Shown: in pieces, positions 1 through 64,000 of the stretch
Layout: every line of letters begins with the position of its first letter
Position numbering within the stretch: position 1 is the stretch's first letter
Source: Diphasiastrum complanatum
Lineage: Eukaryota > Streptophyta > Lycopodiopsida > Lycopodiales > Lycopodiaceae
Direction: 5' to 3'
Length of the DNA stretch: 64,000 nt
Assembly: GCA_029204225.1 (NCBI GenBank)
Contig: CM055107.1
Coordinates: 50,609,227 to 50,673,226 of the forward strand
Notes under the pieces: generated by a model
What the model saw: only the letters and a program-made list of their open reading frames with translations
Told to the model about the DNA's origin: nothing
Databases searched by the model: none
Position numbers and translations under genes: made by a program

Positions 1-36
1 TTTTTCTCCGAAAACTAGGAACCTTCACCTGACACA

Positions 37-561
37 GTTTAGATCCAAAATGGCATGAGATAGCTACAAAACTTTGGTTCTTCATCATTGATTGTGTGGA
101 GAGATACACATATTTATGGAATTTGAGGTAGCTCAAGGTAGAACCATATCTATCCACTCCAAAATGACATCTAAAGTGACATCTAGAGTCTATGTGACAT
201 TTGTCACTTGTCATGCATGAAATTCTACCAACTTTTTACAAGTGTACTAGTTCTAACTAGAAATGTCCAAATCATCATGCATGTGTCCATTAAACTTTGT
301 GCATGCCTTGCATGTCACTATGGATCACTTACAATTAATGCATGTGAGTTGCCACGAGTTTCTACCAGCATAATCATGCTAATTCTATGTCTACAAACTA
401 TATGCAAGTTGCATTTATCAAACTAGACAATACATAACCGTGTAGCTCGAGTTTTATGTAGGCCAAACTTGGCATTTTTCATTAATGAGCTACATGACTT
501 GCATGGTACAACATTTATAGCAAGCCAAGAAATCAATATGGATTATTTTTCAATTTTAACA
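37..561 (-). repeat. Truncated 3' LTR of copia element A
   Basis: This segment matches the full LTR at 3327-4119 from about base 37 to its TG end at 561. On the minus strand it starts TGTTAAAATTG, directly after a degraded purine-rich tract (aggagtcc). The U3-distal 200 or so bases are missing: bases 1-36 do not match the LTR, so the left boundary is a truncation or another junction. Its position next to the RNase H end of the minus-strand pol makes it the 3' LTR of A. Confidence 0.85.
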
Positions 562-578
562 GGACTCCTAAAAATGAT

Positions 579-2721
579 CTATATTGATTTGAACATGGAT
601 CTTGGTATAACTTCAAGGTTGGCTCTATGCTTGTTGAAAGAACTTTTGCTCAAAGGTTTGGTGAGCATATTTGCAATGCAAGATGACGTGTTGACGTGCT
701 CCAATTTGATTTCACCTCCAATGAGCTTCTCTCTCATGAAGTGATGTGCAACTTCGATATGCTTGCTCCTTGCATGGAATATTGGGTTGTTGGCAAGGGC
801 TTGAGCTGAAATGTTATCACACATGATCATAGGTATATTTTCTTCCATAATTATCTTTAGCTCCGCTAGTAACATCTTGATCCAAAGCGCTTCCTTTGTT
901 GTTGTAGTGAGCGCCTTGTACTCAGCTTCACACGATGAGAGTGATACAGTATCTTGCTTTTTGGAAGCCAAGATATCAAATTTCCTCCAAGATATATGAC
1001 ATAAGCACTTGTAGATTTTCGATCTACTCTATCACTTGCAAAATCCGAGTCAGAATAACCAATAATAGAAAGATCTTCACTTTTATACAATAAACCAAAA
1101 TCAAAAGTTGAAGATATATATCTAAGCACTCTCTTGGCCTTTTTCCAATGACAAACTGAAGGATTTTGCATAGCCTGGCTCAACTTATGAACACTAAAGC
1201 TTATGTCAGGTCTAGTTATTGTGAGCCATATTAAGGAGCCTATAAGACTTCTAAAACGTGTGATGTCCTCGAAAGATCTTTCATCACCTTTGTTAGAGTC
1301 CTTTACATTTTGCTCCATAGGTGTTTCTATACTCTTACAATTTAACATATTAAACTTTTTTAACATTGAAAGAGCATACTTAGATTGACATACAAAAGCT
1401 TTATCTTTAAGAAAGTCAATCTCTAATCCTAGAATATAGTGAATTTTTCCAAGATCTTGCATCTTGAACTCTTTTCCAAGTGCAATCTTGGTTTCCTCAA
1501 CTAACTTGATACAACTTCTTGTCAGAATGATATCATCAACATAAATAAGAAGGATGACAATATCTTTTTCACAAAACTTGACATATAAGGAAGGATCGTA
1601 GTTACTAAGATTAGATCCTAGTGACTCAAGAAAGGTGTCAAGTCGAGAATACCATGATCTTGGAGCTTGCTTTAATCCATATAAACTTTTGAGCAAGCAA
1701 ACTTTTCCTTCATCATGGATGAACCCAATAGGTTGATCCATATAGATCTCTTCTTCTAGATAGCCATTTAGAAATGCATTAGAAACATCTAGTTGAAGAA
1801 TTTGCCAATTGAAGAAACAAGCAAGAGAAATTATGATTCTAATTGACACAATCTTTGCAACTGGGGCAAAGGTCTCTTCATAATCAAGTCCATATACTTG
1901 AGCAAATCCTTTAGCACAAAGCCTAGCCTTGTACTTGTTGATTGTGCCATCTTGATTATACTTGACTCAAAAAACCCATTTGCAACCAATGGTATGCTTG
2001 TTGGATGGAAGATCCACAAGCTCCCATGTATTATTGGCCATCAAAGCATCATATTCTTCCTTCATGGCAAGGTACCATTCATTTGAGTTGATAGCATCAT
2101 ATACATCCTTCGGCTCCTCATGAGAAATAAAATAGGCACAATTAGTGGAGTTGATTTCCACTTGGCATAGTGCCCCTTTTTGCCATAGAAGAAACACTTC
2201 ACTTTCTTCTTCTTTGTTTTTGAGTTGGAGGGATGAGATGTTTCATCCTCTTCACCATCTTGATCTCGATCTTTGTCTTTGTGTTTGTTGTATGCTTGAG
2301 ATAATTGGTTCTTACTCCTTCCTTTCTACTTGTCTTTGACAAAGAGGGCTTTGTCACTTCCACCATGTTCAAGTTTGTTCATCCTAGAGAGTTTATAGCT
2401 TTGTCTAGATTCTTCAAAAATAAGAATTCCTTGGAGAGTTTCTAGATTAGGTAACTCCTCCTTAATAGCAAAAGACTGAACAAGATTATCATAGTCATCT
2501 CTCAAGCCATTCCATATGACTTGAACTAGCTCAACTTGGTTAATGGTAACACCAACACAAGAAAGCTCTCTATGTAAATCTTTAACTCTCAGAACATAGT
2601 TAGATGCACTCTCTTCACTTCTTTGGAAACTTTGGAAAATTTGATTCCTAAGAGTGAGTATTCTAGAAGTATTCTTTGAAATACTTGCAACAATATTTGA
2701 GATAAATCTCAAATATTCCAC
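579..2721 (-). pseudogene. Deleted gag-pol remnant of copia element A
   Basis: Minus-strand copia polyprotein in pieces. Order of transcription: a gag segment (about 2721-2215) ending in the start of a zinc knuckle, a short pre-RT segment (2197-1967) with the conserved HTIGCKWVF, then RT (1849-1020) with QLDVSNAFLNG and the catalytic YVDD, then RNase H (to 579) with SDSDFASD and SCEAEYKAL. Three breaks are visible. The leader is joined straight to gag near 2675, removing about the first 100 residues. The zinc knuckle is joined to the pre-RT region near 2160-2200, removing protease and integrase. A stop and frameshift separate the pre-RT piece from RT. It cannot encode a working element. It is the same family as element C at 13-18 kb. 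Confidence 0.9.
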
Positions 2722-3313
2722 AAGACAAGTTTTCTAGATCAGACACAAAAAGTGGTTTGAGACACTTTGGCTGGTTTGAATTCTACTTTTGGCACGTGTG
2801 AAATGCTTCAAAAGAAAACACTATTGACACTTAGAGGGCTCAAAGGGTGTTCAAATACTTCAACCTCAGTCTTGATCTATAATTTCTTGTGTTGCTTGCT
2901 CAAAACAATGGATTCAGAACAAAGTATAATTGAATCAAATCAAAATGTTGTCACTCGGATTTTGGACCTATCCCTATCCTCTTTAAGAGCTTATAACTCT
3001 TGCTAGACACATCAGATTGATTTGATTTTAATTTCTTTGAAAGTACAGATCAAAGGCTTTCCATCAAGCTATAACACTGCTATCTTTGGATCTATAAGTA
3101 AGGAGAACAAAGGGACTAAAACTCTGATTTTCACACGTGCGGAGTTCCAAAATTCCGTACTACCTCAATTCAGGTCTAAAAATTTAGTTCAAGTCCGATT
3201 TGATCCAAATACACTTCAGAGAAAGGTTAGAAAAAGTGCAAAATTGCTTTTTTGCTTGATTTAGCTCTCAGTTTTTTGTACAATCATAGTTGTTAGCATG
3301 CAAAGCTTAATGT
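2722..3313 (-). other. 5' leader of element A
   Basis: Untranslated region between the primer-binding site and the remnant gag. It aligns with the leader of element C at 13780-14536 on the opposite strand, sharing the segment around 'cactttttgtgtctgatc'. No coding sequence is supported; the open frames here are also open in the leader of C and look incidental. Confidence 0.7.
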
Positions 3314-3326
3314 GGCTCTGATACCA
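3314..3326 (-). promoter_or_regulatory. Primer-binding site of element A (tRNA-iMet)
   Basis: The minus strand reads TGGTATCAGAGCC immediately after the LTR terminus. This is the standard plant copia primer-binding site complementary to the 3' end of initiator tRNA-Met. It fixes the LTR boundary at 3327. Confidence 0.9.
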
Positions 3327-4119
3327 TGACAAAATTTCCAGAATTCACACGTGTGGGAAATGTCCACAAGAGTGACTAATCTTAATTAAGCTTTGTGATT
3401 GGCACTATAACCTGATTCTAGATTGATCAACAAAATCTAGTTCAGAAGAAATAGCTAATCCACAATCTAGCATGCTAAGCAACTGAATATGATAACAATG
3501 AATCAATAATTAGCAAAAGTACAAGATATCAGTGTATAAGCATTAGCTTCAGCACGAGTTAGAGAGAGAAAGATAGAGAGATAACAAGCAAAATAGTTTA
3601 GATCCAAAATGGCATGAGATAGGTACAAAACTTTGTTTCTTCATCATTGATTGTGTGGAGAGCTACACATATTTATGGAATTTGAGGTAGCTCAAGGTAG
3701 AACCATATCTATCCACTCCAAAATGACATCTAAAGTGACATCTAGAGTCTATGTGACATTTGTCACTTGTCATGCATGAAATTTTACCAACTTTTTACAA
3801 GTGTACTAGTTCTAACTAGAAATGTTCAAATCATCATGCATGTGTCCATTAAACTTTGTGCATGCCTTGCATGTCACTATGGATCACTTACAATTAATGC
3901 ATGTGAGTTGCCACGAGTTTCTACAAGCATAATCATGCTAATTCTATGTCTACAAACTATATGCAAGTTGCATTTATCAAACTAGATAATACATAACCAT
4001 GTAGCTCGAGTTCTATGTAGGCCAAACTTGGCATTTTTTATTAATGAGCTACATACTTGCATGGTACAACATTTGTAGCAAGCCAAGAAATCAATATGGA
4101 TTGTTTTTCAATTTTAACA
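3327..4119 (-). repeat. 5' LTR of copia element A
   Basis: A 793-bp LTR, TGTTAAAATTG...GAAATTTTGTCA on the minus strand, abutting the primer-binding site. It contains an exact CACACGTGTG palindrome at 3346-3355, near the R/U5 end, and a GA microsatellite around 3560. Homologous LTRs lie at 37-561, 13039-13766 and 17492-18282. No target-site duplication can be checked, because the other end of A is truncated. Confidence 0.92.
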
Positions 4120-4639
4120 TAAGAACCTACATCAGTGACCGTCGTACACACAATACTAACTTTCACCGACCTCCAAAATGGCTCGGACACTGAAAATGAA
4201 GCTGGACGAAGGTTGTCTGGGGTGTTTTGGACTACTGTGAGATTTTGGACATTTTCAACAAGGGATTTTTCATATTTTTTTGGTTGTTTTTGGCAATTTT
4301 GGAAAACTGGCTGGGAACTAACCTTTGCTTGACTAACTGTAGGTATTGTTGATGTGGCAGGACATACTGCCTGGTGGACAAAGGTTGGTTTGATCAGAGT
4401 AGAGATATATCAGGTTGGATAGGTGAGTTTTGGCTCTTTTTTGGATAGTTTGTCAAACTACATAGTTTTTATTTGATTTTTTGATTTTTAGGATCTATGG
4501 AAAGGATAGGGTGTTGGAATTTGATATTTTTCACCTCTCAATATCTCTCCATAGATCGTACAAGCAAAACATTATGGAAAAACAATAAATCTAAACTCTA
4601 ATTCACACTATACTACCTCCCACACATTCATTCCACAAG
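4120..4639 (+). other. Uncharacterised intergenic stretch
   Basis: About 520 bases outside the A LTR. I see no LTR terminus, primer site or recognised coding motif. It probably belongs to the leader or gag side of the gypsy fragment that follows, but nothing in it proves this. Confidence 0.4.
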
Positions 4640-5955
4640 CAAAAAATAGAAAAACTCAAGATCAGAGAAGAAGCTGATGTAGTAGATGGAGGATCAAATG
4701 TCAACCTTATCTCCACTACTTTGTATGAGAAATGTCTACGAGGCCTGAAAGCTACCAAAATTATAGTCAAACTAGTAGATCAATCATGTGTGCGGTCAAA
4801 GGAAATTGTAGAAGACATTCTAGTGAAGATAGCATGGGTACAATTATTCATCACATTTGTGGTGATGGAAATTCCTGAAACACCCACTACCTATCAGATT
4901 TTGTTGGGATGACCTTGGTTACGAGTTGCGCAAGTAGTTCATGATTGGAAAACAGGCAAAATTACTGTTGAGAACAAAGAGCGGGCAGTAAAGGTGGATC
5001 CCTCCACATGGGTGGTGCAGCCTGTACCACCCAAAGTTGATGACACTTCTTCCACAACGGACAATAGCATTGATTGCCCAAAAAGCTTTAATGGGTGTTT
5101 ATTATGATTCACAAACAAATAATAGCATTGAAAACAGTTGATTGTATGAATACATGCCATCCTGATCCAGATTTTGATTCAGAACCTAGCAAATTTCAGA
5201 ACTTGTTGAAGATGATTTATTTTCTTGGCAACATGCATTGTCTATAATGAGAAAGCTGAGCTGACTGACGACCAGATCTTGTGCCACATGGATCCTACAT
5301 GCTATGGAGTCCAATATATACCAGCTCAATCACCTCAGAAGCCTCCACATGCTAGAGTCTCTAAGACGCCACCACCGAAGGCAACAAAAGCAAAGATACA
5401 ATCAGGTGATCAAGTGGAGTGACCTACGAGAAGAGACCATAGCCGTGATGGATGAAGACATTTGGAACCATGTAGTGATTGTCAAAGAACCTCACCAGAA
5501 AGCGGTTAAGGATGCAACAATAGTCAACGATGTACGAGGAAAGAAGAAAGTTGTTGAGCCTCTAGCTCAAGGATCATCCTTCGACATCAGTTTCAAGAAT
5601 GTCAAAAGCAATGCACAACTATCACTCACAAATCGTACTAAGATCAATCTTTTGAAGGAAGAAATGAGCAAGACACCAGCCCATGATGTGCCAAAAAATA
5701 TCAAGAGTTATACCTTGGACGACGTAGATATAATGTTGCCAAAAGTGCAACGGGAGTGTGATACAAATCAAGAAAAGGAAGAACAAGTCTACGAGGGACT
5801 GACTCGCACTCACTCGATGAATCTAGCAGAGCTAGGTGAAGAAGTCAAAATTGTTCATGTGGGAGCACAACTTGAAGAAACAAAACGTTTCTAATTACAA
5901 AGCTTTGCCCTCTGGCTAACGAAGATGTTCGCGAACACGAAAGTCAAGAGACACG
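4640..5955 (+). pseudogene. Ty3/gypsy protease and linker fragment, decayed
   Basis: A plus-strand reading frame contains VDGGSNVNLIS, with the putative retropepsin active-site Asp codon at 4685-4687. About 75 residues later comes ILLG-stop-PWL, which fits the ILLGRPWL motif found near the end of gypsy proteases with one Arg codon turned into TGA (CGA to TGA is the likely change). The frame then runs through a charged linker to EEVKIVHVGAQLEETKRF near 5890, resembling the spacer before the RT domain in plant gypsy polyproteins. No RT follows. Frameshifts near 5300 and 5420 and the in-frame stops make it a pseudogene. Family assignment rests on motif spacing only. Confidence 0.6.
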
Positions 5956-6045
5956 AATCACAAAAGTTTTGTGAACACCTGATGAGGAGACACAAACACG
6001 AAAGATTCGTGAACGAGAATCTTTTGCGGTCAAACATGAGAAATA
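5870..6045 (+). repeat. Segment repeated in inverted orientation at 20.2-21.2 kb
   Basis: The run from 'cttgaagaaacaaaac' through 'ggtcaaacatgagaaa' aligns closely with the reverse complement of 21091-21176 plus 20230-20344. Differences are mostly C/T and G/A at CpG positions, as expected from decay of methylated cytosines in old transposon copies. It is the continuation of the gypsy fragment; I do not recognise its product. Confidence 0.75.
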
Positions 6046-6480
6046 TTGAAATTTTGCAATTCTAGCTTGACCATTTTTGGTCACATGCATTGTACCTGGC
6101 AAGATGGCCATGTAAATAGATGCCACACGTGCCAAATCACATAGGATGCTTTCCAATAAGTTCATTCCTCATATTACATTGTGATAGCATTTTTGAAATG
6201 AGGCAAAAATGTGTTTGGATAGGCTAGAGAAATTCTAGGATCTAAAAATAGCATGTTTTACATTGTTTTTGGATCTCAAGATCTTGACCCCAAGTTAGGG
6301 TGGATCCAATGACCTATTAGGCTAGATATTAGGGTTAGGGTATGAAAAGTTCATAGGTGCCCTAATATGCTCAGATCCGAGCTTGAAATGTATAAATACA
6401 TGATGGGATCTCCATCAAATTATCAAGAAAAATCGAGTTTTTCCACTTCTATCATCATTGTCTTTTGGTGGCGAGTTCTA
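6046..6480 (+). repeat. LTR of copia element P (F/M-related)
   Basis: The sequence follows the order of LTR M (58504-58985): 'gcaattctagcttgacc', 'gccacacgtgccaaat', 'ggataggctagagaa', 'tctaaaaatagcatg', then a TATA-like 'gtataaataca' near 6390. The expected TGTTAAAATTTCAC start is degraded to 'ttgaaattttgcaat', so the exact left end is uncertain. The right boundary is also approximate because no primer-binding site is recognisable after it. Confidence 0.7.
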
Positions 6481-7288
6481 GCTATTGGATGTGAGTGTTT
6501 TTATGCATTAATTGCTTGGATTGGAAGGTACTGAACCTGTTTACAGGTCTGAGAAGCTTTTTGTACTTTACTTTGGTTCATTTGATCAAATCTATGTGCC
6601 TAATGTGGAGTTAAATGCCAAATTTGCTAGTGATTGTACCTTCAAATTTGGTTTCATTTGAGTGATAATAGATCAAAGGGAACTTGTTTTGCTGAGTTAT
6701 AGCTATAGGAATCGAGATTGACCCATTTCCATTCAACCAAACCAAATTAGAAAGCTCTTATGAGTTGAATCTTGGAGTACATTTCTCCTAGTAGAGATTT
6801 TCATAAGGATTTGAATGCCACCACTCTTTAGAAGTTTGGATCAGCCATTTGAGAGCTTAATTAGGTCGCTAAAAGTCCAAAAATACACCTTTTAGATTCA
6901 GATCAAGTGTTTTGATGAGTTTTCATCTAGAAATGCAAAACTGGTGAAAATTGTGTTTCTATTCTACTCGTTTTTAATATGTCAATGTGATTCAACTTGA
7001 ATTTAAGAAGCTTTATTTGTAAGATATTTGTGTGTTATAAAGTGCTTTTGGTTCAGTATAGGTGGATTCACCCTTCTTGTGAAGTCGAGATTAAGGAGGA
7101 GACTAGTTTGATCAAATCTATAGTAAGTTTGGATCTTGAAGATAGATCAAGCTCAAGATCACCTTAGATCTTGTTGAAAAATCAGAGAGTGATTCATCTC
7201 AGGTCCCAAAGAGAGTGGGATAGCTAGTAGTGATCATATCTTGTACAATCTATCTTGTTTCTTTGAATCTATCTCGTTATCATTGAAG
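6481..7288 (+). other. Leader of element P
   Basis: About 800 bases between the P LTR and its gag start, without a coding signal. The tRNA-iMet primer site could not be found, suggesting decay. Position and orientation fit a copia 5' leader. Confidence 0.5.
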
Positions 7289-7518
7289 ATGCCATCCATA
7301 AGTGCCTATCTTTTGGATTCTAGTGATAGATTGAACTCTTCAAATTATTCAATTTGGAAGAATGGAATCCATCCTTATCATGCAAGATTTTATGGATATT
7401 GTGAATGGAGAGGAAGATGAGCCAATCCATCCACAAGAAGCAACTAAATACAAGAGAAGGTGCAAGCTTGCACTTCATTGTATTAAGATGAATGTTGCAA
7501 ATGATTTGCTCAAAGAAG
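7289..7518 (+). pseudogene. Gag N-terminus of element P, cut by LTR N1
   Basis: Starts ATG CCA TCC ATA and reads a copia gag N-terminus (SISAYLLDSSDRLNSSNYSIWK), closest in this window to the gag of element F. After SIWK the frame is lost: about five bases are missing compared with F. The next frame then gives MESILIMQDFMDIVNG and continues to LLKEV. The gag stops abruptly at 7518 where the TGTGAAAAATGC end of LTR N1 begins, so N1 inserted into it. Confidence 0.85.
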
Positions 7519-8349
7519 TGTGAAAAATGCAAAAATAACCTTGGTAGAGGCCAAAAATCTTGTATATAGATAAACACACATGTGTGGAGCCTGTTCCCAC
7601 GTGTGAAAATAGTGTACTTGTCATGTACCATAATCATATAGGTTGCACATATGATTTAATTCAAGTTCTAGTGGCTAAAAAGGCCAAAAACTAGTTTTCT
7701 AGATATATGACACATGGCATCAATCTATTGATTGCATGAGCCAAATATTTTGGTAGGTGTCATATCACATGTGTAGAGGACAGCTCACACGTGTGGAATA
7801 AGCTGAAGTAGGCAAATTTTGAATTCTAGAAGATTTTCAAGTAGATCTCCATATAGAAGGAAAATGGACCAAAAGTGCTCAAAATAGAAGGTTTTGTCCA
7901 AGTGTCAGTTTTGCATAATGAAACATCATATGACAAAGCACCTTCACACATGTGGGATCAGAGGGATGATTAGTACCACGAGCTCCCACTTATTGTATAT
8001 ATAGAGCCAAATTTGGCCATAGTCAAAGTGAGACACCAATCTTGGTTTTGGAAGCAATTTTGAGTGATTCTCTCCATTTGTCTACATTTGTTTTGATTGT
8101 TTTGAGGTTCTATCAATGTGTACTTGATTTTCAGGTTGAAGTCCGTACTCAGACAGTGTTTCACACGTGTGAAACCATAAAGTACATTTACCTTCAATTA
8201 ATGATTATTCTTGATAGGATTTTGTGTCTAGAATTGATCTAGATTGATCTTAATTTGAAGTAGATTGATAGATCAAGTAATCTGACAACCAATCCCTCTT
8301 GAGGATCAGATTAGGATCCACTCTTGGTCCTTTTTGTGCTTTTTCCACA
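7519..8349 (+). repeat. 5' LTR of copia N1
   Basis: An 831-bp LTR, TGTGAAAAATGC...TTTTTCCACA, followed directly by a tRNA-iMet primer site. It has a TATA-like box 'tatatatag' near 7996-8004 and exact CACACGTGTG palindromes at 7786-7795 and 8162-8171. It is a sister copy of the LTR at 60900-61699. It interrupts the gag of P; the 5 bases before it are AGAAG, but the 3' end of the element is not present to test a duplication. Confidence 0.92.
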
Positions 8350-8362
8350 TGGTATCAGAGCC
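8350..8362 (+). promoter_or_regulatory. Primer-binding site of N1
   Basis: TGGTATCAGAGCC directly follows the LTR CA end. It is complementary to the 3' end of initiator tRNA-Met. Confidence 0.9.
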
Positions 8363-8590
8363 TAGTACAATTGATAGGGTTAATCCAAATCAAAGCCAAA
8401 ATTAACAGTTTTTTGGAAACTAGTCAAATTTTGTGTGGTGAGTTGGATTTGATAGCTATCCTCAAATTTTTTGGTCCAGATCTTGTTGTGGGCTGTAGGA
8501 ACCCTTTTCACACGTGTGAGTCCGTACAGCTCCGATTTTGGCTGAGAAAATTCAAAAATTTGTACAATTCGACTCACACACCCAATGTAA
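8363..8590 (+). other. Truncated leader of N1
   Basis: Matches the leader of N2 (61713-61945), including the palindrome CACACGTGTG at 8509-8518, then diverges after 'ctcacacacccaat'. No gag follows, so N1 consists of an LTR plus about 230 internal bases. Confidence 0.75.
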
Positions 8591-9577
<987 letters not shown>

Positions 9578-9942
9578 TGCTCTATATAAGATTCAAATAA
9601 AAGTAGAGTAGTAGTAGCAATGCTTGATGAATTGCCTCGATTTGCACCTTTGGTACATCTCTAATTGTTGGATAATGTAGATTCAACTTGGCCTTCATCA
9701 ACATGAGCATGCACATTATGGTGCTCACCTTTTTGTCCAATGCTCCACTTTTTCTCCAAGCCTTGGCTAAGGCGAAAAGGTAGAGAGCTTGGCTGTGACA
9801 AAAAAGCATAAGAAAGATCAAACATCATTAGAAGAGTCATAGAGAGCAGCACCACCGCTAGGCGCAAAAATATTCTCCTCTTCGCACTCAAAAATCGAAA
9901 ATTAAAATGAAAAGAAACCGCGACGCACCAACAATTCAGCTT
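9578..9942. other. Unassigned stretch between microsatellite and hairpins
   Basis: About 365 bases with short open frames only. I see no transposon motif or similarity to other parts of the window. It may be the interior of the CACTA-like element whose right end is at 10891, but this cannot be shown. Confidence 0.35.
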
Positions 9943-10085
9943 CTGGTAATCAACGCTATGGTCGACGCTAGCAGCGTCCACCATAGCATCGATTACCAGA
10001 ACATAGTAGACGCTATGGTCGACGCTACTAGCGTCGACCATAGCATCTATTAAGTACTGGTAATCAACGCTATGATCGATGCTAG
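9943..10085. repeat. Two adjacent palindromes plus a third half-copy
   Basis: Hairpin 1 (9943-9999) has outer arms CTGGTAATC/GATTACCAG and 15-bp inner arms at 9955-9969 and 9973-9987 with one mismatch and a 3-base loop. Hairpin 2 has perfect 16-bp arms at 10012-10027 and 10029-10044 with a single-base centre and a GTCGAC core. A third left half, starting CTGGTAATCAACGCTATG, lies at 10057-10085 without a partner arm. The copies form a tandem of foldback units. They sit directly before the CACTA subterminal repeats and may be part of that element. Confidence 0.85.
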
Positions 10086-10891
10086 ACAAAAAATTACAGA
10101 AATTTTTTTTCTACAATTCTTGCCGCGATGGCAAAAATTGCGAAAAATGTCCGCAATTTTGTCTTTGCAATTTTCTCCGCAATTTTTCACAATGTTGTCC
10201 ACAATTTTTCGCAATTTTGACCACAATTTGCAACAATTTCCGCAATTTTTGCCATGTCTAAAAATCGCAAAAAAAATTTCCGCAGTTTTGTCTGTGATTC
10301 CTACCATGACGAGAGAAATTGCGAAAAACTTTTTGCAATTTTTTCTGCAATTTCAGCCGCGAAAAGTTTTTCGCAATTTCTGTCATGGCCTAAAAATTGC
10401 AAAAAAAAAAAAAATTCGCAATTTTGTCTACAATTTCTACCACAATGGAGAAAATTGCGAAAAATTTTCTACAACTTTTTTTGCAATTTCTGCCGCGGAA
10501 ACATATTTCGCAATTTCTGCCATGGCCCAAAAATTGCAAAAATATGTTTCCACAATTTTTTTTTGTAATTTTTTCCACGACGGAAGAAATTGTGAAAAAT
10601 TTTATTCAATGTTTTCTATAATTTCTGCCGCGAAAATATTTTTCGCGAATTTGGCCACGACCAAAAAATTGTGAAAAATCTTTTCCGCAAATTCTGTGAG
10701 AAAATGTAGAAGTTTTTTGCAATTTTTGCCATGATTGTAGAAACTTGCCATGATTGCAGACAATTTCAAAAATTGTAGAAATTTGCAACTTTTGCCATGA
10801 TTGTAGACAATTTTTTGGCTTTCCGCAATTTCGACCAAAAAAAATTGCAGAAAATTTTTTTCTGCAATTTTTGCCACCTTTTCTTGTAGTG
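10086..10891. mobile_element. Right end of a CACTA-type DNA transposon with subterminal tandem repeats
   Basis: The region is built from diverged tandem units of about 130-138 bp, beginning near 10140, 10270, 10400 and 10538. Each carries 'ccgcaattttgtc', 'gagaaaattgcgaaaaa', 'gcaatttctgccgcg' and 'ccatggcc.aaaaattgc' type blocks, with many short inverted pairs of GCGAAAAATT/AATTTTTCGC. It ends at 10891 in TTTTCTTGTAGTG, the inverted form of the canonical CACTA terminal sequence CACTACAAGAAAA. Copia pol resumes at the next base. Repetitive subterminal regions are typical of CACTA elements. No transposase and no left terminus were found in the window, so it is a partial or non-autonomous copy. 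Confidence 0.75.
10879..10891 (-). repeat. CACTA terminal inverted repeat
   Basis: The plus strand reads TTTTCTTGTAGTG; the minus strand starts CACTACAAGAAAA, identical to the well-known plant CACTA (En/Spm) terminus. The three flanking bases are GTC. A matching left flank was not found. Confidence 0.75.
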
Positions 10892-12481
10892 GTCCTTCAT
10901 AAAGTATGCCAAAAAATCTAGTACTAGAAACATATCTAAGTACTCTCTTGGCACTTTTCCAATGATGAACTAAAAGAGCTTGCATACTTTGACTCAACTT
11001 ACTTACACAAAAACTTAAGTCAGGTCTAGTGATGGTCAAAAGGATTAAAGAGCCTATAAGCTTTCTAAAGAGGGTGATGTCCTCAAAGGATGCTTCATCA
11101 CCTTCATTAGTTGCTTTCACAACATGCTCCATAGGGGTGTCAATCCCCTTATAATCTTTCATACCCGATTTTTCAAGAATGGAAGTAGCATACTTAGATT
11201 GACTTATGAAAGTACAATTGCTACTTCTAGACACTTCTATCCCAAGTATAAACTTTAGGAAACCTAGATCTACCATCTTGAACTCACTAGATAAATCAAC
11301 GTCTACTTTGCTTATATCTTCATCATCATTTCCTGTCAAAATGATGTCATCAACATAAAGTACCGAAATAATGATCATTCCTTCATTACATTTGAAATAT
11401 AAAGAAGGTTCATAAGCACTTAGTACAAAGCCAAGAGAATAGAGAAAATCATGCAACCTAGAGTACCAAGCTCTAGGTGCTTGCTTCAAGCCATATAGGC
11501 TCTTCCTTAAGTAGCACACCTTTTGCTCCTCACCAACCTTGATGAAGCCCTCGGGTTGCATCATGTAGATTTCCTTTTCTAAGAAGCCATTCAAGAAGGC
11601 ATTTGTCACATCCATTTGATAGAGATCCCACTTGAACAAAGTAGCAATGCAAATGGTTAATCTAATAGTTACAAGCTTAGCTACATGTGCAAATGTTTCT
11701 TCATAATCCAATCCTTTTATTTGAAGAAATCCCTTAGCAACAAGCCTAGCTTTGTACTTACTAATAGATCCATTTTGATTTTGTACTTTATTCTATAAAT
11801 CCACTTACATGCAAGTGGTTTCTTCCCTCTTGGAAGATTTACAAGATTCCAAGTATGATTTTCTTCTAATGCATCATACTCTACTTGCATTGCATCTCTC
11901 CAGACTTTAGATTTATATGCTTCTTCAAAAGATGATGGCTCTTCAAGCAATGTAGCTAAGAAGGAGTAAGAGGTAGAAGATCCATTTGACACGCTCTTAG
12001 CAAATTGTGACTCATCAAAAAGTACATCCTTGCTTACATTTACTTTCTTGGATATAGGATCATATGTCCTATAGCCCTTGTTATTTTCTCCATAGCCAAC
12101 AAAGATCCAAGGAGGTAGCATCTTCTTTCCTTCTAGTCTCCAAAGGGATGTGAACATAACAAATACATCCAAAGATCTTAAAATCTTTTACATTGGGTTT
12201 CTTATCAAGCAAGGCTTGATAAGGTGAGATCCCATCTATAGCACTACTAGGAAGTCTATTACACAAGTAATTAGCACATGTTATAGCTTCTCCCCAAAAT
12301 GAGATGGGAAGTGATGCATCAAGTCTTAACGACTTTGCACACTCACATAGACTCCTATTTTTCCTCTCGGCCACCCCATTTTGTTGGGGGGTGTAGGAAC
12401 AAGTGTATTGCAACTTAATGTCATTGATCTCACAAAAGTCTTTCATTTTATTTGAGGTGTACTCTCCTCCATTATCACATT
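10892..12481 (-). pseudogene. Copia fragment H: integrase to RT, truncated at both ends
   Basis: Minus-strand pol. Integrase C-terminal half (12481-12081) carries NGG at its start, then PQQNGVAERKNR with the third catalytic Glu. The linker follows (12172-11717, with frame shifts), then RT (11711-10892) with QMDVTNAFLNG and LYVDDIIL. RNase H is cut off at GILYEGP by the CACTA end at 10891. The upstream integrase, protease and gag are cut off by the LTR of element G at 12482. The frames at 12081-12172 overlap in different phases, showing a frameshift. Confidence 0.88.
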
Positions 12482-13038
12482 TGTCAAAATATTAAAAAAT
12501 CTATCTAATGTTGTGAGTACGGGTCCTAAAAATGCCAAAGATGAATTGAGCTCTTTTGGCTTAGTAAAGACCCATCTTAGAATTAAATATTCAAGGTAGG
12601 TAGAAGTGGAAACTCGAGCTACCATAGGAATTGTCATTTGTACTTTACATGCCACATTTAATGCATGAAAAGACTATGTGACACAATTAGACATAGTGAG
12701 GTGGCTTGGATAAGTCTAGATAGCTTGAGAGGTGGATCCACAACTCCAATTCAACTCAAAGTAGGAGAAGAGTCCATGGATCTATATATATGTGATGTAC
12801 TCTCATTGAGAAAATTATGAAAATTTGTGTGTAATGCAAATTTGGAGACAAGCTCTTTGTGCCCTCTCTCTCTCCACGAGTTTTGTACTTGCTATTTTCT
12901 CTCTCTAGTCGAGTAGAGACATTTATGATGCTTTGTCTTATGTTTTGTTGACAGATCTTGCTTGTAACACAATAATATTGCTTGTATGATCAGCTTTCCT
13001 ATTGACAACCAATGCTAGTCTGATCTTTATGGTGTTAT
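12482..13038 (+). repeat. 5' LTR of copia element G, part 1
   Basis: Starts TGTCAAAATATT after the H integrase and runs plus-strand with a TATA-like 'ctatatatatgtgatg' near 12781. It is interrupted at 13038 by element C and resumes at 18283. Removing C gives a 614-bp LTR. The same LTR family forms both ends of element D (21977-22568 and 25867-26453, minus). Confidence 0.88.
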
Positions 13039-13766
13039 TGTTAAAATTGAAAAATAATCCATATTGATTTCTTGGCTTGCTACAAATGTTGTACCATGCA
13101 AGCATGTAGCTCATTAATGCTCATTATGTATTATCTAGTTTGATAAATGCAACTTGCATATAGTTTGTAGACATAGAATTAGCATGATTATGCTTGTAGA
13201 AACTCGTGGCAACTCACATGCATTAATTGTAAGTCATCCATAGTGACATGCAAGGCATGCACAAAGTTTATTGGACACCTGCATGATGATTTGGACATTT
13301 TTAGTTAGAACTAGTACACTTGCAAAAAGTTGGTAGAATTTCATACATGACAAGTGACAAATGTCACATAGACTCTAGATGTCATTTTGGAATGGATAGA
13401 TATGATTTTACCTCGAGCTACCTCAATCTCCATAAATATGTGTAGCTCTCCACACAATTGATAATGAAGAACCAAAGTTTTGTAGCTATCTCATGTCATT
13501 TTGGATCTAAACAAATATTGCTTGTTATCTCTCTAACTCGTGTTGAGGCTAATGCTCATACATTGAAATCTTGTATTTTTTCATTCCTTGATCATTGCTA
13601 TTATATTTTGTTGATTTGCATGCTAGACTGTGGATTAGCCATTTCTTCTGAACTAGATTTTGTTGATCAATCTAGAATCAGGTTATAGTGCCAATCACAA
13701 AGCTTAATTAAGATCAGTCACTCTTGTGGACATTCCCCACATGTGTGAATTCTGGAAATTTTGTCA
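13039..13766 (+). repeat. 5' LTR of element C
   Basis: 728 bp, TGTTAAAATTG...TTTTGTCA, followed by the primer site. It is about 63 bp shorter than the 3' LTR at 17492-18282. It lacks about 48 bases after 'tagctcattaatg', a GA/CT stretch, and one copy of an 11-bp repeat (atgtcactttag). The palindrome found in LTR A has decayed here to 'cacatgtgtg'. Confidence 0.9.
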
Positions 13767-13779
13767 TGGTATCAGATCC
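13767..13779 (+). promoter_or_regulatory. Primer-binding site of element C
   Basis: TGGTATCAGATCC next to the LTR. It matches the tRNA-iMet primer site with one change from the usual GAGCC end. Confidence 0.85.
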
Positions 13780-14536
13780 ACATTAAGCTTTGCATGCTAA
13801 CAACTCTGATTGTACAAAAAATTGAGAGCTAAATCGAGCAAAAAAACAGTTTTTCACTTTTTCTAACCTTTCTCTGAAGTGTATTTGGATCAAATCGGAC
13901 TTGAACCGAATTTTTTGACCTAGATTGAGGAAGTTTGGAATTCTGGAATTCTGCACGTGTGAAAATCAGAGTTTTTCAGTCCCTTTGTTCTCCTTACTTA
14001 TAGATCCAAAGATAGCAGTGTTCTAGCTTGATGGAAAGCATTTGATCTGTACTTTCCATAGAAGATGAAACCAAATCAATCTGATGTGTCTAGCAAGAGT
14101 TATAAGCTCTTAAAGAGGATAGGGATAGGTCCAAAATCCAAGTGACAGCATTTTGATTTGATTCAATTATACGTTGTTCTGAATTCATTGTTTTGAGCAT
14201 CCAACACAAGAAACTGTAGATCAAGACTGAGTTTGAAGTATTTGAACACCCTTTGAGCCTTCTGAGTGTCAATAGTGTTTTCTTTTGAAGCATTTCACAC
14301 GTGCCAAAAGTAGGTTTCAAACCAGCCAAAGTGTCACAAACCACTTTTTGTGTCTGATCTATATAACTTGTCTTGTTGAATATTTGAGATTCATCTCATA
14401 TATAGTTGCAAGAGTTTCACATAGGAAGGTAGTTCAACCTTGAAAATACTTATAGTGAAAGAGAGCAGCAACTCTAAGTCTAATAGGAACAAGCTCAAAC
14501 ATATTTCAATCCAATAACTAAGAAGTCTTCATTATA
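13780..14536 (+). other. 5' leader of element C
   Basis: About 757 untranslated bases between the primer site and the gag ATG. Its sequence corresponds to the leader of A. It contains two near-palindromic 'cacgtg' sites (around 13953 and 14295). No coding content is supported. Confidence 0.75.
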
Positions 14537-14848
14537 ATGGCATCTCAGGGAGGATATCTTCTAGAAGCCAGTGAAAGATTAAATATTTCTAATTACTCAA
14601 TTTGGAAGTTAAGAATGGAGTCTGTTTTGATTCTCCAGGATGTTATGGATATTGTGCTTGGTGTTGAGGAGGAGCCTCAAGCACAGGTTGAAATTCCTAA
14701 ATATAAGAAGAGAACTAGAATGGCTCTACATTTCATTAAGATGAATGTATCTAATGAAATTCTGAGAGAGATAAGACCTTGCACTACAGCCAAAGAAGCT
14801 TGGGATGCACTAAAGACTATCTATGAAGCAAAGAATACTCACTCTTAG
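14537..14848 (+). pseudogene. Gag N-terminal part of element C, frameshifted
   Basis: Starts with ATG at 14537 and MASQGGYLLEASERLNISNYSIWKLRMESVLI, a typical copia gag N-terminus. The frame breaks after KNTHS. Comparison with A shows that 11 bases are missing here, matching collapse of a short direct repeat (agaatac ttct agaatac). The rest of gag continues in another frame. Confidence 0.9.
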
Positions 14849-16529
14849 GAATCAGATTTTCCAAATTATCCAAAGAAGTGAAGAGAGTGCATCTAACTAT
14901 GTTCTGAGAGTTAAAGATTTACATAGAGAGCTTTCCTGTGTTGGTGTTACCGTTAACCAAGTTGAGCTAGTTCAAGTCATACTGAATGGCTTGAGTGATG
15001 ACTATGATAATCTTGTTCAGTCTTTTTCTATTAAGGAGGAGTTACCTAATCTAGAAACTCTCCAAGGAATTCTTATTTTTGAAGAATCTAGACAAAGCTA
15101 TAAACTCTCCAGGATGAACAAACTTGAACATGGTAGAAGTGACAAAGCCCTCTTTGTCAAAGGCAAGCAAAAAGGAAAGAGTAAGAACCAATTCTCTCAA
15201 GCATACAACAAAGACAAAGCCAAAGATCGAGATCAAGATGGTGAAGAGGATGATACATCTCATCCCTCTAACTCAAAAACCAAGAAGAAAAAAGTGAAGT
15301 GCTTCTTCTGTGGCAAAAAGGGGCACTATGCCTCTAATTGCTTTAAGAAGAAAAACCAACTCAAGCAAGCTAATCTCTCCAAAGAGATTGAAGAAGATTC
15401 TGTTGTAAGTGATGGAGAAGGATCACTTATGGTGTCTAATTTTTCTTCATCACCTTTCAAGAAAAATGGAGCTTGGTACATAGACAGTGGAGCCTCTTCA
15501 CATATGTGCTGTTCAAAGGAGTCATTTGACTCAATCTTACCTTTCAAAGGACTCAAGAGATCTATTTACACAGCTAATGATCATGAGTGTCCAATAGAAG
15601 GAATTGGCAACATTCCATTGAAACTTGCTTCTTCAAAAGTTCTTGCACTTTCTAATGTTCTTTTCATTCCAAAACTTACAAAGAACTTAATTAGTGTGGG
15701 AAAGTTGCTTGATAATGGTTGTGATGTAAAGTTCAACTCCAATACTTGTTTTATCAAGAGAAAAGATGAGATCCTTGCTGATGGAACTAGATGTGGTGGA
15801 ATTTTTAAGTTGAATGTTTATGAGAATGCAAACTTGTGTGAAGTTGTTTTGTTATCCAAGGAGGAGCTGTGGCATAGAAGGTTGGGACATCCTAACTTTA
15901 CATCTATGTCTTCTATGGTTAAGAAAGAGAAGGCTATTGGTCTTCCAAAATCTCTTTCTAAAGATTTCAAGCCTTGTGAGGCTTGTGCCATTGCAAACTC
16001 GCACAGAAAGCCATATCAGAAGTCTTTTATAAAGACTACTTATCCATTGGAACTCATACATTCAGATGTACATTCTTCCTCTTCTAAAAGTATTGGTGGT
16101 GCAACATGTTTTGTCACCTTTATTGATGACTTTACTAGATACACTTGGTTGTATCTACTTTATTCAAAGGCTATGGTTTTTTATCACTTCCTTATCTTCA
16201 AAGCTTATGTAGAAAAACCGTTTTCTTGCAAAGTTAAAGCTTTAAGATGTGATGGAGGAGGTGAATATATCTCCAACAAGTTTCATAATTATTGTGAAAG
16301 TGAAGGAATAAAGAGAGAATTTTCTTGTGCCTATTCTCCATCTCAAAATGGAGTAGCTGAGAAGAAAAACAGATCTTTATGTGATTGTGCTAAAGCAATT
16401 CGAATAGCAGCTTCTTTGCCTATTGAATATTGGGGTGAAGCTATAAATTGTGCACCTATGAAGATAGAGGAAAGCAAGTGGAAATCAACTCCACTAATTG
16501 TGTCTATTTTATTTCTCATGAGGAGCTGA
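14823..16529 (+). pseudogene. Gag C-terminus, protease and integrase of element C
   Basis: Continues gag after the 11-bp deletion. Order: gag core, a CCHC zinc knuckle (CFFCGKKGHYASNC, about residues 160-173 of this frame), protease with WYIDSGASSHM, and the integrase zinc-binding HRRLGH...CEACA. The integrase core follows with HSDVH, LRCDGGGEY and PSQNGVAEKKNR (D, D, E all present). Shortly after GEAINCA the sequence jumps to the pre-RT region and the frame is lost. Integrase C-terminus and linker are deleted. Confidence 0.9.
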
Positions 16530-17474
16530 AGGATGTATATGATGCTATCAACTCAAAGGAATGGTACCTTGCCATGAAGGAGGAATATGATGCAAGATCT
16601 TGGAAAAATACACTATATTCTAGGAATAGAGATTGACTTTCTTAAAGATAAAGCTTTCATATGTCAATCTAAGTATGCTCTTTCAATGTTAAAAAAGTTC
16701 AATATGTTGAATTGTAAGAGTATAGAAACACCTATGGAGCAAAATGTAAAGGACTCTAACAAAGGTGATGAAAGATCCTTCGAGGACATCAAACTTTTTA
16801 GAAGTCTTGTAGGCTCCTTAATTTGGCTCACAATAACTGGACCTGACATAAGCTTTAGTGTTCATAAGTTGAGCCAAGCTATGCAAAATCCTTCAATTTA
16901 TCATTGGAAAAAGACCAAGAGAGTGCTTAGATATATATCTTCAACTTTTGATTTTGGTTTATTATATAAAAGTGAAGATCTTTCTATTATTGGTTATTCT
17001 GACTCGGATTTTGCAAGTGATAGAGCATATCAGAAATCTACAAGTGCTTATGTTATATATCTTGGAGGAAACTTGATATCTTGGCTTTCCAAAAAGCAAC
17101 ATATTGTATCACTCTCATCATGTGAAGCTGAGTACAAGGCACTCACTACAACAACAAAGGAAGTGCTTTGGATCAAGAGGTTACTAGTGGAGATAAAGAT
17201 AATTATGGAAGAAAATATACCTATGATCATGTGTGACAACATTTCAGCTCAAGCCCTTGCCAACAACCCAATATTCCATGCAAGGAGCAAACATATCGAA
17301 GTTGCACACCACTTCGTGAGAGAGAAGCTCATTGGAGGTGAAATCAAATTGGAGCACATCGACACATCGTCTTGCATTGCAGATATGCTCACCAAACCTT
17401 TGAGCAAAAGTTCCTTCAACAAGCATAGAGCCAATCTTGGAGTTATACCAAGATCCATGTTCAAATCAATATAG
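16530..17474 (+). pseudogene. RT C-terminus and RNase H of element C
   Basis: Pre-RT residues up to EEYDA (near 16590) join DLGKIHYILGIEIDF. This removes the RT palm with both catalytic motifs (QxDVxNAF and YVDD); the bases gatgc occur at both parent ends. RNase H follows with SDSDFASD, SCEAEYKAL and CDNISAQ and ends at the stop near 17474, 17 bases before the 3' LTR. The purine tract 'tttaggaggag' precedes the LTR at 17481-17491. Confidence 0.9.
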
Positions 17475-17491
17475 ATCATTTTTAGGAGGAG

Positions 17492-18282
17492 TGTTAAAAT
17501 TGAAAAATAATCCATATTGATTTCTTGGCTTGCTACAAATGTTGTACCATGCAAGTCATGTAGCTCATTAATGCAAAATGCCAAGTTTGGCCTACATAGA
17601 ACTCGAGCTACATGGTTATGTATTGTCTAGTTTGATAAATGCAACTTGCATATAGTTTGTAGACATAGAATTAGCATGATTATGCTTGTAGAAACTCGTG
17701 GCAACTCACATGCATTAATTGTAAGTCATCCATAGTGACATGCAAGGCATGCACAAAGTTTATTGGACACCTACATGATGATTTGGACATTTTTAGTTAG
17801 AACTAGTACACGTGTAAAAAGTTGGTAGAATTTCATGCATGACAAGTGACAAATGTCACATAGACTCTAGATGTCACTTTAGATGTCATTTTGGAATGGA
17901 TAGATATGATTCTACCTCGAGCTACCTCAATCTCCATAAATATGTGTAGCTTTCCACACAATTGATAATGAAGAACCAAAGTTTTGTAGCTATCTCATGT
18001 CATTTTGGATCTAAACAAATATTGCTTGTTATCTCTCTAGCTCTCTCTCTCTAACTCGTGTTGAGGCTAATGCTCATACATTGAAATCTTGTATTTTTTC
18101 ATTCTTTGATCATTGCTATTATATTCTGTTGATTAGCATGCTAGATTGTGGATTAATCATTTCTTCTGAACTAGATTTGGTTGATCAATCTAGAATCAGG
18201 TTATAGTGCCAATCACAAAGCTTAATTAAGATCAGTCACTCTTGTGGACATTCCCCACACGTGAATTCTGGAAATTTTGTCA
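17492..18282 (+). repeat. 3' LTR of element C
   Basis: 791 bp, TGTTAAAATTG...TTTTGTCA, nearly the same length as the LTR of A. It follows a polypurine tract and is followed by the GTTAT target duplication. Near its end the palindrome is partly deleted to 'cacacgtgaattc'. Confidence 0.92.
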
Positions 18283-18344
18283 GTTATTGTGCTTAGGAGA
18301 TCAAAAACACATGTGTAGGGCATCCCACGCGTGTAAATTCAGCA
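18283..18344 (+). repeat. 5' LTR of element G, part 2
   Basis: Begins with the duplicated GTTAT and continues the interrupted LTR to its end ATTCAGCA at 18344. Contains 'cacgcgtgt', a variant of the recurrent palindrome. The primer site follows at once. Confidence 0.88.
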
Positions 18345-18357
18345 TGGTATCAGAGCC
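18345..18357 (+). promoter_or_regulatory. Primer-binding site of element G
   Basis: TGGTATCAGAGCC immediately after the LTR CA end; tRNA-iMet type. Confidence 0.9.
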
Positions 18358-19064
18358 TATCTAATTTTTAAGACAAATCTAATCAAAAAGTTTGCATATC
18401 TAATCAGATTTCAAGCAAGGAATTGTCTAGATTCTACCCTCTAGACCACATTGAATGGGCCAGATCAGGTACTGTATGGAATTTCAGATCCAGGCACGTG
18501 TAAAATCCGCCCATTTTTAGTTTGGTGGTTCTCTCTCATCTCAAATCCAAATTTCAAGCAAATTAGCCCACTAGAAAGCTAGAAATGTGCAAAATCTGAT
18601 GCAATTTGAATCATGACAGTTGGATAAGCCAATCAAAAGTTATAAGCTTTTGAAGAGTCGTAGGTAGGGCGCCTAGACCTGTGGCAAATCGTGTGTACAT
18701 GTCATTTATTGCTTGAATGATCACAAAAATCATCCAGAAGTTGTACAATCTCATCTATATGTGATTTAGACAAAATTTATAGGTTCTAGGCAAATTGTTT
18801 TATACAAATAGATTGTATTTGAGTCAATTTGACATTTTTTGGAATATTTCACACGTGTGAAATTCAGAGAACCATAACTTTTGCCATACTTCATCTTTTT
18901 TTATGATTCAAATCTTGTTTTAGAGAGATTGTCAAGGTAGTGAGATCTATCTCACAGTTTTCTGCTTATCTTACATAGGATTTGGTTTTGTACCCTTCAT
19001 TGATTCCTATAGTGAGAAGATAAGCAATTCTTTCATCCATCTTTTTTTATTTCCATCATTCTTT
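18358..19064 (+). other. 5' leader of element G
   Basis: About 700 untranslated bases before the gag ATG, with an exact CACACGTGTG at 18850-18859. No coding content recognised. Confidence 0.7.
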
Positions 19065-19624
19065 ATGACTTCAATGGGTGTCTTTCTATTAGAAGCAAGT
19101 GAAAGATTGTCAACCTCCAATTACTCAATTTGAAAGGTTAGAATGGAATCTGTCTTAATACTACAAGATGTGATGGATATTGTACTTGGCATTGAAAAAG
19201 AACCACAAATTCCTCAAGAAATTCCAAAGTACAAAAAGAGAGCCAGGATGGCTCTGCATTATATTAAGATTAATGTCTCAAATGACATCTTAAGAGAAAT
19301 TGGTGCTTGTTTTAATCCCAAAGATGCTTGGGATACTCTCAAGTCTATCTATGAGGCAAAGAATACTTCTAGACTTCTAACGCTAAGAAACCAAATTTTT
19401 CAAAGTGTACAGAGAAGTGATGAATGTGCTTCAGCTTATGTAATGAGAGTTAAAGACCTCCATAGAGAATTGTCATGCATAGGAGACTCCATCAACCAAA
19501 ATGAACTTGTACAAGTCATACTTAATGGGTTAAAGGAGGAATATGACAACCTTGTTTAGAGTTATGCCATTAAGGAGGAGCTACCAAGTTTGGAAGCACT
19601 CCAAAGTGTGCTCATTTCTACATT
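19065..19624 (+). pseudogene. Gag of element G, two stops and truncated
   Basis: Starts MTSMGVFLLEASERLSTSNYSI at 19065. A TGA then replaces the conserved Trp codon (SIWKVRMES), and a TAG replaces Gln in the NLVQSYAIKEEL motif near 19557. Otherwise the gag frame is good up to about ALQSVLIS at 19622, where similarity ends. The C-terminal gag and all of pol are missing. Confidence 0.9.
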
Positions 19625-20207
19625 TATAAATTAATACAGCATTCAACAAATTCAACCAATGTGCGGAGTTGAAAAATGAATGGGAGAATCAGACACACGA
19701 ATAACAGCAGAAACATTTGCATTCAAAATCATACAACATGAAAGAAGAGATGTGCACGATGGCTACAAGATCATCTATTGTTTTTCGTTGATTCTTCAAG
19801 CACTGCATGCAAATCCACGTAGTGCGTTGGCGTGAGAGAAATGCAGTTCTCTCACGAGTGGATGTCTCGCTTACTAGCAAACTAGTGGATCTCTATGGAT
19901 CCTAATCACAAAACACGTCTCGACTTCTTGTCTATATTTCGTCTTGATTGCTTACTTGCATCAGACTACTTCATCTCTTTTATCAAGTATCATCTAGTAA
20001 GTATATAGTCGCTCTGTGTAATCTTTCAGATTAGGGTGATAAACATCTACAGCTAATCAAAAAATTACAAGAGTGGTGAATTAGCCATGACCTAGAGTGT
20101 ATCTGTTGACGTCATCCCATCAAGTCAGATATCTGTACTTCTGGGTACTTGCATGATCTTTGCTGGTACTCTTTGGAGCGTGAGGGCATAAAGTCTTCCA
20201 CGACATT
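19625..20207. other. Unassigned stretch
   Basis: About 580 bases with no recognised transposon termini or coding motif. It lies between truncated G and the inverted gypsy segment; it may be further gypsy sequence upstream of that segment. Confidence 0.35.
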
Positions 20208-20821
20208 TTTCATGTCACATCGTTGGCTTTGTCTCCGTCATCTGACTTTCTCGTGTTTGACCACAAAAGATTCTCGTTTGTGAATCTTTCGTGTTCGTGT
20301 CTCCTCGTCAGGTGTTCGCAAAACTTTTGTGATTCGTGTCTCTTTGTTGTGGGTATTTCATGTATACAAATAAATAAGTGGGTCCCACCACTTAAAATAC
20401 TGTTGGCCAAGTCTTGCCTAGTGGGCCCCACCACAGTACAGTAGAATAATAAGTGCAAGGCACTGGCATCCTGTGTGTATAAGCCCAGCCACGAATGAGC
20501 ACAAGTAGCAAGTTGTAATTCCTAGGAATACGAGACTAGGGGCTTAAAACTCTAAAATGACATTAGAGGCCCTAAGTCAAGTTGCAAATAAAAAAGCTAA
20601 AAGGGCCCAACTTAAAACTCACATGAATCATGTGAGTGCCCTTGTGCTTTCTTAGCACCAATAGATTTAAGTTGTGTTTATTTTAAAGGCTTGGATTAGA
20701 ATCCTTGCCCCAATGAAGTGGCCAATGAGAGTAAAGGAGGCTCACGTCTAAAATCTATAAGAGGGAGCCATTTCCTTTGTATTGCATCTTCCATTCTCAT
20801 TCTAATAAAACTCTCTTGGTT

Positions 20822-20906
<85 letters not shown>

Positions 20907-21176
20907 ACATTGGGATAGAATAGCTTTGGGTAGGCGCTCGGGCCCCAAAGTCTTTTTCAACCTAGGCATTCTCTCTCTTCCTCTCTCCACTCTCTTTCTC
21001 CTCTCTCTCTCTCTCTCTTCTTGCTATGCAGGTGAAGGCAAGGTTGCCGCTCCCAGCGACGGACCCCTATGCTACATCAATGACACAACACTCTTGACTT
21101 TCATGTTTGCGAACATCTTCGTCAGGCAGAGGGCTGAAAGCTAGCAAAGCTTTATAATCAGAAATGTTTTGTTTCT
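20208..21176 (-). pseudogene. Inverted gypsy-linked segment split by solo LTR O
   Basis: 20208-20344 and 21091-21176 together form the reverse complement of 5870-6045, with extra sequence at the left. The minus frame reads KRHESQKFCEHLTRRHEHERF in the left half. The solo LTR at 20345-21090 separates the two parts. The product is not recognised; it is the same old gypsy-related repeat as at 5.9 kb. Confidence 0.65.
20345..21090 (+). repeat. Solo LTR O with target-site duplication CTCTT
   Basis: A 746-bp LTR, TGTTGTGGG...GACACAACA, flanked by CTCTT at 20340-20344 and 21091-21095. It has a TATA-like 'ctataag' near 20756, an AATAAA near 20804, and an internal CT microsatellite (about 20830-20902). 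There is no internal region, so it is a solo LTR left by LTR-LTR recombination. LTR J (27917-28783, minus) is the same family. Confidence 0.93.
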
Positions 21177-21976
21177 TCAGCTCCAGTTCAGCATCCCAAA
21201 GTCCTCTAGGATCTTCTGGGTGTACCTAGACTGGTGAAGGTATAACTTACCTCCCTCATAGTCCCTTTCAATTTGCAAGCCTAGGTAACACATGGCTTCT
21301 CCCAGATTCACAATCTTGAAATATTTCGATATGTCTGTCTTCACTTCAGCAATTAGCTGATCACTCCTACAAAGTATCAGAGTGTCATCCACATATACAA
21401 CCACTATGATGATTTGCCCATCTGTAACTCTGACATATACTTCGGAATCAGCCAATAGAGGCTTGAATCCTAATGATTTTAAGGCTTGATCTTTCTTCTT
21501 GTACCATTGTCGGACTGATTGTTTCAGACCATAGATGCTTCTATGCATTCTGCATGCATAGTCGGGAAGTGAATTTGAGACATATCCTGGGAGTTGATCC
21601 ATATAGACCTCTTCATCTAGTTCACCATGCAAGAAGGTTGTCTTCTTTTCCACAATGTGGATCCTGAGGTCATAAGCTGCTGCATATGCAAATAACAGTT
21701 GTAGGGACGAATGTTTGACAACAGGAGAGAAGGTTTCAGAGTAGTCAATATCATATCTATGAGAAAATCCCTTCGCTACCAATCTTGCCTTGTATTTCTT
21801 GATGTTCTCATCTGGTTCGTATTTGAGCATGAAGCCCCATTTGCATTTGATAGTCTTGTGCTTATGTGGTAATGGCTCCAACGTCCATACCTGGTTCTTC
21901 CTCATGGACTCCATCTCTTTGTCCATGGCTTGGATCCATTTGTCCTTGTCTGGACTGTCAATTGTCTCCTCGAAAG
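21177..21976 (-). pseudogene. Copia I: RT fragment
   Basis: Minus-strand RT of a copia lineage distinct from A-H. It starts with FEETIDSPDKDKWIQAMD directly at the edge of LTR D. It includes CKWGFMLKY, a motif A region read as HIVEKKTTFLHGELDEEVYM, and the YVDDTLIL box. It ends at YTQKILEDFGMLN, where it joins the gypsy segment. In motif A the usual catalytic Asp (xxDVKTAFLHG) appears as Glu-Lys (VEKKTTFLHG), so the enzyme is probably inactive. Its integrase half lies at 26454-27300 on the other side of element D. Confidence 0.85.
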
Positions 21977-22568
21977 CACACGTGTGGGACGCCCTACACA
22001 TGTATTTTTGATCTCCTAAGCCCGATAACACCATAAAGATCAGACTAGCATTGGTTGTCAATAGGAAAATTGATCATACAAGCAATATTATTGTGTTACA
22101 AGCAAGATCTGTCAACAAAACATCAGACTAAGCATCATAAATGCCTCTACTCGGCTAGAGAGAGAAAATAGCAAGTACAAAACTTGTGGAGAGAGAGAGG
22201 GCACAAAGAGCTTGTCTCCAAATTTGCATTACACACAAATTTCATCATATTCTCAATGAGAGTACATCACATATATATAGATCCATGGACTCTTCTCCTG
22301 CTTTGAGTTGAATTGGAGTTGTGGATCCACCTCTCAAGCTATCTAGACCTATCCAAGCCACCTCACTATGTCTAATTGTGCCACCTAGACTTTTCATGCA
22401 TTAAATGTGGCATGTAAAGTACAAATGGCAATTCCTATCGTAGCTCGAGTTTCTACTTCTACCTACCTTGAGTATTTTATTCTAATATGGGTCTTTACTA
22501 GGCCAAAAGAGCTCAATTCATCTTTGGCATTTTTAGGACCCATACTCACAACATTAGATATTTTGACA
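21977..22568 (-). repeat. 3' LTR of copia element D, outer end trimmed
   Basis: Same family as the G LTR, minus orientation. It starts TGTCAAAATATCT at 22568, right after the purine tract 'tttaggaggag'. Its outer end stops at the palindrome CACACGTGTG (21977-21986), so the last nine or so bases (AATTCAGCA in G) are missing and copia I pol follows directly. Confidence 0.88.
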
Positions 22569-25500
22569 CTCCTCCTAAAAATGTATCTAATGTGGTTCAA
22601 GCATTGATCTTGAGATAAGACCAAGATTAGACCTATGCTTTGAGAAGGCACTTTTGCAAAGTGGCTTTGTGAGAAGATCAGCAATACATGAAGATGTGTC
22701 GACATGTTCTAAGTTGATTTCACCTCCAATGAGCTTTTCCCTTACAAAATGGTGTGCCACTTCTATATGCTTGCTTCTTGCATGAAAAATAGGATTGTTT
22801 GCAAGATCTTGTGCCGATATGTTGTCACATTTGATCAAGGGAAGATCATCCTCTTTGATGCACTTTAACTCCATGATTAACCTCTTGATCCAAATCACCT
22901 CTTTAGTTGTTGTAGTGAGTGCTTTGTACTCGGCCTCACAAGATGATAGAGATATGGTATCTTGCTTCTTTGAAAGCCAAGACACAAGATTGCCTCCAAG
23001 AAAGATAGTATATGCATTAATGGACTTCCGATCCATTTTATCACTTGCAAAATCGGAATCTGAATAGCCAACAATGGTTAGATCTTCATTCTTGTACAAT
23101 AAACCATAATCTTGAGTAGAAGATACATATCTTAGAGCTCTCTTGGCCATCTTCCAATGTTGGATCTTGGGATCTTGCATAAATTGACTCAATTTGTGCA
23201 CACAATAGCTCAAATTGGGTCTAGTGATAGTAAGCCAAATTGAAGAGCCTATAAGACTCCTATAAAGTGTGATGTCCTCGAAGAATCTTTCATCACCTTT
23301 AATAGGATCTTTTACATGTTGCTCCATGGGAGTATCTATGCCTTTACAACTTTGCATATTGAATTTTCTCAACATAGAAAAGACATATCTAGATTGACAA
23401 ATAAAAGCATACTCTTCATGAAAATCAATCTCAAGGCCCAAAATGTAATGGATCTCTCCTAGATCTTGCATTTTAAATTCTTTTCCTAATGCATCTTTGG
23501 TTTCTTGAAGTAGCATCAAACAACTTCCACTAAGAATAATGTCATCTCAATAGATTAGGAGAATGACAATATTACTACCATCAAATTTTAAGTACATAGA
23601 AGGATCATAGTCACTAAGCACAAATCCTAATGACAGTAGAAAGTTGTTGAGTCTTGAATACCATGATCTAGGTGCTTGCTTTAAGCCATAAAGACTTCTA
23701 AATATCAAACACACCTTAGATTTATCCTTGATAAATCCTTGAGGATGTTCCATGTATATCTCCTCCTCAAGATAGCCATTCAAAAAAGCGTTGGAGACAT
23801 TAAGTTGAAACAGTTTCCACTTAAAAAATAAGGCAAGGGAGATTATGATTCTGATTGTCACCATCTTTGCTACAGGAGCAAAGGTTTCTTCATAGTCAAG
23901 GCCATATATTTGTGCAAAGCCTTTAGCACATAATCTTTCCTTGTACTTGTTGATGGAGCCATCATTATTGTACTTGATCTTGAACACCCACTTGCATCCA
24001 ATGATATGCATGCAAGGTGGTGGATCCACTAGCTCCCATGTGTGGTTGGTGATCAAGGCATTATATTAAATCTTCATGGCCTCATACCACTCCTTGGTAT
24101 TGAGGGCTTCTTGAACATCTTTGGGCTCCTCATGAGAAACAAAATAAGCATAAGTGGAATCAAGATCCACTTGTTTTCCTTTGTCATCATAAGTGAGCCT
24201 CTTGAGCTCGAATCTCTCCCTCATGGATCTTCTAGGAGTGAAAATCCGAGGACTTCCATCTTCAAAGCTTGACTACTCCATATGTTGATTGACTTCAATA
24301 ACAATAGGTGATAGATTTTGAGGTTGCTTCATCTCGGCCCCTCCTAGATTGGACTTTTCTTCTTCATGAAAAACTACATCTCTACTATCAATTACTTTAG
24401 AGGTAGAGAGCATGTAGATTCGATAGGCTTTCTTGTTGGATGAATATCCAACCATTACTCCTTTGCTTGCACAAGGATCATCCTTCTTTCTCGTTTCCAA
24501 GGGAATATGGACAAAGCATATGCATCCAAATACTCTAAGGTGTTCAACCTTAGGTTTCTTCAAATAGAGTGCTTCATATGGTGACTTTCCTCCAAGTGCA
24601 ACATGAGGGAGTCTATTGCAAAGATAGTTTGAACAATTAATAGCCTCACCCAAAAGTATTTTGGCAAGGATGCCTCAATTCTAATGGTTTTGGCACATTC
24701 ACACAATGTTCTATTCTTTCTTTCAGCCACCCCATTTTGAGATGGTGTATATGCACAAGAAAACTCCCTTTTAATGCCTTCAAGCTCACAATAATCATGA
24801 AATTTATTGGAAGTGTACTCACCACCTCCATCACTTCTAAGAATCTTGGTTTTGTAAGAAAATTGCTTTTCAACTAGAGCTTTGAACTTTAGGAAATAGT
24901 CAAACACCATAGACTTTGAAGCTAGAAGATATACCCAAGTAAATCTAGTGAAATCATCAATGAAAGTTACAAAGCAAGTAGCACCACCCTTGCTCTTTGA
25001 AGATGAGAAGTGCACATCCGAGTGTATGAGCTCCAATGGATGTGTAGTCTTGATAGATGACTTTGAAAAAGGCTTCTTATGAGACTTAGATATGGCAGAA
25101 GCCTCAGATGGCTTGAAATTCTTGGAGATAAGATTAGGCAAGCCAATAGCTTTGGATTTCTTGACAGTGGACACCATAGAGTTATAGTTAGGATGTCCCA
25201 ACCTTCTATGCCATAGTTCCTCCAAAGACATATGAGTACCAAAAGCACTATCACAAGAGTTAGCATACTCTTTGGGATCAAGCTTGTAGATTCCACCATA
25301 TCTAGACCCAAATGCAAGGATCTCATCATGCTTCTTGATTGTACATGTATCAACATTGAAATTCACATCTAGTCCACTATCAAACAATTGCCCAACACTA
25401 ATAAGATTTTTTGTTAACTTGGGAACAAAAAGTACATTAGACAGAGAGAGAACTTTTGATGAAGAAAGCTTTAAGGGAATGGTCCCTATGCCTTCAATAG

Positions 25501-25866
25501 CACACTCATGATCATTTGCTGTGTAGATGGACTTCTTGGCTCCTTCATAAGGTGATATGGATGAAAAAGAATACTTGGAGCTACACATATCTGAGGAAGC
25601 TCCACTGTCGATATACCACGAACCATCCTTCTTGAAAGGTGATGAAGAAAAACTCGAGACCATAAGAGATCCGTCTCCATCACTTGCATTAGCATCTTCC
25701 TTCTCTTCATTAGAAATGTTGGCTTGCTTGAATTGACTCTTCTTCTTGAAGCAATTGGTGGCATAATGCCCCTTGTTGCCACAAAAAAAACACTTGATGT
25801 TTTTCTTCTTCTTCTTGGATGTAGAAGCTTGAGAGGACTCATCCTCATCTCCTTTCTCCTTGAATT
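22569..25866 (-). pseudogene. Gag (C-terminal) to RNase H of element D, decayed
   Basis: Reading on the minus strand from 25866: zinc knuckle CFFCGNKGHYATNC; protease WYIDSGASSDM; integrase HRRLGH, HSDVH, LRSDGGGEY and PSQNGVAERKNR. The frame shifts near 24655, where GGGG has become GGG in FWGEAI. The integrase C-terminus (24653-24273), linker and RT (24056-22587) then follow. Inside the RT active site Tyr-Val-Asp-Asp the Val codon is TGA, giving Y-stop-DD near 23545. Other stops lie near 24065 and 24272. RNase H (SDSDFASD, SCEAEYKAL, CDNISAQ) ends near 22587. The gag N-terminus, leader and primer site are deleted: the 5' LTR palindrome joins gag directly. Confidence 0.9.
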
Positions 25867-26453
25867 CACACGTGTGGGATGCCCTACACATTTACTTTTG
25901 ATCTCGTAAGCCCAATAATACCATAAAGATCAAACTAGCATTGATTGACAATAGGAAAGCTGATCATACAAGAAATATTATTGTGTTACAAACAAGATCT
26001 ATCAACAAAACATGAAACTAAGTACAATAAATGCCTCAACTCGGCTAGAGAGAGAATATGAAAGTACAAACTCGAGTAGAGAGAGAGGGCACAAAGAGCT
26101 TAGTCTCCAAATTTGCATTTCACACAAAAATCATCATCTCCTCAATGAGAGTACATCACATATATATAGATTCATGGACTCTTCTCCTACTTTGAGTTGA
26201 ATTGGAGTTATGAATCCACCTCTCAAGCTATCTAGACTTATTCAAGCCACCTCAATATGTCTAATTGTGCCACCTAGTAATTTCATGCATTAAATGTGGC
26301 ATGCAAAGTACAAATGGCAATTCCTATGGTAGCTCGACTTCTACTTCTACCTACCTTGAATATTTTATTCTAAAATGAGTCTTTACTAAGCAAAAAGAGC
26401 TCAATTCATCTTTGGCATTTTTAGGACCCCTACTTACAACATTAGATAGATTT
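25867..26453 (-). repeat. 5' LTR of copia element D, trimmed at both ends
   Basis: Minus-strand LTR of the G/D family. Its inner end stops at CACACGTGTGAATTCA (25867-25876 plus flank), joined to gag without a primer site. Its outer end stops at 'cattagatagattttt' near 26453, missing about a dozen bases of the TGTCAAAATATT start, and joins copia I integrase. Confidence 0.83.
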
Positions 26454-27300
26454 TTCCAATATTTCAACAATTTGTGCATAAGCTGCACAGCCAAAGATTC
26501 TCACATGAGACAGGTTGGGCTTTCTACCCCACCATAGCTCGTGTGGTGTCGTGTGAGGGACAGCAGACTTACCTATTCTGCTCTGGATGTATGCGGTTGT
26601 AGCTATTGCTTCAGTCGACGGTACCCTTGGAGCCTTTGAGTAGGCCATCATGCATCTGGTTGCTTCCATCAGCGTTCTGTTGTTTCTTTTTGCAACACCA
26701 TTGTGCTATAGTCTGTAGGTTGTAGTCCTTCTGTGAATGATGCCACGATCATTGCAGAAGTCAGTGAAGCGATTTGAGATATATTTGCCACCTCGATCTG
26801 TCCTGATCTGCTTCGCGTTACTGCCTGTACATCTCTCATCCCAATTCACATATTTTGTGAATTTATCAAGTGCTTCAGATTTATTCTGAATAAAATACAC
26901 TCTGACAAATTTACTATAATCATCAATGAAGGTTATATAATATTTTGAACCTCCTATTGAGATCACATTGAATGGTCCGCAGACGTCAGAATGCACTAAC
27001 TCCAGAATCTTGGTCGTTTTGTAGGAATCTTTGATGAATGGAGTGCGTGACGCTTGCCTTCAAACATGCATCACAAGTGGTTGAACTAGTTACATTCGAG
27101 ATGTTGGCCCCTGTTATCGCTCCATGATGGCTTGCCTGGTAAAGTGCCATTGAGTTCATGTGGCAGAGTCTTTTGTGCCACAAAGTGTATGGCAAGTCAT
27201 CATGAGTCTGATGCACATGAACTGCAGGTAGGCGTACCTTCAGATGATATAAGTTTCTTTTTCTTGTTCCTTGAGCGATCAAAGTACTGGTACTGAAACC
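26454..27300 (-). pseudogene. Copia I: integrase fragment
   Basis: Minus strand from about 27300: IAQGTRKRNLYHLKV, then the zinc-binding WHKRLCHMNSMALYQ with CDAC, then the integrase core HSDVCGPF, FIDDYSKF and IRTDRGGKYISN. A stop breaks the frame near 26700 where the catalytic Glu motif (NGVAERNNRT type) would begin. The C-terminal part follows (MEATRCMMAYSK...HELWWGRKPNLSHVRIFGCAAY). It is cut at 26454 by LTR D. About 200 residues of linker are missing between this piece and the RT piece at 21976. Confidence 0.85.
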
Positions 27301-27522
27301 CTAGCATTAATGTGGACTAGATTCAATGTCTCCAACATTAAAATTTGAATCTACTAAAACTGTGCACTACGCTTTCCCACACTTTCAAAAAGTATTTATT
27401 CAAATGATTTTAGACTAATATAGCTTTGAAAAGTCAAACCCTAAGTCTAATTTGAAAACTGGCCTCAATTGCCAAATATACAAATATGGCCAAAATAGCA
27501 AAACTAGTAGAAATTTCTCACA
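27301..27522 (-). repeat. Truncated 3' LTR of copia fragment K
   Basis: Minus-strand LTR start TGTGAGAAATTTC at 27522, next to the purine tract 'gaagagggag'. Only about 220 bp remain before copia I begins. It resembles the E LTR loosely at its start. Confidence 0.7.
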
Positions 27523-27916
27523 CTCCCTCTTCAACTAGTTTTATTATAGACTTTGAGAACACTCCAAGTGAAGTCCTATGATTCATAAACAAGTATTTTT
27601 CGAATGCTTTGGTAAAGATATCAGCTACACATTCCTTTAAAGAGACATGTTGAAGCTTCACCTCCTTTGCCAAGACTTGCTCCCTCACAAATTGATATGC
27701 CACCTCAACATGCTTGCCTAGCATGAAATATAGGATTGCTTGCCAACTTTTGGGCTGATAGGTTGTCACAAAAGATGATTGGGATCTCTAAAAAATATAG
27801 CAAGTGAAGATCCTTGATCATCCTCTTGATCCATACCATCTCCTTTGTGCATGTGTAAGTTCTTTGTACTCGGCCTCACTAGATGGCAATGAGATAGTGG
27901 TTTGTTTCTTTGACAT
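27518..27916 (-). pseudogene. RNase H end of copia fragment K
   Basis: Minus strand: SKKQTTISLPSSEAEYKEL, then after frame changes HVEVAYQFVREQVLAKEVKLQHVS, ECVADIFTK and VEEGV-stop. The stop codon TGA lies in the first bases of the LTR, as in E. The upstream RT is replaced by LTR J at 27917, exactly before SKKQ. Confidence 0.88.
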
Positions 27917-28783
<867 letters not shown>

Positions 28784-28989
28784 GGGTCCACGGCCCAAAG
28801 TAGTGCCAGTCCCTCGGCACTAGGCAAAAACTGTCGTGAAGGGGCGTTGTTGTCGATTTTTTTATTTTTATTTATTTTTATTGCTGGGACATGGGTGCTT
28901 CAGGAAAAGCGTGGATAAAATTCGCTTACGTAAAACCTGAGGCTTTATTGGATGATGGCGATCAGCAAGAACTTGGACTTGCCAGATTT
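28784..28989 (-). other. Sequence between gag stop and LTR J
   Basis: About 200 bases after the gag stop with a T-rich run (28857-28880). No pol coding. If J is the 3' LTR of the gag element, the whole pol has been lost or never existed (non-autonomous). Confidence 0.4.
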
Positions 28990-30454
28990 TCAATAATATC
29001 CATAAGGGTCTGGTGGCCATTCCGGATAACCTTGTTCATTGACAATTGGATAGTCGAGATATGCCCTCGGAGGATCCCAAGATAAATCTTGCTGAGATAA
29101 GGGATCCTCATAGATCGGCGCAACTGGTCCCAATGTCATGGACTCCCCCAAATCATAATGTGGATATGACGTGCTTGCTTGATGCTCTTGTCTATCCAGG
29201 TATTCATGGTATGCCATAACCTGACGACTTTCCTCAGCAGTCAATATCATAGATTTAGGACAAGGCTTTGTCATTGTAGGTTCTAGTTCATGCTGTGCAG
29301 TTGGCCATTTTGGGCTTGGATTCCCTGGATTTGGCCATCTAAGCAATGTGATGTGCTGATGTAGCTTTGTGGTGGCCAGATGTTGAGTGGAACATTCCGA
29401 CTGTGGTTGGATCTTGCTTATGATTGGCATTGAAATCAGAGGACAATCTCCCACCTTAGTCTTTCCTTTCTCAATGGACTGCTCTCTTGAAGGTGGTACA
29501 GATGGATCGTTGCGTCGATTGGTAGTCAGTTTGCCTTCAAGTTGCGTGGTTGATGTGAGGCCCCTTTGTAGTTCATCCACCAGAAGTTGTTGCAGCATTT
29601 GTTTAATGAGGCTTGGTAAAATCTGCTGGATTGCATCTGTTGCCAATTTCTTGACTTCTTCCGCTACCCCTGGTTGGCTAGATTTTACCCACTCTGTCTT
29701 TTGTGGTGTTGGTGATTCACGCGTGGCCGTGTCAACTTGTTTTAGGATCCTTCTCTCATTCCTTCCATCCGCATCTGCTTTGTAACCAAGTGGCACTAGA
29801 AGTTTGCATTTGTAGTGCAACTTCTCGGTTGGTGGATTTGCATGGTCATATGTAGGTTGCCGATTCAAGCAGGTAGGAGTCATAACGGCTTTTCTTGTAT
29901 CTCTTAGTGGACAATCATGACATGGGTGATTGATGCCGCATTCTTCATACCAAGGATAAAAGGAGGACAGATCATTTTGGTGTGGACATTCTGATCTATG
30001 ATGTTTACCTCCACATTCGAAACACTGTACCGTGTGTAAGATTCTATCACCTCTCAATTGATGCACGTACACTGGTATCAGGTCTCCTTTGATCCCTTCC
30101 ACGTAATATAGTGGTGAGCTAGTTTGAACTTCCCCTGCCTGGGATGGTCTGCTCGCTGAAATAACCAATACTTCCACCGAACCTTGTCTAGCCACTAGAG
30201 AAGATTCTGAAAGTTCTAAGACCGATCCATTTTCTTTGGAGGAGCGATCTAATGGCAAGCTAGATGGCATAGATGAGAGTTTTGTTGATTGATTTCCAGT
30301 CTCTAGAATTTCCTTATTGGATCGATTTCGTAATCTCGGATTCCAAACTGGACATTGAGGTGTTGGATGTTTTCCAAAAAAATAATGGCACTCGTCTAGT
30401 GGTCGGATCTTTCGATTGGCAATTTGTGGTTCTGGGAGGTAATCAGATTGACTG
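28990..30454 (-). pseudogene. Gypsy-type gag, C-terminal half, split by the E array
   Basis: A long open minus frame with Cys/His clusters: DECHYFFGKHPTPQCP (near 30370), QCFECGGKHHRSECP and EECGINHPCHDCPLR. These look like three variant zinc knuckles with spacing unlike the canonical CCHC. A long Gln/Pro-rich acidic tail ends in EWPPDPYGYY-stop at 28990. When one GACTG copy and the array are left out, the frame continues without interruption from the gag at 49239, so the two halves were one gene. The assignment as gag rests on the N-terminal half. Confidence 0.75.
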
Positions 30455-31109
30455 TGTGAAAAATACAGATCCTAAGTGGATCTAAACTCCAAGATCATTG
30501 GCTTGAATGCTTGCACTCCAAACTACATAAGCTAGGAATTGGCAACACATTCTATGCTACCTAGAATGCAAAGAACTTGATCAAAAAGCATTTATCACAA
30601 ATGGAAACTTCCATAAACATCAAGTGCGACCCAAAATAGCATTATACAGTCCATAATACATCAGCCTATCACTTTTGGAAAGCACCTAAGATCATACACA
30701 ATAGCTTGAAGACAATACACACAACAATGCTCTCAATGGAGGAAGAAACAATGACAATGATCTATTGATCTCAATGAAGCATACAAAAGGTTTCTCCAAC
30801 CTGTTCTCCACGACTTCCCTACTATTTATGGATGAGGAAGATGACTCTCTCTCCTCTCTCTAGAAGGTACTTGACCCTAGATATTCCCTATATAGGAAAA
30901 ATAGCTAAAAATGGCTTATATGACCAAAATACATCAAAATGGTCTCATTTTGAAGGGTATGAAGTTTGACACTTCATCATACTGAAAAAATACAGTAAAT
31001 AAAAACATTGTGGCCTGGTTCACACGTGTGAAACTCCAGAACCAAAACTATTTACAATTTTAGCCAATTTAGGCCTCAAACTAGCTAGGAAATGTTGACA
31101 ATTTTCACA
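30455..31109 (-). repeat. E array LTR 1 (outer 3' LTR)
   Basis: 655 bp, minus strand TGTGAAAATTG...ATTTTTCACA. Palindrome CACACGTGTG at 31021-31030, in U3 about 80 bases from the TG end. A TATA-like 'cataaatag' lies on the minus strand near 30830. Preceded in the minus direction by the purine tract GAAGAGGGAG. Confidence 0.95.
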
Positions 31110-33501
31110 CTCCCTCTTCAACATTGGATGCTAGTTTCAACATAGTCTTTGAGCACATTCCAAGATTAGATCTATGCATTAAATATAGGTCCTTTCCCAA
31201 TGGTTTGGTGAAGATATCAGCCACACACTCCTTTGAAGAGACATGTTGAAGCTCCACCTCTTTGGCAATGACTTGATCTCTCACAAAATGGTGAGCAATC
31301 TCAATGTGCTTGCTCCTTGCATGAAAAACAGGATTGCTTGCCAAGCTTTGGGCTGAAAGGTTATCACAAAGTATGATTGGAGTCTTCTCTGGTTCCAGCA
31401 AGTGAAGATCCAATAACATCCTCTTGATCCAAAGAATCTCCTTGGTGCATGTTGTTAATGCCTTGTACTCGGCTTCGGTGGAAGATAGAGAGATAGTTGG
31501 TTGCTTCTTTGATAGCCATGAGACCACTCCATCTCCAAGATAGATTGCAAAGGCACTTGTTGACTTCCTATCCATTTGATCACCTGCAAAATCTGAATCT
31601 GAAAATCCACAAAGGTTAGGTGTAGTACCTCCATACAAGATGCCAAAATCTCTAGATCCCGAGATGTATCTAAGTACTCTCTTTCCTAGCTTCCAATGAG
31701 CCTCACTAGGATCTTGCATAAATTGACTTAGTTTACCAACCACAAAGCTTAGATCAGGTCTTGTGATGGTTAACCATATAAGAGATCCTATTAGCTTTCT
31801 ATAGAGAGTAATGTCCTTGAAGGATCTTTCATTACTTCTTGTAGTTAGCTTTACATTTGATTCCATAGGAGTAGAAACAACTTTACAATCTTCCATATGA
31901 AACCTTTTTAGAATAGAGTTAACATACTTTTCTTGACATATGAATGTAGATTTAGAAGTTCTAATAATCTCTATTCCTAAGATATAATGAAGTTTACCAA
32001 GATCTTGAATTTCAAACTCTCTTTTGAGTGCCATCTTGATTTCATCTATATCTAGATTGTTACCACCACTTAAGATAATGTCATCAACATAGATCAAAAG
32101 TAAAGTGATATCATTTTCATTCAATCTAAAGTAGAGAGAATGATCATACTCACTCATAACAAAGTTTTGAGAAAGTAAGAAGGAATTGAGCTTAGCATAC
32201 CAACTCCTTGGTGCTTGCTTTAGCCCATACAAACTCTTTTGGAGATAGCACACATGATTAGGCTCATCATGTGAAACATAGCCCTCGGGTTGCTCCATGT
32301 AAATATTTTCTTCAAGATCACCATTCAAGAAGGCATTAGTAACAGCCATTTGCCACATATCCCAATCATAAAGAGTTGCAAGAGAGATTAGGATTCGAAT
32401 AGTTACCATCTTTGCCACGGGTGCAAAGGTCTCATCATAGTCAATACCATATTCTTGAGCATACCCCTTTGCCACCAACCTTGCCTTGTACTTGTTGATT
32501 GATCCATCTTGATTTGTCTTGATCTTGAAGATCCACTTACAACCAATTGCCTTCTTGTCCTTTGGAAGCTTTACCAACCTCCATGTGTTGCTTTTGATGA
32601 GTGCTTGATGCTCATGATCCATGGCTTGGATCCATTCCTTCTTTTGAATTGCTTCACCTACACAAGTTGGTTCATCAAAAGAGGTAAGAAAAGCAAAGTT
32701 AGAGTTGTCCACCACTTGCTTTCCTTTTTCATCATAGGTTAGCCTTGATGGCTTAGCCCTTTGCCTTTGAGTCTTCCTTGAAGTTTGCTTTGGAGTGGCA
32801 TATCCATCTTCATCCAAGACATCTTGCACATCATGATGATTAGTAGGCACATCAACATCAACATCAACAACATTGGAAACATTCTCTTCATGAAAGATGA
32901 CATCCCTACTTATGACAACTTTCTTTGTAGAAGGAATGTACACTTTGTAAGCCTTGCTTACTTCACTATAGCCAACAAACACACCCTTCTTTGATGAAGG
33001 ATCTTCTTTAGTTCTATCATCAAGTGTGATATTGACAAAACATGTACATCCAAAGATCCTACAATGCTTGACACTCGGCCTTCTACCATAAAGAACCTCA
33101 TGAGGAGTTTTACCATCCAAGGAAGCACTTGTCCATCTATTACATAGATAGTTAGCACATGCTAAAGCTTCCCCCCAAAAAGACTTAGCAAGATTAGCAT
33201 GTAGTCTCATTGCCTTGGCACATTCACAAAGGGTTCTATTCTTTCTCTCGGCCACTCCATTCTGTTGTGGAGTCCTAGGACTAGACATCTCCCTCTTAAT
33301 CCCATGTGCTATACAAAAGTCTTTGAACCTATTTGAGGTGTATTCCCCTCCATTATCAGATCTTAAGCATTTGATCTTTGTATTGAATTGGTTTTCCATT
33401 TCATTCTTGAACTTGACAAATGCAGCAAACACTTCATCCTTACTTTTAAGAAGATAGATCCAAGTATACCTACTAAAGTCATCAATGAAAGTTGCATACA
33501 T
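31105..33501 (-). pseudogene. Truncated E pol, unit 1 (integrase core to RNase H)
   Basis: 798 codons, equal to residues 520-1317 of the full E polyprotein, from MYATFIDDFSRY to VEEGV. It lacks gag, protease and the first integrase Asp, and there is no leader or primer site. Compared with the full copy, at least four residues differ: D753Y, K827R, D905A and D918N (full-copy numbering). D905 is the first catalytic Asp of RT motif A (QMDVTNAF), here QMAVTNAF, so RT should be dead although YVDD is kept. An ATG is present but there is no evidence that it is used. Confidence 0.92.
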
Positions 33502-33549
33502 CTTTGCCCCACCATTGCTAGTTGTACTAGAAGAATGAATATCAGAATG
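33502..33549 (-). other. Deletion junction: LTR end fused to integrase
   Basis: The minus strand of LTR 2 ends TTTTTCACA and the next bases are TTCTGATATTC, the codons for the integrase HSDIH region. In the full copy this site reads GTGCATTCTGATATTC. The join is therefore at the exact LTR terminus with CA shared. The same junction occurs at 36597-36644. Confidence 0.88.
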
Positions 33550-34204
33550 TGTGAAAAATACAGATCCTAAGTGGATCTAAACTCCAAGATCATTGGCTTG
33601 AATGCTTGCACTCCAAACTACATAAGCTAGGAATTGGCAACACATTCTATGCTACCTAGAATGCAAAGAACTTGATCAAAAAGCATTTATCACAAATGGA
33701 AACTTCCATAAACATCAAGTGCGACCCAAAATAGCATTATACAGTCCATAATACATCAGCCTATCACTTTTGGAAAGCACCTAAGATCATACACAATAGC
33801 TTGAAGACAATACACACAACAATGCTCTCAATGGAGGAAGAAACAATGACAATGATCTATTGATCTCAATGAAGCATACAAAAGGTTTCTCCAACCTGTT
33901 CTCCACGACTTCCCTACTATTTATGGATGAGGAAGATGACTCTCTCTCCTCTCTCTAGAAGGTACTTGACCCTAGATATTCCCTATATAGGAAAAATAGC
34001 TAAAAATGGCTTATATGACCAAAATACATCAAAATGGTCTCATTTTGAAGGGTATGAAGTTTGACACTTCATCATACTGAAAAAATACAGTAAATAAAAA
34101 CATTGTGGCCTGGTTCACACGTGTGAAACTCCAGAACCAAAACTATTTACAATTTTAGCCAATTTAGGCCTCAAACTAGCTAGGAAATGTTGACAATTTT
34201 CACA
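33550..34204 (-). repeat. E array LTR 2
   Basis: 655 bp; no difference from LTR 1 seen by eye. Palindrome at 34116-34125. It serves as 3' LTR of unit 2 and is fused upstream to unit 1, without primer site. Confidence 0.95.
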
Positions 34205-36596
34205 CTCCCTCTTCAACATTGGATGCTAGTTTCAACATAGTCTTTGAGCACATTCCAAGATTAGATCTATGCATTAAATATAGGTCCTTTCCCAATGGTT
34301 TGGTGAAGATATCAGCCACACACTCCTTTGAAGAGACATGTTGAAGCTCCACCTCTTTGGCAATGACTTGATCTCTCACAAAATGGTGAGCAATCTCAAT
34401 GTGCTTGCTCCTTGCATGAAAAACAGGATTGCTTGCCAAGCTTTGGGCTGAAAGGTTATCACAAAGTATGATTGGAGTCTTCTCTGGTTCCAGCAAGTGA
34501 AGATCCAATAACATCCTCTTGATCCAAAGAATCTCCTTGGTGCATGTTGTTAATGCCTTGTACTCGGCTTCGGTGGAAGATAGAGAGATAGTTGGTTGCT
34601 TCTTTGATAGCCATGAGACCACTCCATCTCCAAGATAGATTGCAAAGGCACTTGTTGACTTCCTATCCATTTGATCACCTGCAAAATCTGAATCTGAAAA
34701 TCCACAAAGGTTAGGTGTAGTACCTCCATACAAGATGCCAAAATCTCTAGATCCCGAGATGTATCTAAGTACTCTCTTTCCTAGCTTCCAATGAGCCTCA
34801 CTAGGATCTTGCATAAATTGACTTAGTTTACCAACCACAAAGCTTAGATCAGGTCTTGTGATGGTTAACCATATAAGAGATCCTATTAGCTTTCTATAGA
34901 GAGTAATGTCCTTGAAGGATCTTTCATTACTTCTTGTAGTTAGCTTTACATTTGATTCCATAGGAGTAGAAACAACTTTACAATCTTCCATATGAAACCT
35001 TTTTAGAATAGAGTTAACATACTTTTCTTGACATATGAATGTAGATTTAGAAGTTCTAATAATCTCTATTCCTAAGATATAATGAAGTTTACCAAGATCT
35101 TGAATTTCAAACTCTCTTTTGAGTGCCATCTTGATTTCATCTATATCTAGATTGTTACCACCACTTAAGATAATGTCATCAACATAGATCAAAAGTAAAG
35201 TGATATCATTTTCATTCAATCTAAAGTAGAGAGAATGATCATACTCACTCATAACAAAGTTTTGAGAAAGTAAGAAGGAATTGAGCTTAGCATACCAACT
35301 CCTTGGTGCTTGCTTTAGCCCATACAAACTCTTTTGGAGATAGCACACATGATTAGGCTCATCATGTGAAACATAGCCCTCGGGTTGCTCCATGTAAATA
35401 TTTTCTTCAAGATCACCATTCAAGAAGGCATTAGTAACAGCCATTTGCCACATATCCCAATCATAAAGAGTTGCAAGAGAGATTAGGATTCGAATAGTTA
35501 CCATCTTTGCCACGGGTGCAAAGGTCTCATCATAGTCAATACCATATTCTTGAGCATACCCCTTTGCCACCAACCTTGCCTTGTACTTGTTGATTGATCC
35601 ATCTTGATTTGTCTTGATCTTGAAGATCCACTTACAACCAATTGCCTTCTTGTCCTTTGGAAGCTTTACCAACCTCCATGTGTTGCTTTTGATGAGTGCT
35701 TGATGCTCATGATCCATGGCTTGGATCCATTCCTTCTTTTGAATTGCTTCACCTACACAAGTTGGTTCATCAAAAGAGGTAAGAAAAGCAAAGTTAGAGT
35801 TGTCCACCACTTGCTTTCCTTTTTCATCATAGGTTAGCCTTGATGGCTTAGCCCTTTGCCTTTGAGTCTTCCTTGAAGTTTGCTTTGGAGTGGCATATCC
35901 ATCTTCATCCAAGACATCTTGCACATCATGATGATTAGTAGGCACATCAACATCAACATCAACAACATTGGAAACATTCTCTTCATGAAAGATGACATCC
36001 CTACTTATGACAACTTTCTTTGTAGAAGGAATGTACACTTTGTAAGCCTTGCTTACTTCACTATAGCCAACAAACACACCCTTCTTTGATGAAGGATCTT
36101 CTTTAGTTCTATCATCAAGTGTGATATTGACAAAACATGTACATCCAAAGATCCTACAATGCTTGACACTCGGCCTTCTACCATAAAGAACCTCATGAGG
36201 AGTTTTACCATCCAAGGAAGCACTTGTCCATCTATTACATAGATAGTTAGCACATGCTAAAGCTTCCCCCCAAAAAGACTTAGCAAGATTAGCATGTAGT
36301 CTCATTGCCTTGGCACATTCACAAAGGGTTCTATTCTTTCTCTCGGCCACTCCATTCTGTTGTGGAGTCCTAGGACTAGACATCTCCCTCTTAATCCCAT
36401 GTGCTATACAAAAGTCTTTGAACCTATTTGAGGTGTATTCCCCTCCATTATCAGATCTTAAGCATTTGATCTTTGTATTGAATTGGTTTTCCATTTCATT
36501 CTTGAACTTGACAAATGCAGCAAACACTTCATCCTTACTTTTAAGAAGATAGATCCAAGTATACCTACTAAAGTCATCAATGAAAGTTGCATACAT
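34200..36596 (-). pseudogene. Truncated E pol, unit 2
   Basis: The 798-codon product is identical to that of unit 1, including the D905A change in RT motif A. It is therefore a duplicate of unit 1 and not an independent deletion. Same lack of gag, protease and primer site. Confidence 0.92.
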
Positions 36597-36644
36597 CTTT
36601 GCCCCACCATTGCTAGTTGTACTAGAAGAATGAATATCAGAATG

Positions 36645-37299
36645 TGTGAAAAATACAGATCCTAAGTGGATCTAAACTCCAAGATCATTGGCTTGAATGC
36701 TTGCACTCCAAACTACATAAGCTAGGAATTGGCAACACATTCTATGCTACCTAGAATGCAAAGAACTTGATCAAAAAGCATTTATCACAAATGGAAACTT
36801 CCATAAACATCAAGTGCGACCCAAAATAGCATTATACAGTCCATAATACATCAGCCTATCACTTTTGGAAAGCACCTAAGATCATACACAATAGCTTGAA
36901 GACAATACACACAACAATGCTCTCAATGGAGGAAGAAACAATGACAATGATCTATTGATCTCAATGAAGCATACAAAAGGTTTCTCCAACCTGTTCTCCA
37001 CGACTTCCCTACTATTTATGGATGAGGAAGATGACTCTCTCTCCTCTCTCTAGAAGGTACTTGACCCTAGATATTCCCTATATAGGAAAAATAGCTAAAA
37101 ATGGCTTATATGACCAAAATACATCAAAATGGTCTCATTTTGAAGGGTATGAAGTTTGACACTTCATCATACTGAAAAAATACAGTAAATAAAAACATTG
37201 TGGCCTGGTTCACACGTGTGAAACTCCAGAACCAAAACTATTTACAATTTTAGCCAATTTAGGCCTCAAACTAGCTAGGAAATGTTGACAATTTTCACA
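36645..37299 (-). repeat. E array LTR 3
   Basis: 655 bp, identical to the others by eye; palindrome at 37211-37220. It is the 3' LTR of the full-length unit. Confidence 0.95.
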
Positions 37300-40200
37300 C
37301 TCCCTCTTCAACATTGGATGCTAGTTTCAACATAGTCTTTGAGCACATTCCAAGATTAGATCTATGCATTAAATATAGGTCCTTTCCCAATGGTTTGGTG
37401 AAGATATCAGCCACACACTCCTTTGAAGAGACATGTTGAAGCTCCACCTCTTTGGCAATGACTTGATCTCTCACAAAATGGTGAGCAATCTCAATGTGCT
37501 TGCTCCTTGCATGAAAAACAGGATTGCTTGCCAAGCTTTGGGCTGAAAGGTTATCACAAAGTATGATTGGAGTCTTCTCTGGTTCCAGCAAGTGAAGATC
37601 CAATAACATCCTCTTGATCCAAAGAATCTCCTTGGTGCATGTTGTTAATGCCTTGTACTCGGCTTCGGTGGAAGATAGAGAGATAGTTGGTTGCTTCTTT
37701 GATAGCCATGAGACCACTCCATCTCCAAGATAGATTGCAAAGGCACTTGTTGACTTCCTATCCATTTGATCACCTGCAAAATCTGAATCTGAAAATCCAC
37801 AAAGGTTAGGTGTAGTACCTCCATACAAGATGCCAAAATCTCTAGATCCCGAGATGTATCTAAGTACTCTCTTTCCTAGCTTCCAATGAGCCTCACTAGG
37901 ATCTTGCATAAATTGACTTAGTTTACCAACCACAAAGCTTAGATCAGGTCTTGTGATGGTTAACCATATAAGAGATCCTATTAGCTTTCTATAGAGAGTA
38001 ATGTCCTTGAAGGATCTTTCATTACTTCTTGTAGTTAGCTTTACATTTGATTCCATAGGAGTAGAAACAACTTTACAATCTTCCATATGAAACCTTTTTA
38101 GAATAGAGTTAACATACTTTTCTTGACATATGAATGTAGATTTAGAAGTTCTAATAATCTCTATTCCTAAGATATAATGAAGTTTACCAAGATCTTGAAT
38201 TTCAAACTCTCTTTTGAGTGCCATCTTGATTTCATCTATATCTAGATTGTTACCACCACTTAAGATAATGTCATCAACATAGATCAAAAGTAAAGTGATA
38301 TCATTTTCATTCAATCTAAAGTAGAGAGAATGATCATACTCACTCATAACAAAGTTTTGAGAAAGTAAGAAGGAATTGAGCTTAGCATACCAACTCCTTG
38401 GTGCTTGCTTTAGCCCATACAAACTCTTTTGGAGATAGCACACATGATTAGGCTCATCATGTGAAACATAGCCCTCGGGTTGCTCCATGTAAATATCTTC
38501 TTCAAGATCACCATTCAAGAAGGCATTAGTAACATCCATTTGCCACATATCCCAATCATAAAGAGTTGCAAGAGAGATTAGGATTCGAATAGTTACCATC
38601 TTTGCCACGGGTGCAAAGGTCTCATCATAGTCAATACCATATTCTTGAGCATACCCCTTTGCCACCAACCTTGCCTTGTACTTGTTGATTGATCCATCTT
38701 GATTTGTCTTGATCTTGAAGATCCACTTACAACCAATTGCCTTCTTGTCCTTTGGAAGCTTTACCAACTTCCATGTGTTGCTTTTGATGAGTGCTTGATG
38801 CTCATGATCCATGGCTTGGATCCATTCCTTCTTTTGAATTGCTTCACCTACACAAGTTGGTTCATCAAAAGAGGTAAGAAAAGCAAAGTTAGAGTTGTCC
38901 ACCACTTGCTTTCCTTTTTCATCATAGGTTAGCCTTGATGGCTTAGCCCTTTGCCTTTGAGTCTTCCTTGAAGTTTGCTTTGGAGTGGCATCTCCATCTT
39001 CATCCAAGACATCTTGCACATCATGATGATTAGTAGGCACATCAACATCAACATCAACAACATTGGAAACATTCTCTTCATGAAAGATGACATCCCTACT
39101 TATGACAACTTTCTTTGTAGAAGGAATGTACACTTTGTAAGCCTTGCTTACTTCACTATAGCCAACAAACACACCCTTCTTTGATGAAGGATCTTCTTTA
39201 GTTCTATCATCAAGTGTGATATTGACAAAACATGTACATCCAAAGATCCTACAATGCTTGACACTCGGCCTTCTACCATAAAGAACCTCATGAGGAGTTT
39301 TACCATCCAAGGAAGCACTTGTCCATCTATTACATAGATAGTTAGCACATGCTAAAGCTTCCCCCCAAAAAGACTTAGCAAGATTAGCATGTAGTCTCAT
39401 TGCCTTGGCACATTCACAAAGGGTTCTATTCTTCCTCTCGGCCACTCCATTCTGTTGTGGAGTCCTAGGACTAGACATCTCCCTCTTAATCCCATGTGCT
39501 ATACAAAAGTCTTTGAACCTATTTGAGGTGTATTCCCCTCCATTATCAGATCTTAAGCATTTGATCTTTGTATTGAATTGGTTTTCCATTTCATTCTTGA
39601 ACTTGACAAATGCAGCAAACACTTCATCCTTACTTTTAAGAAGATAGATCCAAGTATACCTACTAAAGTCATCAATGAAAGTTGCATACATCTTTGCCCC
39701 ACCATTGCTAGTTGTACTAGAAGAATGAATATCAGAATGCACAAGTTGAAAAGCTTCTTTAGATCTAGAAGTAGATCTAGAATAAGCAAGTCTATGAGAT
39801 TTGGACAAGGCACAATGTTCACAAACACTATTGTTTGCAACAAGACTTTTAGGGAGACCAAGAACAAGCTCTTTCTTTGCCATTACCTCCAAAGATTTGA
39901 AGTTGGGATGGCCCAACCTCTTGTGCCAAACTTCTTGGTTTGTCAATTGCTCCCTAGCCATACATCCTTCATGATTAGAGATCACACATGCATCAAGCTT
40001 GAAAAGTTTACCATGCCTCCTACCTTGAGCAATCAAGGATCCACATTTACTTATCAAACATGCATCTCCAATGAACTCCACATCAAGTCCTTTGTCAATC
40101 ATTTGACTTACACTAAGCAAATTCTTAGTGATTGAAGGAATGTACAAAACATTTTCAAGATTTGCTTTCCTATTTGTTGAAAGGGAAATAGGAATAGTGC

Positions 40201-41248
40201 CTATGCCTTTGATGTCACATTGACCATCATTTGCAGTGTAGATGATGTTACCTTCTCCCTCATAAGACAATAAGGATGTAAAGTATTCCTTATGTCTTGT
40301 CATGTGAGATGAGGCTCCGCTATCAATCCACCAAGGATCATTATCATCTATGTTGGCTAACAAACTTGAAGTCATAACAAGTGATTCACATGTGTTATGT
40401 TCTTCCTCATCTATTGTAAGATTTCCTTGCCTCTCTCCTTGCTCTCTTTTCTTCTTATAACATTCATTTGCAAAATGACCTTTTATCCCACAATAAAAGC
40501 ACTTGAACTTTGACTTATTGTTCTTAGTAGAAGAGGAAGAGGAAGAGTGATCATCATGATCAAAGTTACCACCTTTGGACCATTTCCCTTTGCCTTTACC
40601 TTTGCCCTTGAATTTGCCTTTTGTGAAGAAAGCCTCTTCACCTCCACCTTGCAAGGATGCACCATCAAGCTTTGATTGCAACCTATGTTCTTCAGCCAAT
40701 AAGATTTCTTGCAAGTCAACCACACTTGGCAAGACTCTTTGAATGGCAAAACTTTGCACAAGGTTAGCATGTTCATTTAGCAAACCATTCAACATAACTT
40801 GGACTATTTCACCATCTTTTATGTTCTCATCAATGCATGCTAAATCATCACTTAGGGACTTAACTCTCAAGATAAATGCATGAGCACTTTCACCCTCTCT
40901 TTGCCTACTAGAAAATATTTGTCTCCTTAGGGTCAATACCCTAGATGTGGACTTTGATTCAAAGAGCTTCTTTAAGGCATTCCATGCCTCACTTGCACTT
41001 TGACACTTTCCAACTTCCTTGAGAAGTTCATTTGTAACATTCATTTTAATGATATGAAGAGCCCTTTTGGCCTTCTTATCAAACCTTTGTTGCTCTTGAA
41101 GTGTGAGAGGTCTCTCTTCAATTTCTGCAACTATGTCCATGAGTTCATTCAACTCAAGTAAGGACTCCATCCTCACTTTCCAAGTAGAGTAGTTTGATGA
41201 ACTCAACCTTTCACTAGACTCTAGCATGATCCCACCATTGGAAGCCAT
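37295..41248 (-). CDS. Full-length copia E gag-pol polyprotein
   Basis: An uninterrupted 1317-codon polyprotein for Ty1/copia retrotransposition. Order: gag (about 1-245); CCHC knuckle C250-C263 (CFYCGIKGHFANEC); protease DSGA with Asp309; integrase zinc-binding H442/H447 and C476/C479; integrase triad D506, D568, E604; RT motif A D905 and YVDD at 990-993; RNase H D1154, E1195, D1232. The length is usual for a plant copia gag-pol in one frame. The start is the first ATG, giving MASNGG, in line with the gag starts of C, F and N2. The final codons overlap the polypurine tract (GAA GAG GGA G), and the TGA stop uses LTR bases. It appears competent in coding. Its leader is interrupted by F. Confidence 0.95.
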   Translation of the reverse strand: MASNGGIMLESSERLSSSNYSTWKVRMESLLELNELMDIVAEIEERPLTLQEQQRFDKKAKRALHIIKMNVTNELLKEVGKCQSASEAWNALKKLFESKSTSRVLTLRRQIFSSRQREGESAHAFILRVKSLSDDLACIDENIKDGEIVQVMLNGLLNEHANLVQSFAIQRVLPSVVDLQEILLAEEHRLQSKLDGASLQGGGEEAFFTKGKFKGKGKGKGKWSKGGNFDHDDHSSSSSSTKNNKSKFKCFYCGIKGHFANECYKKKREQGERQGNLTIDEEEHNTCESLVMTSSLLANIDDNDPWWIDSGASSHMTRHKEYFTSLLSYEGEGNIIYTANDGQCDIKGIGTIPISLSTNRKANLENVLYIPSITKNLLSVSQMIDKGLDVEFIGDACLISKCGSLIAQGRRHGKLFKLDACVISNHEGCMAREQLTNQEVWHKRLGHPNFKSLEVMAKKELVLGLPKSLVANNSVCEHCALSKSHRLAYSRSTSRSKEAFQLVHSDIHSSSTTSNGGAKMYATFIDDFSRYTWIYLLKSKDEVFAAFVKFKNEMENQFNTKIKCLRSDNGGEYTSNRFKDFCIAHGIKREMSSPRTPQQNGVAERKNRTLCECAKAMRLHANLAKSFWGEALACANYLCNRWTSASLDGKTPHEVLYGRRPSVKHCRIFGCTCFVNITLDDRTKEDPSSKKGVFVGYSEVSKAYKVYIPSTKKVVISRDVIFHEENVSNVVDVDVDVPTNHHDVQDVLDEDGDATPKQTSRKTQRQRAKPSRLTYDEKGKQVVDNSNFAFLTSFDEPTCVGEAIQKKEWIQAMDHEHQALIKSNTWKLVKLPKDKKAIGCKWIFKIKTNQDGSINKYKARLVAKGYAQEYGIDYDETFAPVAKMVTIRILISLATLYDWDMWQMDVTNAFLNGDLEEDIYMEQPEGYVSHDEPNHVCYLQKSLYGLKQAPRSWYAKLNSFLLSQNFVMSEYDHSLYFRLNENDITLLLIYVDDIILSGGNNLDIDEIKMALKREFEIQDLGKLHYILGIEIIRTSKSTFICQEKYVNSILKRFHMEDCKVVSTPMESNVKLTTRSNERSFKDITLYRKLIGSLIWLTITRPDLSFVVGKLSQFMQDPSEAHWKLGKRVLRYISGSRDFGILYGGTTPNLCGFSDSDFAGDQMDRKSTSAFAIYLGDGVVSWLSKKQPTISLSSTEAEYKALTTCTKEILWIKRMLLDLHLLEPEKTPIILCDNLSAQSLASNPVFHARSKHIEIAHHFVRDQVIAKEVELQHVSSKECVADIFTKPLGKDLYLMHRSNLGMCSKTMLKLASNVEEGV

Positions 41249-41824
41249 GATTCTAATGTTTCTTCAACTTTTAGGTTTTGTCCTAAAGCACTTAGCACTC
41301 ACTTTTCTCTCAACAAATGATAGATAAAGAGATCTATGAAGATTTAGGACCCTAAAACACTTCTATCTTGAACCTAGATGGTTTCCAAGCATAGAAAGGA
41401 AGATTGAAACACATGCAACACTTTGCACACACTAAGAATGGATTACAAAATCAAACCAACCTGAACACACTCTTGCTTAAGCTCTCAAACTTTCCAGCAA
41501 GTGACCAAATCAAGTTATGGTGTGAAGAGTTACTTGCATTCTTAGAAAATACCCAAAACTAGGATGCCAAGATTACCTAGTAATGAACAAACTTGATCAA
41601 CATATGATCAACACACTAAGATATTGATTCAACCTGTAAAACCACATGTAAACCACACTTCTAAAAGTTTATAAACTCCAGCAAGTGATAAATACAAGAT
41701 TTAGAGGTGAATGAATGAGCACACTTAGTGAATCACAAGACTAGCTTCACTATCTTGTCAAATCTTGGTGTTTAGATGTAGATCTAAGATCACTTCACAT
41801 GAGAATGTTCCTCAACCTGTTAAG
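41249..41824 (-). other. E leader, gag-proximal part
   Basis: 576 untranslated bases upstream of the E gag ATG, ending at the TTAAG duplicate (41820-41824) where F is inserted. No coding content. Confidence 0.8.
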
Positions 41825-42506
41825 TGTAAAAATTACAGCAAATAAGGATCCTAAAACACTTGAAATGATGAGGGAAACAATAGATTATGATTTCATAAGA
41901 TTAGCACAAGTTGAACCATCAAAATCCATCAAAAATCTATGCTTGAACCTCACTAAATGGCCCAAATCCTTGAAGAAGGCTTCACACGTGTGAAAGTACG
42001 GCCTCCCACAGTCTGAGTACTGTACACCAGACCTACATTCAATCCTATAATCATTATTAATCACAAGTACTCAAACAATTATGAACATAGAGAGCAATTG
42101 CACCATTATGAGAGAAAACTCATGAAATTGCTTGATTGATTTTGGTGAGATATCATCACCTATATATACATGATCCATCACGGTTTTGGGCAGGTATGAG
42201 TAGCCCTAAACCTATCCCTAATGCTAATTTTGGTGGATCTTTCATCCCTACCAAGTTAGGGTTGGAATCTTGGAGATCCCTCAACAATGCAAAAATTACC
42301 AAAAATAGCTCCTATTTTTTCTCCCTTGTATCTAAGCATAATTTGGACTCATTCCAAAGGTTCTAACACTTAGGTCTACTTGAGAACATCCTTATGAATG
42401 GAATCCTATGCTATTTGGCACGTGTAACAAGCCACATCATGACCATCTAACTATTTACAAGTCATATGACCAAAACTAGTCAAGCTAGAATTGTGAATTT
42501 TTAACA
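41825..42506 (-). repeat. 3' LTR of element F
   Basis: 682 bp, minus strand TGTTAAAAATTCAC...GTAATTTTTACA. TATA-like TGTATATATAGG on the minus strand at about 42160-42170. Palindrome CACACGTGTG at 41983-41992. Transcription starting here would read toward the E gag-pol ATG. Confidence 0.95.
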
Positions 42507-42520
42507 CTCCTCCTCACTAT

Positions 42521-45500
42521 CTAGCTTGGTTCAATCATTGCTTTACTAATCACTCCAAGTGATGATCTGAACTTCATAAAAGGTGTCTTTTGAAGTGGTT
42601 TAGTAAGTAGATCAGCTACACATTCATTGCTTGGAACATGCTCCAAAGCAATCTCCTTGGCTTGCACCATTTCTCTCACAAAGTGATGGCATATCTCAAT
42701 GTGCTTAGATCTTGCATGGAAGATTGGGTTAGATGCAAGGTGTTGGGCTGATATATTGTCATTGTAGATGATTGGTGCCTCCTCTGAATCCATGATCTTT
42801 AGTTCCACCAATAATCTCTTGATCCAAAGTACCTCCTTTGTAGTGGTTGTCAAAGCTTTGTACTCGGCCTCGGTTGAAGATAAAGATATAGTTTCTTGCT
42901 TTTTTGAAAGCCATGAAACCACACCTTCTCCTATGAAAGTTGAATAGGCACTTGTTGATTTCCTATCCCTCTTGTCCCCTGCAAAATCTGAATCACTAAA
43001 TGCATGAAGGTTAATCACATCTCCTCTATATAGAATCCCAAAATCCAATGTACCCGAGATGTATCTTAGAATCCTCTTAGCCTTTTTCCAATGGATATTC
43101 AATGGCTTTTGCATGGATTGGCTCAACCTACATACACTAAAGCTAAGATCTGGTCTAGTTATAGTGATCCACATTAAGGAACCTATAAGTTGCCTAAACA
43201 AAGTGATGTCCATGAAGGATCTTTCATCATCTTCATTTGGCACTTTTACATCTTGCTCCATTGGTGTGTCAACACTTTTGCATACTTCCATCTTAAACTT
43301 CTTCAAAATACTTTGAGCATAGTTTACTTGACTTATAAAGATAAAATCAGACCCTCTAAGTACTTCTATGCCTAAGATGAAGTGAAGACACCCTAGATCT
43401 ACCATCTTGAACTCTAAGGATAGATCTATCTTGATTTTTTCAATACCATCAACACTATTTCCACTAATGATGATGTCATCTACATAAATGAGTAAAAGTA
43501 CAATACCAACATCATCAAACTTAATGTAAAGAGTGGGATCATATTCACTTTGAACAAAAGAAAGTGAAATAAGATAGCAATGTAGTCTTGAATTCCAAGA
43601 TCTCGAGGCTTGCTTCAAGCCATAGATGCTTCTTTGGAGATGGCATACTTTGTTCTCCATTCCATGCTTGATGAACCCTTGTGGCTGCTCCATATAGATA
43701 TCCTCTTCCAAAAAACCATTCAAGAAAGCATTAGAGACATCCATTTGACATAGAATCCATCCAAAAAGTGATGCAAGTGCAATGATTAGTCTTATTGTGA
43801 CCATCTTGGCCACGGGTGCAAAAGTTTCCTCATAGTCTATCCCTCTCTCTTGAGCATAACCTTTTGCAACTAATCTTGCTTTATGTTTGTTAACACTCCC
43901 ATTTGCATTCAACTTAAGCTTGAAGACCCACTTGCATCCTATTACATTACTTTGAGGTCTCTCAACAAGCAACCAAGTTTCATTCTCAATCAAGGCATCA
44001 TACTCATCCAACATAGCTTTATACCATTCTTTGGAGTTCAATGCATCTTCAACATTAGACGGTTCTTCAAAACTAGATAAAGCATAAGAAGTGGATGATA
44101 TACCCTCAACTTGCTGTCCTTTGCCTTGATATGTGAGCCTTGATGGCTCCACTTTTGCCCTTGAAGATCTCCTTGGTGTGATAGGTGGGTTTGGTGCTTG
44201 CTCCTCCATGAGCTCCTCCTCAAAACCAAGATCTTGCTCCTCGGCCATCTTCTTCTTGATTGTTGGAGCACTTGAGCCTTCTTCAAGCATATGCATATGA
44301 TGTTCATCAAAGATGACATCCCTTGAAACAACAAATTTGTTCAAGGATGGGAGATAGACTTTGTAGCCCTTGCTTGAGCTTGCATATCCAAGCATGATCC
44401 CTCTTGTGGAAGATGGATCCTCCTTGGTTCTTGTTTCCAATGGCACATGCACATAACATATACACCCAAAAACTTTCAAGTGATTAAGATTGGGTTTCTT
44501 TCCATACAACATCTCATAAGGAGTTTTGCCTTCAATTGCTTTGCAAGACACCCTATTCATCAAGTAGTTTGCACATACAAGAGACTCACCCCAAAAGGAT
44601 TTGGGCAAACAAGCATCTAATCTTAAAGCCTTAGAACATTCACATAATGTTCTATTCCTTCTTTCAGCAACTCCATTTTGTTGAGGAGTGTAAGGACAAG
44701 AAGTCTCTTTCTTGATCCCTTCCTCCTCACAAAAGGCCTTGAACTCATTGGAGATGAATTCTCCACCATTGTCACTTCTAAGAATCTTGATGCTATGATT
44801 ATGATGCTTTTCCACAAACAACTTGAACTTTACAAAAGTATCAAATACTTGAGACTTGAAGGAAAGTAAGAACACCCAACAATATCTTGAGTAGTCATCA
44901 ATGAAGGTTAAAAACATGGATGAACCTCCATTAGATTTGGTGCTAGCAATGTGCACATCCGAGTGTATGAGTTCAAGAGGATGAGATGACTTTGTGATGG
45001 AGTTAGGAAACACCTTCTTATGTGCCTTGGATAAGGCACAAGCTTCACAAACCTTGTCTTCCTTCCCAATAGACCTTGGTAGGCCTAAAGCATACTCCTC
45101 CTTGATCATAGCCTCCATGGAACCCGAGTTGACATGTCCAAGTCTTTTGTGCCATAAAGTAAAGGTAGATATCTTGCTCTTCTCGGCCAACATGACAACA
45201 TTAGTATCCACAAATGCATCCAGCTTATAAAGTTTGCCAAGTCTAGTGCCCTTAGCCACTATCTTACCCTTCTTCTTGATGAAACATTCATTTGAAGCAA
45301 AGTCAACATTGAAACCATTGTCTACCATTTGGCCAACACTTAGTAGATTCTTTGTTATTGTAGGAATGTACAAAACACCTTCTATGTTGATCTTTTTGGA
45401 AGATCCTAAGCAAAGGGGAATGCTACCAACTCCTTCAATCTTACAAGCTTCATCATTTGCTGTATAGATAGACTTTATAGGTCCATCATAAGATAAGAGA

Positions 45501-46489
45501 GAAGAGAAAAACTCCCTTTTACTAGTCATGTGTGAACTAGCACCCGAGTCAATCCACCAAGGATCTTCTCCTTTGAAGCTTGTTGAAGAAAATATGGACA
45601 TCATGAGAGAGTCCTCATGTGAACTCTCCTCCTCCTCCTCTTTGCTCATGTTGGCTTGGCTTTGATCTTGCTTCCTCTTGAGGCATTCCGAGGCATAATG
45701 CCCCATCTTGCTACAATAGTAGCACTTCACCTTTGATTTGTCCTTCTTGACTTTGGTGGTTGATGGAGATGCCTTTGGGGGTCCTTCTTGATCCTCAATC
45801 TTTGTAGACTTCTTGAATGTTGATCCTTTGCCTTTGGACTTGCCTTTGCCTTTGGTGAAGAGAGCTTGGTCATCTCCACCTTGGATGGAAAGCCTATCCA
45901 TCCTCTCTTGCATTTGGCTCCTTCTTGATTCCTCGGCCATGAGCGTGCCTTGGAGTTCTTCAAGTATGGGTAGCTTACCCATAATTGCATATCCCTGAAC
46001 CAAATTGTCAAATTCAAAGCTTAGTCCATTCAATATGAGTTGAACAAGCTCTTCATCCTTGATAGGGTCACCTATAAAGGCTAGCTCTTTGTTCAATTCC
46101 TTTACTCTTAGGACAAAAGTATGTGCACTCTCTCCTTTCTTTTGATAGCTTCTATAGATTTGGTTCTTCAAAGCTAACATTCTAGTTTGGTTCTTGGATT
46201 CATAGACCTTTTGCAAAGTCTCCCAAGCATCTTGAGCTGAAGTGCAGTCTCCTACCTCTCTTAAGAGTTCATTTGCAACATTCATTTTTATGCAATGTAG
46301 TGCAACATTGCACCTCTTGATGTATTTGGCTTTTTCTTGAGGATGAATAGGTTCACCCTCCTTACCATTTACAATTTCCATCAGATCTTGCATGATCATG
46401 ATAGATTCCATTCTAACTTTCCATATGGAATAGTTAGTTTTGTTGAGCCTTTCATTAGTATCCAAAAGATATGCATTTATAGATGCCAT
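42521..46489 (-). CDS. Full-length copia F gag-pol polyprotein
   Basis: An uninterrupted 1322-codon copia polyprotein. Order: gag starting MASINAYLLDTNERL; CCHC knuckle C256-C269 (CYYCSKMGHYASEC); protease DSGA with Asp314; integrase zinc-binding HKRLGH...CEACA; integrase core HSDVH, LRSDNGGEF and PQQNGVAERRNR; RT with QMDVSNAFLNG and YVDD; RNase H with SDSDFAGD, TEAEYKAL and NDNISAQ. All catalytic residues expected of the family are visible. The stop lies 14 bases before the 3' LTR, with the polypurine tract between. Together with near-identical LTRs and a clean target duplication this is the best candidate for a currently or recently active element. Confidence 0.96.
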   Translation of the reverse strand: MASINAYLLDTNERLNKTNYSIWKVRMESIMIMQDLMEIVNGKEGEPIHPQEKAKYIKRCNVALHCIKMNVANELLREVGDCTSAQDAWETLQKVYESKNQTRMLALKNQIYRSYQKKGESAHTFVLRVKELNKELAFIGDPIKDEELVQLILNGLSFEFDNLVQGYAIMGKLPILEELQGTLMAEESRRSQMQERMDRLSIQGGDDQALFTKGKGKSKGKGSTFKKSTKIEDQEGPPKASPSTTKVKKDKSKVKCYYCSKMGHYASECLKRKQDQSQANMSKEEEEESSHEDSLMMSIFSSTSFKGEDPWWIDSGASSHMTSKREFFSSLLSYDGPIKSIYTANDEACKIEGVGSIPLCLGSSKKINIEGVLYIPTITKNLLSVGQMVDNGFNVDFASNECFIKKKGKIVAKGTRLGKLYKLDAFVDTNVVMLAEKSKISTFTLWHKRLGHVNSGSMEAMIKEEYALGLPRSIGKEDKVCEACALSKAHKKVFPNSITKSSHPLELIHSDVHIASTKSNGGSSMFLTFIDDYSRYCWVFLLSFKSQVFDTFVKFKLFVEKHHNHSIKILRSDNGGEFISNEFKAFCEEEGIKKETSCPYTPQQNGVAERRNRTLCECSKALRLDACLPKSFWGESLVCANYLMNRVSCKAIEGKTPYEMLYGKKPNLNHLKVFGCICYVHVPLETRTKEDPSSTRGIMLGYASSSKGYKVYLPSLNKFVVSRDVIFDEHHMHMLEEGSSAPTIKKKMAEEQDLGFEEELMEEQAPNPPITPRRSSRAKVEPSRLTYQGKGQQVEGISSTSYALSSFEEPSNVEDALNSKEWYKAMLDEYDALIENETWLLVERPQSNVIGCKWVFKLKLNANGSVNKHKARLVAKGYAQERGIDYEETFAPVAKMVTIRLIIALASLFGWILCQMDVSNAFLNGFLEEDIYMEQPQGFIKHGMENKVCHLQRSIYGLKQASRSWNSRLHCYLISLSFVQSEYDPTLYIKFDDVGIVLLLIYVDDIIISGNSVDGIEKIKIDLSLEFKMVDLGCLHFILGIEVLRGSDFIFISQVNYAQSILKKFKMEVCKSVDTPMEQDVKVPNEDDERSFMDITLFRQLIGSLMWITITRPDLSFSVCRLSQSMQKPLNIHWKKAKRILRYISGTLDFGILYRGDVINLHAFSDSDFAGDKRDRKSTSAYSTFIGEGVVSWLSKKQETISLSSTEAEYKALTTTTKEVLWIKRLLVELKIMDSEEAPIIYNDNISAQHLASNPIFHARSKHIEICHHFVREMVQAKEIALEHVPSNECVADLLTKPLQKTPFMKFRSSLGVISKAMIEPS

Positions 46490-47287
46490 CTAGTCTCCTA
46501 ATCAAGGACTTGACACAAATGAAGGTTACTTCTATTGATTTGATTGAAGGTCTACCTTATCCCACTTCTTAGGGACCTGAAAAGATCAGTAATAGACTTC
46601 CTATAAAGATCTAAGAATGATCTCTAACAAAATCAAATCATAGAATACTAGAAACAATGCACTTGCTTGATTGAAGTAGACAATACTAGTAGAATTGCCC
46701 CTCTTTCTATAAAGAACATTAAAGCTTCCAAATGATCTGATCAAGAGTGAATTTCAGCAACCTAATATACTTCCAAAATCACTTGTAAAAGATCTAAATG
46801 GAACTTAATGAGGATGCAACACAATCTACTATCCAATCACAAGCAAAAAATGATCAAAATTGATGAAAATTTGATCTAATTTGGTGCATAAGTCAAGCAA
46901 TGGTTGGACTGAACCTAAATCACTTTAGGAGGTGCCTACTACACCTTAGAACAGCCTTGAAGAGTCCCCAAAACTCTGATCTTCCCTCTCCTTGAATGCT
47001 AGAAAGCCTTCTCTATGAAATCACCTCCAAAACTCGCTTAGAAATCAATGCTTGGAGCAAGCAAAACTTGCTATCTTGATAATGTGAATTGAATTCAACT
47101 TTGCCTCTGGTTTTAGACACCTAAACACCTGCAAATGAAGTCACACAACACCAATCTCAAATGTATTTGACTCACTTTGAGTTCTAGAATCAATACTAGA
47201 TGCTAAGATCCAATCTACACAAGATTTAGATCAAAAATTGTGATCAAATTGAATGCAAACCAAGGATTTAGCTCATTTCAGCCTTTA
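46490..47287 (-). other. 5' leader of element F
   Basis: About 800 untranslated bases between primer site and gag ATG; no coding content recognised. Confidence 0.8.
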
Positions 47288-47300
47288 GGCTCTGATACCA
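47288..47300 (-). promoter_or_regulatory. Primer-binding site of element F
   Basis: The minus strand reads TGGTATCAGAGCC directly after the LTR end ATTTTTACA. tRNA-iMet type. Confidence 0.93.
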
Positions 47301-47982
47301 TGTAAAAATTACAGCAAATAAGGATCCTAAAACACTTGAAATGATGAGGGAAACAATAGATTATGATTTCATAAGATTAGCACAAGTTGAACCATCAAAA
47401 TCCATCAAAAATCTATGCTTGAACCTCACTAAATGGCCCAAATCCTTGAAGAAGGCTTCACACGTGTGAAAGTACGGCCTCCCACAGTCTGAGTACTGTA
47501 CACCAGACCTACATTCAATCCTATAATCATTATTAATCACAAGTACTCAAACAATTATGAACATAGAGAGCAATTGCACCATTATGAGAGAAAAATCATG
47601 AAATTGCTTGATTGATTTTGGTGAGATATCATCACCTATATATACATGATCCATCACGGTTTTGGGCAGGTATGAGTAGCCCTAAACCTATCCCTAATGC
47701 TAATTTTGGTGGATCTTTCATCCCTACCAAGTTAGGGTTGGAATCTTGGAGATCCCTCAACAATGCAAAAATTACCAAAAATAGCTCCTATTTTTTCTCC
47801 CTTGTATCTAAGCATAATTTGGACTCATTCCAAAGGTTCTAACACTTAGGTCTACTTGAGAACATCCTTATGAATGGAATCCTATGCTATTTGGCACGTG
47901 TGACAAGCCACATCATGACCATCTAACTATTTACAAGTCATATGACCAAAACTAGTCAAGCTAGAATTGTGAATTTTTAACA
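47301..47982 (-). repeat. 5' LTR of element F
   Basis: 682 bp; palindrome at 47459-47468. Differs from the 3' LTR at two sites: 'gaaaaatcatg' against 'gaaaactcatg', and 'cacgtgtgac' against 'cacgtgtaac'. Confidence 0.95.
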
Positions 47983-48570
47983 TTAAGAACCTGAAAACAC
48001 ACTTGCATAATGGTTAACACCTTCCAGCAAATGCTCCAATCAAATTACATAAGGAGAGTTACTTACATGCTCAACAAAGTACACCAAAATTTATGCCAAA
48101 ATTGATGACAATCTTTACAATATGCTCTTCACAATGGAGCTTACAATATGTTCACCCAAAAAAGGGGATCTTTCATCCAAATGGGAGCTTTGCTCAGCCT
48201 TTAGGAGAATTACAACTCACTCAAAAGAGCATTTGTCATCCACTTAAGGAGAAGTTTCATCCACTTAAGGAGAGTGTTCATCCAAGAATGGAGATTGTCA
48301 ACAATAGGATTGAAAAGAACATTGTTAGTATTGAATATGCACAAGCCTCACAATCACAAATGATTAGGTGTTACGATCTGATCCAAAATAGTTTCTTTTC
48401 AGCCTCTGATCTTCAATAGACCTGAAATATGCTTTTGATCCACAAGTTCAACTCACAAAACAAAGGTTAGTAAGATTTGATCAACAAAGCAATGCAAAAT
48501 CATGCTAGAACTTGATCAAACATCCAAATATCACCAAAAATGGAATACTTACTGTAAATAGAAGCCAACC
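47983..48570 (-). other. E leader, primer-proximal part
   Basis: 588 bases between the F insertion and the E primer site. Contains a local duplication, 'catccacttaaggaga' twice near 48237-48275. The plus-strand open frame at 48093-48419 lies in this leader and is not supported as a gene. Confidence 0.75.
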
Positions 48571-48583
48571 AGCTCTGATACCA
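48571..48583 (-). promoter_or_regulatory. Primer-binding site of full-length E
   Basis: The minus strand reads TGGTATCAGAGCT next to the LTR. This is the only primer site in the whole E array; units 1 and 2 have none. Confidence 0.92.
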
Positions 48584-49238
48584 TGTGAAAAATACAGATC
48601 CTAAGTGGATCTAAACTCCAAGATCATTGGCTTGAATGCTTGCACTCCAAACTACATAAGCTAGGAATTGGCAACACATTCTATGCTACCTAGAATGCAA
48701 AGAACTTGATCAAAAAGCATTTATCACAAATGGAAACTTCCATAAACATCAAGTGCGACCCAAAATAGCATTATACAGTCCATAATACATCAGCCTATCA
48801 CTTTTGGAAAGCACCTAAGATCATACACAATAGCTTGAAGACAATACACACAACAATGCTCTCAATGGAGGAAGAAACAATGACAATGATCTATTGATCT
48901 CAATGAAGCATACAAAAGGTTTCTCCAACCTGTTCTCCACGACTTCCCTACTATTTATGGATGAGGAAGATGACTCTCTCTCCTCTCTCTAGAAGGTACT
49001 TGACCCTAGATATTCCCTATATAGGAAAAATAGCTAAAAATGGCTTATATGACCAAAATACATCAAAATGGTCTCATTTTGAAGGGTATGAAGTTTGACA
49101 CTTCATCATACTGAAAAAATACAGTAAATAAAAACATTGTGGCCTGGTTCACACGTGTGAAACTCCAGAACCAAAACTATTTACAATTTTAGCCAATTTA
49201 GGCCTCAAACTAGCTAGGAAATGTTGACAATTTTCACA
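48584..49238 (-). repeat. E array LTR 4 (outer 5' LTR)
   Basis: 655 bp, identical to LTR 1 on line-by-line reading; palindrome at 49150-49159. Followed by the GACTG duplication at 49239-49243. Confidence 0.95.
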
Positions 49239-49784
49239 GACTGCACATCTCATCTGTGTCACTGACAACTTGCATCTGATCGTCCGTGTTACTAGTACTT
49301 TGGTTAGCGTTGTTTGTGGCATCTTGTGGATCAGATGCTCTATCATCCCTGATTGTTTGAATGTTGGATATGGGTTGTGATGGTGTGTGCAAGATCTGTG
49401 CTTCTGCAATAGCGGCTATCTTACAAAGTTCGTTTGGACTGGTATATGTTGTAAAGGGTGACATACCAATCTTGATCTTGTGCAATAATCCGGCATAGAA
49501 AAATGCCATTTTGTGGTGACTAGGAAGAACGGAATTCCAATCTCTGCCATCTTGGCAAATCGTGCAGTGTAGCCCTTGAGAGTTTCTCCGGAAAGCATCG
49601 AGATTTGGGCAAGCTGCTCATACATTGTTATGGCCTGTTGTGTGCAAGATGAAGATGATATGGAGTTATGTGGTGATGTACAAGAGAGAGATTGGGAAAT
49701 GTAGTTTTTGAAATGTGTATTAGGGAATTGATGATGAAGAGATGGAAGAGAAAAAGAAAAGCAAAAATATTCCTTTGTCTAGTG
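49239..49784 (-). pseudogene. Gypsy-type gag, N-terminal half
   Basis: The minus frame reads TQQAITMYEQLAQISMLSG, TLKGYTARFAKMAE, and after a one-base shift near 49510 MAFFYAGLLHKIKIGMSP and CKIAAIAEAQ. This follows the Retrotrans_gag pattern of Ty3/gypsy (a Tyr-x2-Arg-Phe core, then an FxxGL motif). It runs in frame into the junction at 49239 and continues at 30454. Upstream of about 49700 the sequence no longer reads as gag, and copia Q begins near 49785. Confidence 0.78.
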
Positions 49785-51020
49785 GTGTCCTTGGAGTTGT
49801 GTACTCCCTCTTCATCCCATGCTCATCACAACAAGCCTTAAACTTGGTAGATATGTACTCTCCACTATTGTCAATCAAGCATTTGATCTTTGTGTAGAAT
49901 TAGTTCTCCCTTGCATTCTTGAACTTCACAAAGACATCATACACTTCATCTTTGCTCTTTAGTAGATAGATCCAACAAAATCTACTAAAATCATCAATTT
50001 AAGTTACATACATATTAGCTCCACTATTGCTAATTGTAGTAATTCCATGAATATCCAAATATACAACTTGAAAAGGCTTTGTAGATCTAGATTTAGATCT
50101 AGTATAAGGTAGTATATATGAAATCGAAAAAGCACAAGAATCACAAACATGATTGATGCTACTTGAGGATCTTGTAAGACCAATCACAACTTGCTTCTTA
50201 GCCATTACCTCCAATGACTTGAAGTTGAGGTGCCCCATCCTTTTATGCCAAACCTCTTAAATAGGTATTTGCTCACTTGCCATACATCCAACTTGGTTAG
50301 CAATAACACGATCATCTAGTTTGAACAACTTCCCTTGTCTTTTACCTTTTGCAATCAAGACATCCTTCCTTTTGATCATGCAAGCATCTCCATCAAACTC
50401 AACTTTGAAACATTTACTTAGCAATTGACTCCCACTAAGTAAATTCTTGGTAATGGAAGGTATGAACAAAACATCCTTCAAATGAACGTTCCTATTTGTA
50501 CAGAGAGAAATAGGAATTGTGCCAAACCCTTTGATTGTACACTCACCATCATTGGTCGTGTATATCACCATCTTGTCATCTTCATATGCCAACAAAGAAG
50601 TGAAGTACTCTTTTTGAAAAGTCACGTGTGAGCTTGATCCACTATCAATCCACCATGGATCTAGATCTCCATCATTAGCAAGCATACATGAACACATCAC
50701 AAAAACATCATCATTTGAGTTTTGAACATCCAAACCATCTTCATCGTGAGTAAGATTACCTTGCTTGTCTTCTTGATCTCTCTTCTTTTTGTAGCACTCA
50801 CTTGCAAAGTGTCCTTTGATGCCACAATAGAAGAACTTTAGCTTTGACCTATCTCTTTTTCTTCCATTTGAAGAAGCCTACCCTTGATCTTGTCCTTTAG
50901 ACCACTTACTTGTGCTTTGCCCTTGAATTTTCCCTTGATGAACATAGCTTCCTTTCCAAATTGAGATGTTGATGTAGATCCACCTCTTGCTTGAAGCATA
51001 TATACTTCATTGAAAACCAT
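49785..51020 (-). pseudogene. Copia fragment Q (E-like): gag, protease, integrase
   Basis: A minus-strand relative of E with stops. Parts: gag near VFNEVYMLQARGG (51020-50838); a degraded zinc knuckle; protease PWWIDSGSSSHVTF, where the usual DSGAS reads DSGSS; integrase zinc-binding LGHLNFKSLEVMAKK with CDSCA; and core pieces down to HGMKREYTTPRTP at 49785. It ends there, next to the gypsy gag. Stops near 50255 and 50877 and loss of RT make it non-functional. Confidence 0.85.
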
Positions 51021-51196
51021 TAAGAAGAGAAATTATGATTCTAATTGACACCATCTTTGCAACTGGGACAAAGGTCTCCTCATAATCAAGTCCATATACT
51101 TGAGCAAATCCTTTGGCACAAAGCCTAGCCTTGTACTTGTTGATTGTGCCATCTTGATTATACTTGACTCAAAAAACCCATTTGCAACCAATGTAT
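51021..51196 (-). pseudogene. RT fragment of the A/C copia family
   Basis: 176 bases closely matching 1815-1990 of element A (minus), from TIGCKWVF to the start of motif A. It joins Q at 51020 and is interrupted by the solo F LTR at 51197. Confidence 0.85.
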
Positions 51197-51879
51197 TGTA
51201 AAAATTACAGCAAATAAGGATCCTAAAACACTTGAAATGATGAGGGAAACAATAGATTATGATTTCATAAGATTAGCACAAGTTGAACCATCAAAATCCA
51301 TCAAAAATCTATGCTTGAACCTCACTAAATGGCCCAAATCCTTGAAGAAGGCTTCACACGTGTGAAAGTACGGCCTCCCACAGTCTGAGTACTGTACACC
51401 AGACCTACATTCAATCCTATAATCATTAGTAATCACAAGTACTCAAACAATTATGAACATAGAGAGCAATTGCACCATTATGAGAGAAAAAAACATGAAA
51501 TTGCTTGATTGATTTTGGTGAGATATCATCACCTATATATACATGATCCATCACGGTTTTGGGCAGGTATGAGTAGCCCTAAACCTATCCCTAATGCTAA
51601 TTTTGGTGTATCTTTCATCCCTACCAAGTTAGGGTTGGAATCTTGGAGATCCCTCAACAATGCAAAAATTACCAAAAATAGCTCCTATTTTTTCTCCCTT
51701 GTATCTAAGCATAATTTGGACTCATTCCAAAGGTTCTAACACTTAGGTCTACTTGAGAACATCCTTATGAATGGAATCCTATGCTATTTGGCACGTGTGA
51801 CAAGCCACATCATGACCATCTAACTATTTACAAGTCATATGACCAAAACTAGTCAAGCTAGAATTGTGAATTTTTAACA
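51197..51879 (-). repeat. Solo LTR of family F, target duplication TGTAT
   Basis: A 683-bp LTR nearly identical to the F LTRs, with its palindrome at 51355-51364, flanked by TGTAT at 51192-51196 and 51880-51884. There is no interior. Orientation is the same as F. This shows a second F insertion followed by LTR-LTR recombination. Confidence 0.95.
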
Positions 51880-51884
51880 TGTAT

Positions 51885-52444
51885 GCATGTGCTAAAAACT
51901 TCACAGACCCCTTTTATCGCTCCATGATGGCTTGCTTGGTAAAGTGCCATTGAGTTCATGTGGCAAAGTCTGCTACATTCCTACTACTAATAAGGTGATT
52001 ATCGGTAGAGATGTCATTTTTAATGAGGGGAACATTCCAAAAGTGTCTTCAAGTAATGATGATGTGGATAGATCTAACAATCTTGATGTTGATGTTATGG
52101 ATCTTACTTTAGATGGTGATGATGAAGGACCTTCATCGAGTCAAAAGCCAAGGAGAACATCAAGACTCACATATGATGAGAATGGTAAGCAAGTGGAAGT
52201 GACTGATTTTGCATTACTCACATATTTTGGTGGATCTTCTTGTGTAGATGATGCTATGCAAGTGGATGGTGATTTTTATGGAATGGATGCAACTATTGGA
52301 TTTAGAAAACAAGTTTTTTTCAATGACTTTGAGGGTCAAGTGGAAGATCAAGAGGTTGATCTCAAAGGGCTTCAACAACATGAAAGGAAAGATGTCAAGG
52401 AAGTGCTGTTCTATTTTACTTTACTTGTTCTATCTCATGTTTGA
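51885..52444 (+). pseudogene. Mosaic of copia integrase fragments
   Basis: 51896-51968 matches, in the same orientation, the segment 27103-27175 of copia I (non-coding strand of its integrase). At about 51970 it switches to plus-strand coding of a different copia: CYIPTTNKVIIGRDVIFNE, then PRRTSRLTYDENGKQVE, the linker between integrase and RT. After about 52265 the frame stays open to 52444 but no family motif is seen. Confidence 0.65.
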
Positions 52445-52800
52445 GCAATTTCATATGAATGTGTGCAAATTGTCAAGATATGGTCAAACTAGCTACATTG
52501 GTGTGCATCATTTTGATGTTGGAGTTGTACTAGCATTCTTGGCTGGTACTATCTTGATGATATCTTGCAATCTTGTGTGTATAATGCTCATATTTTGCTA
52601 TATTCGGATCCACACATGTGAAATATAGTAGGTTACTATTATTGTACAAAAATCAACTCCTATTATCATAATTTTGATATTTCATCAATATCTTATTGAG
52701 TTTGCATCTCTTTCATTAAGTAGATGTTGATTTTCTACATTGCAAATGTGTAATGTGATGTCTTTCAAGATCAATGATTGAAAAAATCTTCACAGTAATT
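52445..52800. other. Unassigned, AT-rich
   Basis: No coding motif. Contains 'cacacatgtgaaat' near 52610, a one-base variant of the recurrent palindrome, so it may be an old LTR. No termini identified. Confidence 0.35.
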
Positions 52801-53350
52801 CCAACGCCGCATTGGAAGCTCCACATGCTAGTTCGAGCCACGATCAAGGATCCGACATAGCGGGGCCAGACATTCAAGACCAAGGCCTAGACACAAGTCA
52901 TGGCGCGGGACAGAGTCCAAGAAGAGCAGGGGAGGAACAACAAGCATCCACCTCTCAGGGCTCTTGTTCCATATTTTTTAGTCGTGCATTCCGCAAACCG
53001 AAAAGCATGGAGGATAAAATAAATGAATTCTTAGTTCAATTTTTACATGAATACTCGCAAGACGGCTAGCAGATATCAAGGGCAACGATATCAAGGGCAA
53101 CGAGATCGCATGCATTCCGGCATTGGGTCTGCAACTTGCATGGCGACAACGCACTCTCAAAAAAGATCCGTCGACCATCAAAGCTTATGTGACCACTCCA
53201 AGGCAGCTGAGGGTTAATCCACATTTCGTCCCCATTCCATGACCACGCAAATGGGCAGAATGTGGAACCCCTTTAGACCAGATCAACTGGCCAAATATCT
53301 ACTCAGAGCATGGGTGGGGTACGAATGTAGATGCCAAGAGGGCTCTGGTT
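52801..53350 (+). other. Degraded open frame of unknown origin
   Basis: A plus frame from 52812 reads a Ser/Gly/Gln-rich stretch and then RKPKSMEDKINEFLVQFLHE before a stop at 53067. Further frames are broken. Higher GC content than the surroundings suggests a different repeat, perhaps gypsy gag, but I recognise no domain. Confidence 0.35.
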
Positions 53351-53790
53351 CAGTTTTCAAAACATTATATTATGTGCCTTGATCCAACAGTCTGCGCAGC
53401 AACCAAATGTTTGTAGTGCATTCTGTCTGTAGGTGGATTGGTCAACACATATTGATCTACATACGCCAAATGCTGGATAGGAGTGATCTACTCTCTTCTT
53501 TATGATAAGATTCTCCATAATGATCCCATCTTGACAGATCTGTGGTAACAAAGTGTAAGATGTGAATTTCTTCATACCAGACTTGAGGTTGTCTAGTAAT
53601 CCAAAATAGAAGTTTTGCATTATGGTCTCTAGACTCAGTAGATCAACATCTTTTACCAGTGTGAGGGTTCGCCTGGTGTATTGTTAAACTGTCTCATCAT
53701 GAAACATCTAAAATACAGCTAATCTCACAAACTTGGTAGTCATGGTTGGAATGCAGTATTATAGTGATGTAAAGAGTTGTGCAACTGTGG
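53351..53790 (-). pseudogene. Second gypsy gag fragment
   Basis: The minus strand reads MQNFYFGLLDNLKSGMKKFTSYTLLPQICQ, which parallels the gag near 49509 in the same order (FYxGLL, K, SxxTSYT). Upstream pieces (FVRLAVF, TRRTLTLVKDVD) sit in shifting frames. An old paralogue of the split gag, beyond repair. Confidence 0.65.
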
Positions 53791-54690
53791 AGTCCCACTT
53801 GTTTTTTTTTTTTTTTGGAAGTGAAGAAAAATGAATAAGTGAAAAACAGACCAGTAAGGATGAAAAAAATAAAACAAAAATGGATTTAACAGATGAGAGG
53901 GCTACACTGTGAAGAGGAGATGGAAGATGGAACAAAAGAGTGATGGATGGTTGGTATGGATGGTGGCGAATGTGGAAGGAACTGATTTTTTTGGGTACTG
54001 ATCTTCTTGATCTGAGATTCATTCACTTGGTTCAGTCTAGGGATGTTGGATCTTGATCGATGTTCTGACTGCAACCTAGATTTGACAAGATCTAATCAGT
54101 TTCAGTTGGTAATAGTGTGATTTTAGCCATTTTTCTTGGTTTTTTTCTAGATATCTCTCTAATCCTAGCTTTGATTGGCTTGAGATTTTCATAGTAGACA
54201 AATCTGAGGCAGATCTTACTATTGATCCTATCTACGAGAGTTACTCAGTGCGAGTGTTCTTTATATAGATTTGCAGTAAAAAAACCAAATTTTTTGCAAT
54301 CTACTGGGAACTAACTCTCACCCTTTTAACAATAGCTGGATCTGGGTTGGATCTAACTTATGTCAAATTTGCAAAGGTTCTTTTCTAGTGGTGTGAGAGT
54401 TATTGATGGTTGCGAGGGTTTTGGATAGGTTTTTCCTTTACAACTTCATCCAAACTGCATATGAACTCTTGCAAACTTGGTCATAGATGAAAAATGATAT
54501 TTTGAGCTGAATTGACCATGCTGCGAAGGTTCTTTCCAAGTAATGCGAGAGTTATTGATGTCTACTAGGGTTCTTGACCACTTTCTGGCTTACAGATTAA
54601 TCAATAATTCAAACTAATTCTCGTAGGCTTTTCCATGTCACTATCTCAATGACATGGAGCTTCAGAATTCTCTACAAAGGTTAGTTGCCA
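53791..54690. other. Non-coding, with a degenerate 150-bp spaced repeat
   Basis: A T-run at 53802-53817, then no coding motif. Two related segments at about 54371-54437 and 54521-54580 share 'aaggttcttt', 'gagagttattgatg' and 'agggtt'. Probably the leader of a decayed LTR element upstream of L; no primer site found. Confidence 0.45.
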
Positions 54691-56390
54691 ACTAATGATC
54701 CATGAGCTATATGACATAGTTCAAGGAGTAGAGGAAGAGCCTCAAACTCCCCAAGAACAAGCCAAATACAAGAAGAGAGCAAGATTAGCTCTACATTGCA
54801 TAAAGTTAAATGTATGCAATGACCTCTTGAAAGAGGTGTCTTCTTGTACCTCATCCAAAGAGGCTTGGGATTCATTAAAGAGCATTTATGAATCCAACAA
54901 TACTTCAAGAATCCTCATGCTAAGAAATCAAGTTTTCCAAAGCATGAAAGTGGAGAGAGTGGACAAGAGTATGTCCTTAGGATCAAATCTCTTAACAAGG
55001 AGTTAAGTGCAATAGGAGAGAAGATCCAAGATCAAGAACTAGTACAAATCATCTTGAATGGTCTAGGTGATGAGTTTACCAACTTAGTCCAATCATTTGC
55101 CATTCAAGACTCTCTTCCATCCATTGAAAATTTGCACAATGTTCTTGTGGCCGAGGAGAGTAGGCTTCTACACCTCAAGACAAGAATGGATAGCATGTCA
55201 CTTAATGGAGGAGAGGAGAAAGCTAACTTTACATCTAAAGACAAGAAGAAGCAAAATCCATTCAAGAAAAATCAAGGCAAAGAGGCCGAGATAAAGAATG
55301 GAGGATCTACCTCCAAAGGCAAAGTGAAGAACAAGGCAAAACTAAAGTGTTTCTTTTGTGGAAAGAAAGGACACTTTGCCTCAGAATGCTACTTGAAGAA
55401 GAATCAACAAGCCAAAGGAGATCAAGGGAACATTGCTCAAGAGGAAGAAGATGAGGATGGATTCAACACATCCTTAATGGTTGCATCTACACCAACTTCA
55501 AGTCAAGACACATGGTGGATAGATAGTGGGGCTAGTTCCCACATGTCCTTTAACAAGCATTATTTTTCTACTCTTCTATCTTGTAATGACTCTAAGAAGT
55601 CAATATACACTGCTAGTGATCAAGCATGCAAGATAGATGGCATAGGATTTATACCTCTTTGCTTAGGCACATCTAAAAGGATAGATCTAGATAATGTTTT
55701 GTATGTTCCTACCATTTCAAGAAACCTGCTTAGTGTAGGACAACTAATGGACAATGGACTAGATGAACATTTCAAGAATGGAGTTTGTTCCATCTTGAAA
55801 AATAGCTAGTGGCATTAAGCAAGGTAGACTTTTCAAGTTGGATGCTAATGTTGCAAGTGAAAGTGTGAACTTGGCTAGGGAGGAGCTAACTCAAGTGGAG
55901 CTTTGGCATAAGAGATTAGGCCATCCTAATCTTCAATCTATGGAGTCAATGGCAAGCAAGGAACTAGCTCTCGGCCTACCAAGAGCTTTCAAGAAGTGTG
56001 GAAAAATGTGTGAGGCATGTGGCCTTGCAAAGTCACACAAGTCTTCTTACAAGGGATCTTCATCAAGATCTCTCTCTCCCTTGGATCTCATACATTCTGA
56101 TGTACATAGTTTTTCACATGCAAGTAATGGAGGTGCTTTGATGTATGTAACTTTTATAGATGATTGTACTAGATTCACATGGATTGAGTTACTATCAAAG
56201 AAAAGTCTTGTTTATGAAGCTTTCATTAAGTTCAAGTCTCTAGTAGAGAAACAACTTAGTACTTCTTTCAAAGCAATAAGATGTGATAATGGAGGAGAGT
56301 ACACCTCCAATAAAATGAAAGACTACAATACACTTGTTCCTACACCCCTCAACAAAATGGAGTGGCCGAGAGGAAAAATAGGAGTCTATG
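54691..56390 (+). pseudogene. Copia L part 1: gag, protease, integrase
   Basis: The gag N-terminus is missing, beginning near HELYDIVQGVEEEP. A frameshift near 54950 is followed by gag (55054 on), zinc knuckle CFFCGKKGHFASEC, and protease WWIDSGASSHM. A short frame break near 55805 precedes integrase HKRLGHPNLQSM, CEACG, HSDVHS and IRCDNGGEYTSNKMKDY. After KMKDY a deletion shifts the frame, so the PQQNGVAERKNR region is read out of frame up to 56390, where a different element begins. Confidence 0.88.
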
Positions 56391-57345
56391 TGAGGGAGAG
56401 CTCTCATGAATATTCACTCATGATGTCAAGTTTCTCATCCTCAAGCATAAGAGGTGAAGACCCTTGGTGGATAGATAGTGGGGCTAGCTCCCACATGACA
56501 AGTAAGAGGGAGTATTTTTCAACCTTATCCACCTGCGATGGACCTATCAAGTCAATTTTTACAGCAAATGATTATGGTTGGAAGGTAGAAGGCATAAGAT
56601 CCATACCTATATGCTTGGGATCTTCAAGGAAGATCAATATAGATGGTGTACTTTACATTCCTAGCATCAATAAGAGCTTACTTTGTGTAGGCCAATTGCT
56701 TGAAAATGGTTTCATTGTGGAGTTTTCTACTAATGTATGCAACATCAAGAAGAATGGGAACATTATAACAAGAGGAAGAAGGTTTGGGACGTTGTTTAAG
56801 CTTGATGCTTTTGTTGATCCTAACCAATTTGTGATAGTAGCCACGGAGGACAAGATGACCACAAATGATTTGTGGCACAAGAGGCTTGGTCACATCAACA
56901 CCAAGTCTATGGAAGCCATATGCAAGGAGGAGCTTGCTCTAGGCCTTCCAAGATCCATGGCAAAGGAGGAAAAGGTTTGTGAAGGATGTGCTTTGGCTAA
57001 AGCACATAGCTTATCTTTCTCTAACACTATCACTAAGACTACTCAACCTCCTAACTTGATTCATTTGGATGTATATTTTGCAAGCACAAGGAGCAATGGT
57101 AGAGCCACAATGTTTGTAAGCTTAAATGATGAATCCTCTAAGAATAATATTGGCAAAGATATGGATGAGATCAAGGAGGAGCTTGATCAAGAGGAGGAGC
57201 AAAATCCGAGAACTTCAACTATTCCAAGGAAGCCACAAGAGCAAAGATGGAGCTATCAATGCTCATTTTTGTGGATAAGGAAAGACAAGTTGGAGAGGGG
57301 GTTACATTTTGTACTTCATTTGCTAAGTTTTGTAATGAAGTCACT
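56391..57345 (+). pseudogene. Copia L part 2: F-like protease and integrase
   Basis: Joined in frame to part 1. It restarts upstream of the protease: SSHEYSLMMSSF, PWWIDSGASSHMTSKREYF, TANDYGWKVEGI, then integrase zinc-binding HKRLGHINTKSM and CEGCALAKAH. These match element F, not part 1. The first integrase Asp motif reads HLDVY where F has HSDVH. After ATMFVS it skips to a linker similar to F (EEEQNPRTSTIP) and loses frame near 57240. No RT follows. Confidence 0.85.
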
Positions 57346-58490
57346 TTGAATTATAAAGTATGGAATGAAAGGTGGTTGCCATATCTACCTACTCTTGAGT
57401 GTTCTAGAAGTAAGCATGATATTTTCATTCATAAGTTGAAAGATTTTGACTTCATTTTCAAAGAGTCATATTGTGAACCTTGTATGAGAGTAAGTGAATC
57501 ATCCTTGAAGGACACTTATATCCATACAAGAGTATTTGGCCTCATTAGTTTCAAGTTCAACAAGTATGTAATGCAAATTGCTAGTGGACTAGTCAATTGT
57601 GGACTAGTAAATTTGCGATAAATAATCTTGGTGATTGTTTTGTTGACTTGAAAAATCATATTGAGAAGGAGAAAATTCAGGTTTGGAGACTTGAAAACAA
57701 AGTCCTTGAGAGTCTTGAAGAAGATCATGGTTTGGATCCATGTTTTTATCATCAACACCAAGAGGGAGTGAGCATGATGAAGAAAAAAGACATCAAGGAG
57801 GAACCCAAGAAGGAGCACTTGTCTCGAGGAAAAGGAGACCTAAATCTACATCAATATGAAGGCTTGAGTAAAGAGAGAGGATCATCAAGGAAGTTTATCC
57901 ATATCTCCCTTTACTCATCTCACTTTGTGTTTGATAAAAGACATGTCATGTTTGACAATGTCCTTTGATGATGCTAGTTTGAACATTGTTTTTGATCATA
58001 TATCTTATGATGATGAAATAGTGATGATTACTACTTTTCTTGGAGTTGAAAATATGTATTCAAAGACCTCATCTTGTGATCCATTCATTTTTTAATTTCC
58101 AAGGAATGAAGACCTTCATGGGAAGGATGACAATTTGGAGTTCATTGTTTTGGTAGATAAAGTCAAGATGGTGATACCTCAAGCTTTGGTTGTATGTGCT
58201 TCATAAAAAAGTTGGATCTCATGGAAAGCTATTGTTTTTCAATTTTATTTTGACGAAGAGACTCTCACATTAAAATCCAAGGTGATCATTCAACGACCTA
58301 CCAAAGACAAAGCTTGGATCTTGAAGAGACAACCTTTATGGAGCTCTCACTACATTTGACAAATTGGAGCTCAATTTATGTTCTTATTGTAATGAGTGAT
58401 CATACTCACTACATACATCAAGAACCTGATAATTATTTTGTTTTTATGCATGTAATTATTACTGATCCAGGATAGTTTCATCAAGCTAAA
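57346..58490 (+). other. Unrecognised sequence in place of RT/RNase H
   Basis: About 1.15 kb with plus-strand open frames (to 57621; 57597-57968; and a further stretch to about 58100). None shows copia RT or RNase H motifs. The encoded pieces are charged, such as YVMQIASGLVNCGLVN, NLGDCFVDLKNHIEKEK and DDEIVMITTFLGVENMYSK. The segment lies between the F-like integrase linker and the polypurine tract of LTR M, where RT and RNase H should be. It could be captured host sequence, part of another repeat, or a recombination product. Confidence 0.5.
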
Positions 58491-58492
58491 TT

Positions 58493-58503
58493 GTGAGGAG
58501 GAG
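58493..58503 (+). promoter_or_regulatory. Polypurine tract before LTR M
   Basis: GTGAGGAGGAG directly precedes the LTR TG, matching the tract of element F. It marks M as a 3' LTR. Confidence 0.85.
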
Positions 58504-58985
58504 TGTTAAAATTTCACAATTCTAGCTTGACCAATTTTGGTCATATTGCTTGTAAATTGTATTATGGTCATGTTGTGGCTTGTTACACGTGCCAAATAGC
58601 ATAGGATACTCTTTGTAAGTAACCTAGCATAGGAGTGGCACCTTTGGAATGAGACCAAAATGTGCATAGATAGGCTAGAGAGATTCTATGAGCTAAAAAT
58701 AGCATGTTTTTCATTGTTTTGGGATCTCGAGATCTTGACCCCTAATTAGGGTAGTTCAAGTGGATATTTAGGTTAGATTGTTAGGGTTAGATTATGATGA
58801 ATGCATAGAAGCCCTATATGCTCAGATCGGAGCTCTACATGTATAAATATGTGATGGGATTTCCATTCAATTATGAGCAAAATCGAGATTTTCCTTCTAG
58901 CTTCTAGATCTTGTTTGAATCTTAAGTAGGTGCTTTCTCCATCATTTCTAGGATCAAATGGGTTTATTTTGCTGTATTTTTCACA
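58504..58985 (+). repeat. 3' LTR M (F-related)
   Basis: 482 bp, TGTTAAAATTTCAC...GTATTTTTCACA. It shares long blocks with the F LTR (gcttgacc, cacgtgccaaatagcataggat) and with LTR P. TATA-like 'gtataaatatgtg' near 58840. Shorter than F by about 200 bp and lacking an exact palindrome. The 5 bases after it are GAAAT; the 5' end of the element was not found to test a duplication. Confidence 0.85.
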
Positions 58986-60899
58986 GAAATCACAATCAAC
59001 ACACACTAACCATTATTCAAACACTCACACCACACTATTTCTATCCCCACAATCTACAGTGCCAACTAATGCCATATGCCAAAATGGAGATGCTTTGCAA
59101 TGTGATTGACCACTACTATTTATAAAAGAAATGCTAACCAGGCAAAGAAAAGTGCTATCTACTCCCCAACAAAGACGCCAAAAAATTGTAGCAAGGTTGT
59201 CTTCCTATCACGTGGGAAATCATTCCCTAAGGAGCAATGCCTTACCTCAATTAGATTAGCAAGGAAGTCGAGGTTCCTAATCCATCATTGCAGTCTAACC
59301 ATCTACTCAACCACATTACGCAGGCATAAAGGTAGCAAGGGAGATAGCTTACCCCTTTCTCTCTCCACTCTCTTAGAGAGTACAAGAAATGGAAAAGCAA
59401 ATAAGCATTCAATTATACGAAGCACAAAAAATGTAAAGATAAGAGAGTGATATCGACAAGGGCACATGTTCATATTGCACTTTGACATAATCCCCTCTTG
59501 ATTGAACATGGAAAATGAGTTCAAGAGGTCTTTTTATTCTTTGGAAAGGCCCTAATCATTTATTTTGATTGGCTACTTCAGAATGAAAAGGATTCTAATC
59601 CAAGCCCTTCAGCAATAATTTAGTGGTGCTAATTTAGCTAGGTGAGTCTTCACATGGTACATATGATGTTAATTTGGAGTGCCAAGAGCAATCACATGAT
59701 ACATGTGATTTCCCTCTAACTTACTATGTCAATTTTCATTTAAACTTGAGTCTTGGGCCCTTGTTAACAGTCTAATCCTCTATCATGGCGTGATTAGTTT
59801 CTACATATTCTACTTTTTAAGAAGTCTAAAAAATGGGCAAAAAAGCCTCAATTTGAAACAATTTTAGACTTCTTGAAAGTAGAGCAAATGCTTGTAGAAA
59901 AAGCTTTTAAGAGCAAAATGTGAAACAAGAGCTTGCTTGGGCTACTAAAGAGGCAACATTTCAAGGAGGACATATTGGCACATGAAGATATATGCTACTT
60001 AGTCATTAAGCATCATTTTTAGAAGCTTGAGAGGTAACTGTAGAATTGTTGGCTCAACAACAATGCAAATAAGTGCTATAGATCAACATCCTACAAAGTG
60101 ATAGTCAACATCAAGGTTACAAGAATATTTACCAAAGGCATTCAAAAAAGCACACATTCTAAAAAGTGCTAACAATTATCAATCAAAAACTTAAAACTCA
60201 TATAAATGCTTTTTTCAAATGCTCCATCACAGCTGTCTTAGCAACATAAATAGCCTACTAGTGCTCCAATTGCGCAAGAAATTCTAGAGTAGTGGGTAAA
60301 GAACATGTGTGTATTAACGGTCTTGTTCTATGACATCAATGTGGGTGACATGGCAATTGTCATACACTACAAATTGCATGACAACTGTGGATCATCTTTG
60401 AAACCCTTGATAGATTGAAGAAAGGATAAGATGCAAAACTTCAAGACAAATTGTTCTAGCAAAGTTTGGGAATTCATGGGAATTGTGGATATCAAAGTAC
60501 CAATAGCAAGAGCATCATCTACATGTCAAGAAAATGTTTAGCATAATTATGGAGCAATGAGCATGGTAGTGTTTTTATCTGCATTACATACAAAGGAGAA
60601 TTTTCCTACATGCATTACTTTGTACATCATTGTTACAACTCAAGTATTTGTGTGCCTCTCATCTATTTTATTGTCCACTTTACGACACTGAGAAACAATT
60701 GTTGAGTACAATCGTGATAATCAATGCACGACAACAAAATAAAAAGAGTAAAATGCTTGTGTATAAAGCAACAAGGCATGGACAATAAAGCAAGCCCTTG
60801 CTTGCAAGCTATGCCCATGCTTTGTCAAGTGGAAAACATATGTTTCTCACAAGTTTGTACATGCAAAGATTTACTATTCAAAAGACATTGCCAAGTATG
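58986..60899. other. Unassigned stretch, possible old O/J-type LTR
   Basis: No coding motif. 59490-59850 has short blocks in the order seen in the reverse complement of LTR O ('aaggattctaatccaagcc', 'tggtgctaa', a 'cacatgatacatgtga' palindrome, 'cttgggccc'), so a decayed LTR of that family in minus orientation is possible. The rest (59850-60899) shows nothing recognisable. Confidence 0.4.
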
Positions 60900-61699
60900 T
60901 GTGAAAAATGCAAAAATAAGCTTGGTAGAGGCCAAAAATCTTGTATATAGGATAGACACACATGTGTAGAGCCTGTTCCCACGTGTGAAACTAGTGTACT
61001 TTTCATGTACCATAATCATCTATGTTGTACATATAATTTAATTCAAGTTCTAGTGGCTAAAATGGCCAAAAACTAGTTTTCTAGACATATGACACATGGC
61101 ACCAATCTAATGATTACATGAGCCAAATATTTTGAATAGGTGTCACATCCCATGTGTAGAGGACAGCTCACACGTGTGGAAATAGCTGAAGTAGGCGAGT
61201 TTTTGCTTCTAGAAGATTTCCATGAAGATCTCCATATAGTAGAAAAATAGACCAAAAATGCCCAAAATGGAAAGTTTTTATTCAAGTGTCAAATTGCATG
61301 ATGGTGACCAGGCATCCTCACACGTGTGAGATCTGATGCATGATCAGTACCTCTATAGAGGCTTATTTGGCCATAATCAATGTGAGACACCAATCTTGGT
61401 TTTGGAAGCAATTTTGAGTGATTCTCTTCATTTGTCTACATTTGTTTTGATTGTTTTGAGGTGCTATCAATGTGTACTTGATTTTCAGGTTGGAGTCCAT
61501 ACTCAGACATTGTTTCATGTGAAACCAGAAAATACACCTACCTTCAATTAATGATTGTTCTTGTTACGATTTTGTGTCTAGAATTGATCTAGATTGATCT
61601 TAATCTCAAGTAGATTGAAGGATCAAGTACTCTGACAACCAATCCCTCTTGAGGATCAGATTAGGATCCACTCTTGGTCCTTTTTGTACTTTTTGCACA
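60900..61699 (+). repeat. 5' LTR of copia N2
   Basis: An 800-bp LTR, TGTGAAAAATGC...TTTTTGCACA, followed by a primer site. Exact palindromes at 61169-61178 and 61319-61328. Compared with N1 it lacks about 30 bases around 61345, including the TATA-like box. Flank before it is GTATG; the 3' end is beyond the window. Confidence 0.92.
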
Positions 61700-61712
61700 T
61701 GGTATCAGAGCC
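61700..61712 (+). promoter_or_regulatory. Primer-binding site of N2
   Basis: TGGTATCAGAGCC directly after the LTR; tRNA-iMet type. Confidence 0.92.
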
Positions 61713-62302
61713 TAGTACAAGAGGTTTTGTTGAAATTGATAGGGTTAATCCAAATCAAAGCCAAAATTAGCAGTTTTTTGAAAACTAGTCAAATTTTGTG
61801 TAGCAGATTGGATTTGATAGCTATCCTCAAAATTTTTGGTCCAGATCTTGTTGTGGGCTGTAGGAACCCTTTTTCACACGTGTGAGGCTGTACAGCTCTG
61901 GTTTTGACTGAGAAATTTCAAAAAATTGTAGAATTTGACTCACATACCCAATTTGAGTGATTTTTAGTGCAAAATCAAGCATTTTCTATAGTTAATCTAA
62001 TCCCTTGATTAGTTCTTGGATTAGATCAGCCAAAAAAATAAAATTAAAGCTTGAATTAGGTGCACTAATTGATCTTCTCTGATTTTTTGAGTGTATGTTG
62101 AGGTTGAAGAGAGAAATTGCTAAAAATCATAGATTAAGGAGTGATTTTGCAAGTTTGAGACTAGAATCTAAATTTCCATCATTCTAGATTGGTTCACGAG
62201 TGATAGGATTGAGTCTATAAGCTTTCTAAATTGCTAGAAGACTTTAGGTTCAGATCTCTTAGAGAAACCATAAGAGTTTCTAGTGCTTTTTCACATTCAA
62301 AA
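61713..62302 (+). other. 5' leader of N2
   Basis: About 590 untranslated bases to the gag ATG, with palindrome CACACGTGTG at 61875-61884. The first 230 bases match the leader left in N1. Confidence 0.75.
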
Positions 62303-64000
62303 ATGGCATCAATGGGTGGATTTTTGCTTGAAGCTAGTGAAAGACTTACATCCACTAATTATGCTACTTGGATAGTTTGAATGGAGTCTTTGCTTGTACT
62401 TCATGATCTTTATGACATAGTACTTGAGGTGGAAGTAGAACCTCAAGGAGGAGTTGAATTGGCTAAGTACAAAAAGAGATGTAGAGTTGCATTACACTAC
62501 ATAAAAATGAATGTAAGTAATGAACTTTTGAAAGAAATTTCATCTTGTATCACATCCAAAGAGGCATGGGATTCATTAAAAGCCATTTATGGATCCAAGA
62601 ACACTTCAGGGATACTCATGCTTAGGAATCAAATCCTTCAAAGCATGAAAGTAAGTAGTGAAAGTGCCCAAAATTATGTCTTTAGGATCAAATATATGAA
62701 TAAGGAGTTGTCTTCTATAGATGATAAAATCAAAGATGATGAACTAGTTCAAATCATTTTGAATGGATTAGGAGATGATTATTCCAATATTGTTCAAACC
62801 TTTGCTATTCAAGATTCACTTCCTAGTATTGAAAAACTTCAAAGTGTGTTTGTTAGTGAGGAGAGTAGAATGCTTCATATCAAAAGTAGGATGAGTTCCT
62901 TATCTTTGAATGATGGTGATGAAAAAGCTAACTTTTCTTTGAAAGGCAAGAAGAAGAAGTTTTCATCCAAGAAGACTCAAGACATAGAGATGGAGAACCA
63001 AGATGGAGTATCAAGTTCCAAAGGCAAGAGCAAGAAGGACAAGAAGAAGCTAAAGTGTTTCTTTTGTGGAAAAAAGAGACATTTTGCATCCGAGTGCTAC
63101 AAGAAGAAGAATGCCCAAGAGAAGGACAATCAAGGCAATCTTGTGCTTGAGGAGGAGGAAGAAGGCAATCTATCTTTGATTAGATGTATATTTCAAGCAT
63201 GGAGCATGTTCTATCTTGAAAGATGAAAAATGTATTGCTAGTGATTTCAAGCAAGGGAATGTGATGGTTGGAAGTGTGAACATGGCAAGGGAGGAGCTCA
63301 CTCAAGTGGAATTATGGCACAAAAGGTTAGGCCATCGTAACTACAAAGCTATGGAGACCATGGTGACAAAGGAGCTAGCAAGAGGACTTCCCAAAACCAT
63401 ATCCAAGTGTTGCAAGCTTTGTGAAGCTTGTGGACTATCCAAATCTCATAAGCTTCCTTTCAAGAGATCTTTGATATGTATGTCACTTTTATTGATGATA
63501 AATCAAGATACTCTTGGTTTATCTCTTGTCTAAGAAAAGTAAAGTTTTTGAGTCCTTTGTAAAGTTCAAAGCTCTTGTGGAAAAGCAACTTAATACTAGC
63601 TTGAGAGTATTAAGAAGTAGTAATGGAGGGGAGTACATCTCCAATAGGATGAAAGAGTTTTGTGAAACTAATGGCATAAAGAGAGAGTTTACTTGTACAT
63701 ATACTCCAAAACAAAATGGAGTAGCTGAGAGAAAGAATAGGACACTATGTGAGTGTGCTAAAGCTATGAGGTTAGATGCATCTCTTCCTATTTCATTTTG
63801 GGGAGAAGCTATTTTATGTGCAAACTTTCTTTGTAATAGAATGACTAATAGTGCCATTAAAGGACTTACACCTCATGAAGTATTGTTTGGCAAAAAGCCA
63901 AATCTTAGTGATTTGAAAGTTGTTATGTACATATTCCTTTAGAAACAAGGAAAAAGGAAGATGCCACTCCTTTCAAAGGCATCTTTGTTGGTTATAGTGA
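62303..64000 (+). pseudogene. Gag-pol of N2, decayed, runs off the window
   Basis: The gag starts MASMGGFLLEASERLTSTNYATW, with an in-frame TGA in place of Arg in the VRMES motif near 62379. Gag then runs to the knuckle CFFCGKKRHFASEC, where the usual Gly before His is Arg. After GNLSLI a deletion removes the protease (no DSGA). Integrase zinc-binding HKRLGH and CEACG follow, then a second deletion removes the first catalytic Asp region (HSDVH). A frameshift near 63515 leads to RSSNGGEYISN, where the second catalytic Asp is Asn-replaced (S-N-G-G for D-N-G-G), and KQNGVAERKNR. The frame breaks again near 63920. RT lies beyond the window. Confidence 0.88.

Follow-up and report, generated by a model that had tools for sequence, protein, structure and literature searches.

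A four-LTR copia array with LTR-end-to-interior joints inside a single target-site duplication in Diphasiastrum complanatum

Anatomy of the array

The window analysed here is a stretch of 64,000 nt from Diphasiastrum complanatum (assembly GCA_029204225.1, contig CM055107.1, positions 50,609,227-50,673,226), and all coordinates are given relative to it. It contains a tandem array of a copia element, here called E, in which four LTRs separate three interiors (Table 1). The four LTRs, each of 655 bp, were confirmed to be identical letter for letter, as an earlier sequence-only reading had suggested, and the duplication of GACTG was likewise found at the outermost ends only, lying beside 0 of the internal LTRs. 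The exact 3095-bp period proposed in that reading was also borne out, with unit 1 (30455-33549) and unit 2 (33550-36644) differing at 0 of 3095 bases. The periodicity was further seen to continue into the full unit, with 5 substitutions over 2440 bp of interior, and a chance origin of the repeats is excluded by their length and identity. Three points had been overlooked, namely that the element lies on the minus strand, that the short interiors are the 3' part of E and not small complete interiors, and that each of them meets the precise terminus of an LTR at one internal site. In the sense of the element, a 5' LTR is followed by the full interior, an LTR, a 3' part, a further LTR, the second 3' part and the last LTR, with the primer-binding site (PBS) adjoining LTR 4 and the polypurine tract (PPT) adjoining LTRs 1-3.

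Table 1. Features of the E array and of nested element F, in window coordinates (TSD, target-site duplication; RT, reverse transcriptase)
Feature	Position	Strand	Remark
TSD GACTG, left copy	30450..30454	.	read beside outer LTR
LTR 1	30455..31109	-	3' end of array in element sense; identical to LTRs 2-4
Short interior 1	31110..33549	-	3' 2440 bp of element: most of integrase, RT, RNase H by position, PPT
Joint 1	33545..33554	-	precise LTR terminus joined to internal site
LTR 2	33550..34204	-	identical to other three LTRs
Short interior 2	34205..36644	-	identical to short interior 1
Joint 2	36640..36649	-	same as joint 1
LTR 3	36645..37299	-	3' LTR of full unit; identical to other three LTRs
E full interior	37300..48583	-	11284 bp, broken by element F
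E gag-pol reading frame	37295-41248	-	1317 aa; matches gag, integrase and RT, arranged as in copia
Uninterrupted counterpart of joint site	39735..39744	-	in full unit, about polyprotein codon 504
Nested copia element F with TSDs	41820..47987	-	LTRs 41825-42506 and 47301-47982; TTAAG 41820-41824 and 47983-47987
Primer-binding site TGGTATCAGAGC	48572..48583	-	directly adjoining LTR 4
LTR 4	48584..49238	-	5' LTR of full unit; identical to other three LTRs
TSD GACTG, right copy	49239..49243	.	read beside outer LTR

In the 1317-aa polyprotein, the Pfam match to integrase (rve, 499-597) lies ahead of that to RT (RVT_2, 824-1066), which is the Ty1/copia order, and the TG...CA LTRs with adjoining PBS and PPT and the 5-bp TSD (GACTG) are likewise those of this class. 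A TSD of 5 bp was present in the printed flanks of 9 of 12 other E copies, with one of 4 bp in a single copy (L010) and none in 2 (L015 and L018). The PBS is taken by us to match initiator tRNA-Met. The 798-aa frame of the short units matched integrase (from profile position 27), a retroviral SH3-like domain and RT, and no gag match was returned for it in the Pfam search. Going by position and by copia family order rather than by Pfam matches, the short units presumably hold RNase H and are without protease. No relatives in viral contigs were confirmed.

The full interior owes its length to a second copia element, F, that sits inside E. Once F and one copy of its TSD were removed, the interior belonging to E measured 5121 bp. 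F proper occupies 41825-47982 and has LTRs of 682 bp that differ at 2 of 682 bases. It was absent from the same place in all 18 of the other E loci that show that place (20 were fetched, and 2 do not show it), and we infer that it would have entered the leader of the full part after the array molecule had integrated.

The LTR-end-to-interior joint

Both short interiors end at one internal site, at about codon 504, where the integrase core match begins, and there they are fused to the exact terminus of an LTR. The full unit reads uninterrupted through this site, which has the sequence GAATG, and only TG is shared between the flank and the internal site. Searching the 1.745-Gb assembly with a 27-base pattern (≤3 mismatches) returned the joint at 2 places, both in this array, and nowhere else. 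A matching pattern for the uninterrupted site (≤2 mismatches) gave 2426 + 2398 = 4824 counts, quoted as the whole count where counts for large families may be lower bounds, and a reversed control gave 0. No polypurine tract was found before the internal site. When the window was examined for a reciprocal product or an internal 5-bp duplication, it contained just one of the two sides of the joint, and the other may have been lost.

These joints bear on the two routes by which the sequence-only reading had derived the array, unequal exchange through LTRs and a one-LTR circle. Under LTR-LTR recombination every LTR should be bordered by PBS, PPT or host DNA, but two LTR-internal joints were found. 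The complexes formed in this way also have no common flanking TSD (PMC1950507), whereas GACTG is present on both sides of the array. As LTR exchange and a normal one-LTR circle leave PBS and PPT borders, neither makes the short units, and an LTR-end-to-interior joint cannot be made by LTR exchange. Unequal exchange therefore fails for the origin of the short units, which have no PBS side and carry the internal joint, and is retained only to explain how a single short unit later became two. A normal circle would give complete interiors, and what is left of the circle proposal is a truncated circle of the autointegration type, 3095 bp in length. The exact LTR terminus is the product expected from integrase strand transfer or from the joining of a finished cDNA end, and its fusion to an internal site is the arrangement looked for in autointegration.

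Other origins of the joint were considered and rejected. A 5-bp microhomology duplication through GACTG was discarded because the internal site is GAATG, and a second plus-strand start because the polypurine tract is missing there. During reverse transcription, template switching in the R region places no joint at the U5 end, and it was set aside on that ground. Target-site preference was also considered, since GA(C/A)TGCACA is common to the outer site and the inner one (8/9). The likeness was treated as coincidence because GA(C/A)TG was not found among the printed 5-bp outer flanks or TSDs of other copies; when 200000 random 25-mers were compared with the outer site, 303 matched it equally well.

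LTR identity and interior changes within the E family

Relatives of the array LTR were collected in a search that scored 40 candidates and skips common words, and the resulting 41 rows are a biased sample. They comprise the 4 array LTRs, 28 LTRs fetched with their context (20 longer loci and 8 in 7 regions, with 4 of the 28 being partial LTRs) and 9 weaker or partial matches left unfetched. Ordinary PBS or PPT neighbours were seen in 27 of the 28, and the remaining LTR is truncated, having lost its end and a few bases on the PPT side. No E match of >80% identity was found on the outer side of the LTR among the 20 longer loci. The full-length LTRs of these loci were 99.2-99.85% identical to the array LTR. 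Distinct flanks numbered 16 among the 20 loci. Several contigs have common flanks around other E copies, and the assembly holds duplicated stretches.

For comparisons between separate insertions, L015, L024, L025 and L028 were dropped because their flanks are shared with others, leaving 16 copies. Only 1 of the 120 pairs of separate copies had identical LTRs, and 0 of the 16 copies had an LTR equal to that of the array. When interiors were also compared (pairs with <1800 aligned bases were dropped and 91 of 120 kept), the LTRs differed at 2-7 sites in the 15 pairs whose interiors are at least about as alike as those of the array units (≤5.5 differences per 2440). Within single copies, the partner LTR was fetched in 12 cases. 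Setting aside LTR position 175, and leaving out the two missing LTR end bases of L043, the two LTRs differed at 0-5 sites (mean 2.75), with zero differences in 1 of the 12. Identical LTRs are thus uncommon within one insertion and rarer between insertions.

At position 175, all 12 of these copies carried the array allele in the listed LTR and lacked it in the partner; the search therefore appears in effect to have been seeded on this allele. Its presence on one side only in 12 of 12 copies suggests that it probably arises repeatedly. A 34-base LTR pattern containing it was matched at 25 places in the genome, these being the 4 array LTRs and 21 others, so that the allele is rare in a family of thousands, and all four array LTRs carry it. 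The four LTRs are most simply accounted for by a single source, although their identity could stem from homogenisation inside the array.

The short and full units differ at 5 sites, at each of which all of the covering copies (18, 17, 18, 19 and 20 of 20) agree with one another. The short units depart from the family base at 4 of these sites and the full unit at 1. Three of the four short-unit changes alter an amino acid, and one of the four hits an acidic RT residue, which we take to be catalytic and which is conserved in 3 of the window's 4 other copia frames covering the position. A 53-base pattern containing two of the four changes was found genome-wide only in the two short units. Elsewhere in the full interior there are 2 further private changes, with coverage at one of these sites limited to 10 copies, and there are none in the array LTR, private changes being called only where ≥5 copies cover the site. 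The short part therefore has 4 private changes in 2440 bp as against 3 in 5121 bp in the full part (one-sided p 0.16). No private change is common to short and full units, and these therefore parted before, at or soon after insertion. Units 1 and 2 have all four changes in common and are otherwise identical, which indicates that they were copied from one another later than the split between short and full units. With a substitution rate of 1.3e-8 per site per year, rough dates are an age of about 0.11 million years for F, a separation of about 0.08 million years between the short and full units, and less than about 0.04 million years for the copying between units 1 and 2.

Origin of the array and comparison with known systems

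The account towards which we lean, with somewhat less than even confidence, is that a three-LTR molecule arose through the LTR-end-to-interior joint, was integrated once, aged, and later had its short unit duplicated. A full-length cDNA would have become joined through its completed U5 end to a second or truncated cDNA from the same source, the point of attachment being the internal site where the integrase core begins. Integrase strand transfer, as autointegration or as an attack on a sister cDNA, could have produced this joint before or during integration, and so could cDNA end-joining. The outer LTR ends would then have integrated normally at GACTG, leaving one TSD. After integration, the short part would have gained its four changes and the full interior its three, and a later unequal exchange between LTRs or units would have duplicated the short interior together with one LTR to give the order short-short-full. 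The anatomy, the exact joint and its detection at this array alone, the private changes and the LTR identity are observed, whereas the precedence of the joint over integration, the enzyme involved, the timing of F and the unequal exchange are steps that we infer.

A joint made before integration is supported by the outer TSD, the exactness of the joint, the identity of the LTRs and the lack of common private changes. Against it stand the fact that neither a circle nor a cDNA intermediate has left a direct trace, the higher number of private changes per base in the short part, which looks older, albeit not significantly so, and the abundance of the family: from the 4824 counted sites some 43 random self-insertions would be expected, counting both orientations, so that an origin by nesting is no rare event to begin with. 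Moreover, seven interior sites have changed and none in the four LTRs, which is unusual for a single insertion too, and the position-175 variant seems to arise repeatedly. The view of the sequence-only reading that one insertion became a tandem array nevertheless fits best, given a TSD at the outer ends only and four identical LTRs with a rare variant. It is a further and unlikely proposition that a copia self-attack product (autointegration), far from being a dead end, entered the chromosome with a TSD of its own and went on to found a tandem array that grew.

Self-nesting is the main rival. An older E would have received a second E at GAATG, both having the same orientation. LTR-LTR recombination would then have deleted the 5' part of the older element along with the other TSD copy of the inner one, and unequal LTR exchange would later have duplicated the short unit, the outer TSD being that of the older element. 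This sequence of events was favoured at first, as it draws on common events only, places the end of an LTR exactly at an internal site while preserving the outer TSD, agrees with the apparently greater age of the short part, and would be helped by the abundance of E. It lost preference because of the LTR comparison: LTRs 1 and 3 would come from different copies yet are identical, a state seen in a single pair of separate copies, and the variant that both carry was matched at no more than 21 places beyond the array. The scheme would also require gene conversion and a further deletion, and we now consider this origin rather unlikely.

A truncated one-LTR circle of 3095 bp, formed by autointegration and then taken up, perhaps in dimeric form, by a resident E through recombination in the LTR, is an improbable source. 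LTR-internal circles have been described for other LTR elements (PMC4751563, PMC9694575) and truncated circles of copia elements are known from mutants of Arabidopsis (PMC10462705), according to the accessible portions of these papers, and a dimer would yield two identical short units at once. However, the LTR of the circle would have to equal that of the resident, rare variant included, and capture by homologous recombination is not seen at the array. An assembly error, in which either the second short unit (an exact repeat) or the array in its entirety was duplicated during assembly, would account for the absence of differences between units 1 and 2 and would be in keeping with the flanks that several contigs share around other E copies. 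It is distinctly improbable, as the pair of changes unique to the short units implies that at least one short unit was not borrowed from another assembled copy. A random chromosomal tandem duplication after insertion, with breaks in the interior and at the LTR edge, could use the 2 bp (TG) common at the break but would have to strike the LTR edge exactly by chance and to occur very early, with no private change common to short and full units, and is very improbable.

Returning to the preferred reading of a joint made before a single integration, multi-LTR arrays, some with TSDs, have already been published (PMC1950507, PMC4528315 and PMC7215508, as far as the accessible text of these papers extends). 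Sabot and Schulman (2007) described TSD-flanked three-LTR 'template-switching complexes' in grasses (PMC1950507). These include copia elements and, like the E array, have several same-orientation LTRs inside one 5-bp TSD and highly similar outer LTRs, and both are read as a single integration (PMC1950507). The array thus shows the outer TSD and like outer LTRs of such a complex, but not its two complete cores, as the short interiors have 2440 of 5121 bp. In the grass complexes the cores are complete and connected via R regions, whereas the E array has two truncated cores, exact-LTR-end joints and four LTRs.

In the accessible portions of the respective papers, the Wukong arrays of maize have three, four, six and seven LTRs (PMC4528315). 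Wukong and Cassandra (PMC7215508) share with the E array three to many same-orientation LTRs, some of the Wukong arrays having TSDs, and unequal exchange is proposed as the amplifier. Both are, however, small and non-autonomous, and the internal region of Wukong is intact, while the E array is copia, with a gag-pol frame and truncated interiors. The truncated circles that result from autointegration (PMC4751563, PMC9694575) resemble the E array in having a joint between an LTR end and an internal site and one LTR per unit, as described in the text available for them. They are extrachromosomal, whereas the joint of the E array is chromosomal and lies inside a normal TSD. No chromosomal array built on an LTR-end-to-interior joint was found in the literature searched, which included PMC11054761, was in part accessible as partial text and covered few subscription papers. 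The E array provides a base-by-base case of short units born from an LTR-end-to-interior joint and not from LTR exchange. If the autointegration reading is true, an outer TSD with identical LTRs would not be a signature of template switching alone, and if such joints are common, internal joints should be checked before an outer TSD and like LTRs are read as template switching.

Possible exchange and duplication among E copies

Copia family E, which forms the four-LTR array, was found to be very abundant, with one internal 27-base site (E sequence reading uninterrupted through the place that is fused to an LTR end in the short units) being matched 4824 times in the whole host assembly. Single E copies at three other loci (L010, L015 and L016) carried mixed LTR haplotypes between their own two LTRs, at position 215, 575 or 576, and L015 was without a matching target-site duplication (TSD). 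These features suggest exchange between E copies. Flanks were also common to E copies at different places (L013/L028; L014/L015; L023/L024/L025/L031; L010/L030), which indicates that duplicated segments or alternative haplotypes are present in the assembly.

Open frame around the insertion and element F

The E array is inserted within an open frame, of which 488 codons, including a Cys/His knuckle-like stretch, lie to its left. When the flanks were joined without E, the frame was still open over the 50 codons tested. No Pfam match was obtained for a 426-aa part of this frame. The second copia element, F, has an uninterrupted reading frame of 1322 aa and a near-identical LTR pair (2 of 682 bases different). 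An older E-like copia remnant adjoins the solo LTR of F.

Other repeats

A copia remnant also adjoins the tandem repeat. Both pairs of long inverted copies face each other, with about 9-15 kb between them, and copia frames are located within or close to both.

Features in and around the E array and elsewhere in the window
Feature	Position	Details
Inverted copies	37-1463 vs 16589-18016	95%
Inverted copies	2677-3996 vs 13124-14419	91%
Tandem repeat	10232-10690	period ~135 bp, 3.4 copies, 75% matches
Open frame	28990-30454 and from 49244 on	
F, copia element	41820-47987	nested in leader of E
E-like copia remnant	49771-51192	
Solo LTR of F	51197-51879	TSD TGTAT
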